In this document: piece by piece, positions 1-64,000 of the stretch
Layout of the letters: every line of letters begins with the position of its first letter
How positions within the stretch are numbered: the first letter of the stretch is position 1
NCBI RefSeq assembly: GCF_000263195.1
Contig: NC_018748.1
Location: 1,054,001-1,118,000 of the forward strand
Origin: Emticicia oligotrophica DSM 17448
GTDB taxonomy: Bacteria; Bacteroidota; Bacteroidia; Cytophagales; Spirosomataceae
Direction: 5' to 3'
Length of the DNA: 64,000 bases
Notes under the pieces: model-generated
What the model was told of the DNA's origin: nothing
Databases searched by the model: none
The model's input: only the letters and a program-made list of their open reading frames with translations
Program-made: the position numbers and the translations under genes

Positions 1-762
1 CATAGAGCTATTCATATCGCCACTTTGAGTTTTATGACAAGCTTTTACCCAGTCGGCAACAATCATATAGCTATGTTTATTATTTTCACCAAAACCATAC
101 GAGCGGTCGAAATAGAAAACAGGGGCAGTAGATAATATTTGGGTTTCGGGATAAGCCTCTAATTGTGTAAATGAATAGGTATAATTTTTATTAAGTGAAC
201 GACCACCTAAAATTACAGGCTTTTTATCTTTCATTCGCTGCACTGCTCTTAATGCCAAAATTGAAGCTGTTTTATGATGAGCGTGCTGCTCTTCACTTGG
301 AATCAGGCAAATCACATAATCATACTGTCCTTCCTTCAGAATTTTGTCTAACTTTCTATCACAGAAATCAATATCCCAGCGTTGTCCAGCCAAAAAGGGT
401 AGCGGGTCGAGCTGATAATAATCATCTACTTGGTCGAAAAAATAAAAATTTCTAATCCCCATTATTTCTCCCGAACATAAGAGTTCTTTTTTTCGAAGTA
501 AAGGAAGATACGTACGTCCAACCGTAGAATCAGTTAAGTTTTTTCCGTAGTATGATGAAGCAACCAATCCATTATAACCTCCCGAACCATCAGTAATTAA
601 AGCCAAATCAGCAGTACCTTTCATTTCGTGAGTAATTTTAAAGATAGTCGCTGGAAACATCGTTTCATCATCTGGATGAGCAGTAACAATTAAGACCCTC
701 GGGCCTTGCGAAATGCCCATATAACTAACCAATAGTAGGATAAATACAAGTATCTTTTTCAT
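1..762 (-). CDS. PIG-L family deacetylase, 3' end cut by window edge
   Basis: Reading leftward from the ATG at 762 gives 254 codons that run off the window, so the C-terminus is missing. The N-terminus is a secretion signal (MKKILVFILLLVSYMGISQG), so the protein is probably exported. Residues about 29-34 carry the PIG-L zinc motif AHPDDE, and later 'EEQHAHHKTA' supplies the His pair expected for the metal site. Family members remove N-acetyl groups from GlcNAc-type sugars or related substrates; the substrate here is not visible. It follows the haem dehydrogenase on the same strand, separated by a terminator-like hairpin at 803-838. Confidence 0.88.
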   Translation of the reverse strand, partial: MKKILVFILLLVSYMGISQGPRVLIVTAHPDDETMFPATIFKITHEMKGTADLALITDGSGGYNGLVASSYYGKNLTDSTVGRTYLPLLRKKELLCSGEIMGIRNFYFFDQVDDYYQLDPLPFLAGQRWDIDFCDRKLDKILKEGQYDYVICLIPSEEQHAHHKTASILALRAVQRMKDKKPVILGGRSLNKNYTYSFTQLEAYPETQILSTAPVFYFDRSYGFGENNKHSYMIVADWVKACHKTQSGDMNSSM

Positions 763-802
763 AGAATAGAGTAGTGAGTAAGCATTAAGGAAGGCCTAAA
801 AT

Positions 803-838
803 AAAAACGTTCAGTAAACTAAATTACTGAACGTTTTT
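803..838 (-). terminator. Rho-independent terminator of the 846-4247 gene
   Basis: A perfect inverted repeat with 15-nt arms (803-817 and 824-838) and a 6-nt loop lies directly after the leftward dehydrogenase stop codon. Read leftward, the stem ends in a run of T. It separates that gene from the PIG-L gene. Confidence 0.8.
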
Positions 839-845
839 TGATTTT

Positions 846-3800
846 TTACTTTAAATTCGATAAAAATTCTACTACATCTCGAATCTCTCTTTTTGAAAGC
901 AATGAGCCCATTGGAGGCATACTCGATGGCATATTTTCTCGTTTAGCAATGCGTGAAAGTGGAATTTCCAAAGGTTCGGCATCAGAAGTGGTAATAACTA
1001 ACTCATGCTCAGTTTCTTTGGCTAAAATACCCGTTACTTCTTGACCATCTTTTAGTTTCAAGGAAACAGTTCCGTAACCAGGTGAGAGGCGAGCACTTGG
1101 CTCAACAAGAGCTTGTAGAAGCTGCTCACGTGTGAGTTTACTACCAATTTTGGCTAAATTTGGTCCAACAGAACCACCTTCTCCACCCAAATTATGACAA
1201 CGCACACATTGGGCAGTAGAGTTATAGTTGAAAATATTTCGACCTTCATTACGGTTTCCACCAAATAATGATTCCATATATTCATCCATTGGCGAAGCCC
1301 CCGGTTTTATTGCGGCCACCTTCGCTTTTAAATCTTCTGAACCTGTAGCATCAACGGCTTCTTTCAATTCTAAAGAAACACTTGGCGAAAGTTTTTTATC
1401 GCTTAATTGTCCAATCAAATCAGATAAAATATCTTTTGTTTTATCAAGAGCTAATTTACCTAATACAATTAACATCTGCTGTTGTTCTTTTATACCGCCT
1501 TTTGTGAAAATTGTATTGACAATTGCGGGTAAGCTTTCTTTCGAAACATTATTATTATTTAATAAACTCAAAGCTACTGTTCGCACACTTTCGTTTTTAT
1601 CATCCATTCCTTGCTTAATTGCTACTTCTATTTGCGAATAGTTAAGTTTATTCAACGCTGGTAAAATAGCTGCTTTTACTTTGGCATTATCAGAACTTGT
1701 ATAAATACTAGCTAACTCACTATTGAAATCTGGGATATTCAATTCAGTTAATAAACCAGCCATTGCGATGATAGTTTCTGGATTTGTCTCTTTCAAGAAA
1801 TTACCAATATATGGCTGAATTTTAGCTTTTACCAAAGCTCCATCACGCTCTAATTTTCCACGATATCTACCATCTACTCTATCCAAAACCGATGGGTTAT
1901 TCCAAGTACCTAAAGTAGCTAAAGCTTCGGCTTTGATATTATCTTTAATATCAGTTCTTGTAGAAAAATTAATCAATAAATCAACTTCTTTGGCAGTTCC
2001 TACACGTAAAGCAGCATTGATAGCTCTGCGAAGTAAAGGCTCAGAAGTAAAACGTGTTTCGGCTAAAGTTGCCGCCAATGCAGGTAATGCCGCTGGAATA
2101 GAAAGGTCATCGTTGATACCACGAGCCGCTTCCGTAACAATATACTCGTCTTTATCATTCAAGAAGATAGCAATATTATCATTTTTCAATCTTCTCAATA
2201 CCAAAACCGCCGCCGTACGAAGTGCTTTGCTTGGATTATTCGCCAAAGCTACGATTGGTTCAACTTTTCCGATACGAGAAAGAGCCAAAACACCCGCATG
2301 GCGAATGTAAACATCTTCGTCATTATTGGTTTCGAGCATCTGAATCAAGGCAGGAACAGCATCTTGGTAAGCCATGCGACCAATAGCTTCAGCAGCATAG
2401 AACTTGATTCTTGGGTTGCTACTTTTCAATAAAGCAACTAATTCGCTGCCAGCCGATGAAAGACGAATATCTCCAATAATTTTAGTCGCTTGGGCAATGA
2501 TTTCTTCATCTTTATCCTTCAACAAGCCCATTAATGGCGATGCAAATGTTTTGTTCTGACGAGCCAATTGTCCCACACCCCAAATACCGTGAATACGAGC
2601 CAATTGGTTTTCACGTTGTTCAATAGCTTTTGTTAATTGAGCAAAACCCTTTTGTCCTCGATTTACTAATTCAAATTGAGCTTTTTGGCGAACACGCATA
2701 TCGGCATTTGAAAGTAAACTATAAAGCATTGCTTCCGTTTGAACTCCATAATTCAACTGAATTAAGCGTTTGGTTTCTTTTCTGATAGCCTCAAAATCAT
2801 TTTTATCTTTTGTTACATCTAGTTTCCAAACTCTTCCATAATTTTTAGTATCCCAACCATTAATCCAGTCGGCTGCATATAAAGCTCCATCTGGGCCAAA
2901 CTGAATACCCGTTGGCAAGATTCCTCTCACCACATCTTTTTCGCCATCAAGTACAAACGATGCACCTTTTGGCTTTAAGCCAAATGACCAAATATGTGAA
3001 CCTGTAGGTGTACCCACAAATTCAACCAAGAAAAACTTATTTTTCCAATCAGAACCTAAAGCAGTTCCGGGGTTATAGACCATACCCGTTGGGCCATTGT
3101 GGTAGTTCATGATTGGTGGAATGATGTAAGCAGCCTGACCGTCCCAACGAGGTTTGAATAGTTTTTCATCCATCCAAACATTAAATTTATTATTCTTTGG
3201 GTCGGTGTATTTTCCGTATTGCCAGTTCGAACGCCAACCAGCATCCGAGCCTTCTACTACGTGCACTAAACGTTCACTTTCGCCCGGGTGGTCGCCATCA
3301 TTATCGGAAGAAATAAGATTGCCATACTCATCAAAAACAAATTCGTGTGTATTTCTTAAACCAGAAGCAAAAATCTCGAAATCACTACCATCGGGGTTCG
3401 AACGAGCGATAATTCCAGAGTTAGGGTGCTCAAACTTCTTACCATCGGCAGTAGTGATATTAGCTCCAATATCACCAATATTCCAATAAATACGGCCATC
3501 TGGGCCTTCGGTTACACCCGACATCCCGTGTCCGCTAAAGCCAATATGTACGCCATAACCGTGGCTGATAGATGTTTTCTTATCAAAAATACCATCACCA
3601 TCAGTATCTTTTACTCGCCAAAGGTCTGGGGCAATACCAATAAACATTTCCTTACCTTTTACTAAAAGCCCTCCCGCTACGTCGGTAATTTCTTCAAAAA
3701 AATCATTTAAGACTCTCATTGACACATCAGCAATACCATCATTATTGGTATCTTCCAATCGCCACACCTCATCTTTTTCTATGGCTAAATCTTTCCAATC

Positions 3801-4247
3801 ATGGCTACCATCTTCATTGAGGTCTTTCAACCATTCATTTTCTTTACTACGCTCAGGAGCAAAAATTTTGTGCAAAAATGCACGGCGGTCTTCAACGGTT
3901 TGTAAACCAATTGATTCGGTCATCCAATCACGGTGACCACGAATATCAAATTCAGAGTTCTTTTGTCGGTTAGTTCGAATGAGATAAACACGCCCTTGGT
4001 CATCAATTGACATAGCAACGGGGTCTGGAGCGAGTGAGTCTGAAGCCCAAAGACTCATCTGAATACCATCCGCAAGCTTAACGGCTATTTTTTCACGAAT
4101 TTCTTTGGCTTTCGTAACTGCCTTTGCGGGGTCTTCTTTTATAACCAGAGGTTTTTCTTTTTTTCCATACTTGGCACATGAAATAATCAGCACTGTGGAG
4201 GCCGATGCCCAGACCAATTTACTTTTTAAAAGTTTTCGAAGAGTCAT
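846..4247 (-). CDS. PVC-type haem-binding dehydrogenase with HEAT repeats (lipoprotein)
   Basis: This 1133-aa protein has a lipoprotein signal (VLIISC near residue 24). Roughly residues 45-500 form a beta-propeller like soluble glucose/sorbosone dehydrogenases, with repeated 'D.N.DG..D' loops and 'GPDGALYAADW'. About 510-930 are HEAT-type alpha-helical repeats. The C-terminal domain has the c-haem motif CVRCH (about residues 1013-1017), followed by GEGGSVGPNL, typical of the PVC haem-binding domain. Such proteins are thought to oxidise sugars or related alcohols in the periplasm and pass electrons to a cytochrome, but substrates are rarely known. A terminator follows. The ROK regulator is divergent across a 402-bp gap and could control it. 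Confidence 0.9.
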   Translation of the reverse strand: MTLRKLLKSKLVWASASTVLIISCAKYGKKEKPLVIKEDPAKAVTKAKEIREKIAVKLADGIQMSLWASDSLAPDPVAMSIDDQGRVYLIRTNRQKNSEFDIRGHRDWMTESIGLQTVEDRRAFLHKIFAPERSKENEWLKDLNEDGSHDWKDLAIEKDEVWRLEDTNNDGIADVSMRVLNDFFEEITDVAGGLLVKGKEMFIGIAPDLWRVKDTDGDGIFDKKTSISHGYGVHIGFSGHGMSGVTEGPDGRIYWNIGDIGANITTADGKKFEHPNSGIIARSNPDGSDFEIFASGLRNTHEFVFDEYGNLISSDNDGDHPGESERLVHVVEGSDAGWRSNWQYGKYTDPKNNKFNVWMDEKLFKPRWDGQAAYIIPPIMNYHNGPTGMVYNPGTALGSDWKNKFFLVEFVGTPTGSHIWSFGLKPKGASFVLDGEKDVVRGILPTGIQFGPDGALYAADWINGWDTKNYGRVWKLDVTKDKNDFEAIRKETKRLIQLNYGVQTEAMLYSLLSNADMRVRQKAQFELVNRGQKGFAQLTKAIEQRENQLARIHGIWGVGQLARQNKTFASPLMGLLKDKDEEIIAQATKIIGDIRLSSAGSELVALLKSSNPRIKFYAAEAIGRMAYQDAVPALIQMLETNNDEDVYIRHAGVLALSRIGKVEPIVALANNPSKALRTAAVLVLRRLKNDNIAIFLNDKDEYIVTEAARGINDDLSIPAALPALAATLAETRFTSEPLLRRAINAALRVGTAKEVDLLINFSTRTDIKDNIKAEALATLGTWNNPSVLDRVDGRYRGKLERDGALVKAKIQPYIGNFLKETNPETIIAMAGLLTELNIPDFNSELASIYTSSDNAKVKAAILPALNKLNYSQIEVAIKQGMDDKNESVRTVALSLLNNNNVSKESLPAIVNTIFTKGGIKEQQQMLIVLGKLALDKTKDILSDLIGQLSDKKLSPSVSLELKEAVDATGSEDLKAKVAAIKPGASPMDEYMESLFGGNRNEGRNIFNYNSTAQCVRCHNLGGEGGSVGPNLAKIGSKLTREQLLQALVEPSARLSPGYGTVSLKLKDGQEVTGILAKETEHELVITTSDAEPLEIPLSRIAKRENMPSSMPPMGSLLSKREIRDVVEFLSNLK

Positions 4248-4649
4248 AGTTTTTTAGTTGAATACGTAAAATGGACAGCACATTCATCGAATGAACTGGA
4301 AAAATAAACAATTCTACTTAAAATGGCATCCTTGTCTCAGTTCTTTTTTAATTAACTTAGTTGGTTTTCATGTATATTATATACAATTATAAACAAATGC
4401 GTTTCGAGCAAACGATTGCACAAAACGATATTAATTTATTTAAAAACCAATTAAATATTAATTTTTTTTAATTTATAAGATACTGTTTTTTGTTTTTCTT
4501 AAAAAATATTCTTTACTTTAATGAATCAATTAAATTCTAACTGAGAAAATGAAAATAATTGAGATAATATATGTAAAAGGTTTACAATAATTTGATAAAT
4601 TGCTCTATTATTTATCAGATTAACTAAACCTATTATTACCTAAACTGAT
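4248..4649. other. Divergent intergenic region with candidate operator
   Basis: This 402-bp, very AT-rich gap separates the leftward dehydrogenase gene from the rightward ROK regulator gene and must contain both promoters. I see one perfect 13-nt palindrome, GTATATTATATAC, at 4372-4384, a candidate operator. No reading frame with recognisable content was found. Confidence 0.4.
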
Positions 4650-5894
4650 ATGTCTTTAACTAAACCTGATTCTATTACCGAAATGGAAATAGAATCACAC
4701 GGCCGAGAGTCTGTCGTTGACATCAAAAAAAACAAGCAGAAAAAGGGTATTTTGCTTGACTTATACTTCAACAACAAAAACACAATTGCTGAGCTTTCAC
4801 ACTCACTTCATATTAGTATTCCCTCAATTACAGCCTTGATTGATGAATTGGTTGAAGAACAATGGATTAGCGAAACAGGCTTTGCTATTTCAAAACAAGG
4901 AAGGAGACCAGCCATTTATGGCATAAATCCAGAAAAAAACTTCATTCTCACACTTGATATAAATACCCACGATACTCGAATAGCGGTTTTAAATCTTAAA
5001 AATGAAATTATTTTTTCTCAAACTTTCGATTTAAAACTAAAAAATAATCCATCATTCTTAGAAACACTCTTTCATTTGGTTGATGATGTGATGGAGGTGA
5101 AAATCGCTAAAGGTCGAAACATTATCGGTCTGGGAGTCTCGATACCTGGCTTGGTTAATAAAAAAACAGGTATTAACTATACCTATAAGAGCCTCAACAA
5201 CGATAATACTCCACTCGGAAAACTCATCGAAAATCATTTCAATTTACCTACCTTCGTTATCAACGACTCTAAAGCAACTGCATTCGGTGAATATCATTTT
5301 GGATTAGCAAAGGGTAAATCACACGTACTTTCAGTAAATGTTGACTGGGGAATTGGCTTAGGAATTGTACTTAATGGAGAAATATTCGATGGAGCTTCTG
5401 GCTTTGCCGGTGAACTTGGACACATTCAAGTAAACCCCGATGGAGTACTTTGTAGCTGTGGTAAAGTAGGTTGTTTAGACACTATCACTTCAGCCTCTTC
5501 ATTACTTAAAAGTATTAAGGAGGGGCTTCGTAGTGGGCAGGTTTCGAAGTTGGGCGAATATAAAGATTCTCTTGAAAATATTAATCTTGAAATGGTCATT
5601 GATGCAGCTCAACAAGGCGATGGCTTTGCGATTGATATTATTCATAATATTGGTCTGGAGCTAGGAAAAGGCCTTTCAATAGCGGTTCATTTATTCAACC
5701 CTCAAATCATTATTATTGATGGAGTTCTTTCAAGGGCTCAAAAACTCATTGTAAATCCAATCGAGCATGCCATAAATAAGTATTGTTTAACTGATTTTAA
5801 AGAAGATTTAAGTATAGAAATTTCTCAATTAAGTGAAAATGCTAAAATTTATGGTCTCCAAGCTTATGTGGTAGAATCTATTTTAAAAAGCTAA
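4650..5894 (+). CDS. ROK family transcriptional regulator
   Basis: The 414-aa protein has an N-terminal winged helix-turn-helix (about residues 25-90, with 'NTIAELSHSLHISIPSITALIDEL') followed by a ROK sugar-binding domain. The ROK zinc motif is intact as CSCGKVGCLD (about 268-277), and 'NDSKATAFGE' corresponds to the sugar-phosphorylation region of ROK kinases, with Asp kept. Length and order match NagC/XylR-type repressors that respond to a sugar or sugar phosphate. It lies just before a glycosylasparaginase and fucosidase and opposite the haem dehydrogenase, so a glycan-derived inducer such as GlcNAc or fucose is a reasonable inference, not shown. Confidence 0.9.
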   Translation: MSLTKPDSITEMEIESHGRESVVDIKKNKQKKGILLDLYFNNKNTIAELSHSLHISIPSITALIDELVEEQWISETGFAISKQGRRPAIYGINPEKNFILTLDINTHDTRIAVLNLKNEIIFSQTFDLKLKNNPSFLETLFHLVDDVMEVKIAKGRNIIGLGVSIPGLVNKKTGINYTYKSLNNDNTPLGKLIENHFNLPTFVINDSKATAFGEYHFGLAKGKSHVLSVNVDWGIGLGIVLNGEIFDGASGFAGELGHIQVNPDGVLCSCGKVGCLDTITSASSLLKSIKEGLRSGQVSKLGEYKDSLENINLEMVIDAAQQGDGFAIDIIHNIGLELGKGLSIAVHLFNPQIIIIDGVLSRAQKLIVNPIEHAINKYCLTDFKEDLSIEISQLSENAKIYGLQAYVVESILKS

Positions 5895-5914
5895 TCACCT
5901 ATATTATTCAGATT

Positions 5915-5974
5915 AGTTACTGGTTATTGGGAGATTGGCTAATAATAAGAGAAATTTTCCAATAACCAATAACT
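5915..5974. repeat. Palindromic intergenic repeat
   Basis: Arms at 5915-5930 and 5959-5974 match in 15 of 16 positions (core CCAATAACC). Further direct copies of the CCAATAACC-like word follow to about 6019. It lies between the ROK gene and the glycosylasparaginase gene and could end transcription or be a REP-like element. Confidence 0.5.
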
Positions 5975-6031
5975 AGTGTACAAGTACGCCAATAACCATT
6001 AACCGATAACCAAATAACCTATCGACAAACT

Positions 6032-7078
6032 ATGCAATCAAGAAGAAACTTCTTACACTGGTCTGTTCTGAGTTTACCATTTTTATCTGCCAGCAAGGCA
6101 TTGGCAAAAAAAACAGTAGCCCCACAAAAACCCATCGTAGTATCTACTTGGGATAGTGGTTTACCTGTAAATGCAGTAGCATGGAAAATTTTACGTGAGA
6201 AAAACGGCCGTGCATTAGATGCAGTAGAAGCAGGAGCAAACTCTATTGAAGATACAATTAATTGCTGCGTAGGCTTGGGAGGAAATCCAGACCGAGATGG
6301 GAAAGTAACACTTGATGCCTGTATCATGGATGAGCACGCCAATTGTGGAGCAGTAGCATATCTACAACGCATTAAACACCCAATTTCGGTAGCCCGCAAA
6401 GTAATGGAACTGACTCCTCACGTATTTTTGGTTGGCGATGGTGCTCAGCAATTTGCCTTAGCTAATGGCTTTCAGTTAGAGCCCGATAAATTATCGGCTG
6501 ATGCAGAAAAAACATATAAGGAGTGGCTTAAGAAATCAGAATATAAGCCAGTAATGAATATTGAGCAACAACAAAGTAAAGGACAGAAAAAAGAAGGTCA
6601 CGGCCCATTTGCTCCAAATCGCTTTGATGATGGCTCGTTCAATCATGACACAATGGGTACGATTGCCCTCGACAACGCAGGGAATCTTTCGGGTGCATGT
6701 ACAACAAGTGGAATGGGTTTCAAAATGAAAGGCCGCTTAGGTGATTCACCAATCATTGGAGCTGGACTTTTTGTAGATAATGAAGTAGGTGCCGCTGTTT
6801 CGTCGGGTCAAGGAGAAGAAGTTATTCGTATCGCTGGTACGCACGTGGTGGTAGAAATGATGCGTATGGGAAAAAGTCCAGAAGAAGCATGCAAAATTGC
6901 CATTGAGCGTTTAGTGAAAATTAACCCAGAAAAAGCAAAGAATTTCCAAGTAGGATTCATTGCCATCAATAAAGCTGGTGAGTACGGTGCTTACTCCATC
7001 AACCCAGGTTTTAGTTACTCAGTTACCGCCAGCGATGCAGGTGGCAAAGTATTCATGGCAATAAGTCATTACAAGTAA
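6032..7078 (+). CDS. N4-(beta-N-acetylglucosaminyl)-L-asparaginase family (glycosylasparaginase)
   Basis: This 348-aa protein is an Ntn-hydrolase precursor. The conserved self-cleavage motif is HDTMGT (residues 205-210), where Thr207 would become the N-terminal nucleophile after autoproteolysis into alpha and beta chains. The N-terminus has a twin-arginine-like signal (QSRRNFLHW followed by a hydrophobic stretch), indicating export. Downstream 'GRLGDSPIIGAGLFVDN' is typical of the substrate-binding region. The enzyme hydrolyses the GlcNAc-asparagine bond left after N-glycan trimming. The next gene encodes an alpha-L-fucosidase, which fits because glycosylasparaginases generally require removal of core fucose. 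The wider family includes plain asparaginases, but the sequence features favour glycosylasparaginase. Confidence 0.92.
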   Translation: MQSRRNFLHWSVLSLPFLSASKALAKKTVAPQKPIVVSTWDSGLPVNAVAWKILREKNGRALDAVEAGANSIEDTINCCVGLGGNPDRDGKVTLDACIMDEHANCGAVAYLQRIKHPISVARKVMELTPHVFLVGDGAQQFALANGFQLEPDKLSADAEKTYKEWLKKSEYKPVMNIEQQQSKGQKKEGHGPFAPNRFDDGSFNHDTMGTIALDNAGNLSGACTTSGMGFKMKGRLGDSPIIGAGLFVDNEVGAAVSSGQGEEVIRIAGTHVVVEMMRMGKSPEEACKIAIERLVKINPEKAKNFQVGFIAINKAGEYGAYSINPGFSYSVTASDAGGKVFMAISHYK

Positions 7079-7122
7079 TTAGTCTATTTCGATAGTCGAT
7101 ATTATTCATTAAGATAAATCAT

Positions 7123-7165
7123 AGAGCATCTTTCATCAAGTTTTTTTCTTGGAGAAAGGTGCTCT
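7123..7165 (+). terminator. Possible terminator or attenuator before the fucosidase gene
   Basis: Arms 7123-7134 and 7154-7165 pair with one G-T mismatch; the loop contains a T-run (7140-7147). It lies in the gap between the glycosylasparaginase stop and the preferred fucosidase start, so it could be a weak terminator. Confidence 0.4.
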
Positions 7166-7268
7166 ACATTTACTCGATAACAATAACGCTGACTTTCTCC
7201 CAACCCTTACATTATATCAATTAGTGTTTTCTTTCTTGAAAAAAACACTTTTAACTATTCAACCTCAG

Positions 7269-8648
7269 ATGAAGAAATATTTTATTCTTACAGCTTTTTT
7301 ACTTGCAAGTGTTTTTAGCAATGCTCAATATCAGGCTAATTGGCAGAGCCTCGACCAACGTCCTACTCCTGCTTGGTTTGAAGATGCCAAATTTGGCATT
7401 TTTATTCACTGGGGGCTTTATTCTGTACCTTCTTGGGCCACTAAATCAAATGCCGATGGCTTTGGAAGTGGGTATTCAGAATGGTATTGGCAGCGATTAT
7501 TTGCTAAAAACCTAAAGATTCACCCAGAATTTGTGGAATTTCATAAAAAGAATTTCGGAGATAAAAATTATCAAGACTTCGTACAGAATTTTAAGGCTGA
7601 ACTTTTTCAACCCAACGATTGGGCCAATATATTTGAGCAAGCAGGAGCTAAATACGTGGTATTAACCTCGAAACACCACGAAGGTTTTACCCTTTGGCCG
7701 AGCAAAGAATCTTGGAATTGGAATTCAGTAGATGTTGGCCCACACCGAGATTTAGCTGGTGATTTGATGACAGCCGTTCGAGCTAAAAACTTAAAGATGG
7801 GCTATTACTATTCTTTATATGAATGGTTTAATCCTGTCTACAAAGCCGATGTAAATACTTATGTTTCTGAACGAATGTTACCGCAGATGAAAGACCTTGT
7901 AACTCGTTATAAACCAGATATATTATGGACAGATGGCGAATGGGATTACCCTGCAAAAACATGGCGTAGCGAAGAATTTTTAGCATGGCTTTTCAATGAA
8001 TCGAACGTTAAGAATGAAATCGTTGTGAACGACCGCTGGGGCAGTGATACTAAGAGTAAACACGGAAGTTTTGCCACCTCTGAATATGGCCACGGTGGCA
8101 CTGATAATACTGAAACTACTGGAGGTTTTCAACGCCCTTGGGAAGAATGTAGAGGCATGGGAGAATCATTCGGATACAACCGCAATGAAAACCTTGATAG
8201 CTACCAAACTGGTGAAGCACTAGTTCACCAACTCATTGATATCGTGGCCAAAGGAGGTAATCTTTTGCTTAATATCGGGCCCGCAGCCGATGGTACAATT
8301 CCTGTAATTATGCAAGAACGTTTACACGAAATTGGCTCTTGGTTGAAAGTTAATGGCAGTGCCATTTATGGTACACGCCGATGGTCGAAAGCACCTGCTT
8401 ATACCAAAGAAAGCACGCTTTATTTTACTCAAAAAGGCAAAAACCTAAATGCGATTACTCGCAAATGGGAAGAAACCATTAGCATTCAAAATGTGGCTAA
8501 ACCAAGTAAAGTGACACTTTTGGGCTACAAAGGCGAGGTGAAGTTTACCTACAAAAATGGCACGCTTACTATCATGGCTCCATCGGTCAATCCGAGTAAT
8601 ATTCCTTGCCAATATGCTTGGACTTATGAAATAGAAAATGCCCTATAA
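7269..8648 (+). CDS. Alpha-L-fucosidase, GH29
   Basis: From the ATG at 7269 the protein is 459 aa with a clean signal peptide (MKKYFILTAFLLASVFSNAQ); an upstream in-frame ATG at 7149 would bury this signal and overlaps a hairpin, so I reject it. GH29 hallmarks are present: 'KFGIFIHWGLYSVPSWA' near the start, 'YVVLTSKHHEGFTLWPS', and 'DILWTDGEWDYPA', whose Asp is in the expected nucleophile position. 'GGNLLLNIGPAADGTI' closes the barrel. The enzyme removes alpha-L-fucose from glycans in the periplasm. It probably acts with the preceding glycosylasparaginase. Confidence 0.95.
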   Translation: MKKYFILTAFLLASVFSNAQYQANWQSLDQRPTPAWFEDAKFGIFIHWGLYSVPSWATKSNADGFGSGYSEWYWQRLFAKNLKIHPEFVEFHKKNFGDKNYQDFVQNFKAELFQPNDWANIFEQAGAKYVVLTSKHHEGFTLWPSKESWNWNSVDVGPHRDLAGDLMTAVRAKNLKMGYYYSLYEWFNPVYKADVNTYVSERMLPQMKDLVTRYKPDILWTDGEWDYPAKTWRSEEFLAWLFNESNVKNEIVVNDRWGSDTKSKHGSFATSEYGHGGTDNTETTGGFQRPWEECRGMGESFGYNRNENLDSYQTGEALVHQLIDIVAKGGNLLLNIGPAADGTIPVIMQERLHEIGSWLKVNGSAIYGTRRWSKAPAYTKESTLYFTQKGKNLNAITRKWEETISIQNVAKPSKVTLLGYKGEVKFTYKNGTLTIMAPSVNPSNIPCQYAWTYEIENAL

Positions 8649-8675
8649 GCTCTGCTATTCTTTACCTACAATCAA

Positions 8676-9896
8676 ATGAAAAAAATACTAATATTTTTCA
8701 CATTCCTTACATTAAACGCTCTATTAGTAGTTGCCCAAACTCCAGAAACTGGACAACAAAATAGAGCTTATTGGAGTAAGTTATTATACAAAATTTCGTA
8801 TCCAGTAATACATAATTTATCCCAAGAAACACTGGTTAAAAATATGCCCATTGAAACTGGGCCGAACACTTACAAAAGAGAAATGCCTGTTTCCCATTTA
8901 GAATCTGTGGGGCGAACAGTTGCTGGCATTGCTCCTTGGTTGGCCCTTGAAGATGACAATACCGAAGAGGGTAATCTCCGCAAAACGCTTCGAGAAAAAC
9001 TGTTGCAAGGGCTTCGAAATATGGTTAATCCTAAAAGCCCTGATTATCTGAACTTTAGAAAAGATATGCAACCATTAGTGGATGCCGCATTTTTAGCACA
9101 GGGTTTTCTTCGGGCAAAAAACAAACTCTGGGACCCACTCGATGATATAACAAAGAAACGTTTTGTAGAGGAATTCAAGGCCCTTAGAAATCGAAAGGCT
9201 TATTACAGCAATTGGCTCTTATTTGCTGCCACAACTGAGGCATTTCTGCTAAAAATTGGCGAAGATTACGACCCTGCACGTATCGACTACGCCCTCAAAA
9301 AGATTCCAGAATGGTATTTTGGAGATGGCATTTACGGCGATGGACCAAGTTTCGCCATGGATTATTACAACTCCTTTGTTATTCACCCCATGTTGGTTGA
9401 AGTACTAAAAGTAATGGTTGATGCTAATTTAGCGAAGAAAGAAGAATATGACTTAGCACTCAAACGTATGATTCGTTATGCCGAACACCAAGAACGTTTC
9501 ATTTCTCCAGAAGGAACCTACCCTCCTATTGGCCGTTCGATTGCCTACAGAGTTGGTGCATTTCATGTGCTGGCCTTGGCTGCTTTGCAAAATAATCTTT
9601 CGCCATATATGAAACCAGCCCAAGTACGCTGTGCACTAACGAAGGTGATGAAAAATCAATTTGAAGCCGAAGGCACTTTCGATGCAAATGGTTGGCTTCA
9701 ATTAGGTTTTGCAGGGCATCAAACTGAAATTGCAGAGCCTTACATTTCTACGGGTAGTTTATACCTCTGCACTTTTGGATTCTTACCTTTAGGTTTACCC
9801 GCCTCGCACCCTTTTTGGACAGATGCTCCCGCCGATTGGACTTCTAAAAAAGCATGGAGCGGACAAGCCTTCAAAAAAGATGCTCATGTGGATTAA
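8676..9896 (+). CDS. DUF2264 domain-containing exported protein
   Basis: The 406-aa protein starts with a signal peptide (MKKILIFFTFLTLNALLVVAQ) and then forms an alpha-helical, (alpha/alpha)-barrel-like domain with 'VSHLESVGRTVAGIAPWLAL' and 'YGDGPSFAMDYYNSFVIHPML', recognisable as DUF2264. Members occur widely in bacterial polysaccharide-utilisation loci and are suspected lyases or hydrolases acting on uronic or deoxy sugars, without a single settled activity. It starts 27 bp after the fucosidase stop, so the two are probably co-transcribed. Confidence 0.88.
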   Translation: MKKILIFFTFLTLNALLVVAQTPETGQQNRAYWSKLLYKISYPVIHNLSQETLVKNMPIETGPNTYKREMPVSHLESVGRTVAGIAPWLALEDDNTEEGNLRKTLREKLLQGLRNMVNPKSPDYLNFRKDMQPLVDAAFLAQGFLRAKNKLWDPLDDITKKRFVEEFKALRNRKAYYSNWLLFAATTEAFLLKIGEDYDPARIDYALKKIPEWYFGDGIYGDGPSFAMDYYNSFVIHPMLVEVLKVMVDANLAKKEEYDLALKRMIRYAEHQERFISPEGTYPPIGRSIAYRVGAFHVLALAALQNNLSPYMKPAQVRCALTKVMKNQFEAEGTFDANGWLQLGFAGHQTEIAEPYISTGSLYLCTFGFLPLGLPASHPFWTDAPADWTSKKAWSGQAFKKDAHVD

Positions 9897-9944
9897 TTCT
9901 TGAAATTTTGTACCTTCATCAATTCAATAACCAAACTCTGTTAA

Positions 9945-10943
9945 ATGCCTCTTCAACCCACCGAAATAAAACAAATTTTTCAGCAAATAAAACACCTCAA
10001 AGTGGGTGTAATTGGCGATTTTGCCGTTGATTATTATTACGAAATCAATAAACAAACTGAGGAGGTTTCGATTGAAACTGGCAAAGAAGTTCACTGGGGA
10101 AAAAAACCTAAAACATCACTCGGTGCGGCGGGGAATGTCGTACAAAATTTAGCTGCTTTGGGCATTAATGATATCCAAGTTTTTGGTTGTGTGGGCAATG
10201 ATGTTTACGGGCGTGAAATGCAATATCTTTTGCAAAAGATTAATGTTGATACCGCAAACCTTAAATGCCTTTCTGAAAATTGGGATACTTGCACCTATAC
10301 CAAACCCATGTCGGTCAATGGAGAAGAAAATCGACTAGATTTTGGTACACATAATGAGTTATCGGCTGAAGTTTTTGATGAAATACTACAAAATCTTGAC
10401 TTAGCACTTCCAAGTCTTAACATATTGATTATCAACCAACAATTTCCTAATCCATTACTTACCCCCCAACGAATTGAACAACTAAACACCCTATTTTCTA
10501 AACATAGCAACTGTCTTTATGTAGCAGATTTACGTAGTTTTGGGCTTTCCATTAAAAATGTAATTTTAAAGGTAAATACCGAAGAATTAGCTCGTTTAGT
10601 AAGCATTGAAAATTTAGAAGAAGCAAATGAACTAGCTTGCATCGAACAAGGAAAAGCACTTTTAGCAAGTATCGGTGGCTCACTTTTGGTTACAAGGGGC
10701 GAATACGGAATTACCTATATTTCGGCGAATGAAACCCAAACTATTGAAGCATTAAAACTAAATACTGAACTTGATACTGTGGGAGCTGGCGATACCGTTG
10801 TGGCTTCATTTTCAGCGAGTCGAGGAACAGGTACAAGCATTACAAATTCACTCGAAATTGCTAATTTAGCAGCAGCTGTTACGGTACAGAAATTGCACCA
10901 AACAGGCACAGCAACTTTAGAAGAAATTTTAAATTTAATGTAA
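9945..10943 (+). CDS. PfkB family carbohydrate kinase (RfaE1-like)
   Basis: This 332-aa protein has the ribokinase fold: an N-terminal 'VGVIGDFAVDYYYE' strand, the glycine-rich 'SLGAAGNVVQNLAALG' substrate region, and the PfkB signature DTVGAGDT near residues 278-285 with the catalytic Asp. The N-terminal half resembles the heptose-7-phosphate kinase RfaE1/HldE, but there is no nucleotidyltransferase domain and no heptose gene nearby. It most likely phosphorylates a sugar released by neighbouring enzymes, at a hydroxyl I cannot determine. It has no signal peptide, so it is cytoplasmic, and lies 48 bp after the DUF2264 gene. Confidence 0.88.
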   Translation: MPLQPTEIKQIFQQIKHLKVGVIGDFAVDYYYEINKQTEEVSIETGKEVHWGKKPKTSLGAAGNVVQNLAALGINDIQVFGCVGNDVYGREMQYLLQKINVDTANLKCLSENWDTCTYTKPMSVNGEENRLDFGTHNELSAEVFDEILQNLDLALPSLNILIINQQFPNPLLTPQRIEQLNTLFSKHSNCLYVADLRSFGLSIKNVILKVNTEELARLVSIENLEEANELACIEQGKALLASIGGSLLVTRGEYGITYISANETQTIEALKLNTELDTVGAGDTVVASFSASRGTGTSITNSLEIANLAAAVTVQKLHQTGTATLEEILNLM

Positions 10944-11014
10944 AATGAATCGCTGTTCAACGCAATAGATAATGTTTACTTGAAAATAACGGAATTATAA
11001 AGATACCTTCGCAA

Positions 11015-11125
11015 TAAAAAAAGATGGCTCGCAGATGACGTTAGTTTTCGCTAACAATGTAGTAACATCTTTGAAATTTTGCGTCAATAAATCTGTGCTA
11101 TCTGCGGTTTAAGAATTTTTTATTA
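11015..11125. repeat. Degenerate dispersed palindromic repeat
   Basis: In the 281-bp gap 10944-11224 the words CGCAGAT (about 11032) and ATCTGCG (about 11099) face each other. They are surrounded by text resembling the 'cagat...atctgtg' dispersed repeats common in Bacteroidota genomes. No coding potential is seen. Confidence 0.4.
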
Positions 11126-11224
11126 CATCTTTATATTTCAAAAAACTATTGACATTATAATGAGCATTTTGCATTATCAACTATACATTAATATTATTCA
11201 ACCTCTTCAAATAAACTATTAAAA

Positions 11225-12493
11225 ATGAATCCTATTCAAGCCCGAGAACTTCGAGATGAGATTGAAAATTATCTCAACAACAGCCTTTTACCTTTCTGGA
11301 TTACCCGAACAGTTGATAATCAATATGGAGGTTTTCTTACCCATTTCGACCAATATGGCAATGATTCTGGAGAAGACGAGAAATCGCTCATTGCTCAATC
11401 TCGTTCGGTTTTTACTTACTCATCAGCCCACCGTGCTGGCTATGGGGGCGGTAAATTAGCAGAAATGGCTCGTCATGGCGTAGATTTCATGCTTAATAAA
11501 ATGTGGGACGAAGAATACGGTGGATTCTATTGGATGATGAATCGTAAAGGTGAAGTAGTAATTGATGAGAAAATCGTTTACGGTCATAGCTTTGCTATTT
11601 ACAGTTTAAGCGAATATACCCTTGCTACAGGTGACCCACGTGGACGTGAATACGCCGAAAAAGTTTTTGATTTATTACAAAAACACGTAGTAGATACCAA
11701 TTATGGTGGTTATTGGGAAATGTTCCATCGAAATTGGGATTTGAAAGGCCCCGGTGCCGCAGGTGGTGACCGTAAAACCCTAGATGCTCACATGCACTTA
11801 ATGGAAGCTTTCACCACTTTGTATGAATGTACTGGGCAGCAGGTACATCGCCGTAAACTTTTAGAGATTATTGAGATTCTGACTAAAAAAATCATGCACC
11901 CAAAATATGGCACGGGTATTCCACAATTTTGGGCCGATTGGTCGGTGGCTCCACAAATCAAATTTGATATTGTTTGGGGTTGGGATAGATTTACGGAAGA
12001 TGGACAAAAAGCTGCTGCCGAAGATAACACCAGTTATGGCCACAATTCAGAATTTGCGTGGTTATTAATGCATGCTCTTGATATTCTGAAATTACCGTAC
12101 GACCTCCACCACGAGCAGATTCAAAAATCATTTAGCCACTCAGTAGATTATGGCATCGACTGGGAATTTGGTGGAGTTTATGTAGAAGGTTCGCACGCAG
12201 GTGAAGTTTATGACCGAGAAAAAGAATTTTGGCAACAAGCCGAAATGCTCATTGGTATGCTCGATGCTTATCGCTACTTAAAAGATGAAAAATACTGGAA
12301 TGCCTATGTGAATGTTCATCGATTCGTTTTTGATAAAATGATTAACCATTCATTAGGCGAATGGTGGCCACTCATGACCCGCCAAGGCGAGCCAATATGG
12401 AAACACATGAGCCATTCATGGAAAATCAATTACCACGATGTACGCTCAATGATTCAGTCGGTCGTGAGATTGAATAAGCTTTTAGAAGCTTAA
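11225..12493 (+). CDS. AGE family epimerase/isomerase (cellobiose 2-epimerase-like)
   Basis: The 422-aa protein is an (alpha/alpha)6 barrel of the N-acylglucosamine 2-epimerase superfamily. Diagnostic stretches are 'NQYGGFLTHFDQYGN', 'YGHSFAIYSLSEY', 'DAHMHLMEAFTTLYE' and 'YGHNSEFAWLLMHA', supplying the paired catalytic His residues and the aromatic pocket. The length fits cellobiose/mannobiose 2-epimerases, which convert a reducing-end glucose to mannose, better than renin-binding-type GlcNAc epimerases. No signal peptide is present, so it acts in the cytoplasm. It is followed by another epimerase-type TIM barrel and an acid-sugar dehydratase. Confidence 0.9.
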   Translation: MNPIQARELRDEIENYLNNSLLPFWITRTVDNQYGGFLTHFDQYGNDSGEDEKSLIAQSRSVFTYSSAHRAGYGGGKLAEMARHGVDFMLNKMWDEEYGGFYWMMNRKGEVVIDEKIVYGHSFAIYSLSEYTLATGDPRGREYAEKVFDLLQKHVVDTNYGGYWEMFHRNWDLKGPGAAGGDRKTLDAHMHLMEAFTTLYECTGQQVHRRKLLEIIEILTKKIMHPKYGTGIPQFWADWSVAPQIKFDIVWGWDRFTEDGQKAAAEDNTSYGHNSEFAWLLMHALDILKLPYDLHHEQIQKSFSHSVDYGIDWEFGGVYVEGSHAGEVYDREKEFWQQAEMLIGMLDAYRYLKDEKYWNAYVNVHRFVFDKMINHSLGEWWPLMTRQGEPIWKHMSHSWKINYHDVRSMIQSVVRLNKLLEA

Positions 12494-12556
12494 AGAATTA
12501 ATTGTTCTTTTGACAAATAATTTTCCAATAAAAATTCTGTAAATAAAAAAAATCAG

Positions 12557-12564
12557 TAGATTTG
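12557..12564 (+). promoter_or_regulatory. Candidate Bacteroidota -7 element
   Basis: TAGATTTG matches the TAnnTTTG promoter consensus known in this phylum and lies 55 bp before the isomerase start at 12620. No clear TTG -33 element is seen, so support is weak. Confidence 0.3.
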
Positions 12565-12619
12565 TTTGATTGTAAAAACACGACAATTCTACCAAAATAT
12601 TCAATCTAAAACCTTTACA

Positions 12620-13504
12620 ATGGAACTTTCAATTCATAATTGGATGAGGGCAGAGCCTATCGAAAAAACTATCCAACGTATTGCAGCTCTGGGCTATGAG
12701 AAAATCGAAATTCAAGGTTCTCCCGAACTCTATGATACTAAAAAAGTAGGCCAACTTCTTCGCGACCATGGTATGGGCTGCTGGGGTTCGGTAACACTCA
12801 TGCTCGAAGACCGCAACCTATTGGCTAAAGATACCGCCCAACGTGCCAAATCAGTACAATATGTAAAAGATGTAGTGAGAATGGTGAAAGAACTGGATGG
12901 TTCGATGGTATCGGTTGTACCTGCTACTGTAGGCAAAATCATTCCTGACGGACGCCCTGACGAAGAGTGGCAATGGGCCGTAGAGGGCATGCAGGAAATT
13001 TACGAATATGCCGAAAGTGTAGGCATTGTATTAGGTATCGAGCCAATCAATCGTTTTGAAACTTATTTTATCAACCGTGGCGACCAAGCCCTTGCATTAG
13101 CCGAAGCAACGGGGCCTAATTGTGGTGTTTGTTTAGATACTTTCCACATGAATATCGAAGAGGATAATACTTATGATGCCATTCGTCGTGCTAAAGGACG
13201 CTTAGTGGGCTTCCACGTAGCCGATAATAACCGAATGGCTCCGGGAATGGGTACTATCAACTGGACAAAAATTATCGAAACGCTTCGCGAAATTGGCTAT
13301 GATAAAGTGCTATCCGTAGAATTTTGCTCTCCGCTCGACCGTACCCCTGCGAATCCATATCCAAATTCCATTGATACGAATCCAGAGGGTTTAAGTCCAG
13401 AACAAAAGAAATTCTTAGAAGACCACGGTAGTTCGGCAGTAACCGAAGATTTTTACGCAATGCTAACACGTAAATCTATCGAGACGCTCCGACCATTAAT
13501 CTAA
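12620..13504 (+). CDS. Sugar phosphate isomerase/epimerase (xylose isomerase-like TIM barrel)
   Basis: The ATG at 12620 gives 294 aa beginning MELSIHNWMRAEPIEK; an 18-codon upstream extension lies across a promoter-like element and is not used. The TIM barrel shows the metal-binding pattern of D-tagatose/L-ribulose 3-epimerases: 'LGIEPINRFET' (Glu), 'VCLDTFHMNIEE' (Asp and His), 'GFHVADNNR' (His) and 'SVEFCSPLDR' (Glu). It should epimerise or isomerise a free ketose with a divalent metal. It sits between an AGE epimerase and an enolase-superfamily dehydratase, suggesting a shared sugar-acid pathway. Confidence 0.88.
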   Translation: MELSIHNWMRAEPIEKTIQRIAALGYEKIEIQGSPELYDTKKVGQLLRDHGMGCWGSVTLMLEDRNLLAKDTAQRAKSVQYVKDVVRMVKELDGSMVSVVPATVGKIIPDGRPDEEWQWAVEGMQEIYEYAESVGIVLGIEPINRFETYFINRGDQALALAEATGPNCGVCLDTFHMNIEEDNTYDAIRRAKGRLVGFHVADNNRMAPGMGTINWTKIIETLREIGYDKVLSVEFCSPLDRTPANPYPNSIDTNPEGLSPEQKKFLEDHGSSAVTEDFYAMLTRKSIETLRPLI

Positions 13505-13573
13505 AATAATTCAACACTTCTTGCGGAGTACCTCCGCTTTACACATTCAAAATCCTCAGATTGAGGCTCATTT

Positions 13574-14740
13574 ATGAAAATTACAAATGTAGAAGCGTTT
13601 TGGCTTCGTTGCCCAATACCGAAAGAAAAACAACACTTTTCTGATTATGGTCTCTTGACTGATTTCGATATGACACTCGTGGTCGTTACAACTGATTCTG
13701 GCTTACAAGGCTTTGGAGAAGCAAAAGCAGCCGTAGGTTCATCGGGTGTATGTGCATCAATCGTTAGTTGTGTAGAAAACGAAATAAAGCCTTTATTAGT
13801 AGGCAAAGATGCTCGCCATATTTCACGTATTTGGGAACACGTTTATAACGGAACCCGTGACCATTACGCCCTCTCTCGTGGTAGAAAATTTCCTATTCTT
13901 GGTCGTCGTGGACTTACCATTTCTGCACTTAGTGGCGTTGACACTGCTCTTTGGGACCTCAAAGGTAAAGCACTTGGTGTGCCAGTTGTTGAGCTTTTGG
14001 GTGGTGCTTGTAGAGATAAGATGCCCGCTTATGCCAGTGGTGGTTGGGCTAAAGCCGATAAAATTGGCGAACAATTAATGGGTTATGTATCAAAAGGATT
14101 CCAAGGAGTAAAAATGCGTGTAGGAATCATGGACGAAACCGTCAACGAAAGTGTAAAACGAGTTCGTGCGGCACGCGAAGCTTTAGGCGATAATATCAAA
14201 CTCATGACTGATGCCCACGGAACGTTTAGTGTACCCGAGGCGAAGCAGTTTTGTAGAGGTGTAGAAGATTGTAATCTTTATTGGTTTGAAGAGCCAATTA
14301 GCCCAGACAATCGCCATGGTACAGCCGAAGTAAGAGCATCAACAGGTATTCCGATTGCGGCAGGCGAGAGTGAATACACAGCCTTTGATGTACGTGATTT
14401 AATAGAAGTTCGTGCCTTAGATGTTGTTCAACCAGATTCGGCCATTATTGGTGGTATTACTGAGTCTATGAGAGTGGCTCAATTGGCTCATACTTACCAA
14501 CTCGAATTGGCTCCGCATTGTTGGGGTTCAGCATTTTCATTTATGGCAGGTGTAAATGTAGCTTTTGCCGCACCAGCAGCCACCATTATTGAATTTTCGT
14601 TGGGAGGAAACCCAATGATGTATGAGTTGGTAAACGAAAAAATAGAAGCGATTGATGGCATGATTGAAGTTCCGAAAGCCCCTGGTTTAGGCCTCACACC
14701 AAACTGGGATTTTGTCAAGGAATTCAAGCAGAAAATATAG
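13574..14740 (+). CDS. Mandelate racemase/muconate lactonizing enzyme family protein (acid-sugar dehydratase-like)
   Basis: This 388-aa enolase-superfamily protein has an N-terminal capping domain and a (beta/alpha)7 barrel. Expected features are 'GVKMRVG' at the second-strand base, metal ligands in 'LMTDAHG', 'WFEEP' and 'AAGESEY', and 'ELAPHCWGS', giving a His as in the mandelate racemase and gluconate/galactonate dehydratase groups. It probably dehydrates an aldonic or uronic acid to a 2-keto-3-deoxy acid. Lack of a signal peptide places it in the cytoplasm. The exact substrate cannot be read from the sequence. Confidence 0.9.
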   Translation: MKITNVEAFWLRCPIPKEKQHFSDYGLLTDFDMTLVVVTTDSGLQGFGEAKAAVGSSGVCASIVSCVENEIKPLLVGKDARHISRIWEHVYNGTRDHYALSRGRKFPILGRRGLTISALSGVDTALWDLKGKALGVPVVELLGGACRDKMPAYASGGWAKADKIGEQLMGYVSKGFQGVKMRVGIMDETVNESVKRVRAAREALGDNIKLMTDAHGTFSVPEAKQFCRGVEDCNLYWFEEPISPDNRHGTAEVRASTGIPIAAGESEYTAFDVRDLIEVRALDVVQPDSAIIGGITESMRVAQLAHTYQLELAPHCWGSAFSFMAGVNVAFAAPAATIIEFSLGGNPMMYELVNEKIEAIDGMIEVPKAPGLGLTPNWDFVKEFKQKI

Positions 14741-14759
14741 AATTGACCAGAACGAGCGT

Positions 14760-15431
14760 ATGCTTATCAAGAAGTACTTTTTATTACTCTATTTAATCAT
14801 GATATCTTTAGATATTTATGGTCAAATTAGTAAACATTACACATTAGTATGGATTTTTAAGGCGTTACATTTACCTTTTTTAGCCTATTATTTCTATACT
14901 TGTAGAAAATCGAAATTAGAAATTCTTGATAAGCTTATCTTATTATCTATCTTTATTGCTTTTGCTGGAAGTTGGATAGCCTATTTAATTATACATGATA
15001 ATTTAGCTTTCAATATCCTAACCGCTGTTACGATTATTGAGGGACAGATTAACCTTTTTATTTTATCAAAAATATCTAAAAGAGTAAACGTTTCTAGTAA
15101 AAATGATATTTGGAGTATAAGTCTTACGCTAATTATTGCCATCGGATTTATATATCTAACATTCCCTAAATTTGCCACACTCACACAAATTTTAGTACTC
15201 ATTGCCATGATTCAACTTAGTTTAATGTGTGTTTATGGATTTTTTCGAAAGGAAATTCACATACTTATTTCGGGAAGTATCGCAACGATTATCTTGTGTA
15301 ATATTTTATCAGTAGTAGGCATTTTTTTAGTTAAAATCACCTATGACTATCTTTGGATTATGGGTTTATTATACCTCTCAAAGTATATGTTCGTAGAAGG
15401 AATACTCAAAAGCAAAAAGCTAATTTATTAA
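14760..15431 (+). CDS. Multi-pass membrane protein, possibly YhhN/lysoplasmalogenase-like
   Basis: From the ATG at 14760 the product is 223 aa and almost entirely hydrophobic, with about seven or eight predicted membrane segments. The opening 'WIFKALHLPFLAYYFY' and the overall size recall YhhN/TMEM86-type proteins, but similarity by eye is weak. It begins 19 bp after the dehydratase stop. A role in the sugar pathway is not apparent and this may be a read-through neighbour. Confidence 0.65.
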   Translation: MLIKKYFLLLYLIMISLDIYGQISKHYTLVWIFKALHLPFLAYYFYTCRKSKLEILDKLILLSIFIAFAGSWIAYLIIHDNLAFNILTAVTIIEGQINLFILSKISKRVNVSSKNDIWSISLTLIIAIGFIYLTFPKFATLTQILVLIAMIQLSLMCVYGFFRKEIHILISGSIATIILCNILSVVGIFLVKITYDYLWIMGLLYLSKYMFVEGILKSKKLIY

Positions 15432-15466
15432 TACTATTCATCTATTCTTTTTTAATCTATATAACT

Positions 15467-15955
15467 ATGGCAAAGGCAATAGGCGTCAATCACGTAGCTC
15501 TAATTGTAAGCAACTTAGAAGCGGCTTGCGAGTTCTACGAACACGAGTTAGGTCTCGAACCAATCCCAGCATTTTTGTTCGACTACCCAACCGCTTTCTT
15601 TAAATTTAATGAAACCCAACAATTACATCTCACTGAATGGGACGATGTTTTTTCATTCCGCGGGCATATCTGCATCACGATTGATGACATTAATCCTGTT
15701 TTCTGGAGAATGAAAGAATTGGGTATCATTGATACTTCTCCTTGGGGTAAGGCACGTGTACTTCCGGGAGGAAATCTCCAAATGTTTGTTCGTGACCCTT
15801 CTGGTAACTTACTCGAACTTTCAAGCCCTCCGGGTTATGAATTAGACCCTAATATTTTAACCGATGAATTCTTTAAAGAAGGAATCTACGTTTCGGGTAG
15901 AAATGATTTTAGAGGCTATAAATCGAAAGATGCCACCTTATATCACAATAATTGA
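15467..15955 (+). CDS. VOC (glyoxalase/bleomycin resistance/dioxygenase) family protein
   Basis: The ATG at 15467 gives 162 aa starting MAKAIGVNHVALIVSNLEAA; a longer frame would overlap the membrane-protein gene and lacks homology. The paired beta-alpha-beta-beta-beta modules of the VOC fold are visible: 'NHVALIVSNLEAACEFYEHELGLEP' (broken by variable residues) and 'VFVRDPSGNLLELSSPPGYEL', with His and Glu positions for a metal. Family members catalyse isomerisation, lyase or oxygenation reactions or bind small molecules. Here it could process a keto-acid from the neighbouring dehydratase, but this is inference. Confidence 0.85.
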   Translation: MAKAIGVNHVALIVSNLEAACEFYEHELGLEPIPAFLFDYPTAFFKFNETQQLHLTEWDDVFSFRGHICITIDDINPVFWRMKELGIIDTSPWGKARVLPGGNLQMFVRDPSGNLLELSSPPGYELDPNILTDEFFKEGIYVSGRNDFRGYKSKDATLYHNN

Positions 15956-15968
15956 TTTTCAAAGCAGA

Positions 15969-16078
15969 TAAGTAAATGTGAAATTTAATAGTGGTATAGT
16001 TGAAAGCAATTCACTATCTCTTGAGAGTTAGTAAATTTTCAGTCATACATTCTGCATTTAAAATTTCATATTTACTTA
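15969..16078. repeat. Inverted repeat, MITE-like
   Basis: Arms of about 20 nt at 15969-15988 and 16058-16078 match with two or three differences and enclose roughly 69 nt. It fills the gap between the VOC and dehydrogenase genes. It could be a small non-autonomous palindromic element or a long terminator. Confidence 0.45.
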
Positions 16079-16097
16079 GCCCTGTTTTAATGATAAA

Positions 16098-17060
16098 ATG
16101 AAGAAAAATATCCTTTTATTAGAAACTGTGGCTGATGAAGCCTTTCAATTGCTGGTAGAAAGCACAAATATTGAAATCTTTACAGCCTACGGCGATAAAC
16201 CATTATCAGAAATTGTAACTAACACCCCTATTCACGCAGTAATTACTCGTGGAAAAGGTCAGGTTAATAAGGATTTGATGGAAGCATGCCCTCAGCTTGA
16301 AGTGGCAGCTCGTTGTGGTGTTGGACTCGATAATGTTGATGTAAAAGAAGCTAGTAATCGAAAAATAAAAGTGGTTAACGCTCCTGGTTCGAATGCATCA
16401 ACAGTTGCCGAACACACCATTTCTTTGATGCTCATGTTGCAGAGAAATCTATACAAAGCTATCAGTGAAGCAAAAGCAGGTAATTGGAATTGGCGAAATC
16501 AATTTGTTGGTGATGAAATTAGCGGAAAAACACTAGGCATCTTAGGTTTAGGTAATATTGGTCAAAAAGTAGCGAAAATAGCTGAGGCATTCGGAATGCG
16601 AGTCATCTACGCTAACCGAAGTATCTTGACCGTACCTTATGAACGCCTTTCTTTTGAAGAAGTCCTTCGTGAGTCAGATATTATCAGTCTTCATTTACCT
16701 TTAGTTCCAGAAACAAATCAACTTATCGATGCCAAAGCTTTTGAACACATGAAGCCAACCGCATTATTGATAAATACAGCACGTGGTGCGATTGTTGACC
16801 AATCTGCTTTACTCCAAGCACTTGATAATAAGCAGATTGCAGGATATGGAGCTGATATTCCGATGGCAACCCCTCCTAGTCCAAACGACCCACTCATTAC
16901 ACACCCTAATACATTGATTACACCACATGTAGGTAGCCTTACCGCTACTACTTATACCAATATGTGCGTGTCAACGGTAAAAAATGTATTAGAAATTTTG
17001 AATAATGGGAAACCTCAAATAGAAAGCATTTTCAATAGAAAAGAATTGGATATTGTCTGA
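16098..17060 (+). CDS. D-isomer-specific 2-hydroxyacid dehydrogenase
   Basis: The 320-aa protein has the NAD-binding Rossmann motif 'LGILGLGNIGQKVAKIAEA' (about residues 145-163), the 'LINTARGAIVDQ' signature, and 'PHVGSLTATTY' with the catalytic His. An N-terminal catalytic-domain segment contains 'ARCGVGLDNVDVKEA'. It reduces a 2-keto acid to a D-2-hydroxyacid or the reverse with NAD(P); phosphoglycerate dehydrogenase or hydroxypyruvate reductase are possible. A hydroxypyruvate-isomerase-like protein is encoded two genes later, making hydroxypyruvate or tartronate semialdehyde chemistry conceivable. Confidence 0.92.
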   Translation: MKKNILLLETVADEAFQLLVESTNIEIFTAYGDKPLSEIVTNTPIHAVITRGKGQVNKDLMEACPQLEVAARCGVGLDNVDVKEASNRKIKVVNAPGSNASTVAEHTISLMLMLQRNLYKAISEAKAGNWNWRNQFVGDEISGKTLGILGLGNIGQKVAKIAEAFGMRVIYANRSILTVPYERLSFEEVLRESDIISLHLPLVPETNQLIDAKAFEHMKPTALLINTARGAIVDQSALLQALDNKQIAGYGADIPMATPPSPNDPLITHPNTLITPHVGSLTATTYTNMCVSTVKNVLEILNNGKPQIESIFNRKELDIV

Positions 17061-17241
17061 TTTATATCTATTTTCACTCATATAATAAAAGGCAGATTTT
17101 AATTAGTATAATGTGATTATCTGCATTTTAATATAAACAAAATCGCACACATATTATTCTACCTATTATTTACATTTACAATCGGTGGTGAAGATTTCCA
17201 CCTAAAACATTCTTCATTCAACCCTATAAATATTCAAACCA

Positions 17242-19896
17242 ATGATTCATTCACTGAAAAAATTTCGAGTACCGATTGTTGCGTCAGCATTGCTTTTTGC
17301 TGGTGCATCTTACACCCAACTAAAGCAAAACAAGGCCGCCGATAACCCTAAAGTAGATAAATTAAAACTTCAAGAAGGCTTCAAAGCCGAACATCTATAT
17401 AGCCCATCAGAAGATGGTAAAGGCTCATGGGTAGCCATGACTTTCGATAACAAAGGTCGAATGATTACCTCCGACCAATATGGCTATTTATATCGCCTCA
17501 CTATTCCTGCCATTAATTCGGGTAATACTAAGCCGAGCATTGAGAAACTCTCTTTAGGTCAAGATACCACTGCCATTGGAGGAGCACAAGGATTACTTTA
17601 TGCTTTCAATAGTCTTTATATAGTGGTTAATAATAGACCAAGTAAAAAACTACCTCGTACGAGCGGACTATATCGCTTGCAAGATACAAACGGAGATGAC
17701 CAGTTTGATAAAATTACCCTTCTTAAAGAACTTACTGGCGAAGGCGAACATGGCCCCCACAGTATTATTTTATCGCCCGACAAAAAATCTCTTTATGTTG
17801 TAGCAGGAAACTTTACTACTCCTCCAGCGATGGACTCGTATCGTTTACCTGCAGTTTGGCAAGATGATAACCTTCTACCGCTTATCAAAGACCCACGCGG
17901 ACACGACGACCATCCAAAAGTACCAGCAGGTTGGATTGCAAATGTAGATTCTACGGGCAAACGTTGGGAAATGGTAGCAGCAGGATTCCGCAATCCATTT
18001 GATATTGCCTTCAATGCAGCAGGTGATTTATTTACCTATGATTCAGACATGGAATGGGATTTTGGTTTACCGTGGTATCGCCCAACTCGCATTTGTCATG
18101 TGACAAGTGGAGCAGAATTTGGTTGGAGAATTGGTACCGAGAAATGGTCACCATCATTTGCTGATAACCTTCCTGCTATTATGAATATTGGGCAAGGTTC
18201 TCCAACGAATGTTGTACACCTCAAAGACGCAAAATTTCCTGCAAAATACAAAGAGTCACTCTTAGCATTCGACTGGAGTTTTGGCATTATCCATACCATT
18301 AACCTCAAGCCATCGGGTTCGAGTTATACTGCTGAGCGTGAAGAGTTTTTATCAGGCATGCCACTTCCACTAACCGATGGAGCAATTGGTCCAGATGGTG
18401 CCCTATATTTCCTCACTGGTGGACGTCGTTTGGAGTCTGACCTTTACAGAGTCTATTACAACGGTACAGAGGCCACTAATGTAGCAACGGCAACGCCTAT
18501 TAATAAAGATAATGCCCTACGTAGAAGTTTAGAAAAATTCCATGGAGCACCAAACGCTGCGGCTATTACCACCGCTTGGCCTAACCTCAAGCACCCTGAC
18601 CGTTTTATTAGATATGCAGCTCGAATTGCCGTAGAGCATCAACCAGTAACAGAATGGCAAGCAAAAGCTTTGGCCGAAAAAGACCCAGTTATTCTTACGC
18701 AAGCAATGATTGCCTTGGCTCGTCATGGCAAATCTGAGCAAAAAAATAATATTCTTAATGCATTATTAGGTGTTAATTATAAAGCCTTGTCTGAAACGCA
18801 ACAGCTAGATTTACTACGTGCTTATGAATTGGTTTTCTTACGTATGGGAAAACCTGATGCTGCCATGACAACCAAAGTTGTGGATGCTCTTGATGCCCAC
18901 TACCCTGCCGCTAGCAATGAATTGAACCGAGGTCTAAGCAAACTTTTGGTATATTTAGAAGCTCCAAAAGCAGTGGAAAAGACGATTACTTTATTAGAAA
19001 AAAAAGATAATAGCAACGAAATTGCGGGTGGGGCAACGGCTACTTCTTCGGCTGATTTAATCATGCGAAATCCACAATATGGACTTGACATTGCCAAAAT
19101 GCTTGAAAAAGTACCACCTGCTCAACAGACTTTCTATGCCATTGTTTTGACTCAAGCAAAAAACAACTGGACTCCAGATTTACAAGAACGTTATTTTAAA
19201 TGGTTTAGAAATGCCTTCAATTATCGTGGCGGATTTAGCTATATTGGCTTTATTGACCGTGCAAGAAAGATGGCCTTGAAAAACGTTCCAGCCAATAAAA
19301 CTGCTTATTTTGATAAACTTTCAGGAGCAGAATTATTGAGTAAATCAGGTAATGATATTGTGGAAGGAGATTATCCAAAAGGCCCAGGCAAGAACTGGAA
19401 AGTAGAAGATGCTACTAAACTTTTTGCGACAGAATTAGAAAATCGAAACTTCAAACAAGGAAAAGCCATGTATTCGGCCATTACTTGTAATCGCTGCCAT
19501 AGTATGCAAGGCGAAGGTGGAAACGTGGGGCCAGACCTCACACAATTGGGTACTCGTTTCAGCAAAAAAGATATTCTTGAAGCCATCATTGACCCAAACA
19601 AGAGCGTATCTGACCAATATGCCGCTACTCAGTTTCAGCTTAAAAACGGACAAAGTATTGTTGGTAGATTAAGCAATGAAGATAAAGATAATTACTTTGT
19701 TTCTCAAAACCCATATTCACCCGATGTACTGATAAAAATTGCTAAAAAGAATGTTGCCTCAACTAAGGCCTCATCTGTTTCGATAATGTTACCGGGGCTT
19801 ATCAATGCTTTAAACGAAGAAGAACTAAAAGATTTAATCGCTTATTTAGTTGCGGGGGGTCGTGAAAATCACCCAATTTTTGAAGCTAAAAAATAA
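17242..19896 (+). CDS. PVC-type haem-binding dehydrogenase with cytochrome c domain
   Basis: This 884-aa protein has a signal peptide (residues about 1-25), a beta-propeller dehydrogenase-like domain (about 35-410, with 'GPDGALYFLTGG'), a helical region (about 420-690), and a C-terminal haem-binding domain with CNRCH at about 749-753 followed by GEGGNVGPDLTQLG. The architecture parallels the 846-4247 product but is shorter in the HEAT region and lacks an obvious lipobox. It probably oxidises a sugar or polyol outside the cytoplasm. A strong terminator follows. Confidence 0.9.
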   Translation: MIHSLKKFRVPIVASALLFAGASYTQLKQNKAADNPKVDKLKLQEGFKAEHLYSPSEDGKGSWVAMTFDNKGRMITSDQYGYLYRLTIPAINSGNTKPSIEKLSLGQDTTAIGGAQGLLYAFNSLYIVVNNRPSKKLPRTSGLYRLQDTNGDDQFDKITLLKELTGEGEHGPHSIILSPDKKSLYVVAGNFTTPPAMDSYRLPAVWQDDNLLPLIKDPRGHDDHPKVPAGWIANVDSTGKRWEMVAAGFRNPFDIAFNAAGDLFTYDSDMEWDFGLPWYRPTRICHVTSGAEFGWRIGTEKWSPSFADNLPAIMNIGQGSPTNVVHLKDAKFPAKYKESLLAFDWSFGIIHTINLKPSGSSYTAEREEFLSGMPLPLTDGAIGPDGALYFLTGGRRLESDLYRVYYNGTEATNVATATPINKDNALRRSLEKFHGAPNAAAITTAWPNLKHPDRFIRYAARIAVEHQPVTEWQAKALAEKDPVILTQAMIALARHGKSEQKNNILNALLGVNYKALSETQQLDLLRAYELVFLRMGKPDAAMTTKVVDALDAHYPAASNELNRGLSKLLVYLEAPKAVEKTITLLEKKDNSNEIAGGATATSSADLIMRNPQYGLDIAKMLEKVPPAQQTFYAIVLTQAKNNWTPDLQERYFKWFRNAFNYRGGFSYIGFIDRARKMALKNVPANKTAYFDKLSGAELLSKSGNDIVEGDYPKGPGKNWKVEDATKLFATELENRNFKQGKAMYSAITCNRCHSMQGEGGNVGPDLTQLGTRFSKKDILEAIIDPNKSVSDQYAATQFQLKNGQSIVGRLSNEDKDNYFVSQNPYSPDVLIKIAKKNVASTKASSVSIMLPGLINALNEEELKDLIAYLVAGGRENHPIFEAKK

Positions 19897-19899
19897 TCA

Positions 19900-19924
19900 T
19901 AGGGCGAATGTGAAATTCGCCCTA
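19900..19924 (+). terminator. Rho-independent terminator
   Basis: Perfect 10-bp stem (19900-19909 with 19915-19924), 5-nt loop, followed by a short T-rich tract, immediately after the 884-aa dehydrogenase gene. Confidence 0.7.
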
Positions 19925-20036
19925 ATTTTAACACGCTACATGAGGGTAAAATCAAACTTATTAATTATTTTACCGCTCTAATTTAAAGTTTCGTCAGGCC
20001 TTTAGCCACAATATTCAACCAAAAACTAAAGAAACA

Positions 20037-20927
20037 ATGAATACGAATTCATCTCGTCGTTCGGCCCTCAAAAATATCATTGGTGGAGCAGCCGTTGCCA
20101 CTTCTCCGCTGACATTTAGCGAGGTATTTGCAGCCAATGAGAAAGCTCTTGGAGCCGCACTAAACGGAAAAATCAATCACTCTGCTTGTCGCTGGTGCTA
20201 CAAAGATGTTCCACTCGAAGACCTCTGCAAAGCGGCCGTTGCGATGGGTATCAAATCTATCGAATTACAAGGCCCAGATGAGTGGCCAATTTTAAAGAAA
20301 TACGGCCTTACTTGTGCAATGCCTTGGGGAGCAGGAAAAGGTATTAATGATGGTTTTAATGACCCTAAAAACCATGACGAACTCGTGCAAAGCTACGAAG
20401 AGATTTTCCCAAAACTAAAGGCAGCAGGCTTAGACAAAGTAATTTGTTTTTCAGGAAACCGTCGCGGAATGTCCGATGAGCAAGGCCTTGCTAATTGCGT
20501 AAAAGGGCTTAAAAGACTCATGCCATCTGCCGAAAAATATGGCATAACCATGACAATGGAGTTGCTGAATAGCAAGGTAAATCATAAAGATTATATGTGC
20601 GATACCACACCTTGGGGAGTAGCACTTTGCGATGCGGTAGGTTCTGAAAACTTCAAATTATTGTATGATATCTACCACATGCAAATCATGGAAGGAGACG
20701 TAATTGCAACCATTAAGAAATACAACAAATATTTCTCACACTATCACACTGGTGGCGTACCCGGCCGTAATGAAATTGATGATACGCAGGAATTAAACTA
20801 TCCAGCAATCATGAAAGCTATTGTAGATACTGGCTATAAGGGGTTTGTTGGTCAAGAGTTTATACCAAAACGCACCGATGTTTTGGCTTCACTTAAGCAA
20901 GGTGTAACCATTTGTGATATTGCTTGA
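20037..20927 (+). CDS. Exported hydroxypyruvate isomerase-like TIM-barrel protein
   Basis: The 296-aa protein opens with a twin-arginine-like signal (SSRRSALKNIIGG plus hydrophobic run to about residue 33). The mature part resembles hydroxypyruvate isomerases: 'TMELLNSKVNHKDY', 'LLYDIYHMQIMEGD', 'YHTGGVPGRNEID', 'ELNYPAI' and 'GFVGQEF', including the Glu, Asp and His metal ligands. Hydroxypyruvate isomerase interconverts hydroxypyruvate and tartronate semialdehyde, but an exported copy suggests another, possibly sugar-like, substrate. Family assignment is firm; the substrate is not. Confidence 0.87.
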   Translation: MNTNSSRRSALKNIIGGAAVATSPLTFSEVFAANEKALGAALNGKINHSACRWCYKDVPLEDLCKAAVAMGIKSIELQGPDEWPILKKYGLTCAMPWGAGKGINDGFNDPKNHDELVQSYEEIFPKLKAAGLDKVICFSGNRRGMSDEQGLANCVKGLKRLMPSAEKYGITMTMELLNSKVNHKDYMCDTTPWGVALCDAVGSENFKLLYDIYHMQIMEGDVIATIKKYNKYFSHYHTGGVPGRNEIDDTQELNYPAIMKAIVDTGYKGFVGQEFIPKRTDVLASLKQGVTICDIA

Positions 20928-20937
20928 TGATTTTTTC

Positions 20938-20994
20938 AGTGGGCAATTTTCAGTAGTTTTTACACTACCAACTAATCACTGAAAATTGCCCACT
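20938..20994. terminator. Bidirectional hairpin between convergent genes
   Basis: Perfect 17-nt arms (20938-20954 and 20978-20994) flank a 23-nt loop containing a second small repeat (GTAG/CTAC). It lies between the rightward isomerase-like gene and the leftward helicase gene and probably ends both transcripts. Confidence 0.65.
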
Positions 20995-21033
20995 ACTAAC
21001 TACCGTGCTGAAAACTGTTCACTGCCGATTTTT

Positions 21034-22143
21034 CTACACCTTCAAGAACTTAATATTCAGTTTTTTCTCTATTGCGTTTATCATTTTTAGTTCATCACGA
21101 GTGATAAAACTAATCGAAATCCCTCGTTTACCTGCACGTGCCGTACGACCGCTTCGGTGAGTGTAATATTCTAATTGGTCGGGCAACTGGTAATGTGCTA
21201 CATAAGCTAAGCCTTCTACATCAATGCCACGGGCAGCCACATCGGTAGCCACAATCATTTGCACTTTTTTATTTTTAAAAGCACGCATCACCTTTTCACG
21301 GTCTCGCTGCTCTAAATCGCCATGTAGAGCCTCAACCGAAAACTTCAGAGCAGACAATTTACGTGTTACCACCTCTACATCGGCTTTTGTTCGGCAAAAG
21401 ATAATTCCCCTCGCTGCTCCTTGCGATTGTAAGAATTGCACCAAGTAATCAAATTTCTGATTGAGCGTACAAATGAAAAACTGGTGTTCAATCAAACCAT
21501 TTACCACTTCTGTTTTGCTCACTTGGATAGTATGCGTATCAGGCGACATGTGCTTCATAATCAACCAACGAAGGTCATCAGGTAACGTAGCTGAAAACAT
21601 CCATTTTCTACAATCTTTATGAATTTTATTCAAGATTTTATCTAAATCTTCTTTAAAGCCCATGCTTAGCATTTCGTCGGCCTCATCAAGAACCACCATT
21701 CTTACGTTTGATAAATCAACCGCTTCACGGTTCAATAAATCAATCAAACGGCCTGGGGTAGCAACCAATATTTGTGTAGGTCGTTGAAGATTTCGAATCT
21801 GAATTTCTATTTTTTCACCACCATAAACTGCTTCCGAAAAAATCTTTTCGGAGTATTTGGTCATTTTAAAAATCTGCTTGGCAATCTGCTGACAAAGCTC
21901 ACGTGTAGGCGAAAGCACTAAGGCTTGAATACGTTTATCGCTAGCTTTAATTTTCTGTAAAAGCGGTACACCAAAAGCCACTGTCTTACCAGTACCCGTT
22001 TGTGCTTGCCCAATAAAATCCGTTGAATTTTTGAGCAAATAAGGAATCGCTTTTTGTTGTATTTCGGTGGGTTTCGAGATTTTCATTTCTGCCAAAGCAT
22101 TGATAATATTCTCCGAAACACCTAACTGTTTGAATGTCTCCAC
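21034..22143 (-). CDS. DEAD-box ATP-dependent RNA helicase
   Basis: All core helicase motifs are present in this 369-aa protein: Q motif (TEIQQKAIP), Walker A AQTGTGKT, PTRELC, TPGR, DEAD, SAT, and the C-terminal 'DVAARGIDV' and 'HRSGRTARAGKRG'. It contains only the two RecA-like domains with no basic tail, shorter than RhlE/DeaD proteins. It unwinds or remodels RNA in the cytoplasm, probably in ribosome assembly or RNA decay. The gene stands alone. Confidence 0.96.
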   Translation of the reverse strand: METFKQLGVSENIINALAEMKISKPTEIQQKAIPYLLKNSTDFIGQAQTGTGKTVAFGVPLLQKIKASDKRIQALVLSPTRELCQQIAKQIFKMTKYSEKIFSEAVYGGEKIEIQIRNLQRPTQILVATPGRLIDLLNREAVDLSNVRMVVLDEADEMLSMGFKEDLDKILNKIHKDCRKWMFSATLPDDLRWLIMKHMSPDTHTIQVSKTEVVNGLIEHQFFICTLNQKFDYLVQFLQSQGAARGIIFCRTKADVEVVTRKLSALKFSVEALHGDLEQRDREKVMRAFKNKKVQMIVATDVAARGIDVEGLAYVAHYQLPDQLEYYTHRSGRTARAGKRGISISFITRDELKMINAIEKKLNIKFLKV

Positions 22144-22282
22144 TAAAATTGTTATTATTTAAGCCACAAAGGTACGGAATAATCGTGAATCTATTAATTA
22201 CTTATTCTTTCAGCCAACAAGTCTTCTTTTTTCAATCAATTTTGTATTTTTGCTTTAACCAATATTCAACCTCATACTCTCT

Positions 22283-24472
22283 ATGCAAGCCACCACAAAA
22301 GCTTTTATTGTGTGCTTCTTTGCACTACAACAAATATTTGCACAATCTTCACAATTACCTCTTTACCAAGAAAATAAGCAGACTGCCGATTGGCTCATTT
22401 CGAAACAAAACTTTAAGGCCGAAATCTACCAAGCTAATGGAGGGAAAGACCTTATTTTATCGAATGGTTTATTGAAACGTCAAATAAGAATTTCACCCAA
22501 TGCCGCAACCGTCGATTTCAAAAATCTACATACCAACGAGCAATTTGTCCGCTCAGTACGCCCCGAAGCAAGAATCACAATTAATGGAAAAATATATAAT
22601 GTCGGTGGTCTCTACGGACAAAAAGAACACGGCTATTTACTCAATGAATGGATTGAAAAATTAGAAGGTAAATCAGAAGATTTTCAATATAAAACATTCA
22701 AAGTTAATCCTCTTACCCCTCATGTAAATTTTAAATCTCGCACTTGGGCGATGAATCAAGAAAATCCGAAAGGAAAAGAATTAGAACTAATTTTTGATTC
22801 AAATTTACCCGAATTAAAAGGCATTTTAGTATCAGTGCATTATGAAATTTTTGATGATATTCCAACGATTTGCAAATGGGTAAGCGTTGAAAATAAAAGC
22901 AATAAGACACTCAAAATCAATCAGTTAGTTAATGAAATATTGGCAACACCCGAAGAAGAATCAGCCGTAGTGGGAAGTCCAGAACAAATGAAAAAACCAC
23001 AACGGATTTATATCGAAAATAATTATGCTTTCAATAATGCCATGCGTTATGAGTTATCCGACCAAGCCACGCATTGGAAGGTAGATTCTAGTTATACTTC
23101 GCAAGTTAATTATAATTATCAAACTCCGTGTGTATTAGAGGTTTATCCAAGTTTTGGTGTTGGAATCGAAATTTCAGCCAATCAATCTTACAAATCTATC
23201 CGTAGTTATGAACTCCTACTCGATTCTTATGACCGAGAAAGAAACGGCCTTGCACGCCGACGAATGTATGCGAAGCTCTTTCCTTACACCACCCAAAATC
23301 CAATTTTCATGCACCTAGTTAGTACCGACCCTAAACAGGTAAAATCGGTCATTGACCAATGTGCTGAAACAGGCTATGAAATGGTCATTTTGAGTTTTGG
23401 CAGCGGTTTAAATATGGAAGATTCTAGTGCAGCAAATATCAGAAAATACAAGGAATTGGCCGATTACGCACATAATAAAGGCATATTATTGGGCGGTTAT
23501 TCACTTTTTAGTAGTCGAAGAATTGACGATGAAAATGATGTAATTGACCCCAAAACTGGCTTACCCGATAAGGGTGCTTTTTTTGGAAATGCTCCATGTT
23601 TAGCCAGCCAATGGGGTATTAATTATTTAAATAACTTGAAAAAATTTATTACCGAAACTGGTTTCGACTTACTCGAACACGATGGCCCCTACCCTGGTGA
23701 TGTTTGTGCTTCTACCAAACACCCCGGCCATAAAGGTCTCGAAGATTCTCAGTGGGTACAGATGGAAATGCAGAAAGGTTTTTACCGCTGGCTGAATGAG
23801 CGAGGCGTATATATTAATGCCCCCGATTGGTATTTTTTAGATGGTTCACATAAAATTGCTTTGGGTTATCGAGAAGTGAATTTTTCACTTTCTCGTGAAC
23901 AACAAAAAATGTTAAACCGTCAAAATATCTTTGATGGGACTTGGGAAAAAACACCTTCAATGGGCTGGGGTTTTGTGCCACTTACGAAATATCAAGGCGG
24001 TGGTGCAGAGGCAATTTTAGAACCTTTGAGTGAACATTTAAAAGATTATGAGCAGTTAATGATGCAATATTATGGTGCTGGGGTGCAAGCCTGTTATCGA
24101 GGTCCACGCCTTTATGATACCGAGACGACCAAACAAACAGTTAAGCAAACAATTGATTGGTACAAGAAGTACCGCCCAATTCTAAACGCTGATATTATTC
24201 ATCTTCGTCGCCCTGATGGTCGAGATTGGGACGGAATTATGCACGCAAACCCTTCTTTGAAAGAAAAAGGTTTCGTGATGCTCTACAATCCACTAAAAGA
24301 AAACATTAGTCGCAAAGTAAAGATTCCTGTTTATTATACAGGTCTATCTGATAAGGTTACAATACGAGAAAAAGAAGGTAAAAGCAAAATACATACAGTT
24401 AGTAGAAGTTATGAAGTGGAAGTAGATGTAAATATCCCCGCTGAAAGTTTTACATGGTTAGTTTTAGAGTAA
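22283..24472 (+). CDS. Exported glycosidase-like protein of uncertain family (729 aa)
   Basis: After a signal peptide (about residues 1-20, ending ALQQIFAQ), a long beta-rich N-terminal region is followed by a TIM-barrel-like half with 'MVILSFGSGLN', 'YAHNKGILLGGYSLF' and 'FDLLEHDGPYPGD'. Asp467 in that last motif sits where clan GH-D enzymes (GH27/GH36) place their nucleophile. The C-terminus is a small beta domain ('FVMLYNPL', 'IPAESFTWLVLE'). This layout resembles alpha-galactosidase-type enzymes, but no diagnostic GH36 motif such as KWDxN is present. I call it a putative glycoside hydrolase with moderate confidence in the fold and low confidence in the activity. Confidence 0.75.
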   Translation: MQATTKAFIVCFFALQQIFAQSSQLPLYQENKQTADWLISKQNFKAEIYQANGGKDLILSNGLLKRQIRISPNAATVDFKNLHTNEQFVRSVRPEARITINGKIYNVGGLYGQKEHGYLLNEWIEKLEGKSEDFQYKTFKVNPLTPHVNFKSRTWAMNQENPKGKELELIFDSNLPELKGILVSVHYEIFDDIPTICKWVSVENKSNKTLKINQLVNEILATPEEESAVVGSPEQMKKPQRIYIENNYAFNNAMRYELSDQATHWKVDSSYTSQVNYNYQTPCVLEVYPSFGVGIEISANQSYKSIRSYELLLDSYDRERNGLARRRMYAKLFPYTTQNPIFMHLVSTDPKQVKSVIDQCAETGYEMVILSFGSGLNMEDSSAANIRKYKELADYAHNKGILLGGYSLFSSRRIDDENDVIDPKTGLPDKGAFFGNAPCLASQWGINYLNNLKKFITETGFDLLEHDGPYPGDVCASTKHPGHKGLEDSQWVQMEMQKGFYRWLNERGVYINAPDWYFLDGSHKIALGYREVNFSLSREQQKMLNRQNIFDGTWEKTPSMGWGFVPLTKYQGGGAEAILEPLSEHLKDYEQLMMQYYGAGVQACYRGPRLYDTETTKQTVKQTIDWYKKYRPILNADIIHLRRPDGRDWDGIMHANPSLKEKGFVMLYNPLKENISRKVKIPVYYTGLSDKVTIREKEGKSKIHTVSRSYEVEVDVNIPAESFTWLVLE

Positions 24473-24545
24473 ATATGTTTTCATAAATGCTATTTACAAT
24501 TCCTTGGAGGTATTTTATTATGCCTTAATATTCAATCAGTAATTA

Positions 24546-25760
24546 TTAGTAATCTATGAGTTTCTTTTTTAACAATTTATAATAAACAAAGGATAGAGCT
24601 TTTGCAAAAGCATTTAATAACACATATTGCTCAGAAAATGTAATCAAACGTCTATGCTCTAAAATATGGGGAGTTGATAGAACTTTAACTATTAATAGAA
24701 AAGTACCCCACCAATTCAACTTTTCATCTTGTAAATGACGATATAATGAAAAATATTTAAATAGTTGCGAATTATCACTTAATTGTATTGAATCTTCCCA
24801 AGATTCAATGACTTTACTAACTATTTTATAATCTTTTTCAACATGTTTGAGCTTTTTAGAGGAGAGGTTTTCACATAGATACATTCCAAGTTCGAATGTA
24901 CGTACCATCTGCATTTCAGATGCATATTTTAATAATAATTTTATATCTAAATATGAATATTTACTCCGAAAAGCTATCAAATCACAAACATCTTTAAGTC
25001 GCATCCAGCAATCTCTACCTCCATGATGATTTAAAAGTAATTTAAATATACCTTTCGGGTTTGGAACCCAGATTTTCTTTTTTCCAAAATCTTCTAATAT
25101 TATATCTTTGAAAAAATCTTCAATATTTATTACATTCCCTCTATACTTTTCACTGATTGCCCAATGATAATCTATGTTTCTTACCTCATTTCTTTTTTGT
25201 TTTCTTCGCAGGCTTAATTCTCGACTTGGTATTTTTAACAAATTATCTAGAACATTTTCATTAGAAAAATCTAAATTTATTTTCTTTTCAATTTTAACCT
25301 CAAAACCCGCATTTAACAGTGCTTTTAAACCCTCTTTTGCATGTTCTTCCTTAACTATAATATCAATATCCGAACTTTCCCTAAGAGCTAAATTATGATA
25401 TAGCTTTTCTGAAAAAAGAATTCCTTTGTATGGTAAAACCTCTATGTTCTTTTCCTGTAATATCGTACTGATATTTTCTAGCTCATTTTTATCTGTAAGA
25501 CTACTTAGTACTTGTATCTTAACAAATTTTTCTAGTTGTTGAATATACATATTACTAAACCCAACCCTCCTACAAGCCTCATAAAATACCGGCCGAATCC
25601 GATGATAGGCAAGCATTTTTTTTATTCTTTCCCAATCTACTGATGATAAATTAATAAGGCTTGAAAAATGAAGGGTAGGCTCGTCTAATAAAACCACCTT
25701 TATCGATTCTATTAAAATCTGAAGTTCTAATGAAATTTTTAATTCTTTAATCTTCATCAA
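24546..25760 (-). CDS. Nucleotidyltransferase family protein of a lasso-like RiPP locus
   Basis: The 404-aa protein has the minimal nucleotidyltransferase pattern seen in lasso-peptide clusters (NTP_transf_5 type): 'LPYKGILFSEKLY' (Lys112-Gly113), then 'SSDIDIIV' (residues 129-136) with the metal-binding Asp131 and Asp133. A second conserved stretch, 'NHHGGRDCWMRLKDVCDLIAF', lies around residues 265-285. In characterised lasso systems such a protein has been linked to adding a sugar to the phosphorylated C-terminus (pseudomycoidin, from memory). Its start overlaps the B2 stop by 4 nt (ATGA), so it is translationally coupled and is the last gene of the leftward arm. Confidence 0.85.
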   Translation of the reverse strand: MMKIKELKISLELQILIESIKVVLLDEPTLHFSSLINLSSVDWERIKKMLAYHRIRPVFYEACRRVGFSNMYIQQLEKFVKIQVLSSLTDKNELENISTILQEKNIEVLPYKGILFSEKLYHNLALRESSDIDIIVKEEHAKEGLKALLNAGFEVKIEKKINLDFSNENVLDNLLKIPSRELSLRRKQKRNEVRNIDYHWAISEKYRGNVINIEDFFKDIILEDFGKKKIWVPNPKGIFKLLLNHHGGRDCWMRLKDVCDLIAFRSKYSYLDIKLLLKYASEMQMVRTFELGMYLCENLSSKKLKHVEKDYKIVSKVIESWEDSIQLSDNSQLFKYFSLYRHLQDEKLNWWGTFLLIVKVLSTPHILEHRRLITFSEQYVLLNAFAKALSFVYYKLLKKKLIDY

Positions 25761-26185
25761 TAAACATTTTGAACTACGTATTCCTCAACCTTGCAAAAGC
25801 CCGTTATCATTTCTCCATTTACAACTGTCCATGCATGTCCTTCAATTTGACCATTTAGGTTTTTCTTAAACCCTACAAAAATCTGGTAAGGAATATTGAA
25901 AAAGCTAAAAAGAATCATCGCTTGATAAGCCTGATGTCTACATACATTTTCCCAAAATATATATTTACCAACCACATTGATAGCCAAGCGAATATCCTTT
26001 ATAAAGCTTTTATCAAAATCTTTTTCATTATTAACATCCTTGTAGATATTCTTAAATTTGGCAGCATGTTTGAAAAAACGGAATAATATAAAACTATAAA
26101 TAGCTAAAAAACACACCACTATTATTAATAATTTTTGACGCAAAGTAAATCTAAAAAAGCTTATTATTTTTCTGAGAATCTTCAT
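25757..26185 (-). CDS. Lasso-type B2 leader peptidase (transglutaminase-like)
   Basis: This 142-aa protein matches lasso peptide biosynthesis B2 proteins in size and motifs. An N-terminal hydrophobic stretch (about 18-36) is followed by 'WENVCRHQAYQAMIL' with candidate catalytic Cys82 and 'IEGHAWTVVNGEMITGF' with His117. The usual third acidic residue is not obvious at the expected place (Asn123-Gly-Glu125), so the triad may use another residue. B2 cleaves the leader from the precursor while B1 holds it. Its start overlaps the B1 stop by one base (TAATG). Confidence 0.88.
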   Translation of the reverse strand: MKILRKIISFFRFTLRQKLLIIVVCFLAIYSFILFRFFKHAAKFKNIYKDVNNEKDFDKSFIKDIRLAINVVGKYIFWENVCRHQAYQAMILFSFFNIPYQIFVGFKKNLNGQIEGHAWTVVNGEMITGFCKVEEYVVQNVY

Positions 26186-26442
26186 TAGATAATATACTTT
26201 TTATCTGCTAATTTCAGAAGAGCCGCATGTACTTCTCGTGCACATTTTTCTTCCGAAATGTCGTATTCATCACAAAGATTTCTGACAATCTGCTCGGTTG
26301 TCTTTCTATTCTCAATACCCTGTAAAATCTTGAAAAATGTTTCGTTTAATGATACATATTCATTACTTTCAGTATCATAAATAACGCCCTCTTCACCTAA
26401 TTGAGTAAAGAGAATTTTTTCAGTGTTTAATTGGTAGTTCAT
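26185..26442 (-). CDS. PqqD-like B1 protein (RiPP recognition element)
   Basis: The 85-aa product has the PqqD/RRE fold signature: 'GVIYDTESNEYVSLNETF' (beta hairpin), then helical 'TTEQIVRNLCDEYDIS' and 'EVHAALLKLADKKYII'. This is the lasso B1 component that binds the leader peptide and presents it to the B2 protease and cyclase. It is encoded 22 bp after the 44-aa precursor-like gene and directly before B2, the standard B1-B2 order. Confidence 0.92.
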   Translation of the reverse strand: MNYQLNTEKILFTQLGEEGVIYDTESNEYVSLNETFFKILQGIENRKTTEQIVRNLCDEYDISEEKCAREVHAALLKLADKKYII

Positions 26443-26464
26443 TGGAAAAAATTAAATAGTTTAA

Positions 26465-26599
26465 TTACGAAGCAACCGTAGCCAGCAAGTCAATATTGAG
26501 TTTATTTTCAATTTCTATAAATTCCATTGTTGGATTTATCCAAGTTTTTTTTTCTACTTGAATATCCATAACTTCAGAAGTCTCTTCTTGTGTTTTCAT
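26465..26599 (-). CDS. Precursor-like peptide 2 of the RiPP locus (44 aa)
   Basis: This small frame was found by reading the gap between the sulfotransferase and B1 genes. The peptide has a charged N-terminus, then KKTWINPTMEFIEI (residues 17-30) and ends LNIDLLATVAS. The KKxWIxPxME motif is shared with the 46-aa peptide at 28783 and resembles the Y/WxxPxL leader motif bound by lasso B1 proteins. Both peptides end Ala-Ser. After the motif only Glu31 and Asp37 are acidic, and no Thr precedes a sensible cleavage site. A classical lasso macrolactam therefore looks unlikely here; it could be a different product, a decoy or a decaying copy. Confidence 0.75.
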   Translation of the reverse strand: MKTQEETSEVMDIQVEKKTWINPTMEFIEIENKLNIDLLATVAS

Positions 26600-26640
26600 A
26601 GTATTTTATTAATGTTTAGTTTTTGTATGTATAAATTATA

Positions 26641-27495
26641 TTACCAATAGCCAAATCTTCTCATCATTGGCTCATTGTAGTGTCTTATTTTTTCAATTTG
26701 CTCTTCGCTCAACTCTTCTTTCCAACGGCCTACTTGGCCTTTAAAAAAGAAAGTGGATGATGGATTCTGTTTCTCTATAAATCCTTTTTCCTGTTCTTTT
26801 TTTTGTAGTTTTTCAAACTGACTCTCGTTAATAGCAAATCGTATCTGTTCCTCACTCACGTCTAACCCTATTGCTTGTACGGCTGCTTTAAATGTCTCAA
26901 ATGGTCTTTCTTTCATATCTTCATATCTCATGAAGTGTACCGGAAAATTGGGTCTTGTTAGCCAACTTTCTACATGCATTGACCAAGTACCTAATGGCTG
27001 ATAAAATTGATTATTGGTTGAATTTTTCAAATTACCAAAATAACCTGTTGGATTAATAATATAATTTCCAATTGCTTCTTCAACTGATTTTCCGATATGA
27101 TTGGCCAATGATAATGCTATATCAAGCGGATTTCTGACAAAATATATAGCTATTTTTGATGGAGTTTCAGGAATAAGCGGCTGTGCATCATTCTCTGAAA
27201 ATGTAAAAGCATCATGAATTTTAATATAAACTTTTTTTTTGCTACTGTTAGATAAATGGGTAAATGCAATTCGTTGAAATTGTTCGATTTGAGTACGACT
27301 CAGATAATCGGCCTCAAGGTCTAAAGTATTTTCAACGTGATTTTTACTTGAAAATATACCATCAGTCACCATTTGGTTTAAGTCAATATTTTTTTCATTT
27401 AAAAGAGCCGTTAGAAATGACCGAAACCACGTATTGCCTGATTTAGGATAAGATGCCAACCAAACAATTTGTTTATTAACAGAAATCTCATCCAT
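26641..27495 (-). CDS. PAPS-dependent sulfotransferase in the RiPP locus
   Basis: The 284-aa protein has the 5'-phosphosulfate loop YPKSGNTW (residues 16-23), the 3'-phosphate-binding 'YFVRNPLDIALSLANH' (about 135-150), a substrate/His region 'THLSNSS', and the C-terminal 'FFFKGQVGRWKEEL', all typical of cytosolic sulfotransferases. It would transfer sulfate from PAPS to a hydroxyl or amine. It begins 4 bp after the kinase stop and lies directly before precursor 2, so it is a likely tailoring enzyme for the peptide, though the acceptor residue is unknown. Confidence 0.9.
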   Translation of the reverse strand: MDEISVNKQIVWLASYPKSGNTWFRSFLTALLNEKNIDLNQMVTDGIFSSKNHVENTLDLEADYLSRTQIEQFQRIAFTHLSNSSKKKVYIKIHDAFTFSENDAQPLIPETPSKIAIYFVRNPLDIALSLANHIGKSVEEAIGNYIINPTGYFGNLKNSTNNQFYQPLGTWSMHVESWLTRPNFPVHFMRYEDMKERPFETFKAAVQAIGLDVSEEQIRFAINESQFEKLQKKEQEKGFIEKQNPSSTFFFKGQVGRWKEELSEEQIEKIRHYNEPMMRRFGYW

Positions 27496-27499
27496 TATT

Positions 27500-28441
27500 C
27501 TATTGAACTAATATTTCATTTTTGCTGAATAGATTGATAATCTGCTCCTCGATTGCCTCTGCAAAACTGTCAAAAGTCGGAATAGCTGTAGGGCGAACGG
27601 CTTTCCAAGCAGGAATAGCATTAATAATGCCCGTAAGATGCTCAAATTGAATAACATGTTTTTTCATACCACTTAACCATTGCCTGCGATATATATTGTT
27701 TCCTAATTGTTGCATGGCATGGCTAAGCTTTACCCTACTGATACTTATTTCACTTCCTTCTGCGGCTAAAAACACTATTCCTGCCACTTCTACTTTGTGT
27801 GGTACGAAAGCTTTATGAAACATAAATCCATATTTACCTAACTCAATATCAGAGCGTAAGTTGAGCTTACAGGATTCATCTAAAATCTGTTGTACTTTGA
27901 TTGTATTCTGCCACAAGCGGATCATCGGATAGGAAGCCTGTGCAAAACATTTTCCACCTTCAATACTCAAGACTGCCGTATCATCTGTAAAAGGAGCATA
28001 CCCTTTCTGCTGGAGCATTATTGAAGTTGTAGATTTACCTGTTCTTGAAGGAGCAGCAAATAATAATACCCGATTTTCATCAACAAAAATACCAGACACA
28101 TGAAATGGAATCAAATTTCGTTGAAACAAAGCGGCCGCCATACAATTCGAATAGAAAAACAATAATACTTCACTCCAGTCACCATTTAGTTTTTCAATAA
28201 TAATTTCCTTTCCATCTCTTATATAATAGCGAGCAACATCTGGTACCGTGTATAAAAGTTCATTTTCGTTAAAAACAGAAAAAGGTTTTACCTCTAAGGC
28301 TGGATTTTCTAACTTGTCAGGAACCTTGCCTTCAGAAACAAATATACTTTGTTGTTCATCAAAGACATCTGTTGTCTTAATAAATGCCACTAATTCTAAT
28401 GATGATACTATTGGAATACCATAAGCAAGGTATTTAAACAT
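27500..28441 (-). CDS. HPr kinase-like P-loop kinase, lasso-type tailoring kinase
   Basis: The 313-aa protein carries the HPr-kinase C-terminal fold: 'PFHVSGIFVD' (His114), Walker A APSRTGKST (130-138) and 'FTDDTAVLSI' (Asp153-Asp154). The N-terminal part matches the short-HprK-type kinases found in lasso clusters rather than classical HPr kinase. Characterised relatives (paeninodin-type systems) phosphorylate the side chain of the precursor's C-terminal Ser. Both peptides of this locus end in Ser, which fits. It is the first gene of the leftward arm, divergent from precursor 1. Confidence 0.88.
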   Translation of the reverse strand: MFKYLAYGIPIVSSLELVAFIKTTDVFDEQQSIFVSEGKVPDKLENPALEVKPFSVFNENELLYTVPDVARYYIRDGKEIIIEKLNGDWSEVLLFFYSNCMAAALFQRNLIPFHVSGIFVDENRVLLFAAPSRTGKSTTSIMLQQKGYAPFTDDTAVLSIEGGKCFAQASYPMIRLWQNTIKVQQILDESCKLNLRSDIELGKYGFMFHKAFVPHKVEVAGIVFLAAEGSEISISRVKLSHAMQQLGNNIYRRQWLSGMKKHVIQFEHLTGIINAIPAWKAVRPTAIPTFDSFAEAIEEQIINLFSKNEILVQ

Positions 28442-28782
28442 AGCTCTTTTTTTTGCAAATTAAGTACTTTTGATGATACTTAAAAAGTAATTTTTTTTAA
28501 AATTCATAAAAAAAAATAGAAAGTATAGCAAAATCACTTATTAAATGTAATTTTGTGAAATTACAAGATTTTATTCTGATTTTACATTTTTTTTAGGTCA
28601 ATTACGAGCAAAAAAAATATAAATTAAAAGAGCTGGTAGTGTTTTAGAAGTTGTAAATAATCAATATATAAGTACTTACAAACCAAGTCCACCCTATTAT
28701 AACCTTGCTATTATAAATGGTATCCGTTCGGTATCATAAATTTAATTTTCTTTTCATTAATTAATTTAATTTTTTAAATCCT
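28442..28782. other. Divergent promoter region of the RiPP locus
   Basis: This 341-bp gap, about 75-80% A+T by eye, lies between the leftward kinase start and the rightward precursor 1 start and should contain both promoters. TAATTTTG at 28548-28555 and TAACCTTG at 28700-28707 resemble the TAnnTTTG element, but no convincing -33 TTG accompanies them. No further precursor-like frame was found. Confidence 0.4.
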
Positions 28783-28923
28783 ATGGAAAAAAACTTAGCA
28801 AACAACACAGAACAAAGCAACGAACAAACTTCAAAAAAGCAATGGATTGAACCTGCGATGGAAAGTTTAGAGATAACTAATAATACTCTTTTCGGAGCTG
28901 ATAAAGGAGAATTTGCAAGTTGA
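28783..28923 (+). CDS. Precursor-like peptide 1 of the RiPP locus (46 aa)
   Basis: A polar N-terminus is followed by KKQWIEPAMESLEITNNTL (residues 18-36) and a short C-terminal FGADKGEFAS (37-46). W21, P24 and M26 fit the lasso leader motif (Y/WxxPxL). Thr35 could be the conserved Thr at position -2, giving a core starting at Phe37 with Glu43 as the seventh residue, the smallest ring size known. Only Phe-Ala-Ser would remain as tail, very short for threading. A core starting at Gly38 would put the Glu at position 6. The Ala-Ser end matches the kinase gene opposite. A perfect hairpin follows. Confidence 0.8.
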   Translation: MEKNLANNTEQSNEQTSKKQWIEPAMESLEITNNTLFGADKGEFAS

Positions 28924-28932
28924 TAGACTTTA

Positions 28933-28974
28933 CTAAATTTCTCGTTGAGTTAGTTTTCAAAACGAGAAATTTAG
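28933..28974 (+). terminator. Perfect hairpin after precursor 1
   Basis: Arms of 14 nt (28933-28946 and 28961-28974) pair perfectly around a 14-nt loop, starting 9 nt after the precursor stop, with an A/T-rich tail containing TTTTA. It could be a partial terminator or stabiliser giving much more precursor than enzyme mRNA, as is common in RiPP operons. Confidence 0.7.
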
Positions 28975-29034
28975 ATTTTAATAAATAATTACCCCCTACT
29001 TATCGTTTGTCTTTGATATTTTGATAAATAGTAT

Positions 29035-29523
29035 ATGCAAACTGAACTTTCAGAAATATGCAAAGAATGTGGCATGTGTTGTGACGGTACGCTATTCGGT
29101 AAAGCCCCTATTGATGAGTATGAACTAAAATTGGTTCAATATTTTGATTCCGAAAGTATTACCGAGAAAGAGGGTAAATTTTATTTTAAACATCCCTGTA
29201 TTTACTTTGATAGTTGTTGTACAGTGTATGATAAGGTTCGACCTAATATTTGCACTACTTATTTCTGCTCTCCACTAAAAAAAGTACAACAAGGAGAATC
29301 GGAATTAAAAGATGCTCAAGAAATTATCAAAAAAGCCTTAAAGTATCGTTCAGAAATCCTCGTTATTGCTTCTCAAATTGAAATCTACAAAACATTTAGT
29401 ATTAGTCAACTCCTTAAAGAAGTACTTCCAATTATCAATGAAAGAATTAAGCCTCATCATGAACTTTGGCTTAAATTAATTGGGTTTCAGAGTATTCTTG
29501 CTAAAATAATAGGGTCAAAATAA
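29035..29523 (+). CDS. YkgJ-type cysteine-cluster protein in the RiPP locus
   Basis: The 162-aa protein begins 'EICKECGMCCDGTLFG' and continues with 'HPCIYFDSCCTVYDKVRPNICTTYFC'. The arrangement of about nine Cys is typical of YkgJ/CxxCxxCC proteins believed to bind zinc or an iron-sulfur cluster. The C-terminal half is helical. No reaction is established for the family. The gene sits 8 bp before the cyclase gene, so it is probably co-expressed and may belong to the peptide pathway. Confidence 0.83.
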   Translation: MQTELSEICKECGMCCDGTLFGKAPIDEYELKLVQYFDSESITEKEGKFYFKHPCIYFDSCCTVYDKVRPNICTTYFCSPLKKVQQGESELKDAQEIIKKALKYRSEILVIASQIEIYKTFSISQLLKEVLPIINERIKPHHELWLKLIGFQSILAKIIGSK

Positions 29524-29530
29524 ATATAAT

Positions 29531-31408
29531 ATGAGTTTGCTCTACGGCATTTTCGATAAAAATCTAAATAATGTGGTCCCTAAAATGGAAGAAATGTATA
29601 GGGGTATTCAGCATTTACCACATGTTAAACATCAATTTTTCGCAAAAGATTATTTTTCTACTGGGCACTTACTTACTTACAATACACCCGAATCACTTTT
29701 TGAAGTTCAACCTCAATTTTTATCCGAACAGCAAATAATTTTTACCTCGACTGGGCGGCTTGATAATCGAGAGGATTTAGCCAAACGCTTAGATTTAAAA
29801 CTTCACGCACAACTAAGCGACGGTGAACTCATAAAAAAAGCCTATTTAAAGTGGGGTAAAGAAAGCCCACGTTATTTAAGAGGTGATTGGTCGTTTGTCT
29901 GCTATCATATACTTGAAGAAGAATTATTTTTGGCTCGTGACCATCATGGCTACACTTCTCTTTATTACTTTTTAGATGGAGAGCAATTTGCATTTTCATC
30001 TTCGGCGAAAGCCATTTTCGCTTTAAAAAGTTTTACGAAAGAAATTAATGTTGAGGTTTTTGTAAAAAAACTCATAATTTGGAAATTTGATGAAATCAAG
30101 GGCCAACTTTCATATAAAAACTTAAATTGCCTACCTCCTGCTCATACACTAACGTTTAAAAATGGCCAAATAAGCCTACAACGTTATTGGTTTCCTGAGA
30201 ATGTTTCATTGCGGCTTTACAAAAAACCGACCTTATACGCAGAAGAATTACGTGAGATTTTTCAAGAAGCTGTACGTGTACGCTTACGAAGTTACAAGCC
30301 TGTAAGTTCCATGCTTAGTGGAGGTTTTGATTCAAGCTCAGTAACGAGCATGGCAGCCTCAATATTAGCCAAAGAAGGTAAACGACTGACTACTTTTAGT
30401 CATATACCTTTTTATAAAGAAAAAGTAGCACAAGAAAATTTCGAACACTATTTCCCAGATGAAAGCAAGAATATTTTAGCAACTGCTCAACATGCTGGCA
30501 ATATAGATCCTATTCTCTTGACTTCTGAGAATATTTCTCCAATTGAGGGATTTATCAAAGCTTTTGATAATGATGATAATCTGTTTCATGCCGCATGTAA
30601 TGCTTTCTGGCTAGTAGACTTATCTGCACAAGCAGCTAAAAATGGTTTTGGTACATTGTTATCTGGTGAAATGGGGAATGCAACTATTTCATATACAGGA
30701 TTAGATTATTTATTACCCATCAATCATTCTGTTTATTTAAAAAATCCTATACAGCTTCTCAAAAGAATTGTTAAACCATTGCTTATTAAGCATTATCCTA
30801 CGTATTATGCTTCCAAAAATAAAACTTTATTATCTTATATTGATAAGAACTATTTATCTGAAAATATTTTGAAAGAATGGCATATTATAGAAGATATAAA
30901 TAACAATAACCGAAATTTTATACCTTATTTCCCTACTTCTAAAGCAGGAATGTTACGTATTTTAGACATAGGCAATAATCCTCGATGTCTAAGTGGAGCA
31001 GTAGATGGACATACTCATGGCTTTGAATATAGAGACCCTACGGGCGATGTAAATGTAATTGAATATTGCCTTTCAATACCCAACCATGCTTTTTTTGATA
31101 AAAATCTCAACACAAAAGACATCTTCAAAACTATGATGAATGGAATACTGCCAGACCAAGTACTTTTTGAGAAGAAGAAAGGGTTGCAGGCATCTGATGT
31201 TCGTCACCGAGTTTTGAATGATAAAACTCGTGTAAATGATTTATTAAGTCAATTAGAACAAAGTTCACAAGTAAAAGAACTCATAAATACGACTAAACTA
31301 AAACAAAATTGGCAACGTATACAAACTGAAGAAATTACGAATATCTTAGACATTCAAACTTTTGTAAAAGGATTGATGTTTGGGTATTTTGTATGGAAAA
31401 AGAATTAA
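29531..31408 (+). CDS. Asparagine synthetase-like lasso cyclase (C protein)
   Basis: The 625-aa protein has an N-terminal class II amidotransferase-like domain with GRLDNR (75-80), GDWSF (118-122) and RDHHG (136-140), and a C-terminal synthetase domain with the ATP pyrophosphatase loop SGGFDSS (263-269). Residue 2 is Ser, so the N-terminal Cys needed for glutaminase activity is missing, as in lasso C proteins that close a macrolactam instead of making Asn. 'LLSGEMGNATIS' is another conserved synthetase-domain segment. Together with B1 and B2 it completes the minimal lasso set. Confidence 0.9.
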   Translation: MSLLYGIFDKNLNNVVPKMEEMYRGIQHLPHVKHQFFAKDYFSTGHLLTYNTPESLFEVQPQFLSEQQIIFTSTGRLDNREDLAKRLDLKLHAQLSDGELIKKAYLKWGKESPRYLRGDWSFVCYHILEEELFLARDHHGYTSLYYFLDGEQFAFSSSAKAIFALKSFTKEINVEVFVKKLIIWKFDEIKGQLSYKNLNCLPPAHTLTFKNGQISLQRYWFPENVSLRLYKKPTLYAEELREIFQEAVRVRLRSYKPVSSMLSGGFDSSSVTSMAASILAKEGKRLTTFSHIPFYKEKVAQENFEHYFPDESKNILATAQHAGNIDPILLTSENISPIEGFIKAFDNDDNLFHAACNAFWLVDLSAQAAKNGFGTLLSGEMGNATISYTGLDYLLPINHSVYLKNPIQLLKRIVKPLLIKHYPTYYASKNKTLLSYIDKNYLSENILKEWHIIEDINNNNRNFIPYFPTSKAGMLRILDIGNNPRCLSGAVDGHTHGFEYRDPTGDVNVIEYCLSIPNHAFFDKNLNTKDIFKTMMNGILPDQVLFEKKKGLQASDVRHRVLNDKTRVNDLLSQLEQSSQVKELINTTKLKQNWQRIQTEEITNILDIQTFVKGLMFGYFVWKKN

Positions 31409-31485
31409 ACAAGTTACAGGAGTTATCTAATAAATTAAACACAAAAGGGCTACAAACAAAAATCATCATTAAAAGCTCCAAATAA
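31393..31485 (+). CDS. Possible 30-aa small ORF overlapping the cyclase end
   Basis: An ATG within the last codons of the cyclase opens a different frame encoding a Lys-rich 30-residue peptide (MEKELNKLQELSNKLNTKGL, then a tail ending SSK). The predicted helix and the position would allow translational coupling. It lacks the KKxWIxP leader of the two precursor-like peptides. It may be chance. Confidence 0.25.
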   Translation: MEKELNKLQELSNKLNTKGLQTKIIIKSSK

Positions 31486-31556
31486 AAAACTAAATGATTT
31501 ATTTTGGGGTTATTTGTTTGCTTCATGACTCTCATAAAGCGAATTTTTTGACCAAT

Positions 31557-32441
31557 ATGGAAAAATATCTAAAAATTATTCAAGGAGCCTATTCGGGATA
31601 TTTTAATTATTTTATCAATGAAATTCTCAATCCGAGTTGGCATAACTATTTTTATTGGCTGGTAGGGGCATCGTTAGCTATTTGGTTGCTCGAAATAAAA
31701 TTTCCGTGGCGAAAAAACCAACCTCTTATTCGCCAGGATTTTTGGCTTGATATTTTTTATCTATTCTGGAATTACTTCTTATTTTCATTAGTGGCCTATA
31801 ATGCTCTTTCAATGGTAGGAGTTGAAGCTTTTAATGATTTTCTTCGACTTTTCGGTATTACTAACATTGTGGCAATCAATGTGAGCCATCTACCATTTTG
31901 GTCTAAATTACTTATTATTTTTATTATTCGTGACTTTATGCAATGGGGCATTCATCGCCTATTACATAGAGTACCTTGGATGTGGGAATTTCATAAGGTT
32001 CATCACAGCACCGAAGAAATGGGCTTTGCCGCTCTCCTTCGTTATCACTGGATGGAAAATGTCATCTACAGAAGCCTCGAATATATTCCACTTGCGATGA
32101 TTGGTGTGGGAGTGACTGACTTTTTCATTGTTCATATTTTCACGTTAGTAACGGGCCAACTTGGACATGCCAATTTAAAAATCAACCTTGGTCCATTCAG
32201 ATACTTATTTAATGGCCCGCAAATGCACCTTTGGCACCATGCTAAATATTTGCCAGAAAGTCATCCTTATGGTTTTAATTATGGCATTACACTCAGTATT
32301 TGGGACTTTATTTTTGGTACAAACTACTGGCCATCAGACGATGAAAACCTTCCAGTTGGATTACCTGAAGAAGATAAATTTCCGCATGATTTTGTTGGAC
32401 AAAACCTTCGTCCATTCGAAAGAATATTTTCAAAAAAATGA
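31557..32441 (+). CDS. Sterol desaturase/fatty acid hydroxylase superfamily membrane protein
   Basis: The ATG at 31557 gives 294 aa; the 21-codon upstream extension is unsupported. Several membrane segments surround the di-iron His motifs: 'HRLLHRVPWMWEFHKVHHS' (HxxxH and HxxHH) and 'MHLWHHAKYLPESHPYG'. Such enzymes hydroxylate or desaturate lipids with O2. It lies 148 bp after the cyclase, and its stop overlaps the PhzF start by 4 nt. It is probably not part of the peptide pathway, although a lipid or peptide hydroxylation cannot be excluded. Confidence 0.92.
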   Translation: MEKYLKIIQGAYSGYFNYFINEILNPSWHNYFYWLVGASLAIWLLEIKFPWRKNQPLIRQDFWLDIFYLFWNYFLFSLVAYNALSMVGVEAFNDFLRLFGITNIVAINVSHLPFWSKLLIIFIIRDFMQWGIHRLLHRVPWMWEFHKVHHSTEEMGFAALLRYHWMENVIYRSLEYIPLAMIGVGVTDFFIVHIFTLVTGQLGHANLKINLGPFRYLFNGPQMHLWHHAKYLPESHPYGFNYGITLSIWDFIFGTNYWPSDDENLPVGLPEEDKFPHDFVGQNLRPFERIFSKK

Positions 32442-33328
32442 AGCAAATCACGTTTCATATTGTTGATGTTTTTGCTGAAGAAAAATACCAAGGTAATCAA
32501 CTAGCTGTATTTGAGAACACGGGCATTTTATCAGAAGAAAAGATGCTTCAAATTGCCCGTGAAATTAATTTTCAAGAAACAACATTTATCATTTCTGATG
32601 AAAAGAAAAACGGTGGTTTTGACGTAAGAATTTTCACTCCTGAATATGAAGTGCCGTTTGCTGGGCATCCTACCTTAGGAACAGCTTATATTTTAGCAAA
32701 AAAAACACTTCAAGATAAGATTACTCTTAACCTCAAGGTCGGGCAAGTACCTGTTATTCGAGAAGCTGACTCACTTTGGTTAAAAATTTCAAATCCATTC
32801 TTTGGTAAACAATTTGATACTTCAATTGCTTCGATTTTAGGGTTAGAGCAGTCAGTCCTTGACCAAAACATGCCTATTCAATTAGTTTCAACTGGTTTGC
32901 CTTATCTCATTATTGCTGTTCGAAATTTAGAGGCAATAAAACAAGTTAAGTTTCAAGAGGAAACTGTAAAAAATTGGTTAATAAAACACCAACTCTTCAA
33001 AACGAATGCAACTGATGGTCTTACGACGGCCTTCTTTCTATATACTCGTGAAACAGAAAGCACTGATAATCAACTCCATGCAAGAATGTTTTGCTACGAA
33101 AACGACAAAGTAGTTGAGGATGCCGCGACTGGTAGTGCCAACGCTTGTTTATTAGCTTATTTACTGCAATACGAATCTGATAAAATCAACTATCGAGTAG
33201 AGCAAGGTTATGAAATGAATCGACCTTCTTTGATTAGAATTCGAGGGGAAATAAATGCCCAAAATGACTTCAACTTAGAAGTTGGCGGAAAAGTTAAAGT
33301 AGTGGCTGAAGGAAAATGGTTTGTATGA
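32438..33328 (+). CDS. PhzF family isomerase
   Basis: The 296-aa protein has the duplicated diaminopimelate-epimerase fold of PhzF: 'VDVFAEEKYQGNQLAVFEN' at the N-terminus, 'EINFQETTFI' with the catalytic Glu, 'FAGHPTLGTAY' and 'VVEDAATGSANACL'. PhzF itself isomerises a phenazine precursor, but most relatives have unknown substrates and there are no other phenazine genes here. ATGA overlap with the hydroxylase gene indicates translational coupling. Confidence 0.93.
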   Translation: MKQITFHIVDVFAEEKYQGNQLAVFENTGILSEEKMLQIAREINFQETTFIISDEKKNGGFDVRIFTPEYEVPFAGHPTLGTAYILAKKTLQDKITLNLKVGQVPVIREADSLWLKISNPFFGKQFDTSIASILGLEQSVLDQNMPIQLVSTGLPYLIIAVRNLEAIKQVKFQEETVKNWLIKHQLFKTNATDGLTTAFFLYTRETESTDNQLHARMFCYENDKVVEDAATGSANACLLAYLLQYESDKINYRVEQGYEMNRPSLIRIRGEINAQNDFNLEVGGKVKVVAEGKWFV

Positions 33329-33436
33329 AATAAAATTCTTTCCGACTTTTGTACTAAATTTTGGCATAAATAATGCCTTAATTTTAAACATAATCATTAT
33401 CGAAACATTCGAACCTATTTTTTATATACTGAAGCT

Positions 33437-34231
33437 ATGAGCAAAGACCCAAGAGGAGGAAAAAATACATTCAGAACTAAAAATAATAAATCAACCGAAG
33501 GACCTATTTCGAAGAAAAAGAGCAGTAACTGGAAAAGTAAGCTCAAGCGATTGGTATTAAAGACACTTCTTTATTTTTTTATTATTTCTTTAGGTCTAGT
33601 AGTTGTTTACAAATTTGTTCCAATACCCGTAACCTCCACCATGATTTCTCGCAAAATGGAGGCTATTGAAGAGGGAAAAGATAGTGAAATTCACTACGAT
33701 TGGGTATCTTACGATGAAATATCGAAAGAAGCACCTTTGGCAGTAGTGGCTGCTGAAGACCAACTCTTTCCAGAGCACAATGGATTCGATTTTGAGGCCA
33801 TGAGCAATGCTTTTACTAAAAACCTCAAAGGCAAAAAACTGCGTGGAGCAAGTACACTTTCTCAGCAAGTTGCCAAAAACGTATTTCTATGGCAATCAAG
33901 GAGTTATATTAGAAAAGTATTTGAAGTTTACTTTACTGTTTTAATCGAACTAATTTGGGGGAAACAACGAATATTAGAAGTTTATCTCAATGTAGCAGAA
34001 ATGGGAGATATGACTTTCGGTGTTGAGGAGGCTTCGCAACGCTTTTTCAATACTTCTGCCAAAAATCTTTCTCGCCAAGAAGCTGCTCGAATTGCAGCCG
34101 TTTTACCGAGTCCAAGAAAATGGTCAGCTGCTAAACCTGGGCCTTATGTCAATCGCCGTACGAATGCCATCACTCGCCAAATGCGTGCTTTGGGTGGTAT
34201 TACTTATATAAGTGGTTTGAGGAGTTTCTGA
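33437..34231 (+). CDS. mtgA: Monofunctional peptidoglycan transglycosylase MtgA
   Basis: The 264-aa protein has a basic N-terminus, one membrane anchor (about residues 40-60) and a GT51 domain with 'AAEDQLFPEHNGFDFEAM' (catalytic Glu), 'RGASTLSQQVAKNVFLW', 'IWGKQRILEVYLNVAEMGD' and 'AARIAAVLPSPRKWSA'. It polymerises lipid II into glycan strands and lacks a transpeptidase domain. A strong bidirectional terminator follows. Confidence 0.96.
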   Translation: MSKDPRGGKNTFRTKNNKSTEGPISKKKSSNWKSKLKRLVLKTLLYFFIISLGLVVVYKFVPIPVTSTMISRKMEAIEEGKDSEIHYDWVSYDEISKEAPLAVVAAEDQLFPEHNGFDFEAMSNAFTKNLKGKKLRGASTLSQQVAKNVFLWQSRSYIRKVFEVYFTVLIELIWGKQRILEVYLNVAEMGDMTFGVEEASQRFFNTSAKNLSRQEAARIAAVLPSPRKWSAAKPGPYVNRRTNAITRQMRALGGITYISGLRSF

Positions 34232-34245
34232 GAAATTTGAATAGA

Positions 34246-34291
34246 AAAAACAAAAAGGATAGAGTTTGAAGACTCTATCCTTTTTGTTTTT
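34246..34291. terminator. Bidirectional terminator between mtgA and tsaD
   Basis: A 20-bp perfect stem (34246-34265 with 34272-34291) with a 6-nt loop, T-rich on the right and A-rich on the left, sits between the convergent mtgA and tsaD genes. Confidence 0.9.
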
Positions 34292-34301
34292 AAAAGACTT
34301 A

Positions 34302-35303
34302 TCACCCCCACTCCATTCTTGGGAGCGGGCTCACTTCTTGGCTCGAAAAATCTCCTTTTTGGTATTTGAAATGTGCTGCCATAGCAATCATCCCAGCATT
34401 ATCTGTACAGTATTGAAAATCAGGAATATACACATTCCAGCCTTCTTTTTCACCCATCTCAAATAAAGCTTTTCTAAGTCCAGAATTAGCCGATACACCA
34501 CCCGCAATAGCCACTTCTCTTATCTTCAAATCACGTGCCGCACGACGAAGCTTTTGTAATACCATTCGCACCAACGTATGCTGCACACTTGCACAAATAT
34601 CATTGATATTTTCTGCCACAAAATTCGGATTCTCCTCAACTCTTTTCTTAAGAAAATACAAAATTGAAGTCTTTATCCCGCTAAACGAAAAATTATACTG
34701 GGGCATTTCTGCCAAAGGGAATTCATAAGCTAAATGATTGCCTAACTGAGCGTGTTTATCAACTAATGGCCCTCCTGGATAAGGTAAACCTAAAAGTTTG
34801 GCAGTCTTATCAAATGCTTCTCCTACGGCGTCATCTTGTGTTTCGCCGAGAATTTCCATTTTATCCACATCTTTAATTAAAACAATTTGTGTATGTCCTC
34901 CGCTTACGGTCAAACACAGAAATGGAAAAGCAGGACGAGGCTCATCAATAAAGTGTGCTAATACATGGGCTTGCATGTGATTTACCTCAATTAAAGGTAT
35001 GCCTAAAGCTAAAGCCATGGCCTTCGCAAATGAGGTTCCCACCAACAATGAGCCTAAAAGCCCAGGACCACGCGTAAAAGCTATGGCATTTAGGTCTTTT
35101 TTTGTTATATTCGCAACTTGTATGGCTTTATCAACTACTCGAACAATGTGCTGCTGATGAGCTCGGGACGCCAGCTCAGGTACTACACCTCCATAAAGTT
35201 CATGAATTAGCTGTCCAGCCACAATGTTAGACTGAATTTTGCCGTTAGAAATAATAGCCGCCGACGTATCGTCGCACGATGATTCAATTGCTAAAATATT
35301 CAA
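34302..35303 (-). CDS. tsaD: tRNA N6-adenosine threonylcarbamoyltransferase TsaD
   Basis: This 333-aa protein has the expected Kae1/TsaD features: 'AIESSCDDTSAAI' at the start, 'NHMQAHVLAHF' with metal-binding His residues, 'TVSGGHTQIV', 'DDAVGEAFDKTAKLLGLPYPGG', and 'IAGGVSANSGLR'. It transfers threonylcarbamoyl to A37 of ANN-decoding tRNAs with TsaB and TsaE. It is a housekeeping gene, and length is normal. Confidence 0.98.
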   Translation of the reverse strand: MNILAIESSCDDTSAAIISNGKIQSNIVAGQLIHELYGGVVPELASRAHQQHIVRVVDKAIQVANITKKDLNAIAFTRGPGLLGSLLVGTSFAKAMALALGIPLIEVNHMQAHVLAHFIDEPRPAFPFLCLTVSGGHTQIVLIKDVDKMEILGETQDDAVGEAFDKTAKLLGLPYPGGPLVDKHAQLGNHLAYEFPLAEMPQYNFSFSGIKTSILYFLKKRVEENPNFVAENINDICASVQHTLVRMVLQKLRRAARDLKIREVAIAGGVSANSGLRKALFEMGEKEGWNVYIPDFQYCTDNAGMIAMAAHFKYQKGDFSSQEVSPLPRMEWG

Positions 35304-35392
35304 GATTTACAAGTTAGATTCTGTTCTTAAAATACAAAATTAACACTATTTACAACACATTTCTCTGAATTGTGCTTAAATAAATTGCAGTT

Positions 35393-35411
35393 GACAGGTT
35401 GCAAACCTGTC
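35393..35411. repeat. Short palindrome GACAGGTTGCAAACCTGTC
   Basis: Perfect 8-nt arms around GCA, located 9 nt before the tamB start codon. The same 'acaggttgcaaacctgtcc' text is a familiar dispersed palindrome in Bacteroidota genomes (from memory). It argues that tamB starts at 35420, not at the upstream TTG. Confidence 0.55.
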
Positions 35412-35419
35412 CTACAAAA

Positions 35420-38400
35420 ATGGGTAAAATCATTAAAATATTCACCATTACACTCATCTCTCTCATGGTTGTAGCCATGATGAGTGGCTTGTTGGTGTTT
35501 ATGCCAGTACCCAAAAGTTTACTTATTCTTATCGGAATTCTAATGCTTAGTTTGGTATGGGCTTACTATGCTAAGCGTGTTATTAGAACTTTACTCTTCC
35601 TTTTTTTGATGGGTTTTGGCTTGGTATTTTATGCCATGCAATTACCTCAGTTTCAAACCTCTACGCTGCGTAAAGCAACCGAATTATTATCAAAAAAATT
35701 AGGCTCGAAAGTTACTATAGAAAAAGCTAGATTGACTTGGTTTGATGAAATTACTCTAGAAAATATCACCATTTACGACCAAAAAAATCGTGAAATGATA
35801 TTTGTGAAAGAACTTTATGTGAACTGCAAAACCAATTTTGACTTTAGCTGGGAAAAAATTCTGACTTTCGATAATAACCTTGATTACGTGATGATTCGTA
35901 ATCCGAGGGTTAAACTTATTTACGAACCAGATGGAGATTTGAACATTGATAAATGGATTGCAAGAATTGAAGAGTTAACAGCCCCTACTGATACAACGAA
36001 TCGCTTGAAGGGTGAGCACAATACGCCTTTTACCATTGATGAAGCCTATATTCAAGATGGCACTTTTACCTTAGCTGACCCCGAAGAAGCACGCTTCCCG
36101 AAAGAAGAGTTCGATTATAACAACTTCACTGTCAATAACATAAGAGGAAATATCAAGAATTTCTTCATTATGGGTGATACCATTACTTTGGGCTTGAAAA
36201 ACATGGAAGGCGTAGAACGCCGTAGTGATTTAACAATCAAACAACTGAATACAAGTTTCTTCTATTCAAGGAAGTCAATGCGATTTGATAATTTATTTGC
36301 CAAAATCAATAATTCAACCCTTCGAAATTCGGTTCATTTTGAATATGACAGTCCACGAGACTTTAGTGACTTCAATGAAAAGGTTGTGATGATAGGCAAC
36401 TTAAGAGATTGTGAGATTGATGCACAAGACCTAGGAAGATTCGCTACTGACATGTATCAATACCGAGAAAATTACCTGCTAAATGGTAATTTTCTCGGTA
36501 CTGTTCACAATTTTCGGGTAAAGGATTTTAACCTAAAGTTTGGCAAGAATAGTTTTTTAGATGGTGATATAGCCTTCAAACACTTGCCTGATTTATATAA
36601 AGCAGACATGATTTTAGATTGGAAGCTCAGTCAAATAGATGCCACTGATGCCCGCCAATACGTAGGTGATTCGCTCTACAATGCTCATGTACAAAAATTT
36701 GGAGTAGTAAATTTTGCCGGAAACTTCAAAGGCGTTTACAACGATTTTGAAACAGATGCTATTTTTAAATCAGCCATGGGAAATGTTTCGGGAAAAATCA
36801 AAATGAAAATACCCGAAAATACAAAAACTTTACCTACGTATGATGGTGTAATTGCCGTTGAAAATTTTGATTTAGGTAGATTCGTAGAACAGTCTGATTA
36901 TTTACAAAAATTATCGTTTGCTGGAAAAATTAAAGGTAAAGGCTTTACCATTAAAGATGCCGCACTTGATTTTGATGGCAAGGTTGACCGCATTGGTTTC
37001 AATGGCTATGATTTCAAAAATATCTATGTCGATGGAACCATGAGCCAATCGCTTTTTGATGGGAAAGTGAGCGTAAAAGATACCAATCTCACTTTTAATG
37101 TAAGTGGAAAAGTAGATTTTGCCAAAGCCCTTAATAAATTTGATATTCACGGAATTGTGCAAAATGCCAATCTTAGACCACTTGGTTACTCCAAAAATGA
37201 TGTAAAGCTTCGCTCGGAAATAAACCTAAACTTTCAAGGCAATGAGCTAGATAATTGGCTTGGGGAGGCTAAATTACTCAACACTGTTTTGCAATATGAT
37301 AAACGCCAATTGGGTATCGACTCTCTTTTCCTTACATCGACTTTAAGCAACGACGCACGCCGGATAAGTTTACTTTCTGAGTTTTTCAATGTAGATATAT
37401 CGGGTATATTCACTCCGAGTAAGGTAATAAGTGATTTGTCTCGTCTTTCGAAAGAATATGTGCAGTATTTTTATGATAAAGAGCAAACCAGATTAAATTA
37501 TTACGCTCAAAAGCCCTATGCTGATATCAACGATAAATACAAACTCGACTACTTAATAACTTTTAAGAAGCCTGAGCCCTTTTTTGCCTATTTCTATCCC
37601 GATTTATATATCTCACACGGAACTGAACTCGGTGGTAGTTTTAATGTAAGAAATACGGCTGAACTTTCGCTTTCAGGAAAAATTGATACGCTTCGCCACG
37701 GTTCGTTGGCATTTTATGGCAATGAAGTTGATTTCAATACTTCAAAAGAAGCCAATTCGCCTAAGATTTTAACTTCTCTAATTTTCAATTCGGCTACACA
37801 AAAATTAGCTGATTTGACTCCAACGGAGAAAATTGAAGTAACAGGTACGTGGGGGCAAGGAAATATCATTGAATTTGATGGAAAAATCAAGCAACAAAAT
37901 AGTCCGAACAAAGCCCAAGCTTACGGAAAGCTTACATTTTTATCAGAAGGTTTAGACATTACATTCAACCCCAAAAATACCAAACTCGACCTACTTGGGA
38001 GCCAATGGATGTTAGGTAAAAATAACTTAATCAATATTCATCAAGATGAAGTTTGCTTCGAAGACGTAGCTGTTTCGAGCCATAACCAAAGTATATCGTT
38101 AAATGGTTCGTTCTCACAGGATTCTACGGTTGAATCTTACATAGAAGTTCGTAATTTTGATTTACATACACTAAAACCCCTTACTAATCTAGACCTTAAA
38201 GGTATCGTTAATGGAAAATTAACCATGCGTGATATCTATGATGATGCCATTATCACTAGCAATTTAGGCATTGATGAGCTTAATTATAAGAATATTTTGA
38301 TTGGAAATATTGCCAGCGAAGCTCTTTGGGATAATCTCAGACAACGCCTTAATATCAACGGCAATATTGTTCGGCTCAACAATGAGATTTTTAGAGTTTC

Positions 38401-40135
38401 TGGCACATACGACCCCAAAGATGATTACAATCCTCTAAATCTAAAAGCCACTTTAAAGAAAACCAATTTAGAGATTTTCGAATCATTTGTTGATGACATT
38501 TTCTCGAAAATTGATGGCTACGCCACGGGTACGCTTACAGTTAGAGGCACAGCCAAAGACCCAATCATTAGAGGAAGTGTAGACTTTGAAAAAGGCGTTT
38601 TAAGAATCAATGAATTAAATTCGTATTTGTATTTTGATGATCAACTCAATTTCAACGAAGAAGGATTTGTAGCAGCAAAAGGCTTTAAAGTTCGTGATGC
38701 CAATGGCAACGAAGCAGACCTCGAAGGGGGTATTTTTAATGGTGGTGGTGGTAATTTCATGCTGGGAATCCATGCTTACATTAAAGATAGAGATGGTTTC
38801 AAAATCATGAATACAACTATCAAAGATAACGAAGATTTTTACGGAACTGGTATCGCCACTGGAGATTTACACATTACAGGAGACTTTGTAAATGTCAATA
38901 TCACAGGTGATTTAACAAGTAAAAAAGGCACTAAAATTACGATTCCTCTTGATGGTGAAACCACCGTAAATACTGAAGAACAAGGCATTAAGTTTATTAG
39001 TCGTAATATCAATAAAGTTGAAAATACTGGTGCTAAAAAAGATACTGTTATTAGTCGAGAAGCAGGGAGTCTAAAAATGGCTTTCAATTTTACGCTCACG
39101 CCTGACGCCGAGTGTATTGTTATCTTCGACCGTACGAATCAAGACCAACTCAATGCCGTAGGCAACGGAAATATTAGTATCGTATATGATACTCGTGGTG
39201 AATTTTCAATGTCGGGGCCTTATACAATTAAAAGTGGAAAGTATGATTTTAGCTTGCAGAATATCTCAAAACTCCGCAAATTTGATATTGCTGATGGTAG
39301 TAAAATTCTGTGGAGCGGAGACCCTTATGATGCCGATATCAATATCGGAGCTAGTTATACCGCAAATATTTCACTCAACGGAATTGTAAGTAATACAACA
39401 ACGAATTCGGCCGAATTAAACACCCTATACCCTGTTGTGGCTTCGATTATGCTTACTGATAAGCTAATGAAACCTACCACAAAGTTTGATATTAAGTTCA
39501 ATCAACGCCGAATTCCACTTAATCTACAACCGCAAGTATTGGCGTTCGAACAACGTTTACACGATGACGAACAATTACTTAACAATAATTTCATTGGAAT
39601 TACGGCATTGAATAGACTCTTCAATGATAACAGCTTCAGAGACGCCCTTGATTCTCAGCTCTTATTAGATAATGTAAGTGGTATTCTGACTAATCAATTA
39701 GGTAATATTGCTTCAAAAATTGACCCTAATTTGGAAGTAGCCGTGCAACTCGGAAAAGGCAATTTGAATAATCTTCGCCAAAGTTTGATAAACAATACGC
39801 AGTTAAATTTCTCCTACAAATTTGGCAATAACGTAAAAGTAAGCCTCAACAACACGATTCTTCAAAACGATGGTCAAACAACCAACAATTATTTCTATGG
39901 CGGTGAAGTTGAGTGGCTACTTAACGAAGAGGGTTCATGGAGGTTGAAAGCTTACAGCCGCAGTGTCCCTAACTACTATTATAACTTCAATAGCAACGTA
40001 TCTGTCAATGGTGTAAGCCTACAACACACCCGTAATTTTAATACACTCTTTAAGCGTAAAGAAGTGAAGGAATTACCAATGGGTATTTCGAGTAAAAAAC
40101 CAGAAAATAAATTAGTTAGCCAAGTAAGACCTTAA
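35420..40135 (+). CDS. tamB: TamB-like translocation/assembly protein (DUF490)
   Basis: From the ATG at 35420 the protein is 1571 aa. Two or three N-terminal hydrophobic segments (about residues 5-30, 33-52 and 55-72) anchor it to the inner membrane. A very long repetitive beta region follows, typical of the AsmA/TamB lipid-transfer groove, and the C-terminal portion (about 1200-1500) carries the DUF490/TamB signature, including 'IVFDRTNQDQLNAVGNGNIS' and 'SGPYTIKSGKYDFSLQNISK'. It probably moves phospholipids or assists outer-membrane protein assembly across the periplasm. No TamA gene is adjacent. Confidence 0.93.
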   Translation: MGKIIKIFTITLISLMVVAMMSGLLVFMPVPKSLLILIGILMLSLVWAYYAKRVIRTLLFLFLMGFGLVFYAMQLPQFQTSTLRKATELLSKKLGSKVTIEKARLTWFDEITLENITIYDQKNREMIFVKELYVNCKTNFDFSWEKILTFDNNLDYVMIRNPRVKLIYEPDGDLNIDKWIARIEELTAPTDTTNRLKGEHNTPFTIDEAYIQDGTFTLADPEEARFPKEEFDYNNFTVNNIRGNIKNFFIMGDTITLGLKNMEGVERRSDLTIKQLNTSFFYSRKSMRFDNLFAKINNSTLRNSVHFEYDSPRDFSDFNEKVVMIGNLRDCEIDAQDLGRFATDMYQYRENYLLNGNFLGTVHNFRVKDFNLKFGKNSFLDGDIAFKHLPDLYKADMILDWKLSQIDATDARQYVGDSLYNAHVQKFGVVNFAGNFKGVYNDFETDAIFKSAMGNVSGKIKMKIPENTKTLPTYDGVIAVENFDLGRFVEQSDYLQKLSFAGKIKGKGFTIKDAALDFDGKVDRIGFNGYDFKNIYVDGTMSQSLFDGKVSVKDTNLTFNVSGKVDFAKALNKFDIHGIVQNANLRPLGYSKNDVKLRSEINLNFQGNELDNWLGEAKLLNTVLQYDKRQLGIDSLFLTSTLSNDARRISLLSEFFNVDISGIFTPSKVISDLSRLSKEYVQYFYDKEQTRLNYYAQKPYADINDKYKLDYLITFKKPEPFFAYFYPDLYISHGTELGGSFNVRNTAELSLSGKIDTLRHGSLAFYGNEVDFNTSKEANSPKILTSLIFNSATQKLADLTPTEKIEVTGTWGQGNIIEFDGKIKQQNSPNKAQAYGKLTFLSEGLDITFNPKNTKLDLLGSQWMLGKNNLINIHQDEVCFEDVAVSSHNQSISLNGSFSQDSTVESYIEVRNFDLHTLKPLTNLDLKGIVNGKLTMRDIYDDAIITSNLGIDELNYKNILIGNIASEALWDNLRQRLNINGNIVRLNNEIFRVSGTYDPKDDYNPLNLKATLKKTNLEIFESFVDDIFSKIDGYATGTLTVRGTAKDPIIRGSVDFEKGVLRINELNSYLYFDDQLNFNEEGFVAAKGFKVRDANGNEADLEGGIFNGGGGNFMLGIHAYIKDRDGFKIMNTTIKDNEDFYGTGIATGDLHITGDFVNVNITGDLTSKKGTKITIPLDGETTVNTEEQGIKFISRNINKVENTGAKKDTVISREAGSLKMAFNFTLTPDAECIVIFDRTNQDQLNAVGNGNISIVYDTRGEFSMSGPYTIKSGKYDFSLQNISKLRKFDIADGSKILWSGDPYDADINIGASYTANISLNGIVSNTTTNSAELNTLYPVVASIMLTDKLMKPTTKFDIKFNQRRIPLNLQPQVLAFEQRLHDDEQLLNNNFIGITALNRLFNDNSFRDALDSQLLLDNVSGILTNQLGNIASKIDPNLEVAVQLGKGNLNNLRQSLINNTQLNFSYKFGNNVKVSLNNTILQNDGQTTNNYFYGGEVEWLLNEEGSWRLKAYSRSVPNYYYNFNSNVSVNGVSLQHTRNFNTLFKRKEVKELPMGISSKKPENKLVSQVRP

Positions 40136-40374
40136 ATTTATAAGGATTTTTAGAAAATGATTGATAAGTGTATTTGTATTAGAAAAATGTAACTTTTCAG
40201 CTTTTCATTCTTAATCAAAGTCATACAAATGTCTTCACAAGTACAATTAAGCTTTCAACAAAAACTCTTAATTAAGCACTTAAATCGACTGTAAAACTCT
40301 ATTAATTATGAGTTCTGAATAGAAGTCTTATTTATCATTTTGATTAGCCACCCATGTGTATCAACTCTATAAAA

Positions 40375-40403
40375 AATGATGGAAATAATTTTATTCCACC
40401 ATT
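40375..40403 (-). terminator. Terminator of the intradiol dioxygenase gene
   Basis: Leftward reading shows a stem (40403-40391 with 40388-40375, one bulge) followed by a T-run corresponding to the A-run at 40370-40375. It lies 29 bp past the dioxygenase stop. The rest of the 296-bp gap 40136-40431 shows nothing recognisable. Confidence 0.55.
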
Positions 40404-40431
40404 AAAAATATTTATGTATAACTAACCAAAC

Positions 40432-41172
40432 TTAGGCCTTAACGTAAATAGTATGTGCAAGTACATACCCAGTAGAAACACTTCCTGTAACGGTTGGCAT
40501 CTCGTTTGTCACGCCATCACTAAATACATTATCACGAGCATTTGTGGTATCAGCTTGGCCATGACTTGCATAAACGCCTTGTGCATATACAACCTTACTC
40601 ACATCTTCTGGGAAAGCAATTTGAGTAACTAATAATGATTTTCCTGCACTATTATACACATGTACGTGAATATGCGGGGCTCTTCCCGAATACCAACCGG
40701 GATAAATACTCGTCCACGCTGCCATTCCATTATCATCAGTGGTTTGGCGTCCTCTTAAAAAGTGAACAGCCGTCATATTCGCACTCTGCATACCAGTTCC
40801 GCCGTATTCTGAGTAGAGCCCCGCAGCATCACAATGCCAAATATCTACAATCGCATCTTTAATAATTGCACAGCCAGCATTAACATTTCTGATATATACT
40901 TTGATTGTTAAGGGTGTACCTTTTCTATCTGAAACAATATTATTCGTGACAAGAGTAGAAGGTGATTTCGTTGGAAAGGGTCCTTCAGTCTCAGAATTTG
41001 TAACCGAACAGCTAGATGGTGTAACAGTTGGGTCAGAGTTAATAATAGTATTACTGCTATTGCTTGTGGTATCGGCAGCTACTTCATCTTTGATACATGA
41101 ACTTAATGCGGGAATAACTGCCAATAATCCTAAGGAGCCCAAGCCCTTTTTGATGAAATCTTCTCTCTTCAT
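40432..41172 (-). CDS. Intradiol ring-cleavage dioxygenase-like lipoprotein
   Basis: The 246-aa protein begins with a Tat- or Sec-type signal and lipobox (VIPALSSC, Cys about 26). The catalytic domain contains 'TEGPFPTKSPS', 'DIWHCDAAGLYSEYGG', 'RGRQTTDDNGMAAWTSIYPGWYSGRAPHIHVHV', broken into shorter conserved pieces, giving the Tyr/Tyr/His/His ligands of Fe(III) intradiol dioxygenases. Cytosolic members cleave catechol or protocatechuate; exported ones like this have poorly known substrates, perhaps aromatic or plant-derived compounds. No aromatic pathway genes are adjacent. Confidence 0.9.
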   Translation of the reverse strand: MKREDFIKKGLGSLGLLAVIPALSSCIKDEVAADTTSNSSNTIINSDPTVTPSSCSVTNSETEGPFPTKSPSTLVTNNIVSDRKGTPLTIKVYIRNVNAGCAIIKDAIVDIWHCDAAGLYSEYGGTGMQSANMTAVHFLRGRQTTDDNGMAAWTSIYPGWYSGRAPHIHVHVYNSAGKSLLVTQIAFPEDVSKVVYAQGVYASHGQADTTNARDNVFSDGVTNEMPTVTGSVSTGYVLAHTIYVKA

Positions 41173-41307
41173 AATGTTAGAATTTATTAGATAATAGTGT
41201 AAGCAAACACGGCAAAACTTTCAACTTATACACCTAAGACGTAAGTCCTCTTATTAAAGTTGTATCAGTTTTTTTATTTACGGTAAATATTATCTTTTTG
41301 CTTTGAA

Positions 41308-41988
41308 TCAAGCAGGAATCTCAAAAATCAAAAACATTGCATTGTTTGAAAGGGCTTCAAATTCAATCTCTTCGGCATCAAAAATAGCTAAGCCATCACG
41401 TGCTTCCATGAGTTTGTTATCTATTTCAAAAGCTCCTTCTATTACAAAAAAATACATCGAACTTTTTCCAAAATGCCGTTGATAAACACCCTCTTCTCTA
41501 CCCCAATATTTCCCAAAACTTACTAGTGCATCTTGCTGTGGCGAGTAAAAAACCAATAATAATTCATTGCATTTTTCAGTGTCAATGATAGCTGATGTAG
41601 TCGATGTTTCTATTACTTGCTCTTTCTCAATCAACACTTCCAAATAATTAATCAGTTCTGTTTCATAAGGGTTAAACACCTCATATTCCGTGCCTGCTTG
41701 GGCCAAGAATATTTGTACTTTTCCTGTTTCTAGAAAATCATGGTAGCCCGTACTATTTTTAAATTCTACACCTCCAACTAAAGGAATAATTAAGACCTCC
41801 GTTGATTTTTTAATTTGCGTTTTAAGCCCTTTTCCTGCGGATAAAGTATTATCATTCAATACTTTAAGACTACCAATAGGCTGTTTATAAAGGTCTGCAT
41901 AATTAAAACTATGAAAGCTCCGAAACCATGAAAGTTCGGTTTTAGGACGTTGAGCAGAAAGAAAGATTTTCGCTTCGTGTTGTATCAT
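41308..41988 (-). CDS. Pirin-like bicupin protein
   Basis: The 226-aa product has two cupin-type beta barrels. The N-terminal part 'SWFRSFHSFNYADLY...PIGSLKVLNDNTL' strongly resembles pirin (normally 'HFSFADYYDPxxxxFGxLRVINDD'), and 'VQIFLAQAGTEYEVFNP' matches the pirin barrel. The expected His ligands are altered: the region after 'NDNTLSAGKGLKTQ' lacks the usual FxxHPH. It therefore may not bind metal as classical pirins do. Function is unknown. Confidence 0.75.
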   Translation of the reverse strand: MIQHEAKIFLSAQRPKTELSWFRSFHSFNYADLYKQPIGSLKVLNDNTLSAGKGLKTQIKKSTEVLIIPLVGGVEFKNSTGYHDFLETGKVQIFLAQAGTEYEVFNPYETELINYLEVLIEKEQVIETSTTSAIIDTEKCNELLLVFYSPQQDALVSFGKYWGREEGVYQRHFGKSSMYFFVIEGAFEIDNKLMEARDGLAIFDAEEIEFEALSNNAMFLIFEIPA

Positions 41989-42182
41989 ATCATAATCTAG
42001 TACGACAAGTTTTTAGCTTATCTAATCTTTAGTAAAAAAACATCTACTCTGACTTTAGCTAAAGAAATAGTAAAAACTAAAGCCAATTAGCTTAAGCATC
42101 AATCTTATAAAATCAATTTTGAGCCTAAATAAACAACAAATACCATTAAATTGGACACATAAATTCCATTTTCGGAGTATAT

Positions 42183-42467
42183 TTATTCACGAAATAGTTT
42201 TTTATCGGCGTAGAAAGTACCAAAAGGTATAAAAGAAACCAAAAATGCTAGAAAAGCCTTTTTGAGTGGCCATTTGTATTGAAGCACCACAAGAACTAAA
42301 AGCACCACATAAGCAATAAAAAGTATGCCATGAGCCATACCCACAAAATAATTGGGTTTGGGCATATCAAGCTTATATTTGAGAGGCATCGTAATGCCAA
42401 AAAGTATAAATGAGCAACCTTCTAAAAAAGCAATAGTTCTGAACTTATCTAAAGTACTTTTAAACAT
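42183..42467 (-). CDS. DUF3817 membrane protein
   Basis: The 94-aa protein has three hydrophobic segments and the DUF3817 pattern: 'FRTIAFLEGCSFILFGITMPLKY', 'GMAHGILFIAYVVLL' and a C-terminal 'SFIPFGTFYADKKL'. The family is a small integral membrane domain without established activity. It stands alone. Confidence 0.85.
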   Translation of the reverse strand: MFKSTLDKFRTIAFLEGCSFILFGITMPLKYKLDMPKPNYFVGMAHGILFIAYVVLLVLVVLQYKWPLKKAFLAFLVSFIPFGTFYADKKLFRE

Positions 42468-42592
42468 GTGTTTGAATCTTTTTTACAAAGATACATATTT
42501 TGATAGATGAACATTTTATTTTATTTTTTGTTAGCTAAATAAAAGCAAATAAAAAACTTTATTTAATACACTTTTCACTATTTATTGATTAA

Positions 42593-43117
42593 ATGATTAC
42601 CATAATAGTAGGTACTAACCGACATAATTCTGTCTCAAAAAAGGTAGGCATTCACTACCAAAAACTTTTAAACTCACTTGGACAAGAAAGTCAAATTATT
42701 GATTTAGCAGAGCTCCCTTACGACTTTACCTTTTCTGCACTTTACCATAATTCAGGTAAAAATGAGGCGTTTAATGTATTTCAAAGAATTATTGATTCTA
42801 GTCAAAAATTTGTTTTTATTGTACCCGAATACAATGGTTCGTTTCCTGGCGTGTTAAAAACATTCTTTGATGGTTTGAGATACCCCGATAGTTTTAATGA
42901 TAAAAAAGCAGCATTAGTTGGTATTTCGGCGGGTGTTTTGGGTAACGCAGTTGGACTTAGCCATTTGAATGACATTTTAAGCTATATGGGTACGGATGTA
43001 ATGGGTTTACGCATGAAGTTTGGTAATATGAAGAACCATTTTGATGGCGAAGAATTTACATTTGATATTTACAAAAACCTTCTCGAAAAACAAGCAAGAG
43101 CCTTGATAGCTTTTTAA
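42593..43117 (+). CDS. NAD(P)H-dependent FMN reductase family protein
   Basis: The 174-aa flavodoxin-like protein begins 'ITIIVGTNRHNSVSKKVG' (FMN phosphate loop) and has 'VPEYNGSFPGVLKTFFDGL', a hallmark of the NADPH-dependent FMN reductase/azoreductase family. It would transfer electrons from NAD(P)H to flavin or quinone-like acceptors in the cytoplasm. Confidence 0.9.
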   Translation: MITIIVGTNRHNSVSKKVGIHYQKLLNSLGQESQIIDLAELPYDFTFSALYHNSGKNEAFNVFQRIIDSSQKFVFIVPEYNGSFPGVLKTFFDGLRYPDSFNDKKAALVGISAGVLGNAVGLSHLNDILSYMGTDVMGLRMKFGNMKNHFDGEEFTFDIYKNLLEKQARALIAF

Positions 43118-43172
43118 GTTTTCAGTTGGTAGTATTTAATAAGGAATATTCCATAACAAGTCATTCACTCAC

Positions 43173-43826
43173 ATGCAAGCACCGCCTCCTTGGAAACTTA
43201 AAGGAAATGGTTATATTTTTATTTATCATTTCCCGAAATCATTTGTAGAAAAGTATGGATTTTTAGCTGACTATCAAGCGAGTAGATTCAACGGCGATTT
43301 TGTGGGTACGATTATGTTGGTTGACTATGAAACTTCGGAGGTTGGTCCATACCGAGAGTTATTGTTTGTGCCCGGTAGGTTGAAGTTTGATAAAAAGAAG
43401 ATTTTTTCGATTTCAAAGATATATGTTTCAAGTCAAGATAGCGTTGATAATGGTCGAAAAAACTGGGGAATTCCAAAAGAATTGGCAGATTTTAATATCA
43501 CGAAACCAAACGAACAAGAAACCATTTTTGATGTAAGTGTATCTGGTAAGACTTTTTTCAAGGTGAGACTCAAAAATGGTTCATTCAGGTTTCCGATTAC
43601 GACAAAATTCTTTCCTTTAAAATTAGCCCAAAAACAAAATACCGACCTTTACATTACAAATTCTCCGGCTAAGGGCTCTGCTACTTTTGCAAAATTGGTC
43701 TCGGCCGAGGTAGATTCAGCCTTTTTTCCTGATATTTCACAACTCAAACCTTTGAGTGTTTTATCTGTAAGTAATTTCGAAATGATTTTTCCGCATCCAG
43801 AAATAAAAACTGGTTATTTTGAGTAA
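43173..43826 (+). CDS. Acetoacetate decarboxylase-like protein
   Basis: The 217-aa protein shows the acetoacetate-decarboxylase superfamily features 'VGPYRELLFVPG' and 'RKNWGIPKELADF', where the Lys near 'GIPKELA' is at the family's usual reactive or structural position. True acetoacetate decarboxylases are around 245 aa, so this is a shorter relative with unproven activity. A near-perfect hairpin follows. Confidence 0.75.
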   Translation: MQAPPPWKLKGNGYIFIYHFPKSFVEKYGFLADYQASRFNGDFVGTIMLVDYETSEVGPYRELLFVPGRLKFDKKKIFSISKIYVSSQDSVDNGRKNWGIPKELADFNITKPNEQETIFDVSVSGKTFFKVRLKNGSFRFPITTKFFPLKLAQKQNTDLYITNSPAKGSATFAKLVSAEVDSAFFPDISQLKPLSVLSVSNFEMIFPHPEIKTGYFE

Positions 43827-43860
43827 TCAAGTTGACGAAGATAAACTTCGCCAACTTGAT
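43826..43860. terminator. Bidirectional terminator
   Basis: 15-nt arms (43826-43840 and 43846-43860) with one mismatch and a 5-nt loop lie between the convergent ADC-like and DUF885 genes. Confidence 0.8.
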
Positions 43861-43867
43861 ATTATAA

Positions 43868-45646
43868 TTACTTTTGCTTAGCTGCCCAAGCATCCATTTT
43901 TCTTTCTAAAACACTCAATGGCATACAGCCATCTTTCAAAAATTCATCGTGAAAAGCAGCCAAACTAAATTTCGAACCAAGTTGTTTTTCGTATTTCTCA
44001 CGTAATTCTCGAATTTTCAAAGCTCCAATCTTGTAAGAAAGTGCTTGCCCTGGAACGGCCATATAACGCTCTATTTCGGCGGTAGCACCTTGCTCCGAAA
44101 TAGGCTCGTTATCCATCATATACTTAATGGCTTTCTCACGAGACCACCCTTTGGTATGAATCGCCACATCTACTACTAATCTGATTGCACGGTGAATTTC
44201 ATCACCCAAAGCACCCATATACTGATATGGGTCGGTGTAAAGGCCTAATTCTTTACCCAAAGATTCGCAATACAAAGCCCAGCCTTCGCCATAAGCACCA
44301 TACCAATTGAAACGTTGAAACTTGTGCAAGTTGGTATTTTCTTGCTGCAAGGCACTCTGATAATGATGCCCCGGAATGGCTTCGTGCAAAAACAATGATT
44401 CCATACCAGAAGTCAGATTAAATTTCGTAGCATCTGGAATTGGCACATAAAATATACCCGGACGTGACCCATCAACCGACGGAGAATTATATTCTGCACT
44501 GGCAGAGGCCTCGCGGAATTTCTCAGTCTGACGAACCTCAAATTTAGCCTTTGGAGTCTTATTGAACATCTTTTTTAGATTCGGCTCTATTTTAGTTAGA
44601 ATACCTCTAAAAGCATCCAATACTTCATTTGGTTGTTTATACGGGTAGAATTTTTTATCGGTTTTTAGGTAAGTAAAAAACTCATCAAGCGTACCCTTAA
44701 AGCCCACTTGCTCTTTTACTTTCTCCATCTCTCCCCTAATTCTTGCCACTTCTTTTAAGCCTGTTTCATAAATTTCATCAGGCGTTTTATCAGTAGTTGT
44801 CCATATTTTTGCTTGAAATGTATAAAGTTCTTTTCCTTGTGGAAGGGCATCAATACCCGAACTTGTTCGAGCCTTTGGAAGGTATTCATTTTTCAGAAAA
44901 TCGCCCAAATGCTTATACGTTGGAACAAGTTCTGTCATGATAGCTTTTTTATATGCTTCTGTCAAACGAGTTTTATCTACATCACTAAAATCTTTAGGTA
45001 ATTTATTAATTGGTCCGTAGAATAAACTCTTTGTTGGGTCACTTACCACTAAATCATACATTTGAGGAATCATTTTCACTACCAATGATTTTGGCAAAAC
45101 TATTCCTGCGGCTATTCCTTTACGAAAATTTACCACAGCCGTATCGCCCCAAACTTTAAAAGCCGATACACGTTTCAACCAATCTTCATAATCTTTGACA
45201 GTTTTAAAAGGCTGGCTACCATCGCCACTACCCAACTGCCCGATAGTAAGCGGTAAACCCCAAAATTGTTGGAATGGAATCAATTCTCCGTTAAACTTAT
45301 ATCCTTCCAATTGCAACTCCATTTCTCGCTTAAAAATATCGTAGGCAATCTTATCTTCATCGTTCAATGATTCACGGTCGAACTTATTTACCTTGTCTAA
45401 ATAACTCGTGTAAAAGGCCTTTGATTTTTCGATAAACTCCTGCGAAATATCATTAGGCAGTAAATCATTATAGCGATTATCGCCTTGATTAGTTGCTGAA
45501 ATCGGCGAGAGTTTTAGGTTTTCTTCATAATAATCATCAAAAACCTTTGCTAAATCTTTGTTAGGAGCAGAAGTAGAAGATTGTTCGGCATTTTTGGTAC
45601 ACGAAAAAATCATTAAGGCCAAAAGCCCAATTAAGAGGTTTTTCAT
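43868..45646 (-). CDS. DUF885 lipoprotein (putative metallopeptidase-like)
   Basis: The ATG at 45646 gives a clean lipoprotein signal, MKNLLIGLLALMIFSC, and a 592-aa protein; the nine-residue upstream extension adds nothing. The conserved DUF885 motif 'FLHEAIPGHHYQSALQQE' supplies an HExxxxHH-like metal site, and 'RYMAVPGQALSYKIG' and 'FHDEFLKDGCMPL' near the C-terminus are typical. The family resembles M32-type carboxypeptidases in fold, and a few members act as peptidases. It should sit on a membrane in the periplasm. Confidence 0.9.
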   Translation of the reverse strand: MKNLLIGLLALMIFSCTKNAEQSSTSAPNKDLAKVFDDYYEENLKLSPISATNQGDNRYNDLLPNDISQEFIEKSKAFYTSYLDKVNKFDRESLNDEDKIAYDIFKREMELQLEGYKFNGELIPFQQFWGLPLTIGQLGSGDGSQPFKTVKDYEDWLKRVSAFKVWGDTAVVNFRKGIAAGIVLPKSLVVKMIPQMYDLVVSDPTKSLFYGPINKLPKDFSDVDKTRLTEAYKKAIMTELVPTYKHLGDFLKNEYLPKARTSSGIDALPQGKELYTFQAKIWTTTDKTPDEIYETGLKEVARIRGEMEKVKEQVGFKGTLDEFFTYLKTDKKFYPYKQPNEVLDAFRGILTKIEPNLKKMFNKTPKAKFEVRQTEKFREASASAEYNSPSVDGSRPGIFYVPIPDATKFNLTSGMESLFLHEAIPGHHYQSALQQENTNLHKFQRFNWYGAYGEGWALYCESLGKELGLYTDPYQYMGALGDEIHRAIRLVVDVAIHTKGWSREKAIKYMMDNEPISEQGATAEIERYMAVPGQALSYKIGALKIRELREKYEKQLGSKFSLAAFHDEFLKDGCMPLSVLERKMDAWAAKQK

Positions 45647-45858
45647 TAGTTTATGCGTGTTTATTTTCAACAAAAATAGAAAAAATCAATGCTTATAATT
45701 GTAAATACTCAAACATTTAGCCTTTATAGGAAGCCGTATTGATATTTAAACCTTTATAAATGAAGAAAGGTTGCCTAAAAATTTTCAATAAAAAATACTC
45801 GATTTTTAACCGAAATTTTTCTCATGAAAATACTTTTAAACAACCTTAATTTAAACTT

Positions 45859-48800
45859 TTACTTCTCCATCGGATGCTCTGAAAGCAATTTTGATGCGTT
45901 GTAGATATCCTTTTGTTGTAAAACTGATGCTCTAACAACCTTCACTTTTTCGGGCGAAACTGCAGGAGCATTATTACCAAATGAATTTCGAACGTAAGTC
46001 AATACAGCTGCAATTTCTTTATCGGTCAATAAACCCTCAAATGGAGTCATCGGTACTTGGCCAGCATATTTTTTACCGTTTACCTCTATCTGACCCATCA
46101 TCCCTTTCAAGACAATTTTTATCGCTCGGTCTTCATTGCCCGTTACCCAAGTAGTGCCTGCCAATGGCGGGAAACCCGATGCCGTTAAGCCTTTTCCATC
46201 TGCTTGATGACAAGTTCCGCAGTAACCTTCTTTTGTATAAATTTTCTTGCCAATGTTAAATAACTCTAAATCAGTTCCTTTAAGATTCGACTTTTCAGCT
46301 ATTTCTTTCACAGGTTTAACCGCCATTCCGCTGGTATGAGCCACAGCGGTCTCGTGGGCGTGAACCATCCATTCATCCATCGGTTTCTTTTTAGCTTCCG
46401 CCAAAATCGGAAGTGCTTTTTCTTTACTCAACCATGAAGCTCCTACGATTGCTCCTAAACGAACTCTACTATTTTCATCACGTACCGCTTGCATAAATAA
46501 AGCAGCTTGGTCAGGCACTTGATGCCCAACAAAACGAAGCACTTCAACCGCTGCCGCACGAGCATGATAATCTTTAGCTTTGAGCATCTGACGAAGTAAT
46601 TTTTGGTCAACTTTATCTAAGCCCCAACTTACCCACAAAGCTTCCAAAAGATGATGCTCATAACGAGGGTCTGCTTTATCTAAATTTGCTACCCACTGAT
46701 TAAGTTTTGGTAAAACCTCGGCTGCATTTCTACCACGTAATTCACGACGTGTGCGATAACGGCTTCTATATTCAGGTAATTTGAGATTTTCTAATAAGGT
46801 TTCGACACTCGCCCCAGCAATTTTGGCAGGCGTTACGAGTGGTCTTGATGGATAAGTGATGCGATACACACGACCATGTACGTGGTCACGAAGTGGGTCA
46901 CGAGCATTGTGTTGCATGTGTCCAATCAAAATATTATGCCAATCAATGAGGTAAAGTGAGCCATCGGGTGCAATTTCCATATCTACTGGACGGAAATTTC
47001 GGTCTTCACTTACCACCAAATCTTGTCGATGTTTGGTTTTATAACCAGTACCATCATCTACAATAGCATGTTGCTTAGTACCTAAAAATCCGATTGTATT
47101 ATTGATGAGCATATCGCCTTGTACCTCATCAGGGAAATGGCGACTCCACAAAAACTCAAGGCCAGAAGTCGGGCGAACCATGTGGTCTTTTTCAATCAAC
47201 TGAACACCTTTATGTGTGTATTCGCCGTAGCGGGGCAAAACCGTTCCGGGAGTCATCCAACGCACATCAGGACTTGAGGTTTCGGCAAAAAATGGTTGAC
47301 CCCAATCATCAAAAGCAATCCCCCACGGATTTGGTATTGATAATTGAGCAATTCGATATAATTTATGTAATTGTGGAGCATAACGATAAAACCCGCCATT
47401 AGTTGCACGAACTGTACCATAAGGCGTTTCTACATTGGTGTGCAAGAAAACTCCCTCACCACCATAAATTGCCCCCGAAGGATCAGCACAAAAGGCACTA
47501 TTATTATGGTGTGTATCGTGGTCATCAAAGCCACTCAGCAAAATTTCTACTTTATCAGCTTTATCATCGCCATTCGTATCAGTAAATAATTTAAGGTTTG
47601 TTCCCTGCGATACATATACACCTTCTGGTGCTATTTCAAAACCTAATGGTAAGTGTAAACCGTCAGCAAAAACTGTTTGCTTATCAGCTTTACCATCGCT
47701 ATTCGTATCTTCCAAAATCAAGATTTTATCATTTGGCTTGGTATCACCCGGCTTATAGTGCGGGTAGCTTGGCATAGTAGCCACCCATAAACGTCCCTTA
47801 TTATCAAATGACATTTGAACAGGATTGGCCAAGTCATTAAACTCTTTTTCAGAAGCAAATAACTCAATTTTATAACCCGCTGGCACTTTTAGTTTATTGA
47901 GGGCATCTTGTCCGTATAAGTATTCTAAACTTCCATTTTTTTCAGGATTGAAATTGGTCTTTACTGGCGGAAGTGTACGAGTATTTTTATCGGCAGCAGC
48001 CACATCCATCTTTTCACCTTTCGAGGCAGCCAACCAAATGGCATTGTCTCGAATATCGGTCATTTGACGAATCTTTTCGATTTCTGCTGGATAATTATCT
48101 GGTCCAAAAGGATTGTATCTTCTACCATAAACGTGTACACCGTTTGGAATTTTGTAATCATTGTGCCACATCCAGTTTTTCTCCATTACGGCATCATAAA
48201 TTAACTGGCGACGTTCTTCGGCTTTAGCTACAGCTTTACCAAAAATTTTATCGGTCAAGAAAACGCCAAACTTCTTATATCCTTCAGCTGTAAGTTGCGA
48301 ACCATCAATTGTCAATGGCTCTGTAGAAGCAGCATACCAAGCTTTTGAAGGGGTGAAGGCATCAACAAATAAAACCTTATTTTTAGCAGAAACTTCACGC
48401 ATTGCGTTGGTATAGAGTAATAAATTTTGGTTTTCTTTTACTCCATTCGGTAGGTCATATTTGCTTGACAAATCTTCAAAAGCAATTGGAGAAACAAGCA
48501 CTAATTGTGGACTTGACTGACCGTTATATTTCTGGCTCAATGTGTATTTGATGAAGGCATCTAACTCAGCCTTAAAAGTGGCTAAACCCGCAATTCCTTG
48601 AAAAGACTCGCTGTAGCCAAACATTCCGATAATTACATCAGTCTTCAAACGCGTAAGCCATTGGTCTGGTGTATCGAAAAAACCTTGACTATCAGAGTTT
48701 TTAGCGTATTCAGTTTGAAATTTCTCAGCACCATCAAAAGCCCAAGGAAATTTTCTACTAGCATGTGGGCGAAACCCTGGGGTATCGCCACCATCACACA

Positions 48801-49020
48801 TATTTCTGATAAACAAAAGGCTATCAGGATAGCGTACGTGCATTTCGGTTTCGAAATGGTCATAATTAATCATTCTCGACCCAAGATTACCCCCAATAAG
48901 CGATATATGCATGCTTTTCGCAACCTTGACGGAGTCAGAGGGTGGTGCTGGTAAAAATGCACTAATCAGAAAAACTGTTAGTACAAATAGGGTTAATAAT
49001 ATTTTGTTGTTAAGTTTCAT
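45859..49020 (-). CDS. PVC-type haem-binding dehydrogenase fused to an SGNH hydrolase-like domain
   Basis: This 1053-aa exported protein starts with a signal (about 1-27). Residues about 35-265 resemble an SGNH/GDSL-type hydrolase ('HISLIGGNLGSRMIN', 'DVIIGMFGYSESF', 'DGSQLTAEGYKKFG'), although the usual GDS is replaced by GGN. About 375-750 form the membrane-bound dehydrogenase beta-propeller, followed by HEAT-type helices and a class I cytochrome c domain with CGTCH (about 933-937) and 'MTPFEGLLTDKEIAAVLTYV' supplying a Met ligand. It differs from the other two haem dehydrogenases in its cytochrome. The ThuA gene is upstream on the same strand. Confidence 0.88.
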   Translation of the reverse strand: MKLNNKILLTLFVLTVFLISAFLPAPPSDSVKVAKSMHISLIGGNLGSRMINYDHFETEMHVRYPDSLLFIRNMCDGGDTPGFRPHASRKFPWAFDGAEKFQTEYAKNSDSQGFFDTPDQWLTRLKTDVIIGMFGYSESFQGIAGLATFKAELDAFIKYTLSQKYNGQSSPQLVLVSPIAFEDLSSKYDLPNGVKENQNLLLYTNAMREVSAKNKVLFVDAFTPSKAWYAASTEPLTIDGSQLTAEGYKKFGVFLTDKIFGKAVAKAEERRQLIYDAVMEKNWMWHNDYKIPNGVHVYGRRYNPFGPDNYPAEIEKIRQMTDIRDNAIWLAASKGEKMDVAAADKNTRTLPPVKTNFNPEKNGSLEYLYGQDALNKLKVPAGYKIELFASEKEFNDLANPVQMSFDNKGRLWVATMPSYPHYKPGDTKPNDKILILEDTNSDGKADKQTVFADGLHLPLGFEIAPEGVYVSQGTNLKLFTDTNGDDKADKVEILLSGFDDHDTHHNNSAFCADPSGAIYGGEGVFLHTNVETPYGTVRATNGGFYRYAPQLHKLYRIAQLSIPNPWGIAFDDWGQPFFAETSSPDVRWMTPGTVLPRYGEYTHKGVQLIEKDHMVRPTSGLEFLWSRHFPDEVQGDMLINNTIGFLGTKQHAIVDDGTGYKTKHRQDLVVSEDRNFRPVDMEIAPDGSLYLIDWHNILIGHMQHNARDPLRDHVHGRVYRITYPSRPLVTPAKIAGASVETLLENLKLPEYRSRYRTRRELRGRNAAEVLPKLNQWVANLDKADPRYEHHLLEALWVSWGLDKVDQKLLRQMLKAKDYHARAAAVEVLRFVGHQVPDQAALFMQAVRDENSRVRLGAIVGASWLSKEKALPILAEAKKKPMDEWMVHAHETAVAHTSGMAVKPVKEIAEKSNLKGTDLELFNIGKKIYTKEGYCGTCHQADGKGLTASGFPPLAGTTWVTGNEDRAIKIVLKGMMGQIEVNGKKYAGQVPMTPFEGLLTDKEIAAVLTYVRNSFGNNAPAVSPEKVKVVRASVLQQKDIYNASKLLSEHPMEK

Positions 49021-49048
49021 TAGTTTAATTTATAAAGGGTTGAAATTG

Positions 49049-49196
49049 GGGGTTCGGCTCCGCTCACCCACCAGGTATCGGTATGTTAAGGTACTAATAT
49101 TTTAAAATATATGAGCTTCGCTCATAGCAACTGGCTATCAGTACTTTCCAAAAAAATAGCACAATGCCGCGGTGGGTGAGCGAAGCCGAACCCACC
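49049..49196. repeat. Long inverted repeat between dehydrogenase and thuA-like genes
   Basis: Arms at about 49049-49072 and 49171-49195 share the word GGTTCGGCT(T/C)CGCTCACCCACC in opposite orientation with one or two differences. A smaller palindrome (ATGAGCTTCGCTCAT, about 49111-49125) sits between. It is a dispersed-element-like structure and may also act as a folded mRNA leader or terminator. Confidence 0.6.
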
Positions 49197-49205
49197 ACAG
49201 GGAAG

Positions 49206-50066
49206 CTATTTCACCATGCCACGATAGGGCACATTAATATCTATTTTACCTTTCCACTTTTTCGGAACAGGTTTACTCAATTCCCAATGAATGGCATTTA
49301 TAATAAGTCTTTGAAAGGCCTCTACCTGAAAATCTTCAGGATGCCCCATTGTAGTTGTAAATATCTTTGCTCCATAAGAATTTGTACCTGTCCAAGCCAC
49401 TGGGTTTTCGATAGCTGCTTTATCAGGATTTACCGCTTTTCCCATCAAAAGCCATTCTGAACCTTTAGTCGGATAATCAGGTAGAACTCGATATAACCAC
49501 GAACGTACGTGAAAACTTGGGGCAACACCCGTAAGAATTGGGTGTTTTTTAGCAGCTTCTATGACCGAAACATCGGTACTACTTTCGTGTCCGTAATGTG
49601 TATGGGCAGCTTTTCCACCCCAACCTGGAGGTGCATTCAAAGCAAATTCTCCAAAGGCATTCCATCGCTCGGATGCATCACCTTTTGGAAAGTTGAAGGC
49701 ATGAGTGGTTGTACGAAAACCCATGACAGGTTTAGCAGACTTAAGGTACTTTTCAATGTACTCGAGTTGGTCAGGAGGAAGTTGTCGCCAACGGAGGTAA
49801 AAAACTGCTAAATCTGCTTCTTGTAAAGCCTCTAAACCAGGAATGTTTTTCTCGGCATTTTGATTAGGATAAGCTTTCAAAACTTTAGTTCGAAAACCGT
49901 AGTTTTTTTCAAGTTCGGCGGCAATGAGAGGAAGAGTAAATTCGCCGCTGTATTCGTGGTCGCCAGTTACGAATACTATCAGAGGCTGCTTTTTAGCTTG
50001 TGCCGAAGCAAAGTGCACACACGCACCTAGCAACACAAAACTCAGTAATAAAAAAGTTTTACGCAT
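49206..50066 (-). CDS. ThuA-like domain exported protein
   Basis: The 286-aa product has a signal peptide (MRKTFLLLSFVLLGACVHFASA) and a class I glutamine-amidotransferase-like fold of the ThuA family: 'VTGDHEYSGEFTLPLIAAEL', 'ADLAVFYLRWRQLPPDQL', 'GHESSTDVSVIEAAKKHPIL' and 'TTMGHPEDFQVEAFQRLIINAIHW'. ThuA was named for trehalose/disaccharide utilisation and related proteins accompany 3-keto-sugar metabolism. It is upstream of the haem dehydrogenase on the same strand, separated by an inverted repeat, so the pair may be co-regulated. Confidence 0.9.
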   Translation of the reverse strand: MRKTFLLLSFVLLGACVHFASAQAKKQPLIVFVTGDHEYSGEFTLPLIAAELEKNYGFRTKVLKAYPNQNAEKNIPGLEALQEADLAVFYLRWRQLPPDQLEYIEKYLKSAKPVMGFRTTTHAFNFPKGDASERWNAFGEFALNAPPGWGGKAAHTHYGHESSTDVSVIEAAKKHPILTGVAPSFHVRSWLYRVLPDYPTKGSEWLLMGKAVNPDKAAIENPVAWTGTNSYGAKIFTTTMGHPEDFQVEAFQRLIINAIHWELSKPVPKKWKGKIDINVPYRGMVK

Positions 50067-50491
50067 TAGATTTTAATAGATTGAAGGTTGATGTCGGCTG
50101 TATTCAAACGAATATGCTGAATTACAGACATTTACCCATAAAAATAAAGTATTAATTCAATTTATCATCGTTTGTAGAAAGAATATTCTTAAAAAAATTT
50201 AAGAAAGAATATGCATTGACCAAAGGCATAGGATAAAAAAAGCCTGAAAGGCTGCTATAATTATAAAAAAAAGAATTTGTTTCTCCAAAAAAATCCCAAA
50301 GAGATGATATACCACCACGTATTGATTATAGCAACTTCATTATAATCATATCATTCTGCCAAGGTTCTTATACGTATGACTTATGTAAAGCATTGTTTAT
50401 CAACAGAATATCATATTTTTTTGAATTTAATAGACCAAAGAACAATACAAAACCCCATGAATTACGTTAGAATAAACGTACTGATAATTTT
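50067..50491. other. 425-bp intergenic region with a leftward hairpin
   Basis: No protein-coding frame is recognisable. AGCCTGAAAGGCT at 50241-50253, read leftward, is a short stem followed by seven T residues, a terminator shape with no gene before it on that strand. The rest is AT-rich and presumably contains the divergent thuA-like and CAP-protein promoters. Confidence 0.4.
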
Positions 50492-50962
50492 ATGATGAAA
50501 AGCTGTTTTGTTTTTACCTTTTGTGTTTTCATTTTACTCTCACATCAAGCTTGCTCACAATCTCCCGAACAAATTAACGGCGAAACCCAACTCGAACAAT
50601 CGGTTTTAGATTATGTAAATCAGCACCGAAGAGGAAAAGGTTTAGCACCACTCAAAATGATGCCAATCATTACGGCAGAAGCACTAAAACACAGTAAAAA
50701 CATGGCCGATGGCCGAGTAGATTTTGGGCACGATGGTTTTGAAGGTCGAGCCGATAGATTAATGAGCCAAATTGAACAATCGAACGCCATTTCTGAAAAT
50801 GTGGCCTACGGTAAATTCACAGCACAAGAGGTAGTCAATCGTTGGCTACAAAGTGCAGGGCATCGAAAAAATATTGAGGGAAAATTTAACCTTACAGGTA
50901 TCGGAATTGTAAGACGAAATGATGGATATATCTATTTCACTCAAATATTTTTGAATAAATAG
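50492..50962 (+). CDS. CAP-domain lipoprotein (SCP/PR-1 family)
   Basis: The 156-aa protein has a lipoprotein-type signal ('LLSHQACSQ', Cys about 20) and a CAP domain with 'LDYVNQHRRGKGLAPLKM', 'EALKHSKNMADG', 'FGHDGFEGR', 'ISENVAYG' and 'WLQSAGHRKNIEG'. The His and Glu residues for the CAP cavity are present. Bacterial CAP proteins are secreted or envelope proteins of uncertain role, possibly sterol- or peptide-binding. The gene stands alone. Confidence 0.93.
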   Translation: MMKSCFVFTFCVFILLSHQACSQSPEQINGETQLEQSVLDYVNQHRRGKGLAPLKMMPIITAEALKHSKNMADGRVDFGHDGFEGRADRLMSQIEQSNAISENVAYGKFTAQEVVNRWLQSAGHRKNIEGKFNLTGIGIVRRNDGYIYFTQIFLNK

Positions 50963-51132
50963 CCTAAACTTCGCCATGAAATAAAATCCTAGTTGCAATT
51001 CATCACCATGCAATCTGCATTAGTGAATTTATAAAATTTTTCCTCTTTCGTAGGCATTATTAGATTTGAGCTATGGTTCGAATTTATTTTATTTTCCGTC
51101 AGCTAAAGCAGACGGCAATGAAAATATTCTTC

Positions 51133-51999
51133 CTATACAACCTCCAAAAATCGCCTCAAACTTGGATTCGGATTTTGAGAATTCCACAGGGCAGTAATTT
51201 CTGCTTTTTGAGGAATATCTCGTAGTTCAATAAATTTAATGGCAGCGTTGGTTACTCGTTCAAACGAAATCGGAATGAGCGAAATACCCAAATTATTTTC
51301 TACCAATTTCAAGGTAGTATAACCGTGTACGGTTTCATGCGAAATTTGCGGTGTAAAACCAGCATCTTCACAAATACTCCATTGAAGGTTATGGTAAATT
51401 TCGCCATCAGTTTTAGTGGGAAGAATAAATTTTTCGTTGGCAACTTGTGAGATGGATTGAAAATTCGATGAATCAAGCCAATGATTTTTTGGCAAAACCA
51501 AAGCAAAGTTTTCTTGAAAAACAATGCGTTGTTGAAAACGCTTATTGGGAGGAGGATTTCTCAAGAAAGCAATGTCGAGTTCGCCTTTTTGAACAGCCAA
51601 TAACTGCAAAGCCGAGGTCATTTCTGATAAATACGTATGAATTTCGGGGTATTTACCGTGTAGTTTTCCAAGTAAATCGGGCAAAAAAGTGTGAATACAC
51701 GAACCTACATAGCCAATTTTCAACTCACCCTTTTGCCCTGATTCAACTTGCTTTACTTCATTTTTAGACTTTTCTAAATGCTCAAACAACTGCGTTATTT
51801 CTTGTTTGAAAAATTCGCCTGCCACTGAAAGTTTCACATTTCGTTTGTTGCGTTCAAACAAACAAACACCCAATTCGGCCTCTAAATCTTGGATTTGTTT
51901 CGTAAGTGCTGGTTGAACAATAAATAGTTTATCAGCTGCACGCTTGAAGTGCAATTCTTGGGCAAGCATCAAAAAATAACGGAGTTGTCGGAGTTCCAT
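51133..51999 (-). CDS. LysR family transcriptional regulator
   Basis: The 288-aa protein has the LysR N-terminal winged helix ('MELRQLRYFLMLAQELHFKR', 'PALTKQIQDLEAELGVCLFERNKRNVKLSVAG') and a periplasmic-binding-like effector domain ('GELKIGYVGSCIHTFLP'). It is encoded 7 bp after mqo on the same strand, so the two form an operon. The regulator could therefore autoregulate with mqo or control a separate target. Confidence 0.95.
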   Translation of the reverse strand: MELRQLRYFLMLAQELHFKRAADKLFIVQPALTKQIQDLEAELGVCLFERNKRNVKLSVAGEFFKQEITQLFEHLEKSKNEVKQVESGQKGELKIGYVGSCIHTFLPDLLGKLHGKYPEIHTYLSEMTSALQLLAVQKGELDIAFLRNPPPNKRFQQRIVFQENFALVLPKNHWLDSSNFQSISQVANEKFILPTKTDGEIYHNLQWSICEDAGFTPQISHETVHGYTTLKLVENNLGISLIPISFERVTNAAIKFIELRDIPQKAEITALWNSQNPNPSLRRFLEVV

Positions 52000-52006
52000 T
52001 TTTCAA

Positions 52007-53512
52007 TTACGCATTCAATTTTAAAACCTTACTTGTCCATGCTCTTATTTCATCACACAAGGCAGGATTCTCAACCAATGGTTGGCCGTATGAAGGAATC
52101 ATTTCTTTGACTTTCTTTTGCCATTCATCTGATTGCATTTGTGCTGGAAAACACTTCTTAATGACATTAAGCATAATCGAAACCGAGGTTGAAGCTCCTG
52201 GCGAAGCCCCCAACAAAGCAGCCAATGAGCCATCGGCAGCACTTACTATTTCTGTGCCAAATTCCAAAACACCACCGTGTGCATCGTCTTGCTTGATTAC
52301 CTGCACCCGTTGTCCGGCAATCTCCAATTCCCAGTCTTCCATTTGGGCAGTTGGCATAAAATTTCGAAGAGCCTCTAATTTTGCCTCCTCCGACTGCATC
52401 ACTTCGTGAATCAAATATTTGGTTAGCGGAATATTATCTAAACCTGCCGAAATCATCGGAATCAGATTCGACCACTTGATGGAAGTCGGCAAATCGAAAT
52501 ACGACCCATTTTTCAAGAATTTTGTCGAAAAACCAGCATAAGGCCCAAAAAGTAAAGCTTTTTCGCCATCAATCATACGAGAGTCGAGGTGCGGAACCGA
52601 CATCGGTGGAGCTCCTACCGAAGCCTTGCCATATACTTTGGCATGATGACGTTGAATAATCTCTGGATTAATACATTTCAACCATTGTCCGCTCACAGGA
52701 AAGCCACCAAAGCCTTTTCCTTCGGGAATATCGGCCTTTTCGAGCAAATGCAATGAGCCTCCACCCGCTCCGATAAACACAAATTTGGCTTTTATCTCCG
52801 TTTCTTCATCGGTATCTAAATTTTTTACTTCAATCGTCCATTTTTTCTCATCATCTTCTCGTTCAATATCTTCTACTTCGTGGTGTAAATGAATATTAAC
52901 ACCATTCAACCCATCTAAATAGTCGAGCAAGGCCCGAGTCAATGCTCCAAAATTCACATCCGTACCAATATCCATTTTAGTAGCGGCTACATGCTGATTG
53001 GGGTCACGGTCTTCCATCACAATTGGCATCCATTCTTTCAGTTGTGCATGATTTTCTGAATATTGCATACTCTTAAATGGATGATATTTTGTGAGTGCAG
53101 CGTGGCGTTTTCTAAGATATTCTACACTTTCTTCGCCCCAAACAAAACTCATGTGCGGAATGCTTCGAATAAAGCTTTCAGGTGATTTAACAATGCCTTT
53201 CTCTACTAAAAAAGCCCAAAATTGACGAGAACATTCAAATGATTCATCAATAGCAATCGCTTTTTTGCAATCAATCGTACCATCTTCGAGCTCAGGCGTG
53301 TAGTTTAATTCACAAAGTGCCGAATGCCCAGTTCCTGCATTATTCCACGCATCCGAACTTTCACCAGCCACAAAATCTAATCGTTCAAAAACCTCAATTG
53401 TGAGGTCTGGCTGAAACTCTTTGAGCATAATTCCGAGTGTGGCACTCATAATTCCTGCTCCAATCAACACTACATCGGGCTTTTTATTGATATTCTTAGC
53501 TGTTCTTGTCAT
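52007..53512 (-). CDS. mqo: Malate:quinone oxidoreductase
   Basis: The 501-aa protein matches MQO: N-terminal FAD motif 'VVLIGAGIMSATLGIMLKEF', 'ESSDAWNNAGTGHSALCELNYTP' (broken into conserved pieces), 'GIVKSPESFIRSIPHMSFVWG', 'KVYGKASVGAPPMSVPHLD' and 'LLGASPGASTSVSIML'. It oxidises malate to oxaloacetate with FAD and passes electrons to membrane quinone as part of the citric acid cycle. Length is normal. The LysR gene is downstream in the same transcript. Confidence 0.97.
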   Translation of the reverse strand: MTRTAKNINKKPDVVLIGAGIMSATLGIMLKEFQPDLTIEVFERLDFVAGESSDAWNNAGTGHSALCELNYTPELEDGTIDCKKAIAIDESFECSRQFWAFLVEKGIVKSPESFIRSIPHMSFVWGEESVEYLRKRHAALTKYHPFKSMQYSENHAQLKEWMPIVMEDRDPNQHVAATKMDIGTDVNFGALTRALLDYLDGLNGVNIHLHHEVEDIEREDDEKKWTIEVKNLDTDEETEIKAKFVFIGAGGGSLHLLEKADIPEGKGFGGFPVSGQWLKCINPEIIQRHHAKVYGKASVGAPPMSVPHLDSRMIDGEKALLFGPYAGFSTKFLKNGSYFDLPTSIKWSNLIPMISAGLDNIPLTKYLIHEVMQSEEAKLEALRNFMPTAQMEDWELEIAGQRVQVIKQDDAHGGVLEFGTEIVSAADGSLAALLGASPGASTSVSIMLNVIKKCFPAQMQSDEWQKKVKEMIPSYGQPLVENPALCDEIRAWTSKVLKLNA

Positions 53513-53627
53513 TTATTAGGTTTTAATTCAATTTATTGGTTGTGTAAAACGAAGCCATAAAGCTAAATACTTTCATTAAAATACCATGTAAGTAGATGGA
53601 ATTAAAATGTTTTTATTAGTTAAAATG

Positions 53628-53722
53628 ACATCCCCCTGCCCCCTTCAAAGAAGGAGTTATTCAACGAGAACAATAATTCCCCTAGCATCGGCGGTCCGAT
53701 AAGAATGGGTTAAGGGGGATGT
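53628..53722. repeat. Degenerate palindromic repeat, copy 1 (hut region)
   Basis: The left arm reads ACATCCCCCTGCCCCCTTCA and the right end is GGGTTAAGGGGGATGT (53707-53722). The interior has diverged from the copy at 55349-55425. The remaining 312-bp gap (53513-53824) is AT-rich and holds the mqo and hutH promoters. Confidence 0.65.
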
Positions 53723-53824
53723 AAAAACTTCAATTAATCACTATTTATGATTAATTATAAACAAAAATACTATTTTTTATTATTAATTAGAAGCTCGAAT
53801 TTTGTTGAAAAATAAAGCTCGTTT

Positions 53825-55333
53825 ATGCTAACAACTATCATCGACAAAATATCGCACCAAATCGATTCTGATTGGCTTGACATTCATACTTTACAAGAAA
53901 TTTCCACACACAGCCAAGACCTTATACTTTCGGAAAATGCACGCCAACGAATCAACCATTGTCGACACTTTCTCGACAAAAAAATTCAGCAAAGTGATAG
54001 CCTTTTTTATGGCATCAATACTGGATTTGGGTTTCTACAAAATGTAGCGATTGATAAAACACAAATTGCCCAACTGCAATATAATCTGCTGCAGTCGCAC
54101 GCTTGCGGTATGGGCGATGAAGTACCAAAAGAAATTGTTAAATGGATGCTTTTCTTGAAAATCCAGTCGCTTGCCTACGGTCATTCGGGTGTACAAGAAC
54201 AAACCGTTCAACGATTAATTGATTTTTATAACTACGATATTACGCCTGTTATTTATAGTCAAGGGTCACTCGGAGCCTCGGGCGACCTCTCTCCACTTTC
54301 ACATTTGGCATTGCCACTCATTGGTTTAGGAGAAGTATATTTTAAAGGGAGAAAGCTACCCGCTCAGAAAGTATTATCAGATTTTGGTTGGCAGCCAATC
54401 GAACTACAAAGCAAAGAAGGGATTGCTTTAATCAATGGCACACAATTCATGACGGCCTTCGGTATTCATGGGGTTTTAAAAGCACAGAAGTTATTAAAAT
54501 TAGCCGATTTAATTTCGGCTATTTCCATTGATGCTTTTGATTGTTCGTTACAGCCATTTCACCCAAAAATCCATTCGATTCGACCACATAACGGACAAGT
54601 TTCCACGGCAAAAACTATACTCAACTATCTATCAGATAGTTCAATAGCTCAACAAACTAAAAACCAAGTACAAGACCCTTACTCATTCCGTTGTATTCCA
54701 CAAGTACACGGAGCAAGTAAAGATTCGATGGAATTTATAGAGAAAACTTTCTTGCAGGAAATCAATGCAGTGACCGATAATCCGAATATTTTCCCTGATG
54801 ATGATTTGATTCTTTCGGGAGGAAATTTTCATGGACAACCTCTTGCCATTGCTTTCGATTTAATGGCTATTTCGATGGCTGAAATTGGTAGTATTTCCGA
54901 ACGACGCACCTATCAATTACTTTCGGGACAACGAGGTTTGCCACTTTTTTTAGTCAAAAACTCGGGATTAAATTCAGGCTTGATGATTCCTCAATATACT
55001 GCCGCAGGAATCGTAAGCGAAAACAAACAACTTTGCACCCCCGCAAGTATCGACTCGATTGTTTCGTCAAATGGGCAAGAAGACCACGTGAGTATGGGTG
55101 CTAATGCCGCCACCAAATGTTTACGAGTACTCAACAATGTAGAACGAATTTTGGCGATAGAATTACTTACTGCAACCCAAGCGTTGGCTTACCGACGACC
55201 GCTCAGAAGCTCTGCTTTCATAGAGCAATTTTATGAAGATTTTCGCAGAAAAGTACCTTTCAACGAAGCCGACAGAGTACTACACAATGACATGAAACTG
55301 GCGGTGGAGTTTTTGAAAGAAATTAAAATTTGA
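53825..55333 (+). CDS. hutH: Histidine ammonia-lyase
   Basis: The 502-aa protein has the Ala-Ser-Gly triad that forms the MIO cofactor in 'GSLGASGDLSPLSHLALPL' (about residue 150), 'FYGINTGFGFLQNV', 'QDPYSFRCIPQVHGA' and 'GGNFHGQPLA'. It deaminates L-histidine to urocanate, the first step of histidine catabolism. hutU, hutI and hutG follow in order. Confidence 0.98.
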   Translation: MLTTIIDKISHQIDSDWLDIHTLQEISTHSQDLILSENARQRINHCRHFLDKKIQQSDSLFYGINTGFGFLQNVAIDKTQIAQLQYNLLQSHACGMGDEVPKEIVKWMLFLKIQSLAYGHSGVQEQTVQRLIDFYNYDITPVIYSQGSLGASGDLSPLSHLALPLIGLGEVYFKGRKLPAQKVLSDFGWQPIELQSKEGIALINGTQFMTAFGIHGVLKAQKLLKLADLISAISIDAFDCSLQPFHPKIHSIRPHNGQVSTAKTILNYLSDSSIAQQTKNQVQDPYSFRCIPQVHGASKDSMEFIEKTFLQEINAVTDNPNIFPDDDLILSGGNFHGQPLAIAFDLMAISMAEIGSISERRTYQLLSGQRGLPLFLVKNSGLNSGLMIPQYTAAGIVSENKQLCTPASIDSIVSSNGQEDHVSMGANAATKCLRVLNNVERILAIELLTATQALAYRRPLRSSAFIEQFYEDFRRKVPFNEADRVLHNDMKLAVEFLKEIKI

Positions 55334-55348
55334 TTTTATCTAAATAAG

Positions 55349-55425
55349 ACATCCCCCTGCCCCCTTCAAAGGGGAAATTATTAAGCGAGAATAAAATTCC
55401 CCCTTTGAAGGGGGCAGGGGGATGT
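55349..55425. repeat. Near-perfect palindromic repeat, copy 2 (between hutH and hutU)
   Basis: Arms of about 28 nt (55349-55376 and 55397-55425) differ by one indel, with the core ACATCCCCCTGCCCCCTTCA. The same left arm occurs at 53628. It is a MITE- or REP-like element and may form a strong hairpin inside the hut transcript. Confidence 0.8.
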
Positions 55426-55458
55426 AAATACTATTAATTATTTTTATCTATTACATGT

Positions 55459-57135
55459 ATGCAAACCATCGAAAAAACCTACGATTTCAAAAAATATAAA
55501 ACACCAACTGGCAACACGCTCACTTGCAAAGGCTGGATTCAAGAAGCAGCATTAAGAATGTTGCTCAACAACCTTGACCCCGAAGTGGCAGAACGCCCAG
55601 AAGACTTAATTGTTTATGGTGGCCGTGGAAAAGCTGCTCGAAATATCGAATCATTAGATCTGATAATCAAGGCTTTAAGGGCTTTAGAAGAAGATGAAAC
55701 CTTGCTTATTCAGTCGGGCAAACCCGTGGGAATTTTACCTACGCACAAAGATGCCCCAAGAGTTTTGATTTCAAATTCTCAGCTCGTTCCGAAATGGGCT
55801 ACTTGGGAGCATTTCAGCGAACTTGAGCAAAAAGGATTAATGATGTACGGCCAAATGACCGCTGGCTCATGGATTTACATTGGTTCACAAGGCATCGTAC
55901 AAGGTACTTACGAAACTTTTTCGGCCATTGGAAAAAAACATTTCAACAACACACTAAAAAATACACTTTCAATCACCGCAGGTTTGGGCGGAATGGGCGG
56001 AGCTCAACCTTTGGCCGTTACGATGAATGATGGTGTATGTTTAGTAGCTGAAGTAGAAGAATGGCGAATTTTAAAACGTATAGAAACTCGCTATTTGGAT
56101 ATTTATTTTACCGATATCGATGAGGCCATCGACCGTGCTATTGAGGCAAAAAACAATGGTGAAGCTATTTCTATTGGCGTAAAATGTAATATTATTCATT
56201 TGCTCCAGCGTTGCATCGAACGGAATTTAGTACCCGATATTTTAACCGACCAAACCTCGGCTCACGACCCAATTATTGGCTATTTCCCGCATGAAATTTC
56301 GCAAGAACAAGCCAGTGTATTGCGTGAAACAAATCCAGCTCAATACCTTGAAATGGCCAATCGTTCGATGCGTTTGCACGTAGAGTTGATGCTCGAATTG
56401 CAGCAAAAAGGAGCAATCACTTTCGATTATGGCAATAATTTGCGTGGACGTGCCTACGAACAAGGACTAAAAAATGCTTTCGATTTTCCGGGTTTTGTAC
56501 CTGCCTATATTCGTCCACTTTTCTGTGAAGGAAAAGGGCCTTTTCGTTGGGCAGCACTCTCAGGCGACCCCGAAGATATAAAAGTAACGGATGAACTCAT
56601 TCTTTCGCTTTTCCCAGAAAATGAATCATTGAAACGATGGATAACGATGGCTCAAGAACGAATCGCTTTCCAAGGATTACCTGCTAGAATTTGCTGGCTT
56701 GGCCAAGGAGAAAGAGAAAAAGCAGGATTAGCATTCAATGAATTAGTACGAACTGGTAAAGTTAAAGCACCAATCGTCATCGGTCGCGACCACCTTGATA
56801 CAGGTTCAGTAGCTTCGCCAAACCGAGAAACAGAAGCCATGCTCGATGGCTCTGATGCCGTTGCCGACTGGCCAGTGCTCAACTCACTCATCAATACCGC
56901 GGGTGGTGCAAGTTGGGTTTCGCTGCATCATGGTGGCGGCGTGGGAATGGGTTACTCCATTCATGCGGGAATGGTTATCGTCGCTGATGGCACTTCTGAT
57001 GCAGAAAAAAGACTCAAAAGAGTTTTACATAATGACCCCGCAATGGGTGTTATTCGCCATGCAGATGCGGGCTATGATATTGCTAAAGATGTAGCTCGAA
57101 AAAATCGTTTAGATTTGAAGGAAAGACTTTCATAA
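55459..57135 (+). CDS. hutU: Urocanate hydratase
   Basis: The 558-aa protein has urocanase hallmarks: '[13 protein letters not shown]', '[20 protein letters not shown]', '[13 protein letters not shown]', '[15 protein letters not shown]' and '[20 protein letters not shown]', including NAD-binding and catalytic residues. It hydrates urocanate to imidazolonepropionate using tightly bound NAD. It is the second gene of the hut operon. Confidence 0.98.
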
Positions 57136-57189
57136 TTCTTTGTTTACAATCAATTTTTGCAATTAAAATTGTCCCAAATTTTTATTGCT

Positions 57190-57217
57190 GTAGAGACAAG
57201 GCATGCTTTGTCTCTAC
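57190..57217. repeat. 28-nt perfect-arm palindrome upstream of hutI
   Basis: GTAGAGACAA at 57190-57199 faces TTGTCTCTAC at 57208-57217 around GCATGC. The text resembles a dispersed palindrome common in Bacteroidota. It lies between hutU and the hutI start. Confidence 0.65.
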
Positions 57218-57237
57218 TAAAATTAAAAGACACAAAA

Positions 57238-58467
57238 ATGCTAATCATCAACATAAAACAACTCATTGGGGTCAGAGAAAAAACTCACTTGCTACGAGGT
57301 GCGGAAATGGCTGATTTGCCACTGCTCGAAAATGCCTTTTTGAAAATCGAGGGAGAGGAAATTGTGAATTATGGTTTGATGCAAGCATTGGATTTGAGCA
57401 ACGAAACGGATGAAATTTATGATGCAAAAGGGGCTTTCGTATTACCCACATGGTGCGATTCACACACACATATTGTTTATGCAGGAAGTCGAGAAAATGA
57501 ATTTATTGATAAAATTAAAGGTGTAAGCTATGCCGAAATTGCTAAAAAGGGCGGTGGAATTTTAAACTCAGCAACCCGAATTGCCGAAACCTCTGAAAGC
57601 GAGTTGTTGGAGCAAGCTTGGCAACGCTTGGAAGCAATAAAAAATCTCGGTACAGGAGCCATCGAAATCAAAAGTGGCTATGGGTTGAGTGTATCGGGTG
57701 AGCTAAAAATGTTGCGTGTGATTCAACAAATCAAAGAAAAATCGCCATTACTAATAAAATCTACTTTCTTAGCGGCACATACTTATCCTCAAAGCTTTAA
57801 GGAAAATCATCAAGGATACATTCGGCAAATTATTGATGAAATGCTACCAATTGTCGCTTCTGAAAAACTGGCTGATTATATAGATGTTTTCTGCGAAGAA
57901 GGTTTCTTTTCAGTAGCTGAAACCGAACAAATTTTAGAAGCAGGCTATAAATATGGGCTAAAACCTAAAATCCATGCCAATCAACTAAACCTTTCTGGCG
58001 GTGTACAAGTGGGCGTAAAACACCAAGCAATTACAGTTGACCATCTGGAAACTATAAGTCAAACAGAAATAGATTGTTTAGCCAATTCTAAGACCATTGG
58101 CACACTTCTACCATCGGCAGCTTTTTTCTTGCGAATGCAATATCCACCTGCTCGACAAATGCTTGGTGCCAATATTGCTCTAGCCTTAGCAAGTGATTTT
58201 AATCCTGGTTCTTCACCAAGTGGAAATATACCTTTTTTGATTGCCCTGAGTTGTATTCAGATGAAAATGTTGCCCGAAGAAGCCATTAATGCTGCAACAA
58301 TCAATGGAGCTTATGCAATGGAAGTAGCCGAGCAAGTTGGCAGTGTCACGAAAGGAAAATTAGCTAATTTGATTTTTACAAAACCAATTTCATCTCTGGC
58401 CTATCTACCCTATTCTTTCGGTGAAAATTTGATTGATAAAGTTATGATTAAAGGGAGATTTCAGTAG
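57238..58467 (+). CDS. hutI: Imidazolonepropionase
   Basis: The ATG at 57238 gives 409 aa; an upstream in-frame extension crosses a palindromic repeat and is unlikely. The amidohydrolase metal motif 'DSHTHIVYAG', 'IEIKSGYGLSVSGELKML', 'LKPKIHANQLN', 'VDHLE' and 'ALASDFNPGSSPSGNIPF' identify imidazolonepropionase. It hydrolyses imidazolone propionate to formiminoglutamate. Confidence 0.97.
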   Translation: MLIINIKQLIGVREKTHLLRGAEMADLPLLENAFLKIEGEEIVNYGLMQALDLSNETDEIYDAKGAFVLPTWCDSHTHIVYAGSRENEFIDKIKGVSYAEIAKKGGGILNSATRIAETSESELLEQAWQRLEAIKNLGTGAIEIKSGYGLSVSGELKMLRVIQQIKEKSPLLIKSTFLAAHTYPQSFKENHQGYIRQIIDEMLPIVASEKLADYIDVFCEEGFFSVAETEQILEAGYKYGLKPKIHANQLNLSGGVQVGVKHQAITVDHLETISQTEIDCLANSKTIGTLLPSAAFFLRMQYPPARQMLGANIALALASDFNPGSSPSGNIPFLIALSCIQMKMLPEEAINAATINGAYAMEVAEQVGSVTKGKLANLIFTKPISSLAYLPYSFGENLIDKVMIKGRFQ

Positions 58468-58537
58468 AAATTTTATCTGTGTTATTGTGACACTAAAACC
58501 TAATCTCGTGGCACGCTGTGCGTGTAACAGATATAAC

Positions 58538-59521
58538 ATGAAAAATAATAATCTTAAAACATATCAACAAAACGATTTAGTCTCAATAATAAAAACCCGT
58601 GCAGGTGAGACTAAATTGGGCGAAAGAATTAAACTGAATTGGCAGGCTAATGAGGTAGAATTTGTTCTTCTTGGCATTACAGAAGATATTGGTGTACAAG
58701 TAAATCGAGGCATAGGTGGCACACACACAGCTTGGATTAGTTTCTTAAATGCTTTTCTGAATATTCAAAGTACAAAAGTGCTTTCGGGTAATGAAATTGG
58801 CATCTATGGGTGTCTTTCTTTTGACGATTTAAAAATCAGTTCAGAAAGCATTGAAATAATTGATAATGAAGTAGTTAAAGCTATTTTAGAAATTATAAAT
58901 TTTGGTAAAACTCCGGTCATTATTGGCGGCGGACACAACAATGCTTACCCGATTATCAAAGGTGTAGGCATCGCAAAAAAACAAGCCATCAATGCCATAA
59001 ATTTAGATGCACACAGTGATTTTAGAGTAAAAGAAGGCCGACACAGCGGCAATGGTTTTCGGTATGCTTTTAACGAAGGATTTTTGCAGAAATATTCCAT
59101 CATCGGGCTTCACGAAAACTATAATTCACAAGTCATTATTGATGAAATTTCGCAGAATCCTTCCATTCAGTTTTGTTTTTGGGAAGATATTTTTTTGCGT
59201 GAAAAAATGACTTTCAAAGAAGCAATTTTACAAGCCATCGAATTTACAAAAAGCAAGCCAACAGGTATTGAACTCGACCTTGATTGTATAGAAAATGTAC
59301 TCACAAGTGCCATGACTCCTTGCGGTATTTCGGCTACGCAAGCACGTCAATACATTCATCAAACTTCTACTTTAGCTAATGTAGCTTATTTACATATTTG
59401 TGAAGGTGCAACGCAATTAGCTACTGGTCAGACTTCTATTTTAACAGGAAAATTAATTAGTTATTTAGTAAGTGATTTTATGAAGGTCTTCAATCACAGA
59501 GGCACAGATTTCACGAATTAA
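58538..59521 (+). CDS. hutG: Formimidoylglutamase (arginase/ureohydrolase family)
   Basis: The ATG at 58538 gives 327 aa. The ureohydrolase manganese motifs are 'IIGGGHNNAYPI', 'NLDAHSDFRVKEG' (DxHxD) and 'GIELDLDCIENV' (DxD). In the hut operon this enzyme converts formiminoglutamate to glutamate and formamide, completing the short pathway, so no HutF is needed. The start of the longer frame at 58487 lies in repeat-like sequence and is not used. Confidence 0.93.
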   Translation: MKNNNLKTYQQNDLVSIIKTRAGETKLGERIKLNWQANEVEFVLLGITEDIGVQVNRGIGGTHTAWISFLNAFLNIQSTKVLSGNEIGIYGCLSFDDLKISSESIEIIDNEVVKAILEIINFGKTPVIIGGGHNNAYPIIKGVGIAKKQAINAINLDAHSDFRVKEGRHSGNGFRYAFNEGFLQKYSIIGLHENYNSQVIIDEISQNPSIQFCFWEDIFLREKMTFKEAILQAIEFTKSKPTGIELDLDCIENVLTSAMTPCGISATQARQYIHQTSTLANVAYLHICEGATQLATGQTSILTGKLISYLVSDFMKVFNHRGTDFTN

Positions 59522-59570
59522 CACAGAGCATATTCTCAGTGATAATCTTAAAATCCGTGCCTCCCTGATA
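59496..59570. repeat. Degenerate dispersed repeat after hutG
   Basis: CACAGAGGCACAGATTT near 59499 and AAAATCCGTGCCTCCCTG near 59550 are diverged inverted versions of each other. It overlaps the hutG stop and may serve as a weak terminator. Confidence 0.4.
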
Positions 59571-59579
59571 ATGATGTAA

Positions 59580-61460
59580 TTACTTTCCAGCTCTGCGTTC
59601 TAATTCAGCTCGCTTTAAAGTAATTAAATGACCAATTGGCTTTCCTGCACGATAAGTAATTACACGAAGTGTGATTGGACCATCTGGCATTTCAATTGGT
59701 TGTGTGTATTTAGAAGAATATTTGTCTGGCATTGAATCGTCAATCGAATAATAGATGTCTAGGTCAGCTATTTCGCTTCCTAATTCAACCACCAATTTAT
59801 TGTCTTTCATCTTTGCCGTAATGATAGCATCATAAGCCGCTTTAGAATAATTAATTTCTGCCACATCGGCACGCTCAAAATGAGCCTCCATACGTTTACT
59901 GAAATTATCCCAATTTTTAGCTGATTTCTGTGACCAATAAACTTCCGATAACGCCCAAGCACGTGGGTAAGTCATATAATCCGCGTAGCGTGCTGTTGGT
60001 AACTGTTCGCTCCAAAGATTTCCCTGTCCACCTAAAATATATTTGGCATCAACACCATCAGGTACTGGCTCAAAACTATACGATTTACTCACACGTAAGC
60101 CAGCATAAATCGGTGGGTCAACACTATTGTCACCTTGGTTATAATCTAGATAAGCAAAGGTTGTTGGTGTCATTACAACTTCATGGCCGAGATGAGCGGC
60201 CTCAATTCCCCCCTTCACTCCTCTCCAACTCATTACAGTAGCATTTGGCGAAATTCCACCTTCTAAGATTTCATCCCAACCGATGAGTTTTTTACCTTTT
60301 GCTTCTAAAATTTTCTCCAAACGATTCATAAAATACCCTTGCAGATCTTCTACGTGGCGAATGCCCAATTTTTTCATCAATGCCTGACAACCAGCATCTG
60401 CTGCCCAGAAACCTTTATAACACTCATCGCCACCAACATGAATATACTGATTAGGGAAAAGTGCGGCTACTTCTGTCATTACTTTATCCAAAAACTCATA
60501 TACTTTTTCATCTGATGGATTCAAAGCATTTTCATAACGCAACTTGAAAGTTCCATTACCGTACCAATCGGCTATATTCGCTCCTGGATTTACAAATGTA
60601 TTAGGATTTTTGGTTGTGCTGAGTTCAGGATAAGCAGCAATTGCCGCCATACTATGGCCTGGCACATCAATTTCAGGGACAATCGTCACATTACGCTCTT
60701 GAGCATATTTTACAACTTCTTTAATATCTTCTTGCGTATAATAACCTCCTACGGTTGCTTTTTCACCAGGTTTTGGAGCGTCACGGTCGCCAAAATGGCC
60801 CGCACGAGCTACTCGCCATGCCCCTACTTCCGTTAGTTTCGGCAAAGATTTGATTTCAATTCTCCAGCCTTCGTCATCTGTCAAGTGCCAGTGAAAAGTA
60901 TTATATTTGAAACGTGCAATGTTATCGATATACTTTTTGACTTCTTCTTTTGTGAAGAAATTACGACTCACATCAAGCATGATTCCACGCCACGCGAAAC
61001 GAGGATAATCTGTAATTTTTACTGCTGGAATCGTCCAATTAGCTTTTATAACCGATTTACTCTCGATTTCTTTTGGTAAAAGTTGTAATACCGTTTGCAT
61101 GCCATAAAACAACCCAGCTGCTTCATTAGCACTTACAAGCACTGTTTTAGGAGTAACTTCAATCGTATAACCTTCTTTACCTAATTGGGTATTAGCATTC
61201 AAATTTAACTGAATCATACCCGTTTTACCTTCCTGTGCTTTTAGCATCAATCCAGTAGCCGTATTGATTCTCTGAATCAACATGTCAGTAGCTACTTTAG
61301 CCTCAGCTTTGTTATAAGAAATCGTTGTTTTGTTTGTAAGAGCGAAACTTCCTGCACTTTGTTGCACTTCAACTGGCTGCGGAATCAGATTTAAGGGTGT
61401 GATTTGTGCCTTCAAATTGATGAAGGCACAACAAAGCACCGCTACGAGGGCTTGTTTCAT
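59580..61460 (-). CDS. Beta-N-acetylhexosaminidase, GH20
   Basis: The 626-aa exported enzyme (signal about residues 1-19) has the GH20 N-terminal zincin-like domain and a catalytic barrel with 'YNTFHWHLTDDEGWRIEIKS', 'VPEIDVPGHSMAAIAAYPEL' and the catalytic pair in 'HVGGDECYKGFW' (Asp345-Glu346). It removes terminal GlcNAc or GalNAc from glycans. It stands alone but complements the distant fucosidase and glycosylasparaginase in N-glycan or chitobiose breakdown. Confidence 0.96.
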   Translation of the reverse strand: MKQALVAVLCCAFINLKAQITPLNLIPQPVEVQQSAGSFALTNKTTISYNKAEAKVATDMLIQRINTATGLMLKAQEGKTGMIQLNLNANTQLGKEGYTIEVTPKTVLVSANEAAGLFYGMQTVLQLLPKEIESKSVIKANWTIPAVKITDYPRFAWRGIMLDVSRNFFTKEEVKKYIDNIARFKYNTFHWHLTDDEGWRIEIKSLPKLTEVGAWRVARAGHFGDRDAPKPGEKATVGGYYTQEDIKEVVKYAQERNVTIVPEIDVPGHSMAAIAAYPELSTTKNPNTFVNPGANIADWYGNGTFKLRYENALNPSDEKVYEFLDKVMTEVAALFPNQYIHVGGDECYKGFWAADAGCQALMKKLGIRHVEDLQGYFMNRLEKILEAKGKKLIGWDEILEGGISPNATVMSWRGVKGGIEAAHLGHEVVMTPTTFAYLDYNQGDNSVDPPIYAGLRVSKSYSFEPVPDGVDAKYILGGQGNLWSEQLPTARYADYMTYPRAWALSEVYWSQKSAKNWDNFSKRMEAHFERADVAEINYSKAAYDAIITAKMKDNKLVVELGSEIADLDIYYSIDDSMPDKYSSKYTQPIEMPDGPITLRVITYRAGKPIGHLITLKRAELERRAGK

Positions 61461-61650
61461 AAGTTAAATTGAAACGTTTTGTTGAGTTAAAATGGTAAGG
61501 GTTGAAATCGAATACAATATTAAGAAGAAAAAAATATATCTTCAAAGTGTTTCAAAAAATTATTTTTCAATTCATAAATATTAAAAAAATATTTTAGAAT
61601 AAAATTTTGCAAATTTCCAAAAACGTAAAATAAGTGAACACCGCTTTTAT

Positions 61651-62517
61651 CTAATCTCTACGATATTCTTTTTGATAAACTAAAGGCGATTTACCCACAA
61701 TTGACTTAAATTGCCGATTGAAATTCGAAATGGTATTATAGCCACTTTCATAAGCCACCTGTGTAACATTGAGTGTCCCTTCGTGAAGCAACTTACAAGC
61801 ATGCCCAATCCGAATTTCAGCAATAAAATCGAAAAATGATTTGTTAGTTCTACTCTTAAAATACCTACAAAAAGCAGCATCGCTCATGCTTACCAATGAA
61901 GCCAATTCGCTTAGGCGAACTTCTTCTTTGAAATGCTTCATAACATAATCATACACTTTTTGCATTCGCTCGGTTTCTGAAACTTTATACATATTTACAT
62001 AGCCTAAACTAGTAATAAACTGATAATCAACAGATAATGAGAGTTGATGCAGCATTGTTAGTAATTTCAATACTCGTTCAAAACCTTCGAGTTTCATCAG
62101 CTCTTGCAAGCCTTCTCGCACTTTTATACGCATCTCTCCTACAATATCCATTCCTCGTTGTCCATGCTCTAAGAGTTGCTTAATTCGATGCATTTCCGAT
62201 TTATTGAAGAAGTCATTTCCCAAAAAATCTTCGGTAAAATAGACCACAATTCCGTGCGTTTGCAGACCCGAATTTGGCTCAAAATAAGCCTTATCACTTC
62301 GCCAAAGATGCGGCACATTTGGCCCCAAAAAAACGGTGTCGCCTGCCTCAAAATACTGAATATCATCACCGATGAAGCGAGTTCCTGTTCCTTCAAAAAC
62401 TGTAAATAACTGATAATGAGGATGAAAATGCCAACTTGAATCAAAATGTGATTCACGCAATTCTTGTACCTCAAATGAATAAACTTGACTTCCGAGTGTT
62501 TTTTTCAAAAGTTTCAT
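61651..62517 (-). CDS. AraC family transcriptional regulator with cupin N-terminus
   Basis: The 288-aa protein has an N-terminal cupin-like ligand domain ('SSWHFHPHYQLFTVFEGTGTRFIG' in pieces, 'YFEAGDTVFLGPNVPHLWRS') and a C-terminal double helix-turn-helix ('RLSELASLVSMSDAAFCRYFK', 'VTQVAYESGYNTISNFNRQFK'). It is divergent from the sugar-epimerase gene, 213 bp away, and could control it or the adjacent GH20 gene. Confidence 0.95.
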   Translation of the reverse strand: MKLLKKTLGSQVYSFEVQELRESHFDSSWHFHPHYQLFTVFEGTGTRFIGDDIQYFEAGDTVFLGPNVPHLWRSDKAYFEPNSGLQTHGIVVYFTEDFLGNDFFNKSEMHRIKQLLEHGQRGMDIVGEMRIKVREGLQELMKLEGFERVLKLLTMLHQLSLSVDYQFITSLGYVNMYKVSETERMQKVYDYVMKHFKEEVRLSELASLVSMSDAAFCRYFKSRTNKSFFDFIAEIRIGHACKLLHEGTLNVTQVAYESGYNTISNFNRQFKSIVGKSPLVYQKEYRRD

Positions 62518-62730
62518 AGAAAACGGAATTATTGAGAGACCACATTCAGCAGAATTATTACTATTTACACCACAAACACTTTTTTTGCATAAATATCAAA
62601 ATAAACAATGATAAATATCAAAATACAGTCAAAATTAGTAAAAGCAAGCATATTTAATATAATTTTCCAATGATAAATTTGTACTATTATTTTCAACTAA
62701 AAATGTTCCCTTTCGGGGGTAAGAGATAAT

Positions 62731-63555
62731 ATGACCTACGGAATGAATCTCCTTTTATGGGGAACAGAGATTAATGAAGACCTTTTTCCTGTCTTAGAAC
62801 AAATCAAAGAAATTGGTTTCGATGGAGTAGAAATTCCTATTTTCGATACAAATCCAGAAAAATGGTATTCTTGGAGAGCGAAATTGGATGAATTGGGACT
62901 GAAACGCATCGCAGTAACGATAAACGGACCAGATTTCAATCAAATAAGTGCTGATGCCGAAATGCGTAAAGCAACTTTGGAGCGAAACAAACGTGCCATT
63001 GATTGTGCCATGATTTTAGGTTCTGATTTACTTACGGGGCCTTTTCATTCAGCTTTGGGTGCCTTTACGGGTGTGCCACCAACCAAACAAGAATTGCTTT
63101 GGGCAAAAGAAAATCTCTGGGATTTAGCCGAATACGCCGACAGCATGGGCATTACGCTTGGCCTTGAATACCTCAATCGTTTTGAAAGCTACTTAGTATC
63201 CTCATCTGATGAGCTTTTGGCATTGGTTGAAGAAATCAATCACCCTGCTTGCAAGATAATGTTTGATACTTTTCATGCCAATATCGAAGAAAAATCAATG
63301 ACTGAGGCCATTAAGAAATTGGCCAAACATTTGGTTCATGTGCAGCTTTCTGAAAACGACCGTAGCACACTTGGTAAAGGTCGTATTGATTTCTCAGAAA
63401 TCTTAGCCGCTTTACAATCAATCAACTATGATGGAATGTTGAGCATTGAAGCATTCAGCATGAAACTGCCAGCAGCCAATATTTGGCGAAAAATGTTTGA
63501 CTCAGAAGAACAATTAATGAAAGATAGTCTATCCTTTTTAAAATCTCACCTATAA
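62731..63555 (+). CDS. Sugar epimerase (D-tagatose/D-psicose 3-epimerase-like TIM barrel)
   Basis: The 274-aa protein has the ketose 3-epimerase pattern: 'FDGVEIPIFDTNPEKW', 'LLTGPFHSALGAF', 'LGLEYLNRFESYLV' (Glu), 'IMFDTFHANIEEKS' (Asp, His), 'VHVQLSENDRSTLGKGRIDF' in part (His) and 'MLSIEAFSM' (Glu). It is followed 5 bp later by a Gfo/Idh/MocA oxidoreductase, a common partnership in sugar or inositol catabolism. Confidence 0.92.
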   Translation: MTYGMNLLLWGTEINEDLFPVLEQIKEIGFDGVEIPIFDTNPEKWYSWRAKLDELGLKRIAVTINGPDFNQISADAEMRKATLERNKRAIDCAMILGSDLLTGPFHSALGAFTGVPPTKQELLWAKENLWDLAEYADSMGITLGLEYLNRFESYLVSSSDELLALVEEINHPACKIMFDTFHANIEEKSMTEAIKKLAKHLVHVQLSENDRSTLGKGRIDFSEILAALQSINYDGMLSIEAFSMKLPAANIWRKMFDSEEQLMKDSLSFLKSHL

Positions 63556-63560
63556 ATACT

Positions 63561-64000
63561 ATGTCGAAACAAATAAACATTGCCATCGTTGGACTTGGCT
63601 TCGGAGCAGAATTTATTCCCATTTATCAGCGTCATCCAAACGCAAATATGTACGCCATTTGCCAAAGAAACGTTGAAAAACTCAATGCAATCGGTGATAC
63701 TTTTGGGGTTGATGTTCGCTATTCTGACTATGATGAATTATTAAAAGACCCAAACATTGATGCTGTACATATCAATTCGCCAATTCCGAACCACGCCGAA
63801 CAAACTTTGAAGGCTCTTTATGCAGGAAAACACGTAGCATGTACAGTTCCGATGGCAACTTCGGTGGAAGATTGCAAAGCTATTGTGAATGCTTGCCGAG
63901 AAACTGGCAAAAAATACATGATGATGGAAACTGTGGTTTATGCCCGTGAATTTTTGTTTGTGAAAGAATTATACGAAAAAGGCGAGCTTGGGAAAGTACA
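63561..64000 (+). CDS. Gfo/Idh/MocA family oxidoreductase, 3' end cut by window edge
   Basis: The visible 146 residues begin MSKQINIAIVGLGFGAEFIP, an N-terminal NAD(P)-binding Rossmann motif (GLGFGAEF), and continue with 'DAVHINSPIPNHAEQTLKAL' and 'GKHVACTVPMATSVEDCKAI', the family pattern in which 'EKP' is replaced here by 'TVP'. It probably oxidises or reduces a sugar or polyol. The C-terminal half lies outside the window. Confidence 0.9.
   Translation, partial: MSKQINIAIVGLGFGAEFIPIYQRHPNANMYAICQRNVEKLNAIGDTFGVDVRYSDYDELLKDPNIDAVHINSPIPNHAEQTLKALYAGKHVACTVPMATSVEDCKAIVNACRETGKKYMMMETVVYAREFLFVKELYEKGELGKV

Follow-up and report, generated by a model that had tools for sequence, protein, structure and literature searches.

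A predicted paeninodin-type lasso peptide cluster with decorating enzymes and two unlike precursors in Emticicia oligotrophica

The window, a 64,000-nucleotide stretch of the Emticicia oligotrophica DSM 17448 genome, holds nine closely packed genes at positions 24546-31408 (Table 1), which encode the lasso-type proteins B1, B2 and C, a kinase (K), a nucleotidyltransferase (N), a sulfotransferase (ST), a YkgJ-like Cys-cluster protein and two small precursor peptides (A1 and A2). An earlier note, made from the DNA letters, had listed this set in a Bacteroidota-type host; the host type and the identity given to each gene are supported, and 9/9 open reading frames are intact where the note had placed them.

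Table 1. Genes of the cluster and a repeat between its two arms, in window coordinates.
Feature	Position	Strand	Evidence or remark
N, nucleotidyltransferase-family protein	24546..25760	-	PF14907, 117.5 bits (cut-off 31.2)
B2, leader peptidase, transglutaminase-like Cys protease	25757..26185	-	PF13471, 43.1 (cut-off 26)
B1, PqqD-like leader-binding protein (RRE)	26185..26442	-	PF05402, 53.7 bits (cut-off 23.4)
A1, 44-aa precursor	26465..26599	-	Leader motif WINPTM, C-terminal Ser; lies between ST and B1
ST, sulfotransferase	26641..27495	-	PF00685, 100.1 bits (cut-off 22)
K, HprK-like kinase	27500..28441	-	His-Lys-Asp-Asp set H114, K136, D153, D154
Perfect inverted repeat TGTAATTT-N4-AAATTACA	28546..28565	.	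Gap between the two arms
A2, 46-aa precursor	28783..28923	+	Leader motif WIEPAM, C-terminal Ser
YkgJ-like Cys-cluster protein	29035..29523	+	PF03692, 22.9 (just below cut-off 23)
C, Asn-synthetase-like macrolactam cyclase	29531..31408	+	PF00733, 96.5 bits (cut-off 21)

Neighboring genes mark both borders. The gene after C, starting at 31494, is 83–89% identical in 6/10 other genomes of the genus, and the gene preceding 24546 is present at the same site in 3/6 compared regions. The former (31494-32441, fatty-acid hydroxylase family) was rejected as a cluster member because of its retention in those six genomes. A gene of this family also occurs within one related locus, L096; it shares only 32% identity over 155 residues with the 31494-32441 gene, and membership was rejected on this comparison as well. 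Family searches revealed no ABC exporter (D) between 24546 and 31408, nor any among the family-searched window ORFs of at least 150 aa (18/43), and an exporter-like gene is present in 9/39 loci of the comparison set described below. The inverted repeat between the arms, with one exact copy in the genome and one more site at one mismatch, is a possible operator. A search of the same gap for a Bacteroidota-type promoter identified two -7-like boxes and no -33 partner.

B2 passes the NCBIfam lasso B2 model (NF033537, 42.1 versus a cut-off of 33). Its Cys82 and His117 are invariant in 10/10 aligned sequences and are also present in an annotated lasso B2, and the Cys, His and [ST]G site of the B2 of an annotated Priestia paeninodin-type cluster are all retained; a profile search of solved structures with B2 returned nothing useful. 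The best NCBIfam match of B1 is the lasso PqqD model NF033536 (37.0, under the model's cut-off of 80), and B1 aligns to its Priestia counterpart with an E value of 5e-8 in a single comparison. C lacks Cys2, the glutaminase Cys, carries an SGGFDSS loop, and is 27% identical over 635 columns to the annotated lasso cyclase of the Priestia cluster. Its best NCBIfam match is the lasso cyclase model NF033535, at 295.7 and short of the cut-off of 525; the AsnB model gives 160.8, likewise under its threshold of 267.1. A profile search of solved structures with C led to amidotransferases and Asn synthetases. That B1 and C both fall under NCBIfam's own lasso cut-offs counts against a lasso reading, as do the missing exporter and, as described below, the weak family match of A2 and the absent ring acid of A1. 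C also matches the Asn synthase Pfam model, as an ordinary asparagine synthetase in a cluster unrelated to lasso peptides would; the missing Cys2, the higher lasso cyclase score and the presence of C beside B1, B2 and precursors in relatives leave this explanation barely credible. The earlier assignment to lasso-type RiPPs therefore stands: two of the findings named as contrary to it, C as an ordinary AsnB and B2 as an unrelated protease, were looked for and not found.

K has no Pfam match and weak NCBIfam matches (HprK-related kinase A, 20.3 bits versus a cut-off of 200), and an HPr-rel-A system was rejected on its kinase and PqqD models (TIGR04352, 20.3 versus 200; TIGR04353, 24.0 versus 35). 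K is homologous to the kinase-position gene of the Priestia cluster (E 6e-11). The predicted structure of K (mean pLDDT 91.6) resembles PEP carboxykinases with TM-scores of about 0.5; among the matches listed, 50/50 are of the PEP carboxykinase kind and HPr kinase is absent. In a profile search of solved structures, which yielded nothing useful, the E value for HPr kinase was no better than 0.36. PEP carboxykinase and HPr kinase belong to a common superfamily. The His-Lys-Asp-Asp residues of K are invariant in alignments of 7 rows and of 17 rows (17/17); only 23/39 kinases fit a regular expression written for this motif, so we base the His-Lys-Asp-Asp claim solely on those 7 and 17 rows. A set of this type has been described for lasso kinases (PMC9266682; PMC-numbered sources are cited throughout from excerpts), and our choice of residues is a reading of the alignment against that description. 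Kinases of this type are also able to act on Ser3 (PMC10368454, PMC13381572).

N is probably a PsmN-like tailoring enzyme, as judged by family match. In ST, the stretches YPKSGNTW and RNPLD, which presumably bind PAPS, are invariant in 4/4 aligned sequences. The YkgJ-like gene stops 7 bases ahead of the start of C, and the structure of its product was poorly predicted (mean pLDDT 64.4, 3 sequences). Our literature searches found no paper on YkgJ together with lasso peptides and, for lasso sulfation, no paper among those listed with either term in its title or abstract.

We interpret the nine genes as a paeninodin-type lasso peptide cluster with decorating enzymes, at a probability of about 0.77. 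As read from sequence, the set is of paeninodin type (HprK-like kinase and nucleotidyltransferase) with an added sulfotransferase and YkgJ-like Cys-cluster protein, and its product is a prediction. A chance assemblage is unlikely, since the gene set and the leader motif are found again in relatives. The likeness to paeninodin seen earlier is borne out by the homology of K, C and B1 to the Priestia cluster. Paeninodin-type systems, in which an HprK-like kinase phosphorylates the C-terminal Ser, share with the window separate B1 and B2, C, the kinase and a Ser-ending precursor; the present cluster differs in lying in a Bacteroidota host, in having a sulfotransferase, a YkgJ-like protein, two unlike precursors and no exporter, and in a leader whose spacing is shorter and which, in the largest class of relatives, bears Ile/Val/Leu at -2. 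Pseudomycoidin, a phosphoglycosylated lasso peptide, has the same kinds of kinase and nucleotidyltransferase genes, a likeness of gene kind alone; here, N is a separate gene and ST is added.

These genes do not amount to a new class, because work on Firmicutes has already characterised the kinase and the nucleotidyltransferase and noted a sulfotransferase: a sulfotransferase gene, untested, occurs in kinase/nucleotidyltransferase lasso clusters of Firmicutes (Zhu et al. 2016, via the 2021 review PMC8498205). The gene is of the same kind; in the window it lies directly after K, an arrangement that recurs in Cytophagales-type loci (13 same-strand pairs across the 39 loci, window included). The earlier suggestion that the sulfotransferase and the divergent layout may mark a new subtype is accordingly not upheld, as the former was already on record and gene order is fluid across the 39 loci. 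Another lasso system, Bradymonas BsfA, has a validated leader with Ile at -2 and shares kinase, B1 and B2 with the window (PMC10368454); by the same source Ser3 is the target of its kinase and Tyr stands at -17 of its leader, whereas here Trp of the motif lies for the most part at -12 and it is a C-terminal Ser that is conserved. A putative Bacteroidota lasso cluster, from Amoebophilus asiaticus, has already been published (PMC8831229); the available portions of PMC9576775 and PMC10352776 contain no Bacteroidota lasso cluster of such a kind.

A1 and A2 share the lasso leader motif WxxPxM, which satisfies [Y/W]xxPx[hydrophobic]. We searched for a ring acid in four leader registers, with the motif Trp at -12, -14, -15 or -16. 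A2 has an acid at core position 7-9 in 4/4 registers, the register itself being ambiguous; A1, which holds one Asp, has such an acid in 0/4, and a single wrong register was therefore rejected as the cause. The favored W-12 register places Ile at -2 of A2, and Thr occupies that position only in the W-16 register; A1 has Thr at -2 in 0/4. The predicted A2 core comprises 14 residues, NNTLFGAD-KGEFAS, with a tail of 6. Against the paeninodin family model NF033524, A2 gives a weak match (13.4, below the cut-off of 27) and A1 none. The two precursors are not equivalent as predicted, A2 having a ring acid and A1 lacking one. The earlier note, which placed a precursor on each arm, missed this difference; its expectation that small peptides would lie beside these genes in relatives agrees with the WxxP peptides present there.

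For comparison we assembled 39 loci (window included) through C or K, so that counts of C and K among them reflect selection. From 103 candidate precursor ORFs, three were dropped by eye as chance or truncated (L029 20766, L102 17809, L020 13714) and one as a duplicate, leaving 99 unique precursors in 35 loci; a likely L027 precursor (434-568) was missed by the filter. Trp of the leader motif lies mainly at -12, and the largest class of relatives has Ile/Val/Leu at -2. Ser is C-terminal in 54/60 unique precursors from outside Aquirufa, compared with 8.3% Ser elsewhere in their cores; in Aquirufa, where K is present, only 8/39 end in Ser, and K need therefore not always use a C-terminal Ser. 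Among W-12 class precursors with C in the locus, 23/32 have an acid at core 7-9, against a mean of 9.5 and a maximum of 17 in 2000 shuffles, under a class rule set after the sequences had been inspected and with A2 outside the count. Each in its own register, the precursors of L015-L017 (Thr at -2) have this acid in 11/11 cases and those of Aquirufa in 33/39.

Having no acid at 7-9 in any register, as A1 does, is a trait of only 11/99 unique precursors. Of these 11, six come from loci that lack C, and two such loci belong to Emticicia genomes (G101 and G104) in which no C match was found and which hold K, B1, B2, N and acid-less precursors. Acid-less precursors make up 6/8 of those in L025, L100, L101 and L105 versus 5/91 elsewhere, 6/10 versus 5/89 when the group is widened to L096 and L134, whose fetched stretches likewise contain no C, and 4/5 versus 7/94 for the two genomes without any C, in samples that are not independent and under a grouping made post hoc. 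Such a distribution is what would be seen if A1 gave a linear phosphorylated (glycosylated, sulfated) peptide like the linear polyphosphorylated peptides (LPPs) of Bacillota and A2 a lasso; the minus arm K-ST-A1-B1-B2-N would then be a full pathway without C. LPPs have been shown experimentally to be made by an RRE, an HprK-like kinase and an NTP transferase without a cyclase (PMC13381572), which would fit A1 and the C-less loci. By that source, however, the peptidase of LPPs is SipW-like and takes the place of B2, their leader reads YxxPxVLxHQxIxFETxxS and their exporter is MsbA-like, whereas the present locus has B2 and C; they are marked by an absent macrolactam cyclase, and C is in the window, while no signal peptidase model matched among the nine genes (Pfam, NCBIfam). 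C is encoded 2.9 kb from A1, and nothing known bars A1 from it; the lone Asp also speaks against a linear A1. Among the relatives, L101 and L105 show signs of partial decay and C is present at another site in their genomes (G103, G105), the precursors of L096 and L134 have ring acids despite the apparent lack of C (L096 has a C-like match just beyond the fetched stretch, about 12 kb from its precursor), and five acid-less W-12 precursors of L019 lie 6–8 kb from a C. Small conserved ORFs beside C-less B1-B2-K-N operons included no convincing precursor. We place a linear A1 somewhat short of an even chance.

A1 could also be a lasso precursor in an unusual register, with a leader one or two residues shorter, which would give a ring of Glu1-Asp7 or Ile1-Asp8 and the tail LLATVAS, or with a ring of six residues closed at Asp6. 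Its position between ST and B1, with which it shares the strand, its leader motif and its C-terminal Ser are as expected of such a precursor, its Asp is one to two residues off a usable position, and leader spacing varies in relatives. The spacings that can be assigned there (Trp at -12, -14, -15, -16) are nevertheless not shorter and none yields an acid at 7-9, and lasso peptides are not known to have rings of six residues; we regard this reading as possible, with the odds clearly against it. That A1 is a drifting relic of a decaying or silent locus is very improbable: breakage can be seen in a few related loci (K and ST fragmented in L097, N split in two in L105), whereas the nine ORFs here are all intact and tightly packed.

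What the sequences show directly is homology of the genes, conservation of catalytic residues, the leader motif, the Ser at the C terminus and the ring acid. The pathway that we infer from them covers all of the reactions and their order, threading, the precise start of the core and the substrates of ST, N and the YkgJ-like protein. B1 would bind the WxxPxM leader, and K would phosphorylate the C-terminal Ser while the precursor is still linear. N may then add a sugar or nucleotide to that phosphate, and ST may sulfate a Ser/Thr hydroxyl or the added group, since both core stretches lack Tyr. Tyr was rejected as a general ST target for the same lack; it is commoner in the cores of ST loci (35/58 versus 5/41 elsewhere, or 8/19 versus 5/41 minus Aquirufa). 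B2 would remove the leader, most likely after Ile(-2)-X(-1), and C would form the ring around the threaded tail by linking the N-terminal amine of the A2 core to its ring acid, Asp8 being the likeliest. The short predicted cores, and a topology that sequence does not reveal, would also allow C to close the ring on unthreaded, branched-cyclic products; the homology of C, B1 and B2 to the full lasso set and the lasso-like core pattern make this unlikely. On the threaded pathway, the same enzymes would probably bind, cleave and decorate A1, which would perhaps not be cyclised.

The missing acid of A1 and the C-less loci suggest that one enzyme set may turn A2 into a lasso and A1 into a decorated peptide that stays linear. 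We propose tentatively, and with more doubt than conviction, that a single set of B1, B2, K, ST and N serves both precursors, A2 being converted to a lasso by C and A1 becoming a linear peptide that is phosphorylated at its C terminus, sulfated and/or glycosylated, and that some Emticicia without C keep the linear branch only.

Bacteroidetes have been named an under-explored source of lasso peptides (PMC7533575). The cluster makes the function of ST in lasso clusters testable, with a Ser/Thr or sugar sulfate expected from the Tyr-free cores of the window. It also offers a natural pair of precursors for one enzyme set, one cyclisable and one seemingly not, and the C-less Emticicia loci give a handle on whether a single family takes in both the lasso and the linear phosphopeptide pathways. 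If some Emticicia do retain just the linear branch, leader-guided phosphopeptide synthesis would be the basic pathway and the knot an optional extra.

All nine genes that the earlier note had placed at 24546-31408 were found there, every one of them intact, in two arms separated by a gap of 341 bp (see the table below). Within this gap lies a perfect 8-bp inverted repeat with a 4-bp spacer (28546-28565), which has no second exact copy in the 5.2 Mb genome and recurs with one mismatch at one other place. The genes 3′ of the cluster (31494 onward) are kept in relatives, and the gene preceding it (22283-24472) occupies the same site in three of the six regions that were compared, where unrelated ORFs lie between these flanks; the cluster thus does not extend beyond 24546-31408, and its site is variable. 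In one relative (G100), a sulfotransferase homologue and a WxxP precursor (locus L134) lie in a stretch ∼2 kb from the same conserved flanking gene. Elsewhere in the window, two large DUF7133/HEAT/cytochrome c proteins (846-4247 and 45859-49020, the latter adjoined by a ThuA-like gene) are seemingly unrelated to the cluster.

Genes of the cluster, with positions in the window
Gene	Position	Strand	Place
K (HprK-like kinase)	27500-28441	-	first gene of minus arm, counted away from the central gap
ST (sulfotransferase)	26641-27495	-	minus arm, after K
A1 (precursor)	26465-26599	-	minus arm, after ST
B1 (PqqD-like leader binder)	26185-26442	-	minus arm, after A1
B2 (leader peptidase)	25757-26185	-	minus arm, after B1
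N (nucleotidyltransferase family)	24546-25760	-	minus arm, last gene
A2 (precursor)	28783-28923	+	plus arm, first gene
YkgJ-like Cys-cluster protein	29035-29523	+	plus arm, between A2 and C
C (Asn-synthetase-like cyclase)	29531-31408	+	plus arm, last gene

The C sequence lacks the Cys at position 2 that Asn synthetases need, and it scored 295.7 bits against the lasso cyclase model versus 160.8 bits against AsnB, both values being under the respective cut-offs. Aligned over 635 columns with the annotated lasso cyclase of a Priestia plasmid, C shows 27% identity; the record of this plasmid runs cyclase, paeninodin-family precursor, kinase homologue (annotated as an aldolase), B1, B2, and ABC transporter. 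K matched the same record by tblastn (E 6e-11, 20.9% identity, 90% of the query), and Cys82, His117, and the [ST]G turn of B2 are common to the Priestia B2. When the predicted structure of K (mean pLDDT 91.6) was searched with Foldseek, the 50 matches listed were all PEP carboxykinases, with TM-scores of ∼0.5, and included no HPr kinase; the two enzymes belong to one superfamily. Residues H114, K136, D153, and D154 of K are invariant in 17/17 aligned kinases and, judged from the alignment, can be matched to the His-Lys-Asp-Asp set that PMC9266682 reports for kinases of lasso clusters.

The kinase and the nucleotidyltransferase are already known from lasso clusters. A sulfotransferase gene in Firmicutes lasso clusters is mentioned in PMC8498205, a putative lasso cluster has been published for an amoeba symbiont of the Bacteroidota (PMC8831229), and several precursors sharing one leader motif are known (PMC13381572). 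Among mostly open-access papers on lasso peptides (Bacteroidota, sulfation, sulfotransferases, YkgJ), no description of the present gene set was found, which leaves room for an earlier one elsewhere.

Strong relatives of C (E≤1e-60) were detected in 9 of the family's 222 genomes, counting that of the window, and a kinase profile built from 7 aligned sequences matched 77 of the 222 at E≤1e-20 and 43 of 390 in an order sample. Named genomes scanned with the kinase alignment yielded 16 loci, from Emticicia, Arundinibacter, Lunatimonas, Aquirufa, Algoriphagus, Mongoliitalea, a Niabella MAG, and others; together with the family and order matches, this produced 39 non-redundant loci, including that of the window. 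These contain K (36), B1 (35), C (31), B2 (29), N (19), ST (15), an ABC exporter (9), and the YkgJ-like gene (6), although the counts for C and K are not evidence, since the loci were selected through one or the other. ST directly follows K on the same strand in 13 pairs and B1 precedes B2 in 22 cases; gene order is otherwise fluid, so the divergent layout, which the earlier note took, along with the sulfotransferase, as a possible new subtype, does not mark one. The YkgJ-like gene lies next to C in three of these loci (the window, L024, and L037) and in L143, which is not one of the 39. Further putative tailoring genes encode a TauD-type dioxygenase (L024, 12759-13616), a methyltransferase (L013, 6380-7144), and a glycosyltransferase (L014, 11208-12554).

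The motif WxxPx[hydrophobic] was found at a suitable place in 103 small ORFs, from which 3 (chance or truncated) and 1 duplicate were removed. Outside three Aquirufa loci, 54 of 60 precursors end in Ser, which makes up 8.3% of the remaining core stretch; the Aquirufa precursors do so in 8 of 39 cases. PadeK, ThcoK, and PsmK are reported to act on a C-terminal Ser (PMC9266682, PMC8498205). In the largest precursor class, whose motif Trp stands 12 residues ahead of the core and whose position -2 is hydrophobic, an acid falls at core positions 7-9 in 23 of 32 precursors from loci that contain C (2000 shuffles gave 9.5 on average and never more than 17) and in 2 of 10 with no C in the fetched stretch (shuffled mean 2.6), the class rule having been set after the sequences were seen and A2 itself lying outside the class. 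Among the nine precursors of this class that lack such an acid although their locus has C are A1, five from L019 (at a distance of 6-8 kb from C), and that of L023, in which an acid falls at 8 only with Trp at -14. In other registers (assumed leader/core boundaries), the acid is at 7-9 in 11/11 precursors of L015-L017 (Thr at -2) and 33/39 of Aquirufa. The Aquirufa loci L020, L021, and L022 (= L033, L028, L031) each have a single K-ST-B1-B2 set and a single C, accompanied by 14, 11, and 14 precursor genes, respectively; these numbers look unusually high, and many of the cores read x7-D-GG-x-K-x-Y. The five L019 precursors (16018-17338 in Emticicia sp. 21SJ11W-3; also L135) stand in a row, all with C-terminal Ser, two without any core acid and two with LDPTG close to the end; none of K, B1, B2, or N lies beside them. 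Several acid-poor Emticicia precursors of L100, L101, L105, L019, and L025 have in common an LDP motif close to their C-terminal end (LLDPH, LLDPD, LLDPLS, LDPTG).

The two precursors of the cluster differ in the ring acid: A2 has one at core 7-9 in 4/4 registers, versus none in any register for A1 (..EIE, then NKLNIDLLATVAS). For A2, the favoured boundary is Ile(-2)Thr(-1), followed by a predicted NNTLFGAD-KGEFAS, because A2 so aligns with the L018 precursor, and other readings give a tail of three. The L018 precursor is the most similar to A2 by BLAST (E 2.8e-7), with WIEPMMESFSIE before the core LAGGDGGD-LAGESAS. A1 is one of only 11 of 99 precursors with no acid at core 7-9 in any register. 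These are concentrated in L025, L100, L101, and L105 (6/8 versus 5/91 elsewhere, Fisher p 1e-5), also when L096 and L134, likewise without C in the fetched stretch, are added (6/10 versus 5/89, p 7e-5) or when only the two genomes without any C are taken (4/5 versus 7/94, p 4e-4), these values being only a guide since relatives are not independent. One core from E. aquatica is entirely devoid of acidic residues.

The genomes of L025 (G101, E. aquatica; also G222) and L100 (G104) gave no match to C at E≤0.001; G101 and G104 are 94% and 99% complete. Of the eight genomes in this joint search, six did give a match, in some cases a partial one. Close relatives therefore have the B1-B2-K-N set without the cyclase. 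The linear polyphosphorylated peptides (LPPs) of Bacillota, demonstrated experimentally (PMC13381572), are a precedent for such cyclase-less logic, but use another peptidase. L101 (B1, B2, and N absent) and L105 (N in two pieces, B2 not found) may instead be relics, given their missing or broken genes and a C elsewhere in both genomes. In 13 of 16 kinase loci of one survey, from several family genera (L111, L137-L141, L144, L145, L147-L151), B1, B2, K, and N likewise form a compact operon, with neither C in the fetched stretch nor a recognisable WxxP precursor close by.

Homologies, catalytic residues, motifs, packing, and conservation are the direct observations on this cluster, and they suggest a possible route. 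B1 would present the leaders of both A1 and A2, K would phosphorylate the C-terminal Ser prior to folding, as PadeK does, and N would add a hexose, as reported for PsmN. Because both cores lack Tyr, the target of ST would be a Ser/Thr or else the added group. B2 would then cut, and C would tie A2; the YkgJ-like protein may perhaps be a metal-dependent tailoring protein or a helper of C. No exporter lies within the cluster, and we infer that the product is either exported via another gene or retained inside the cell.
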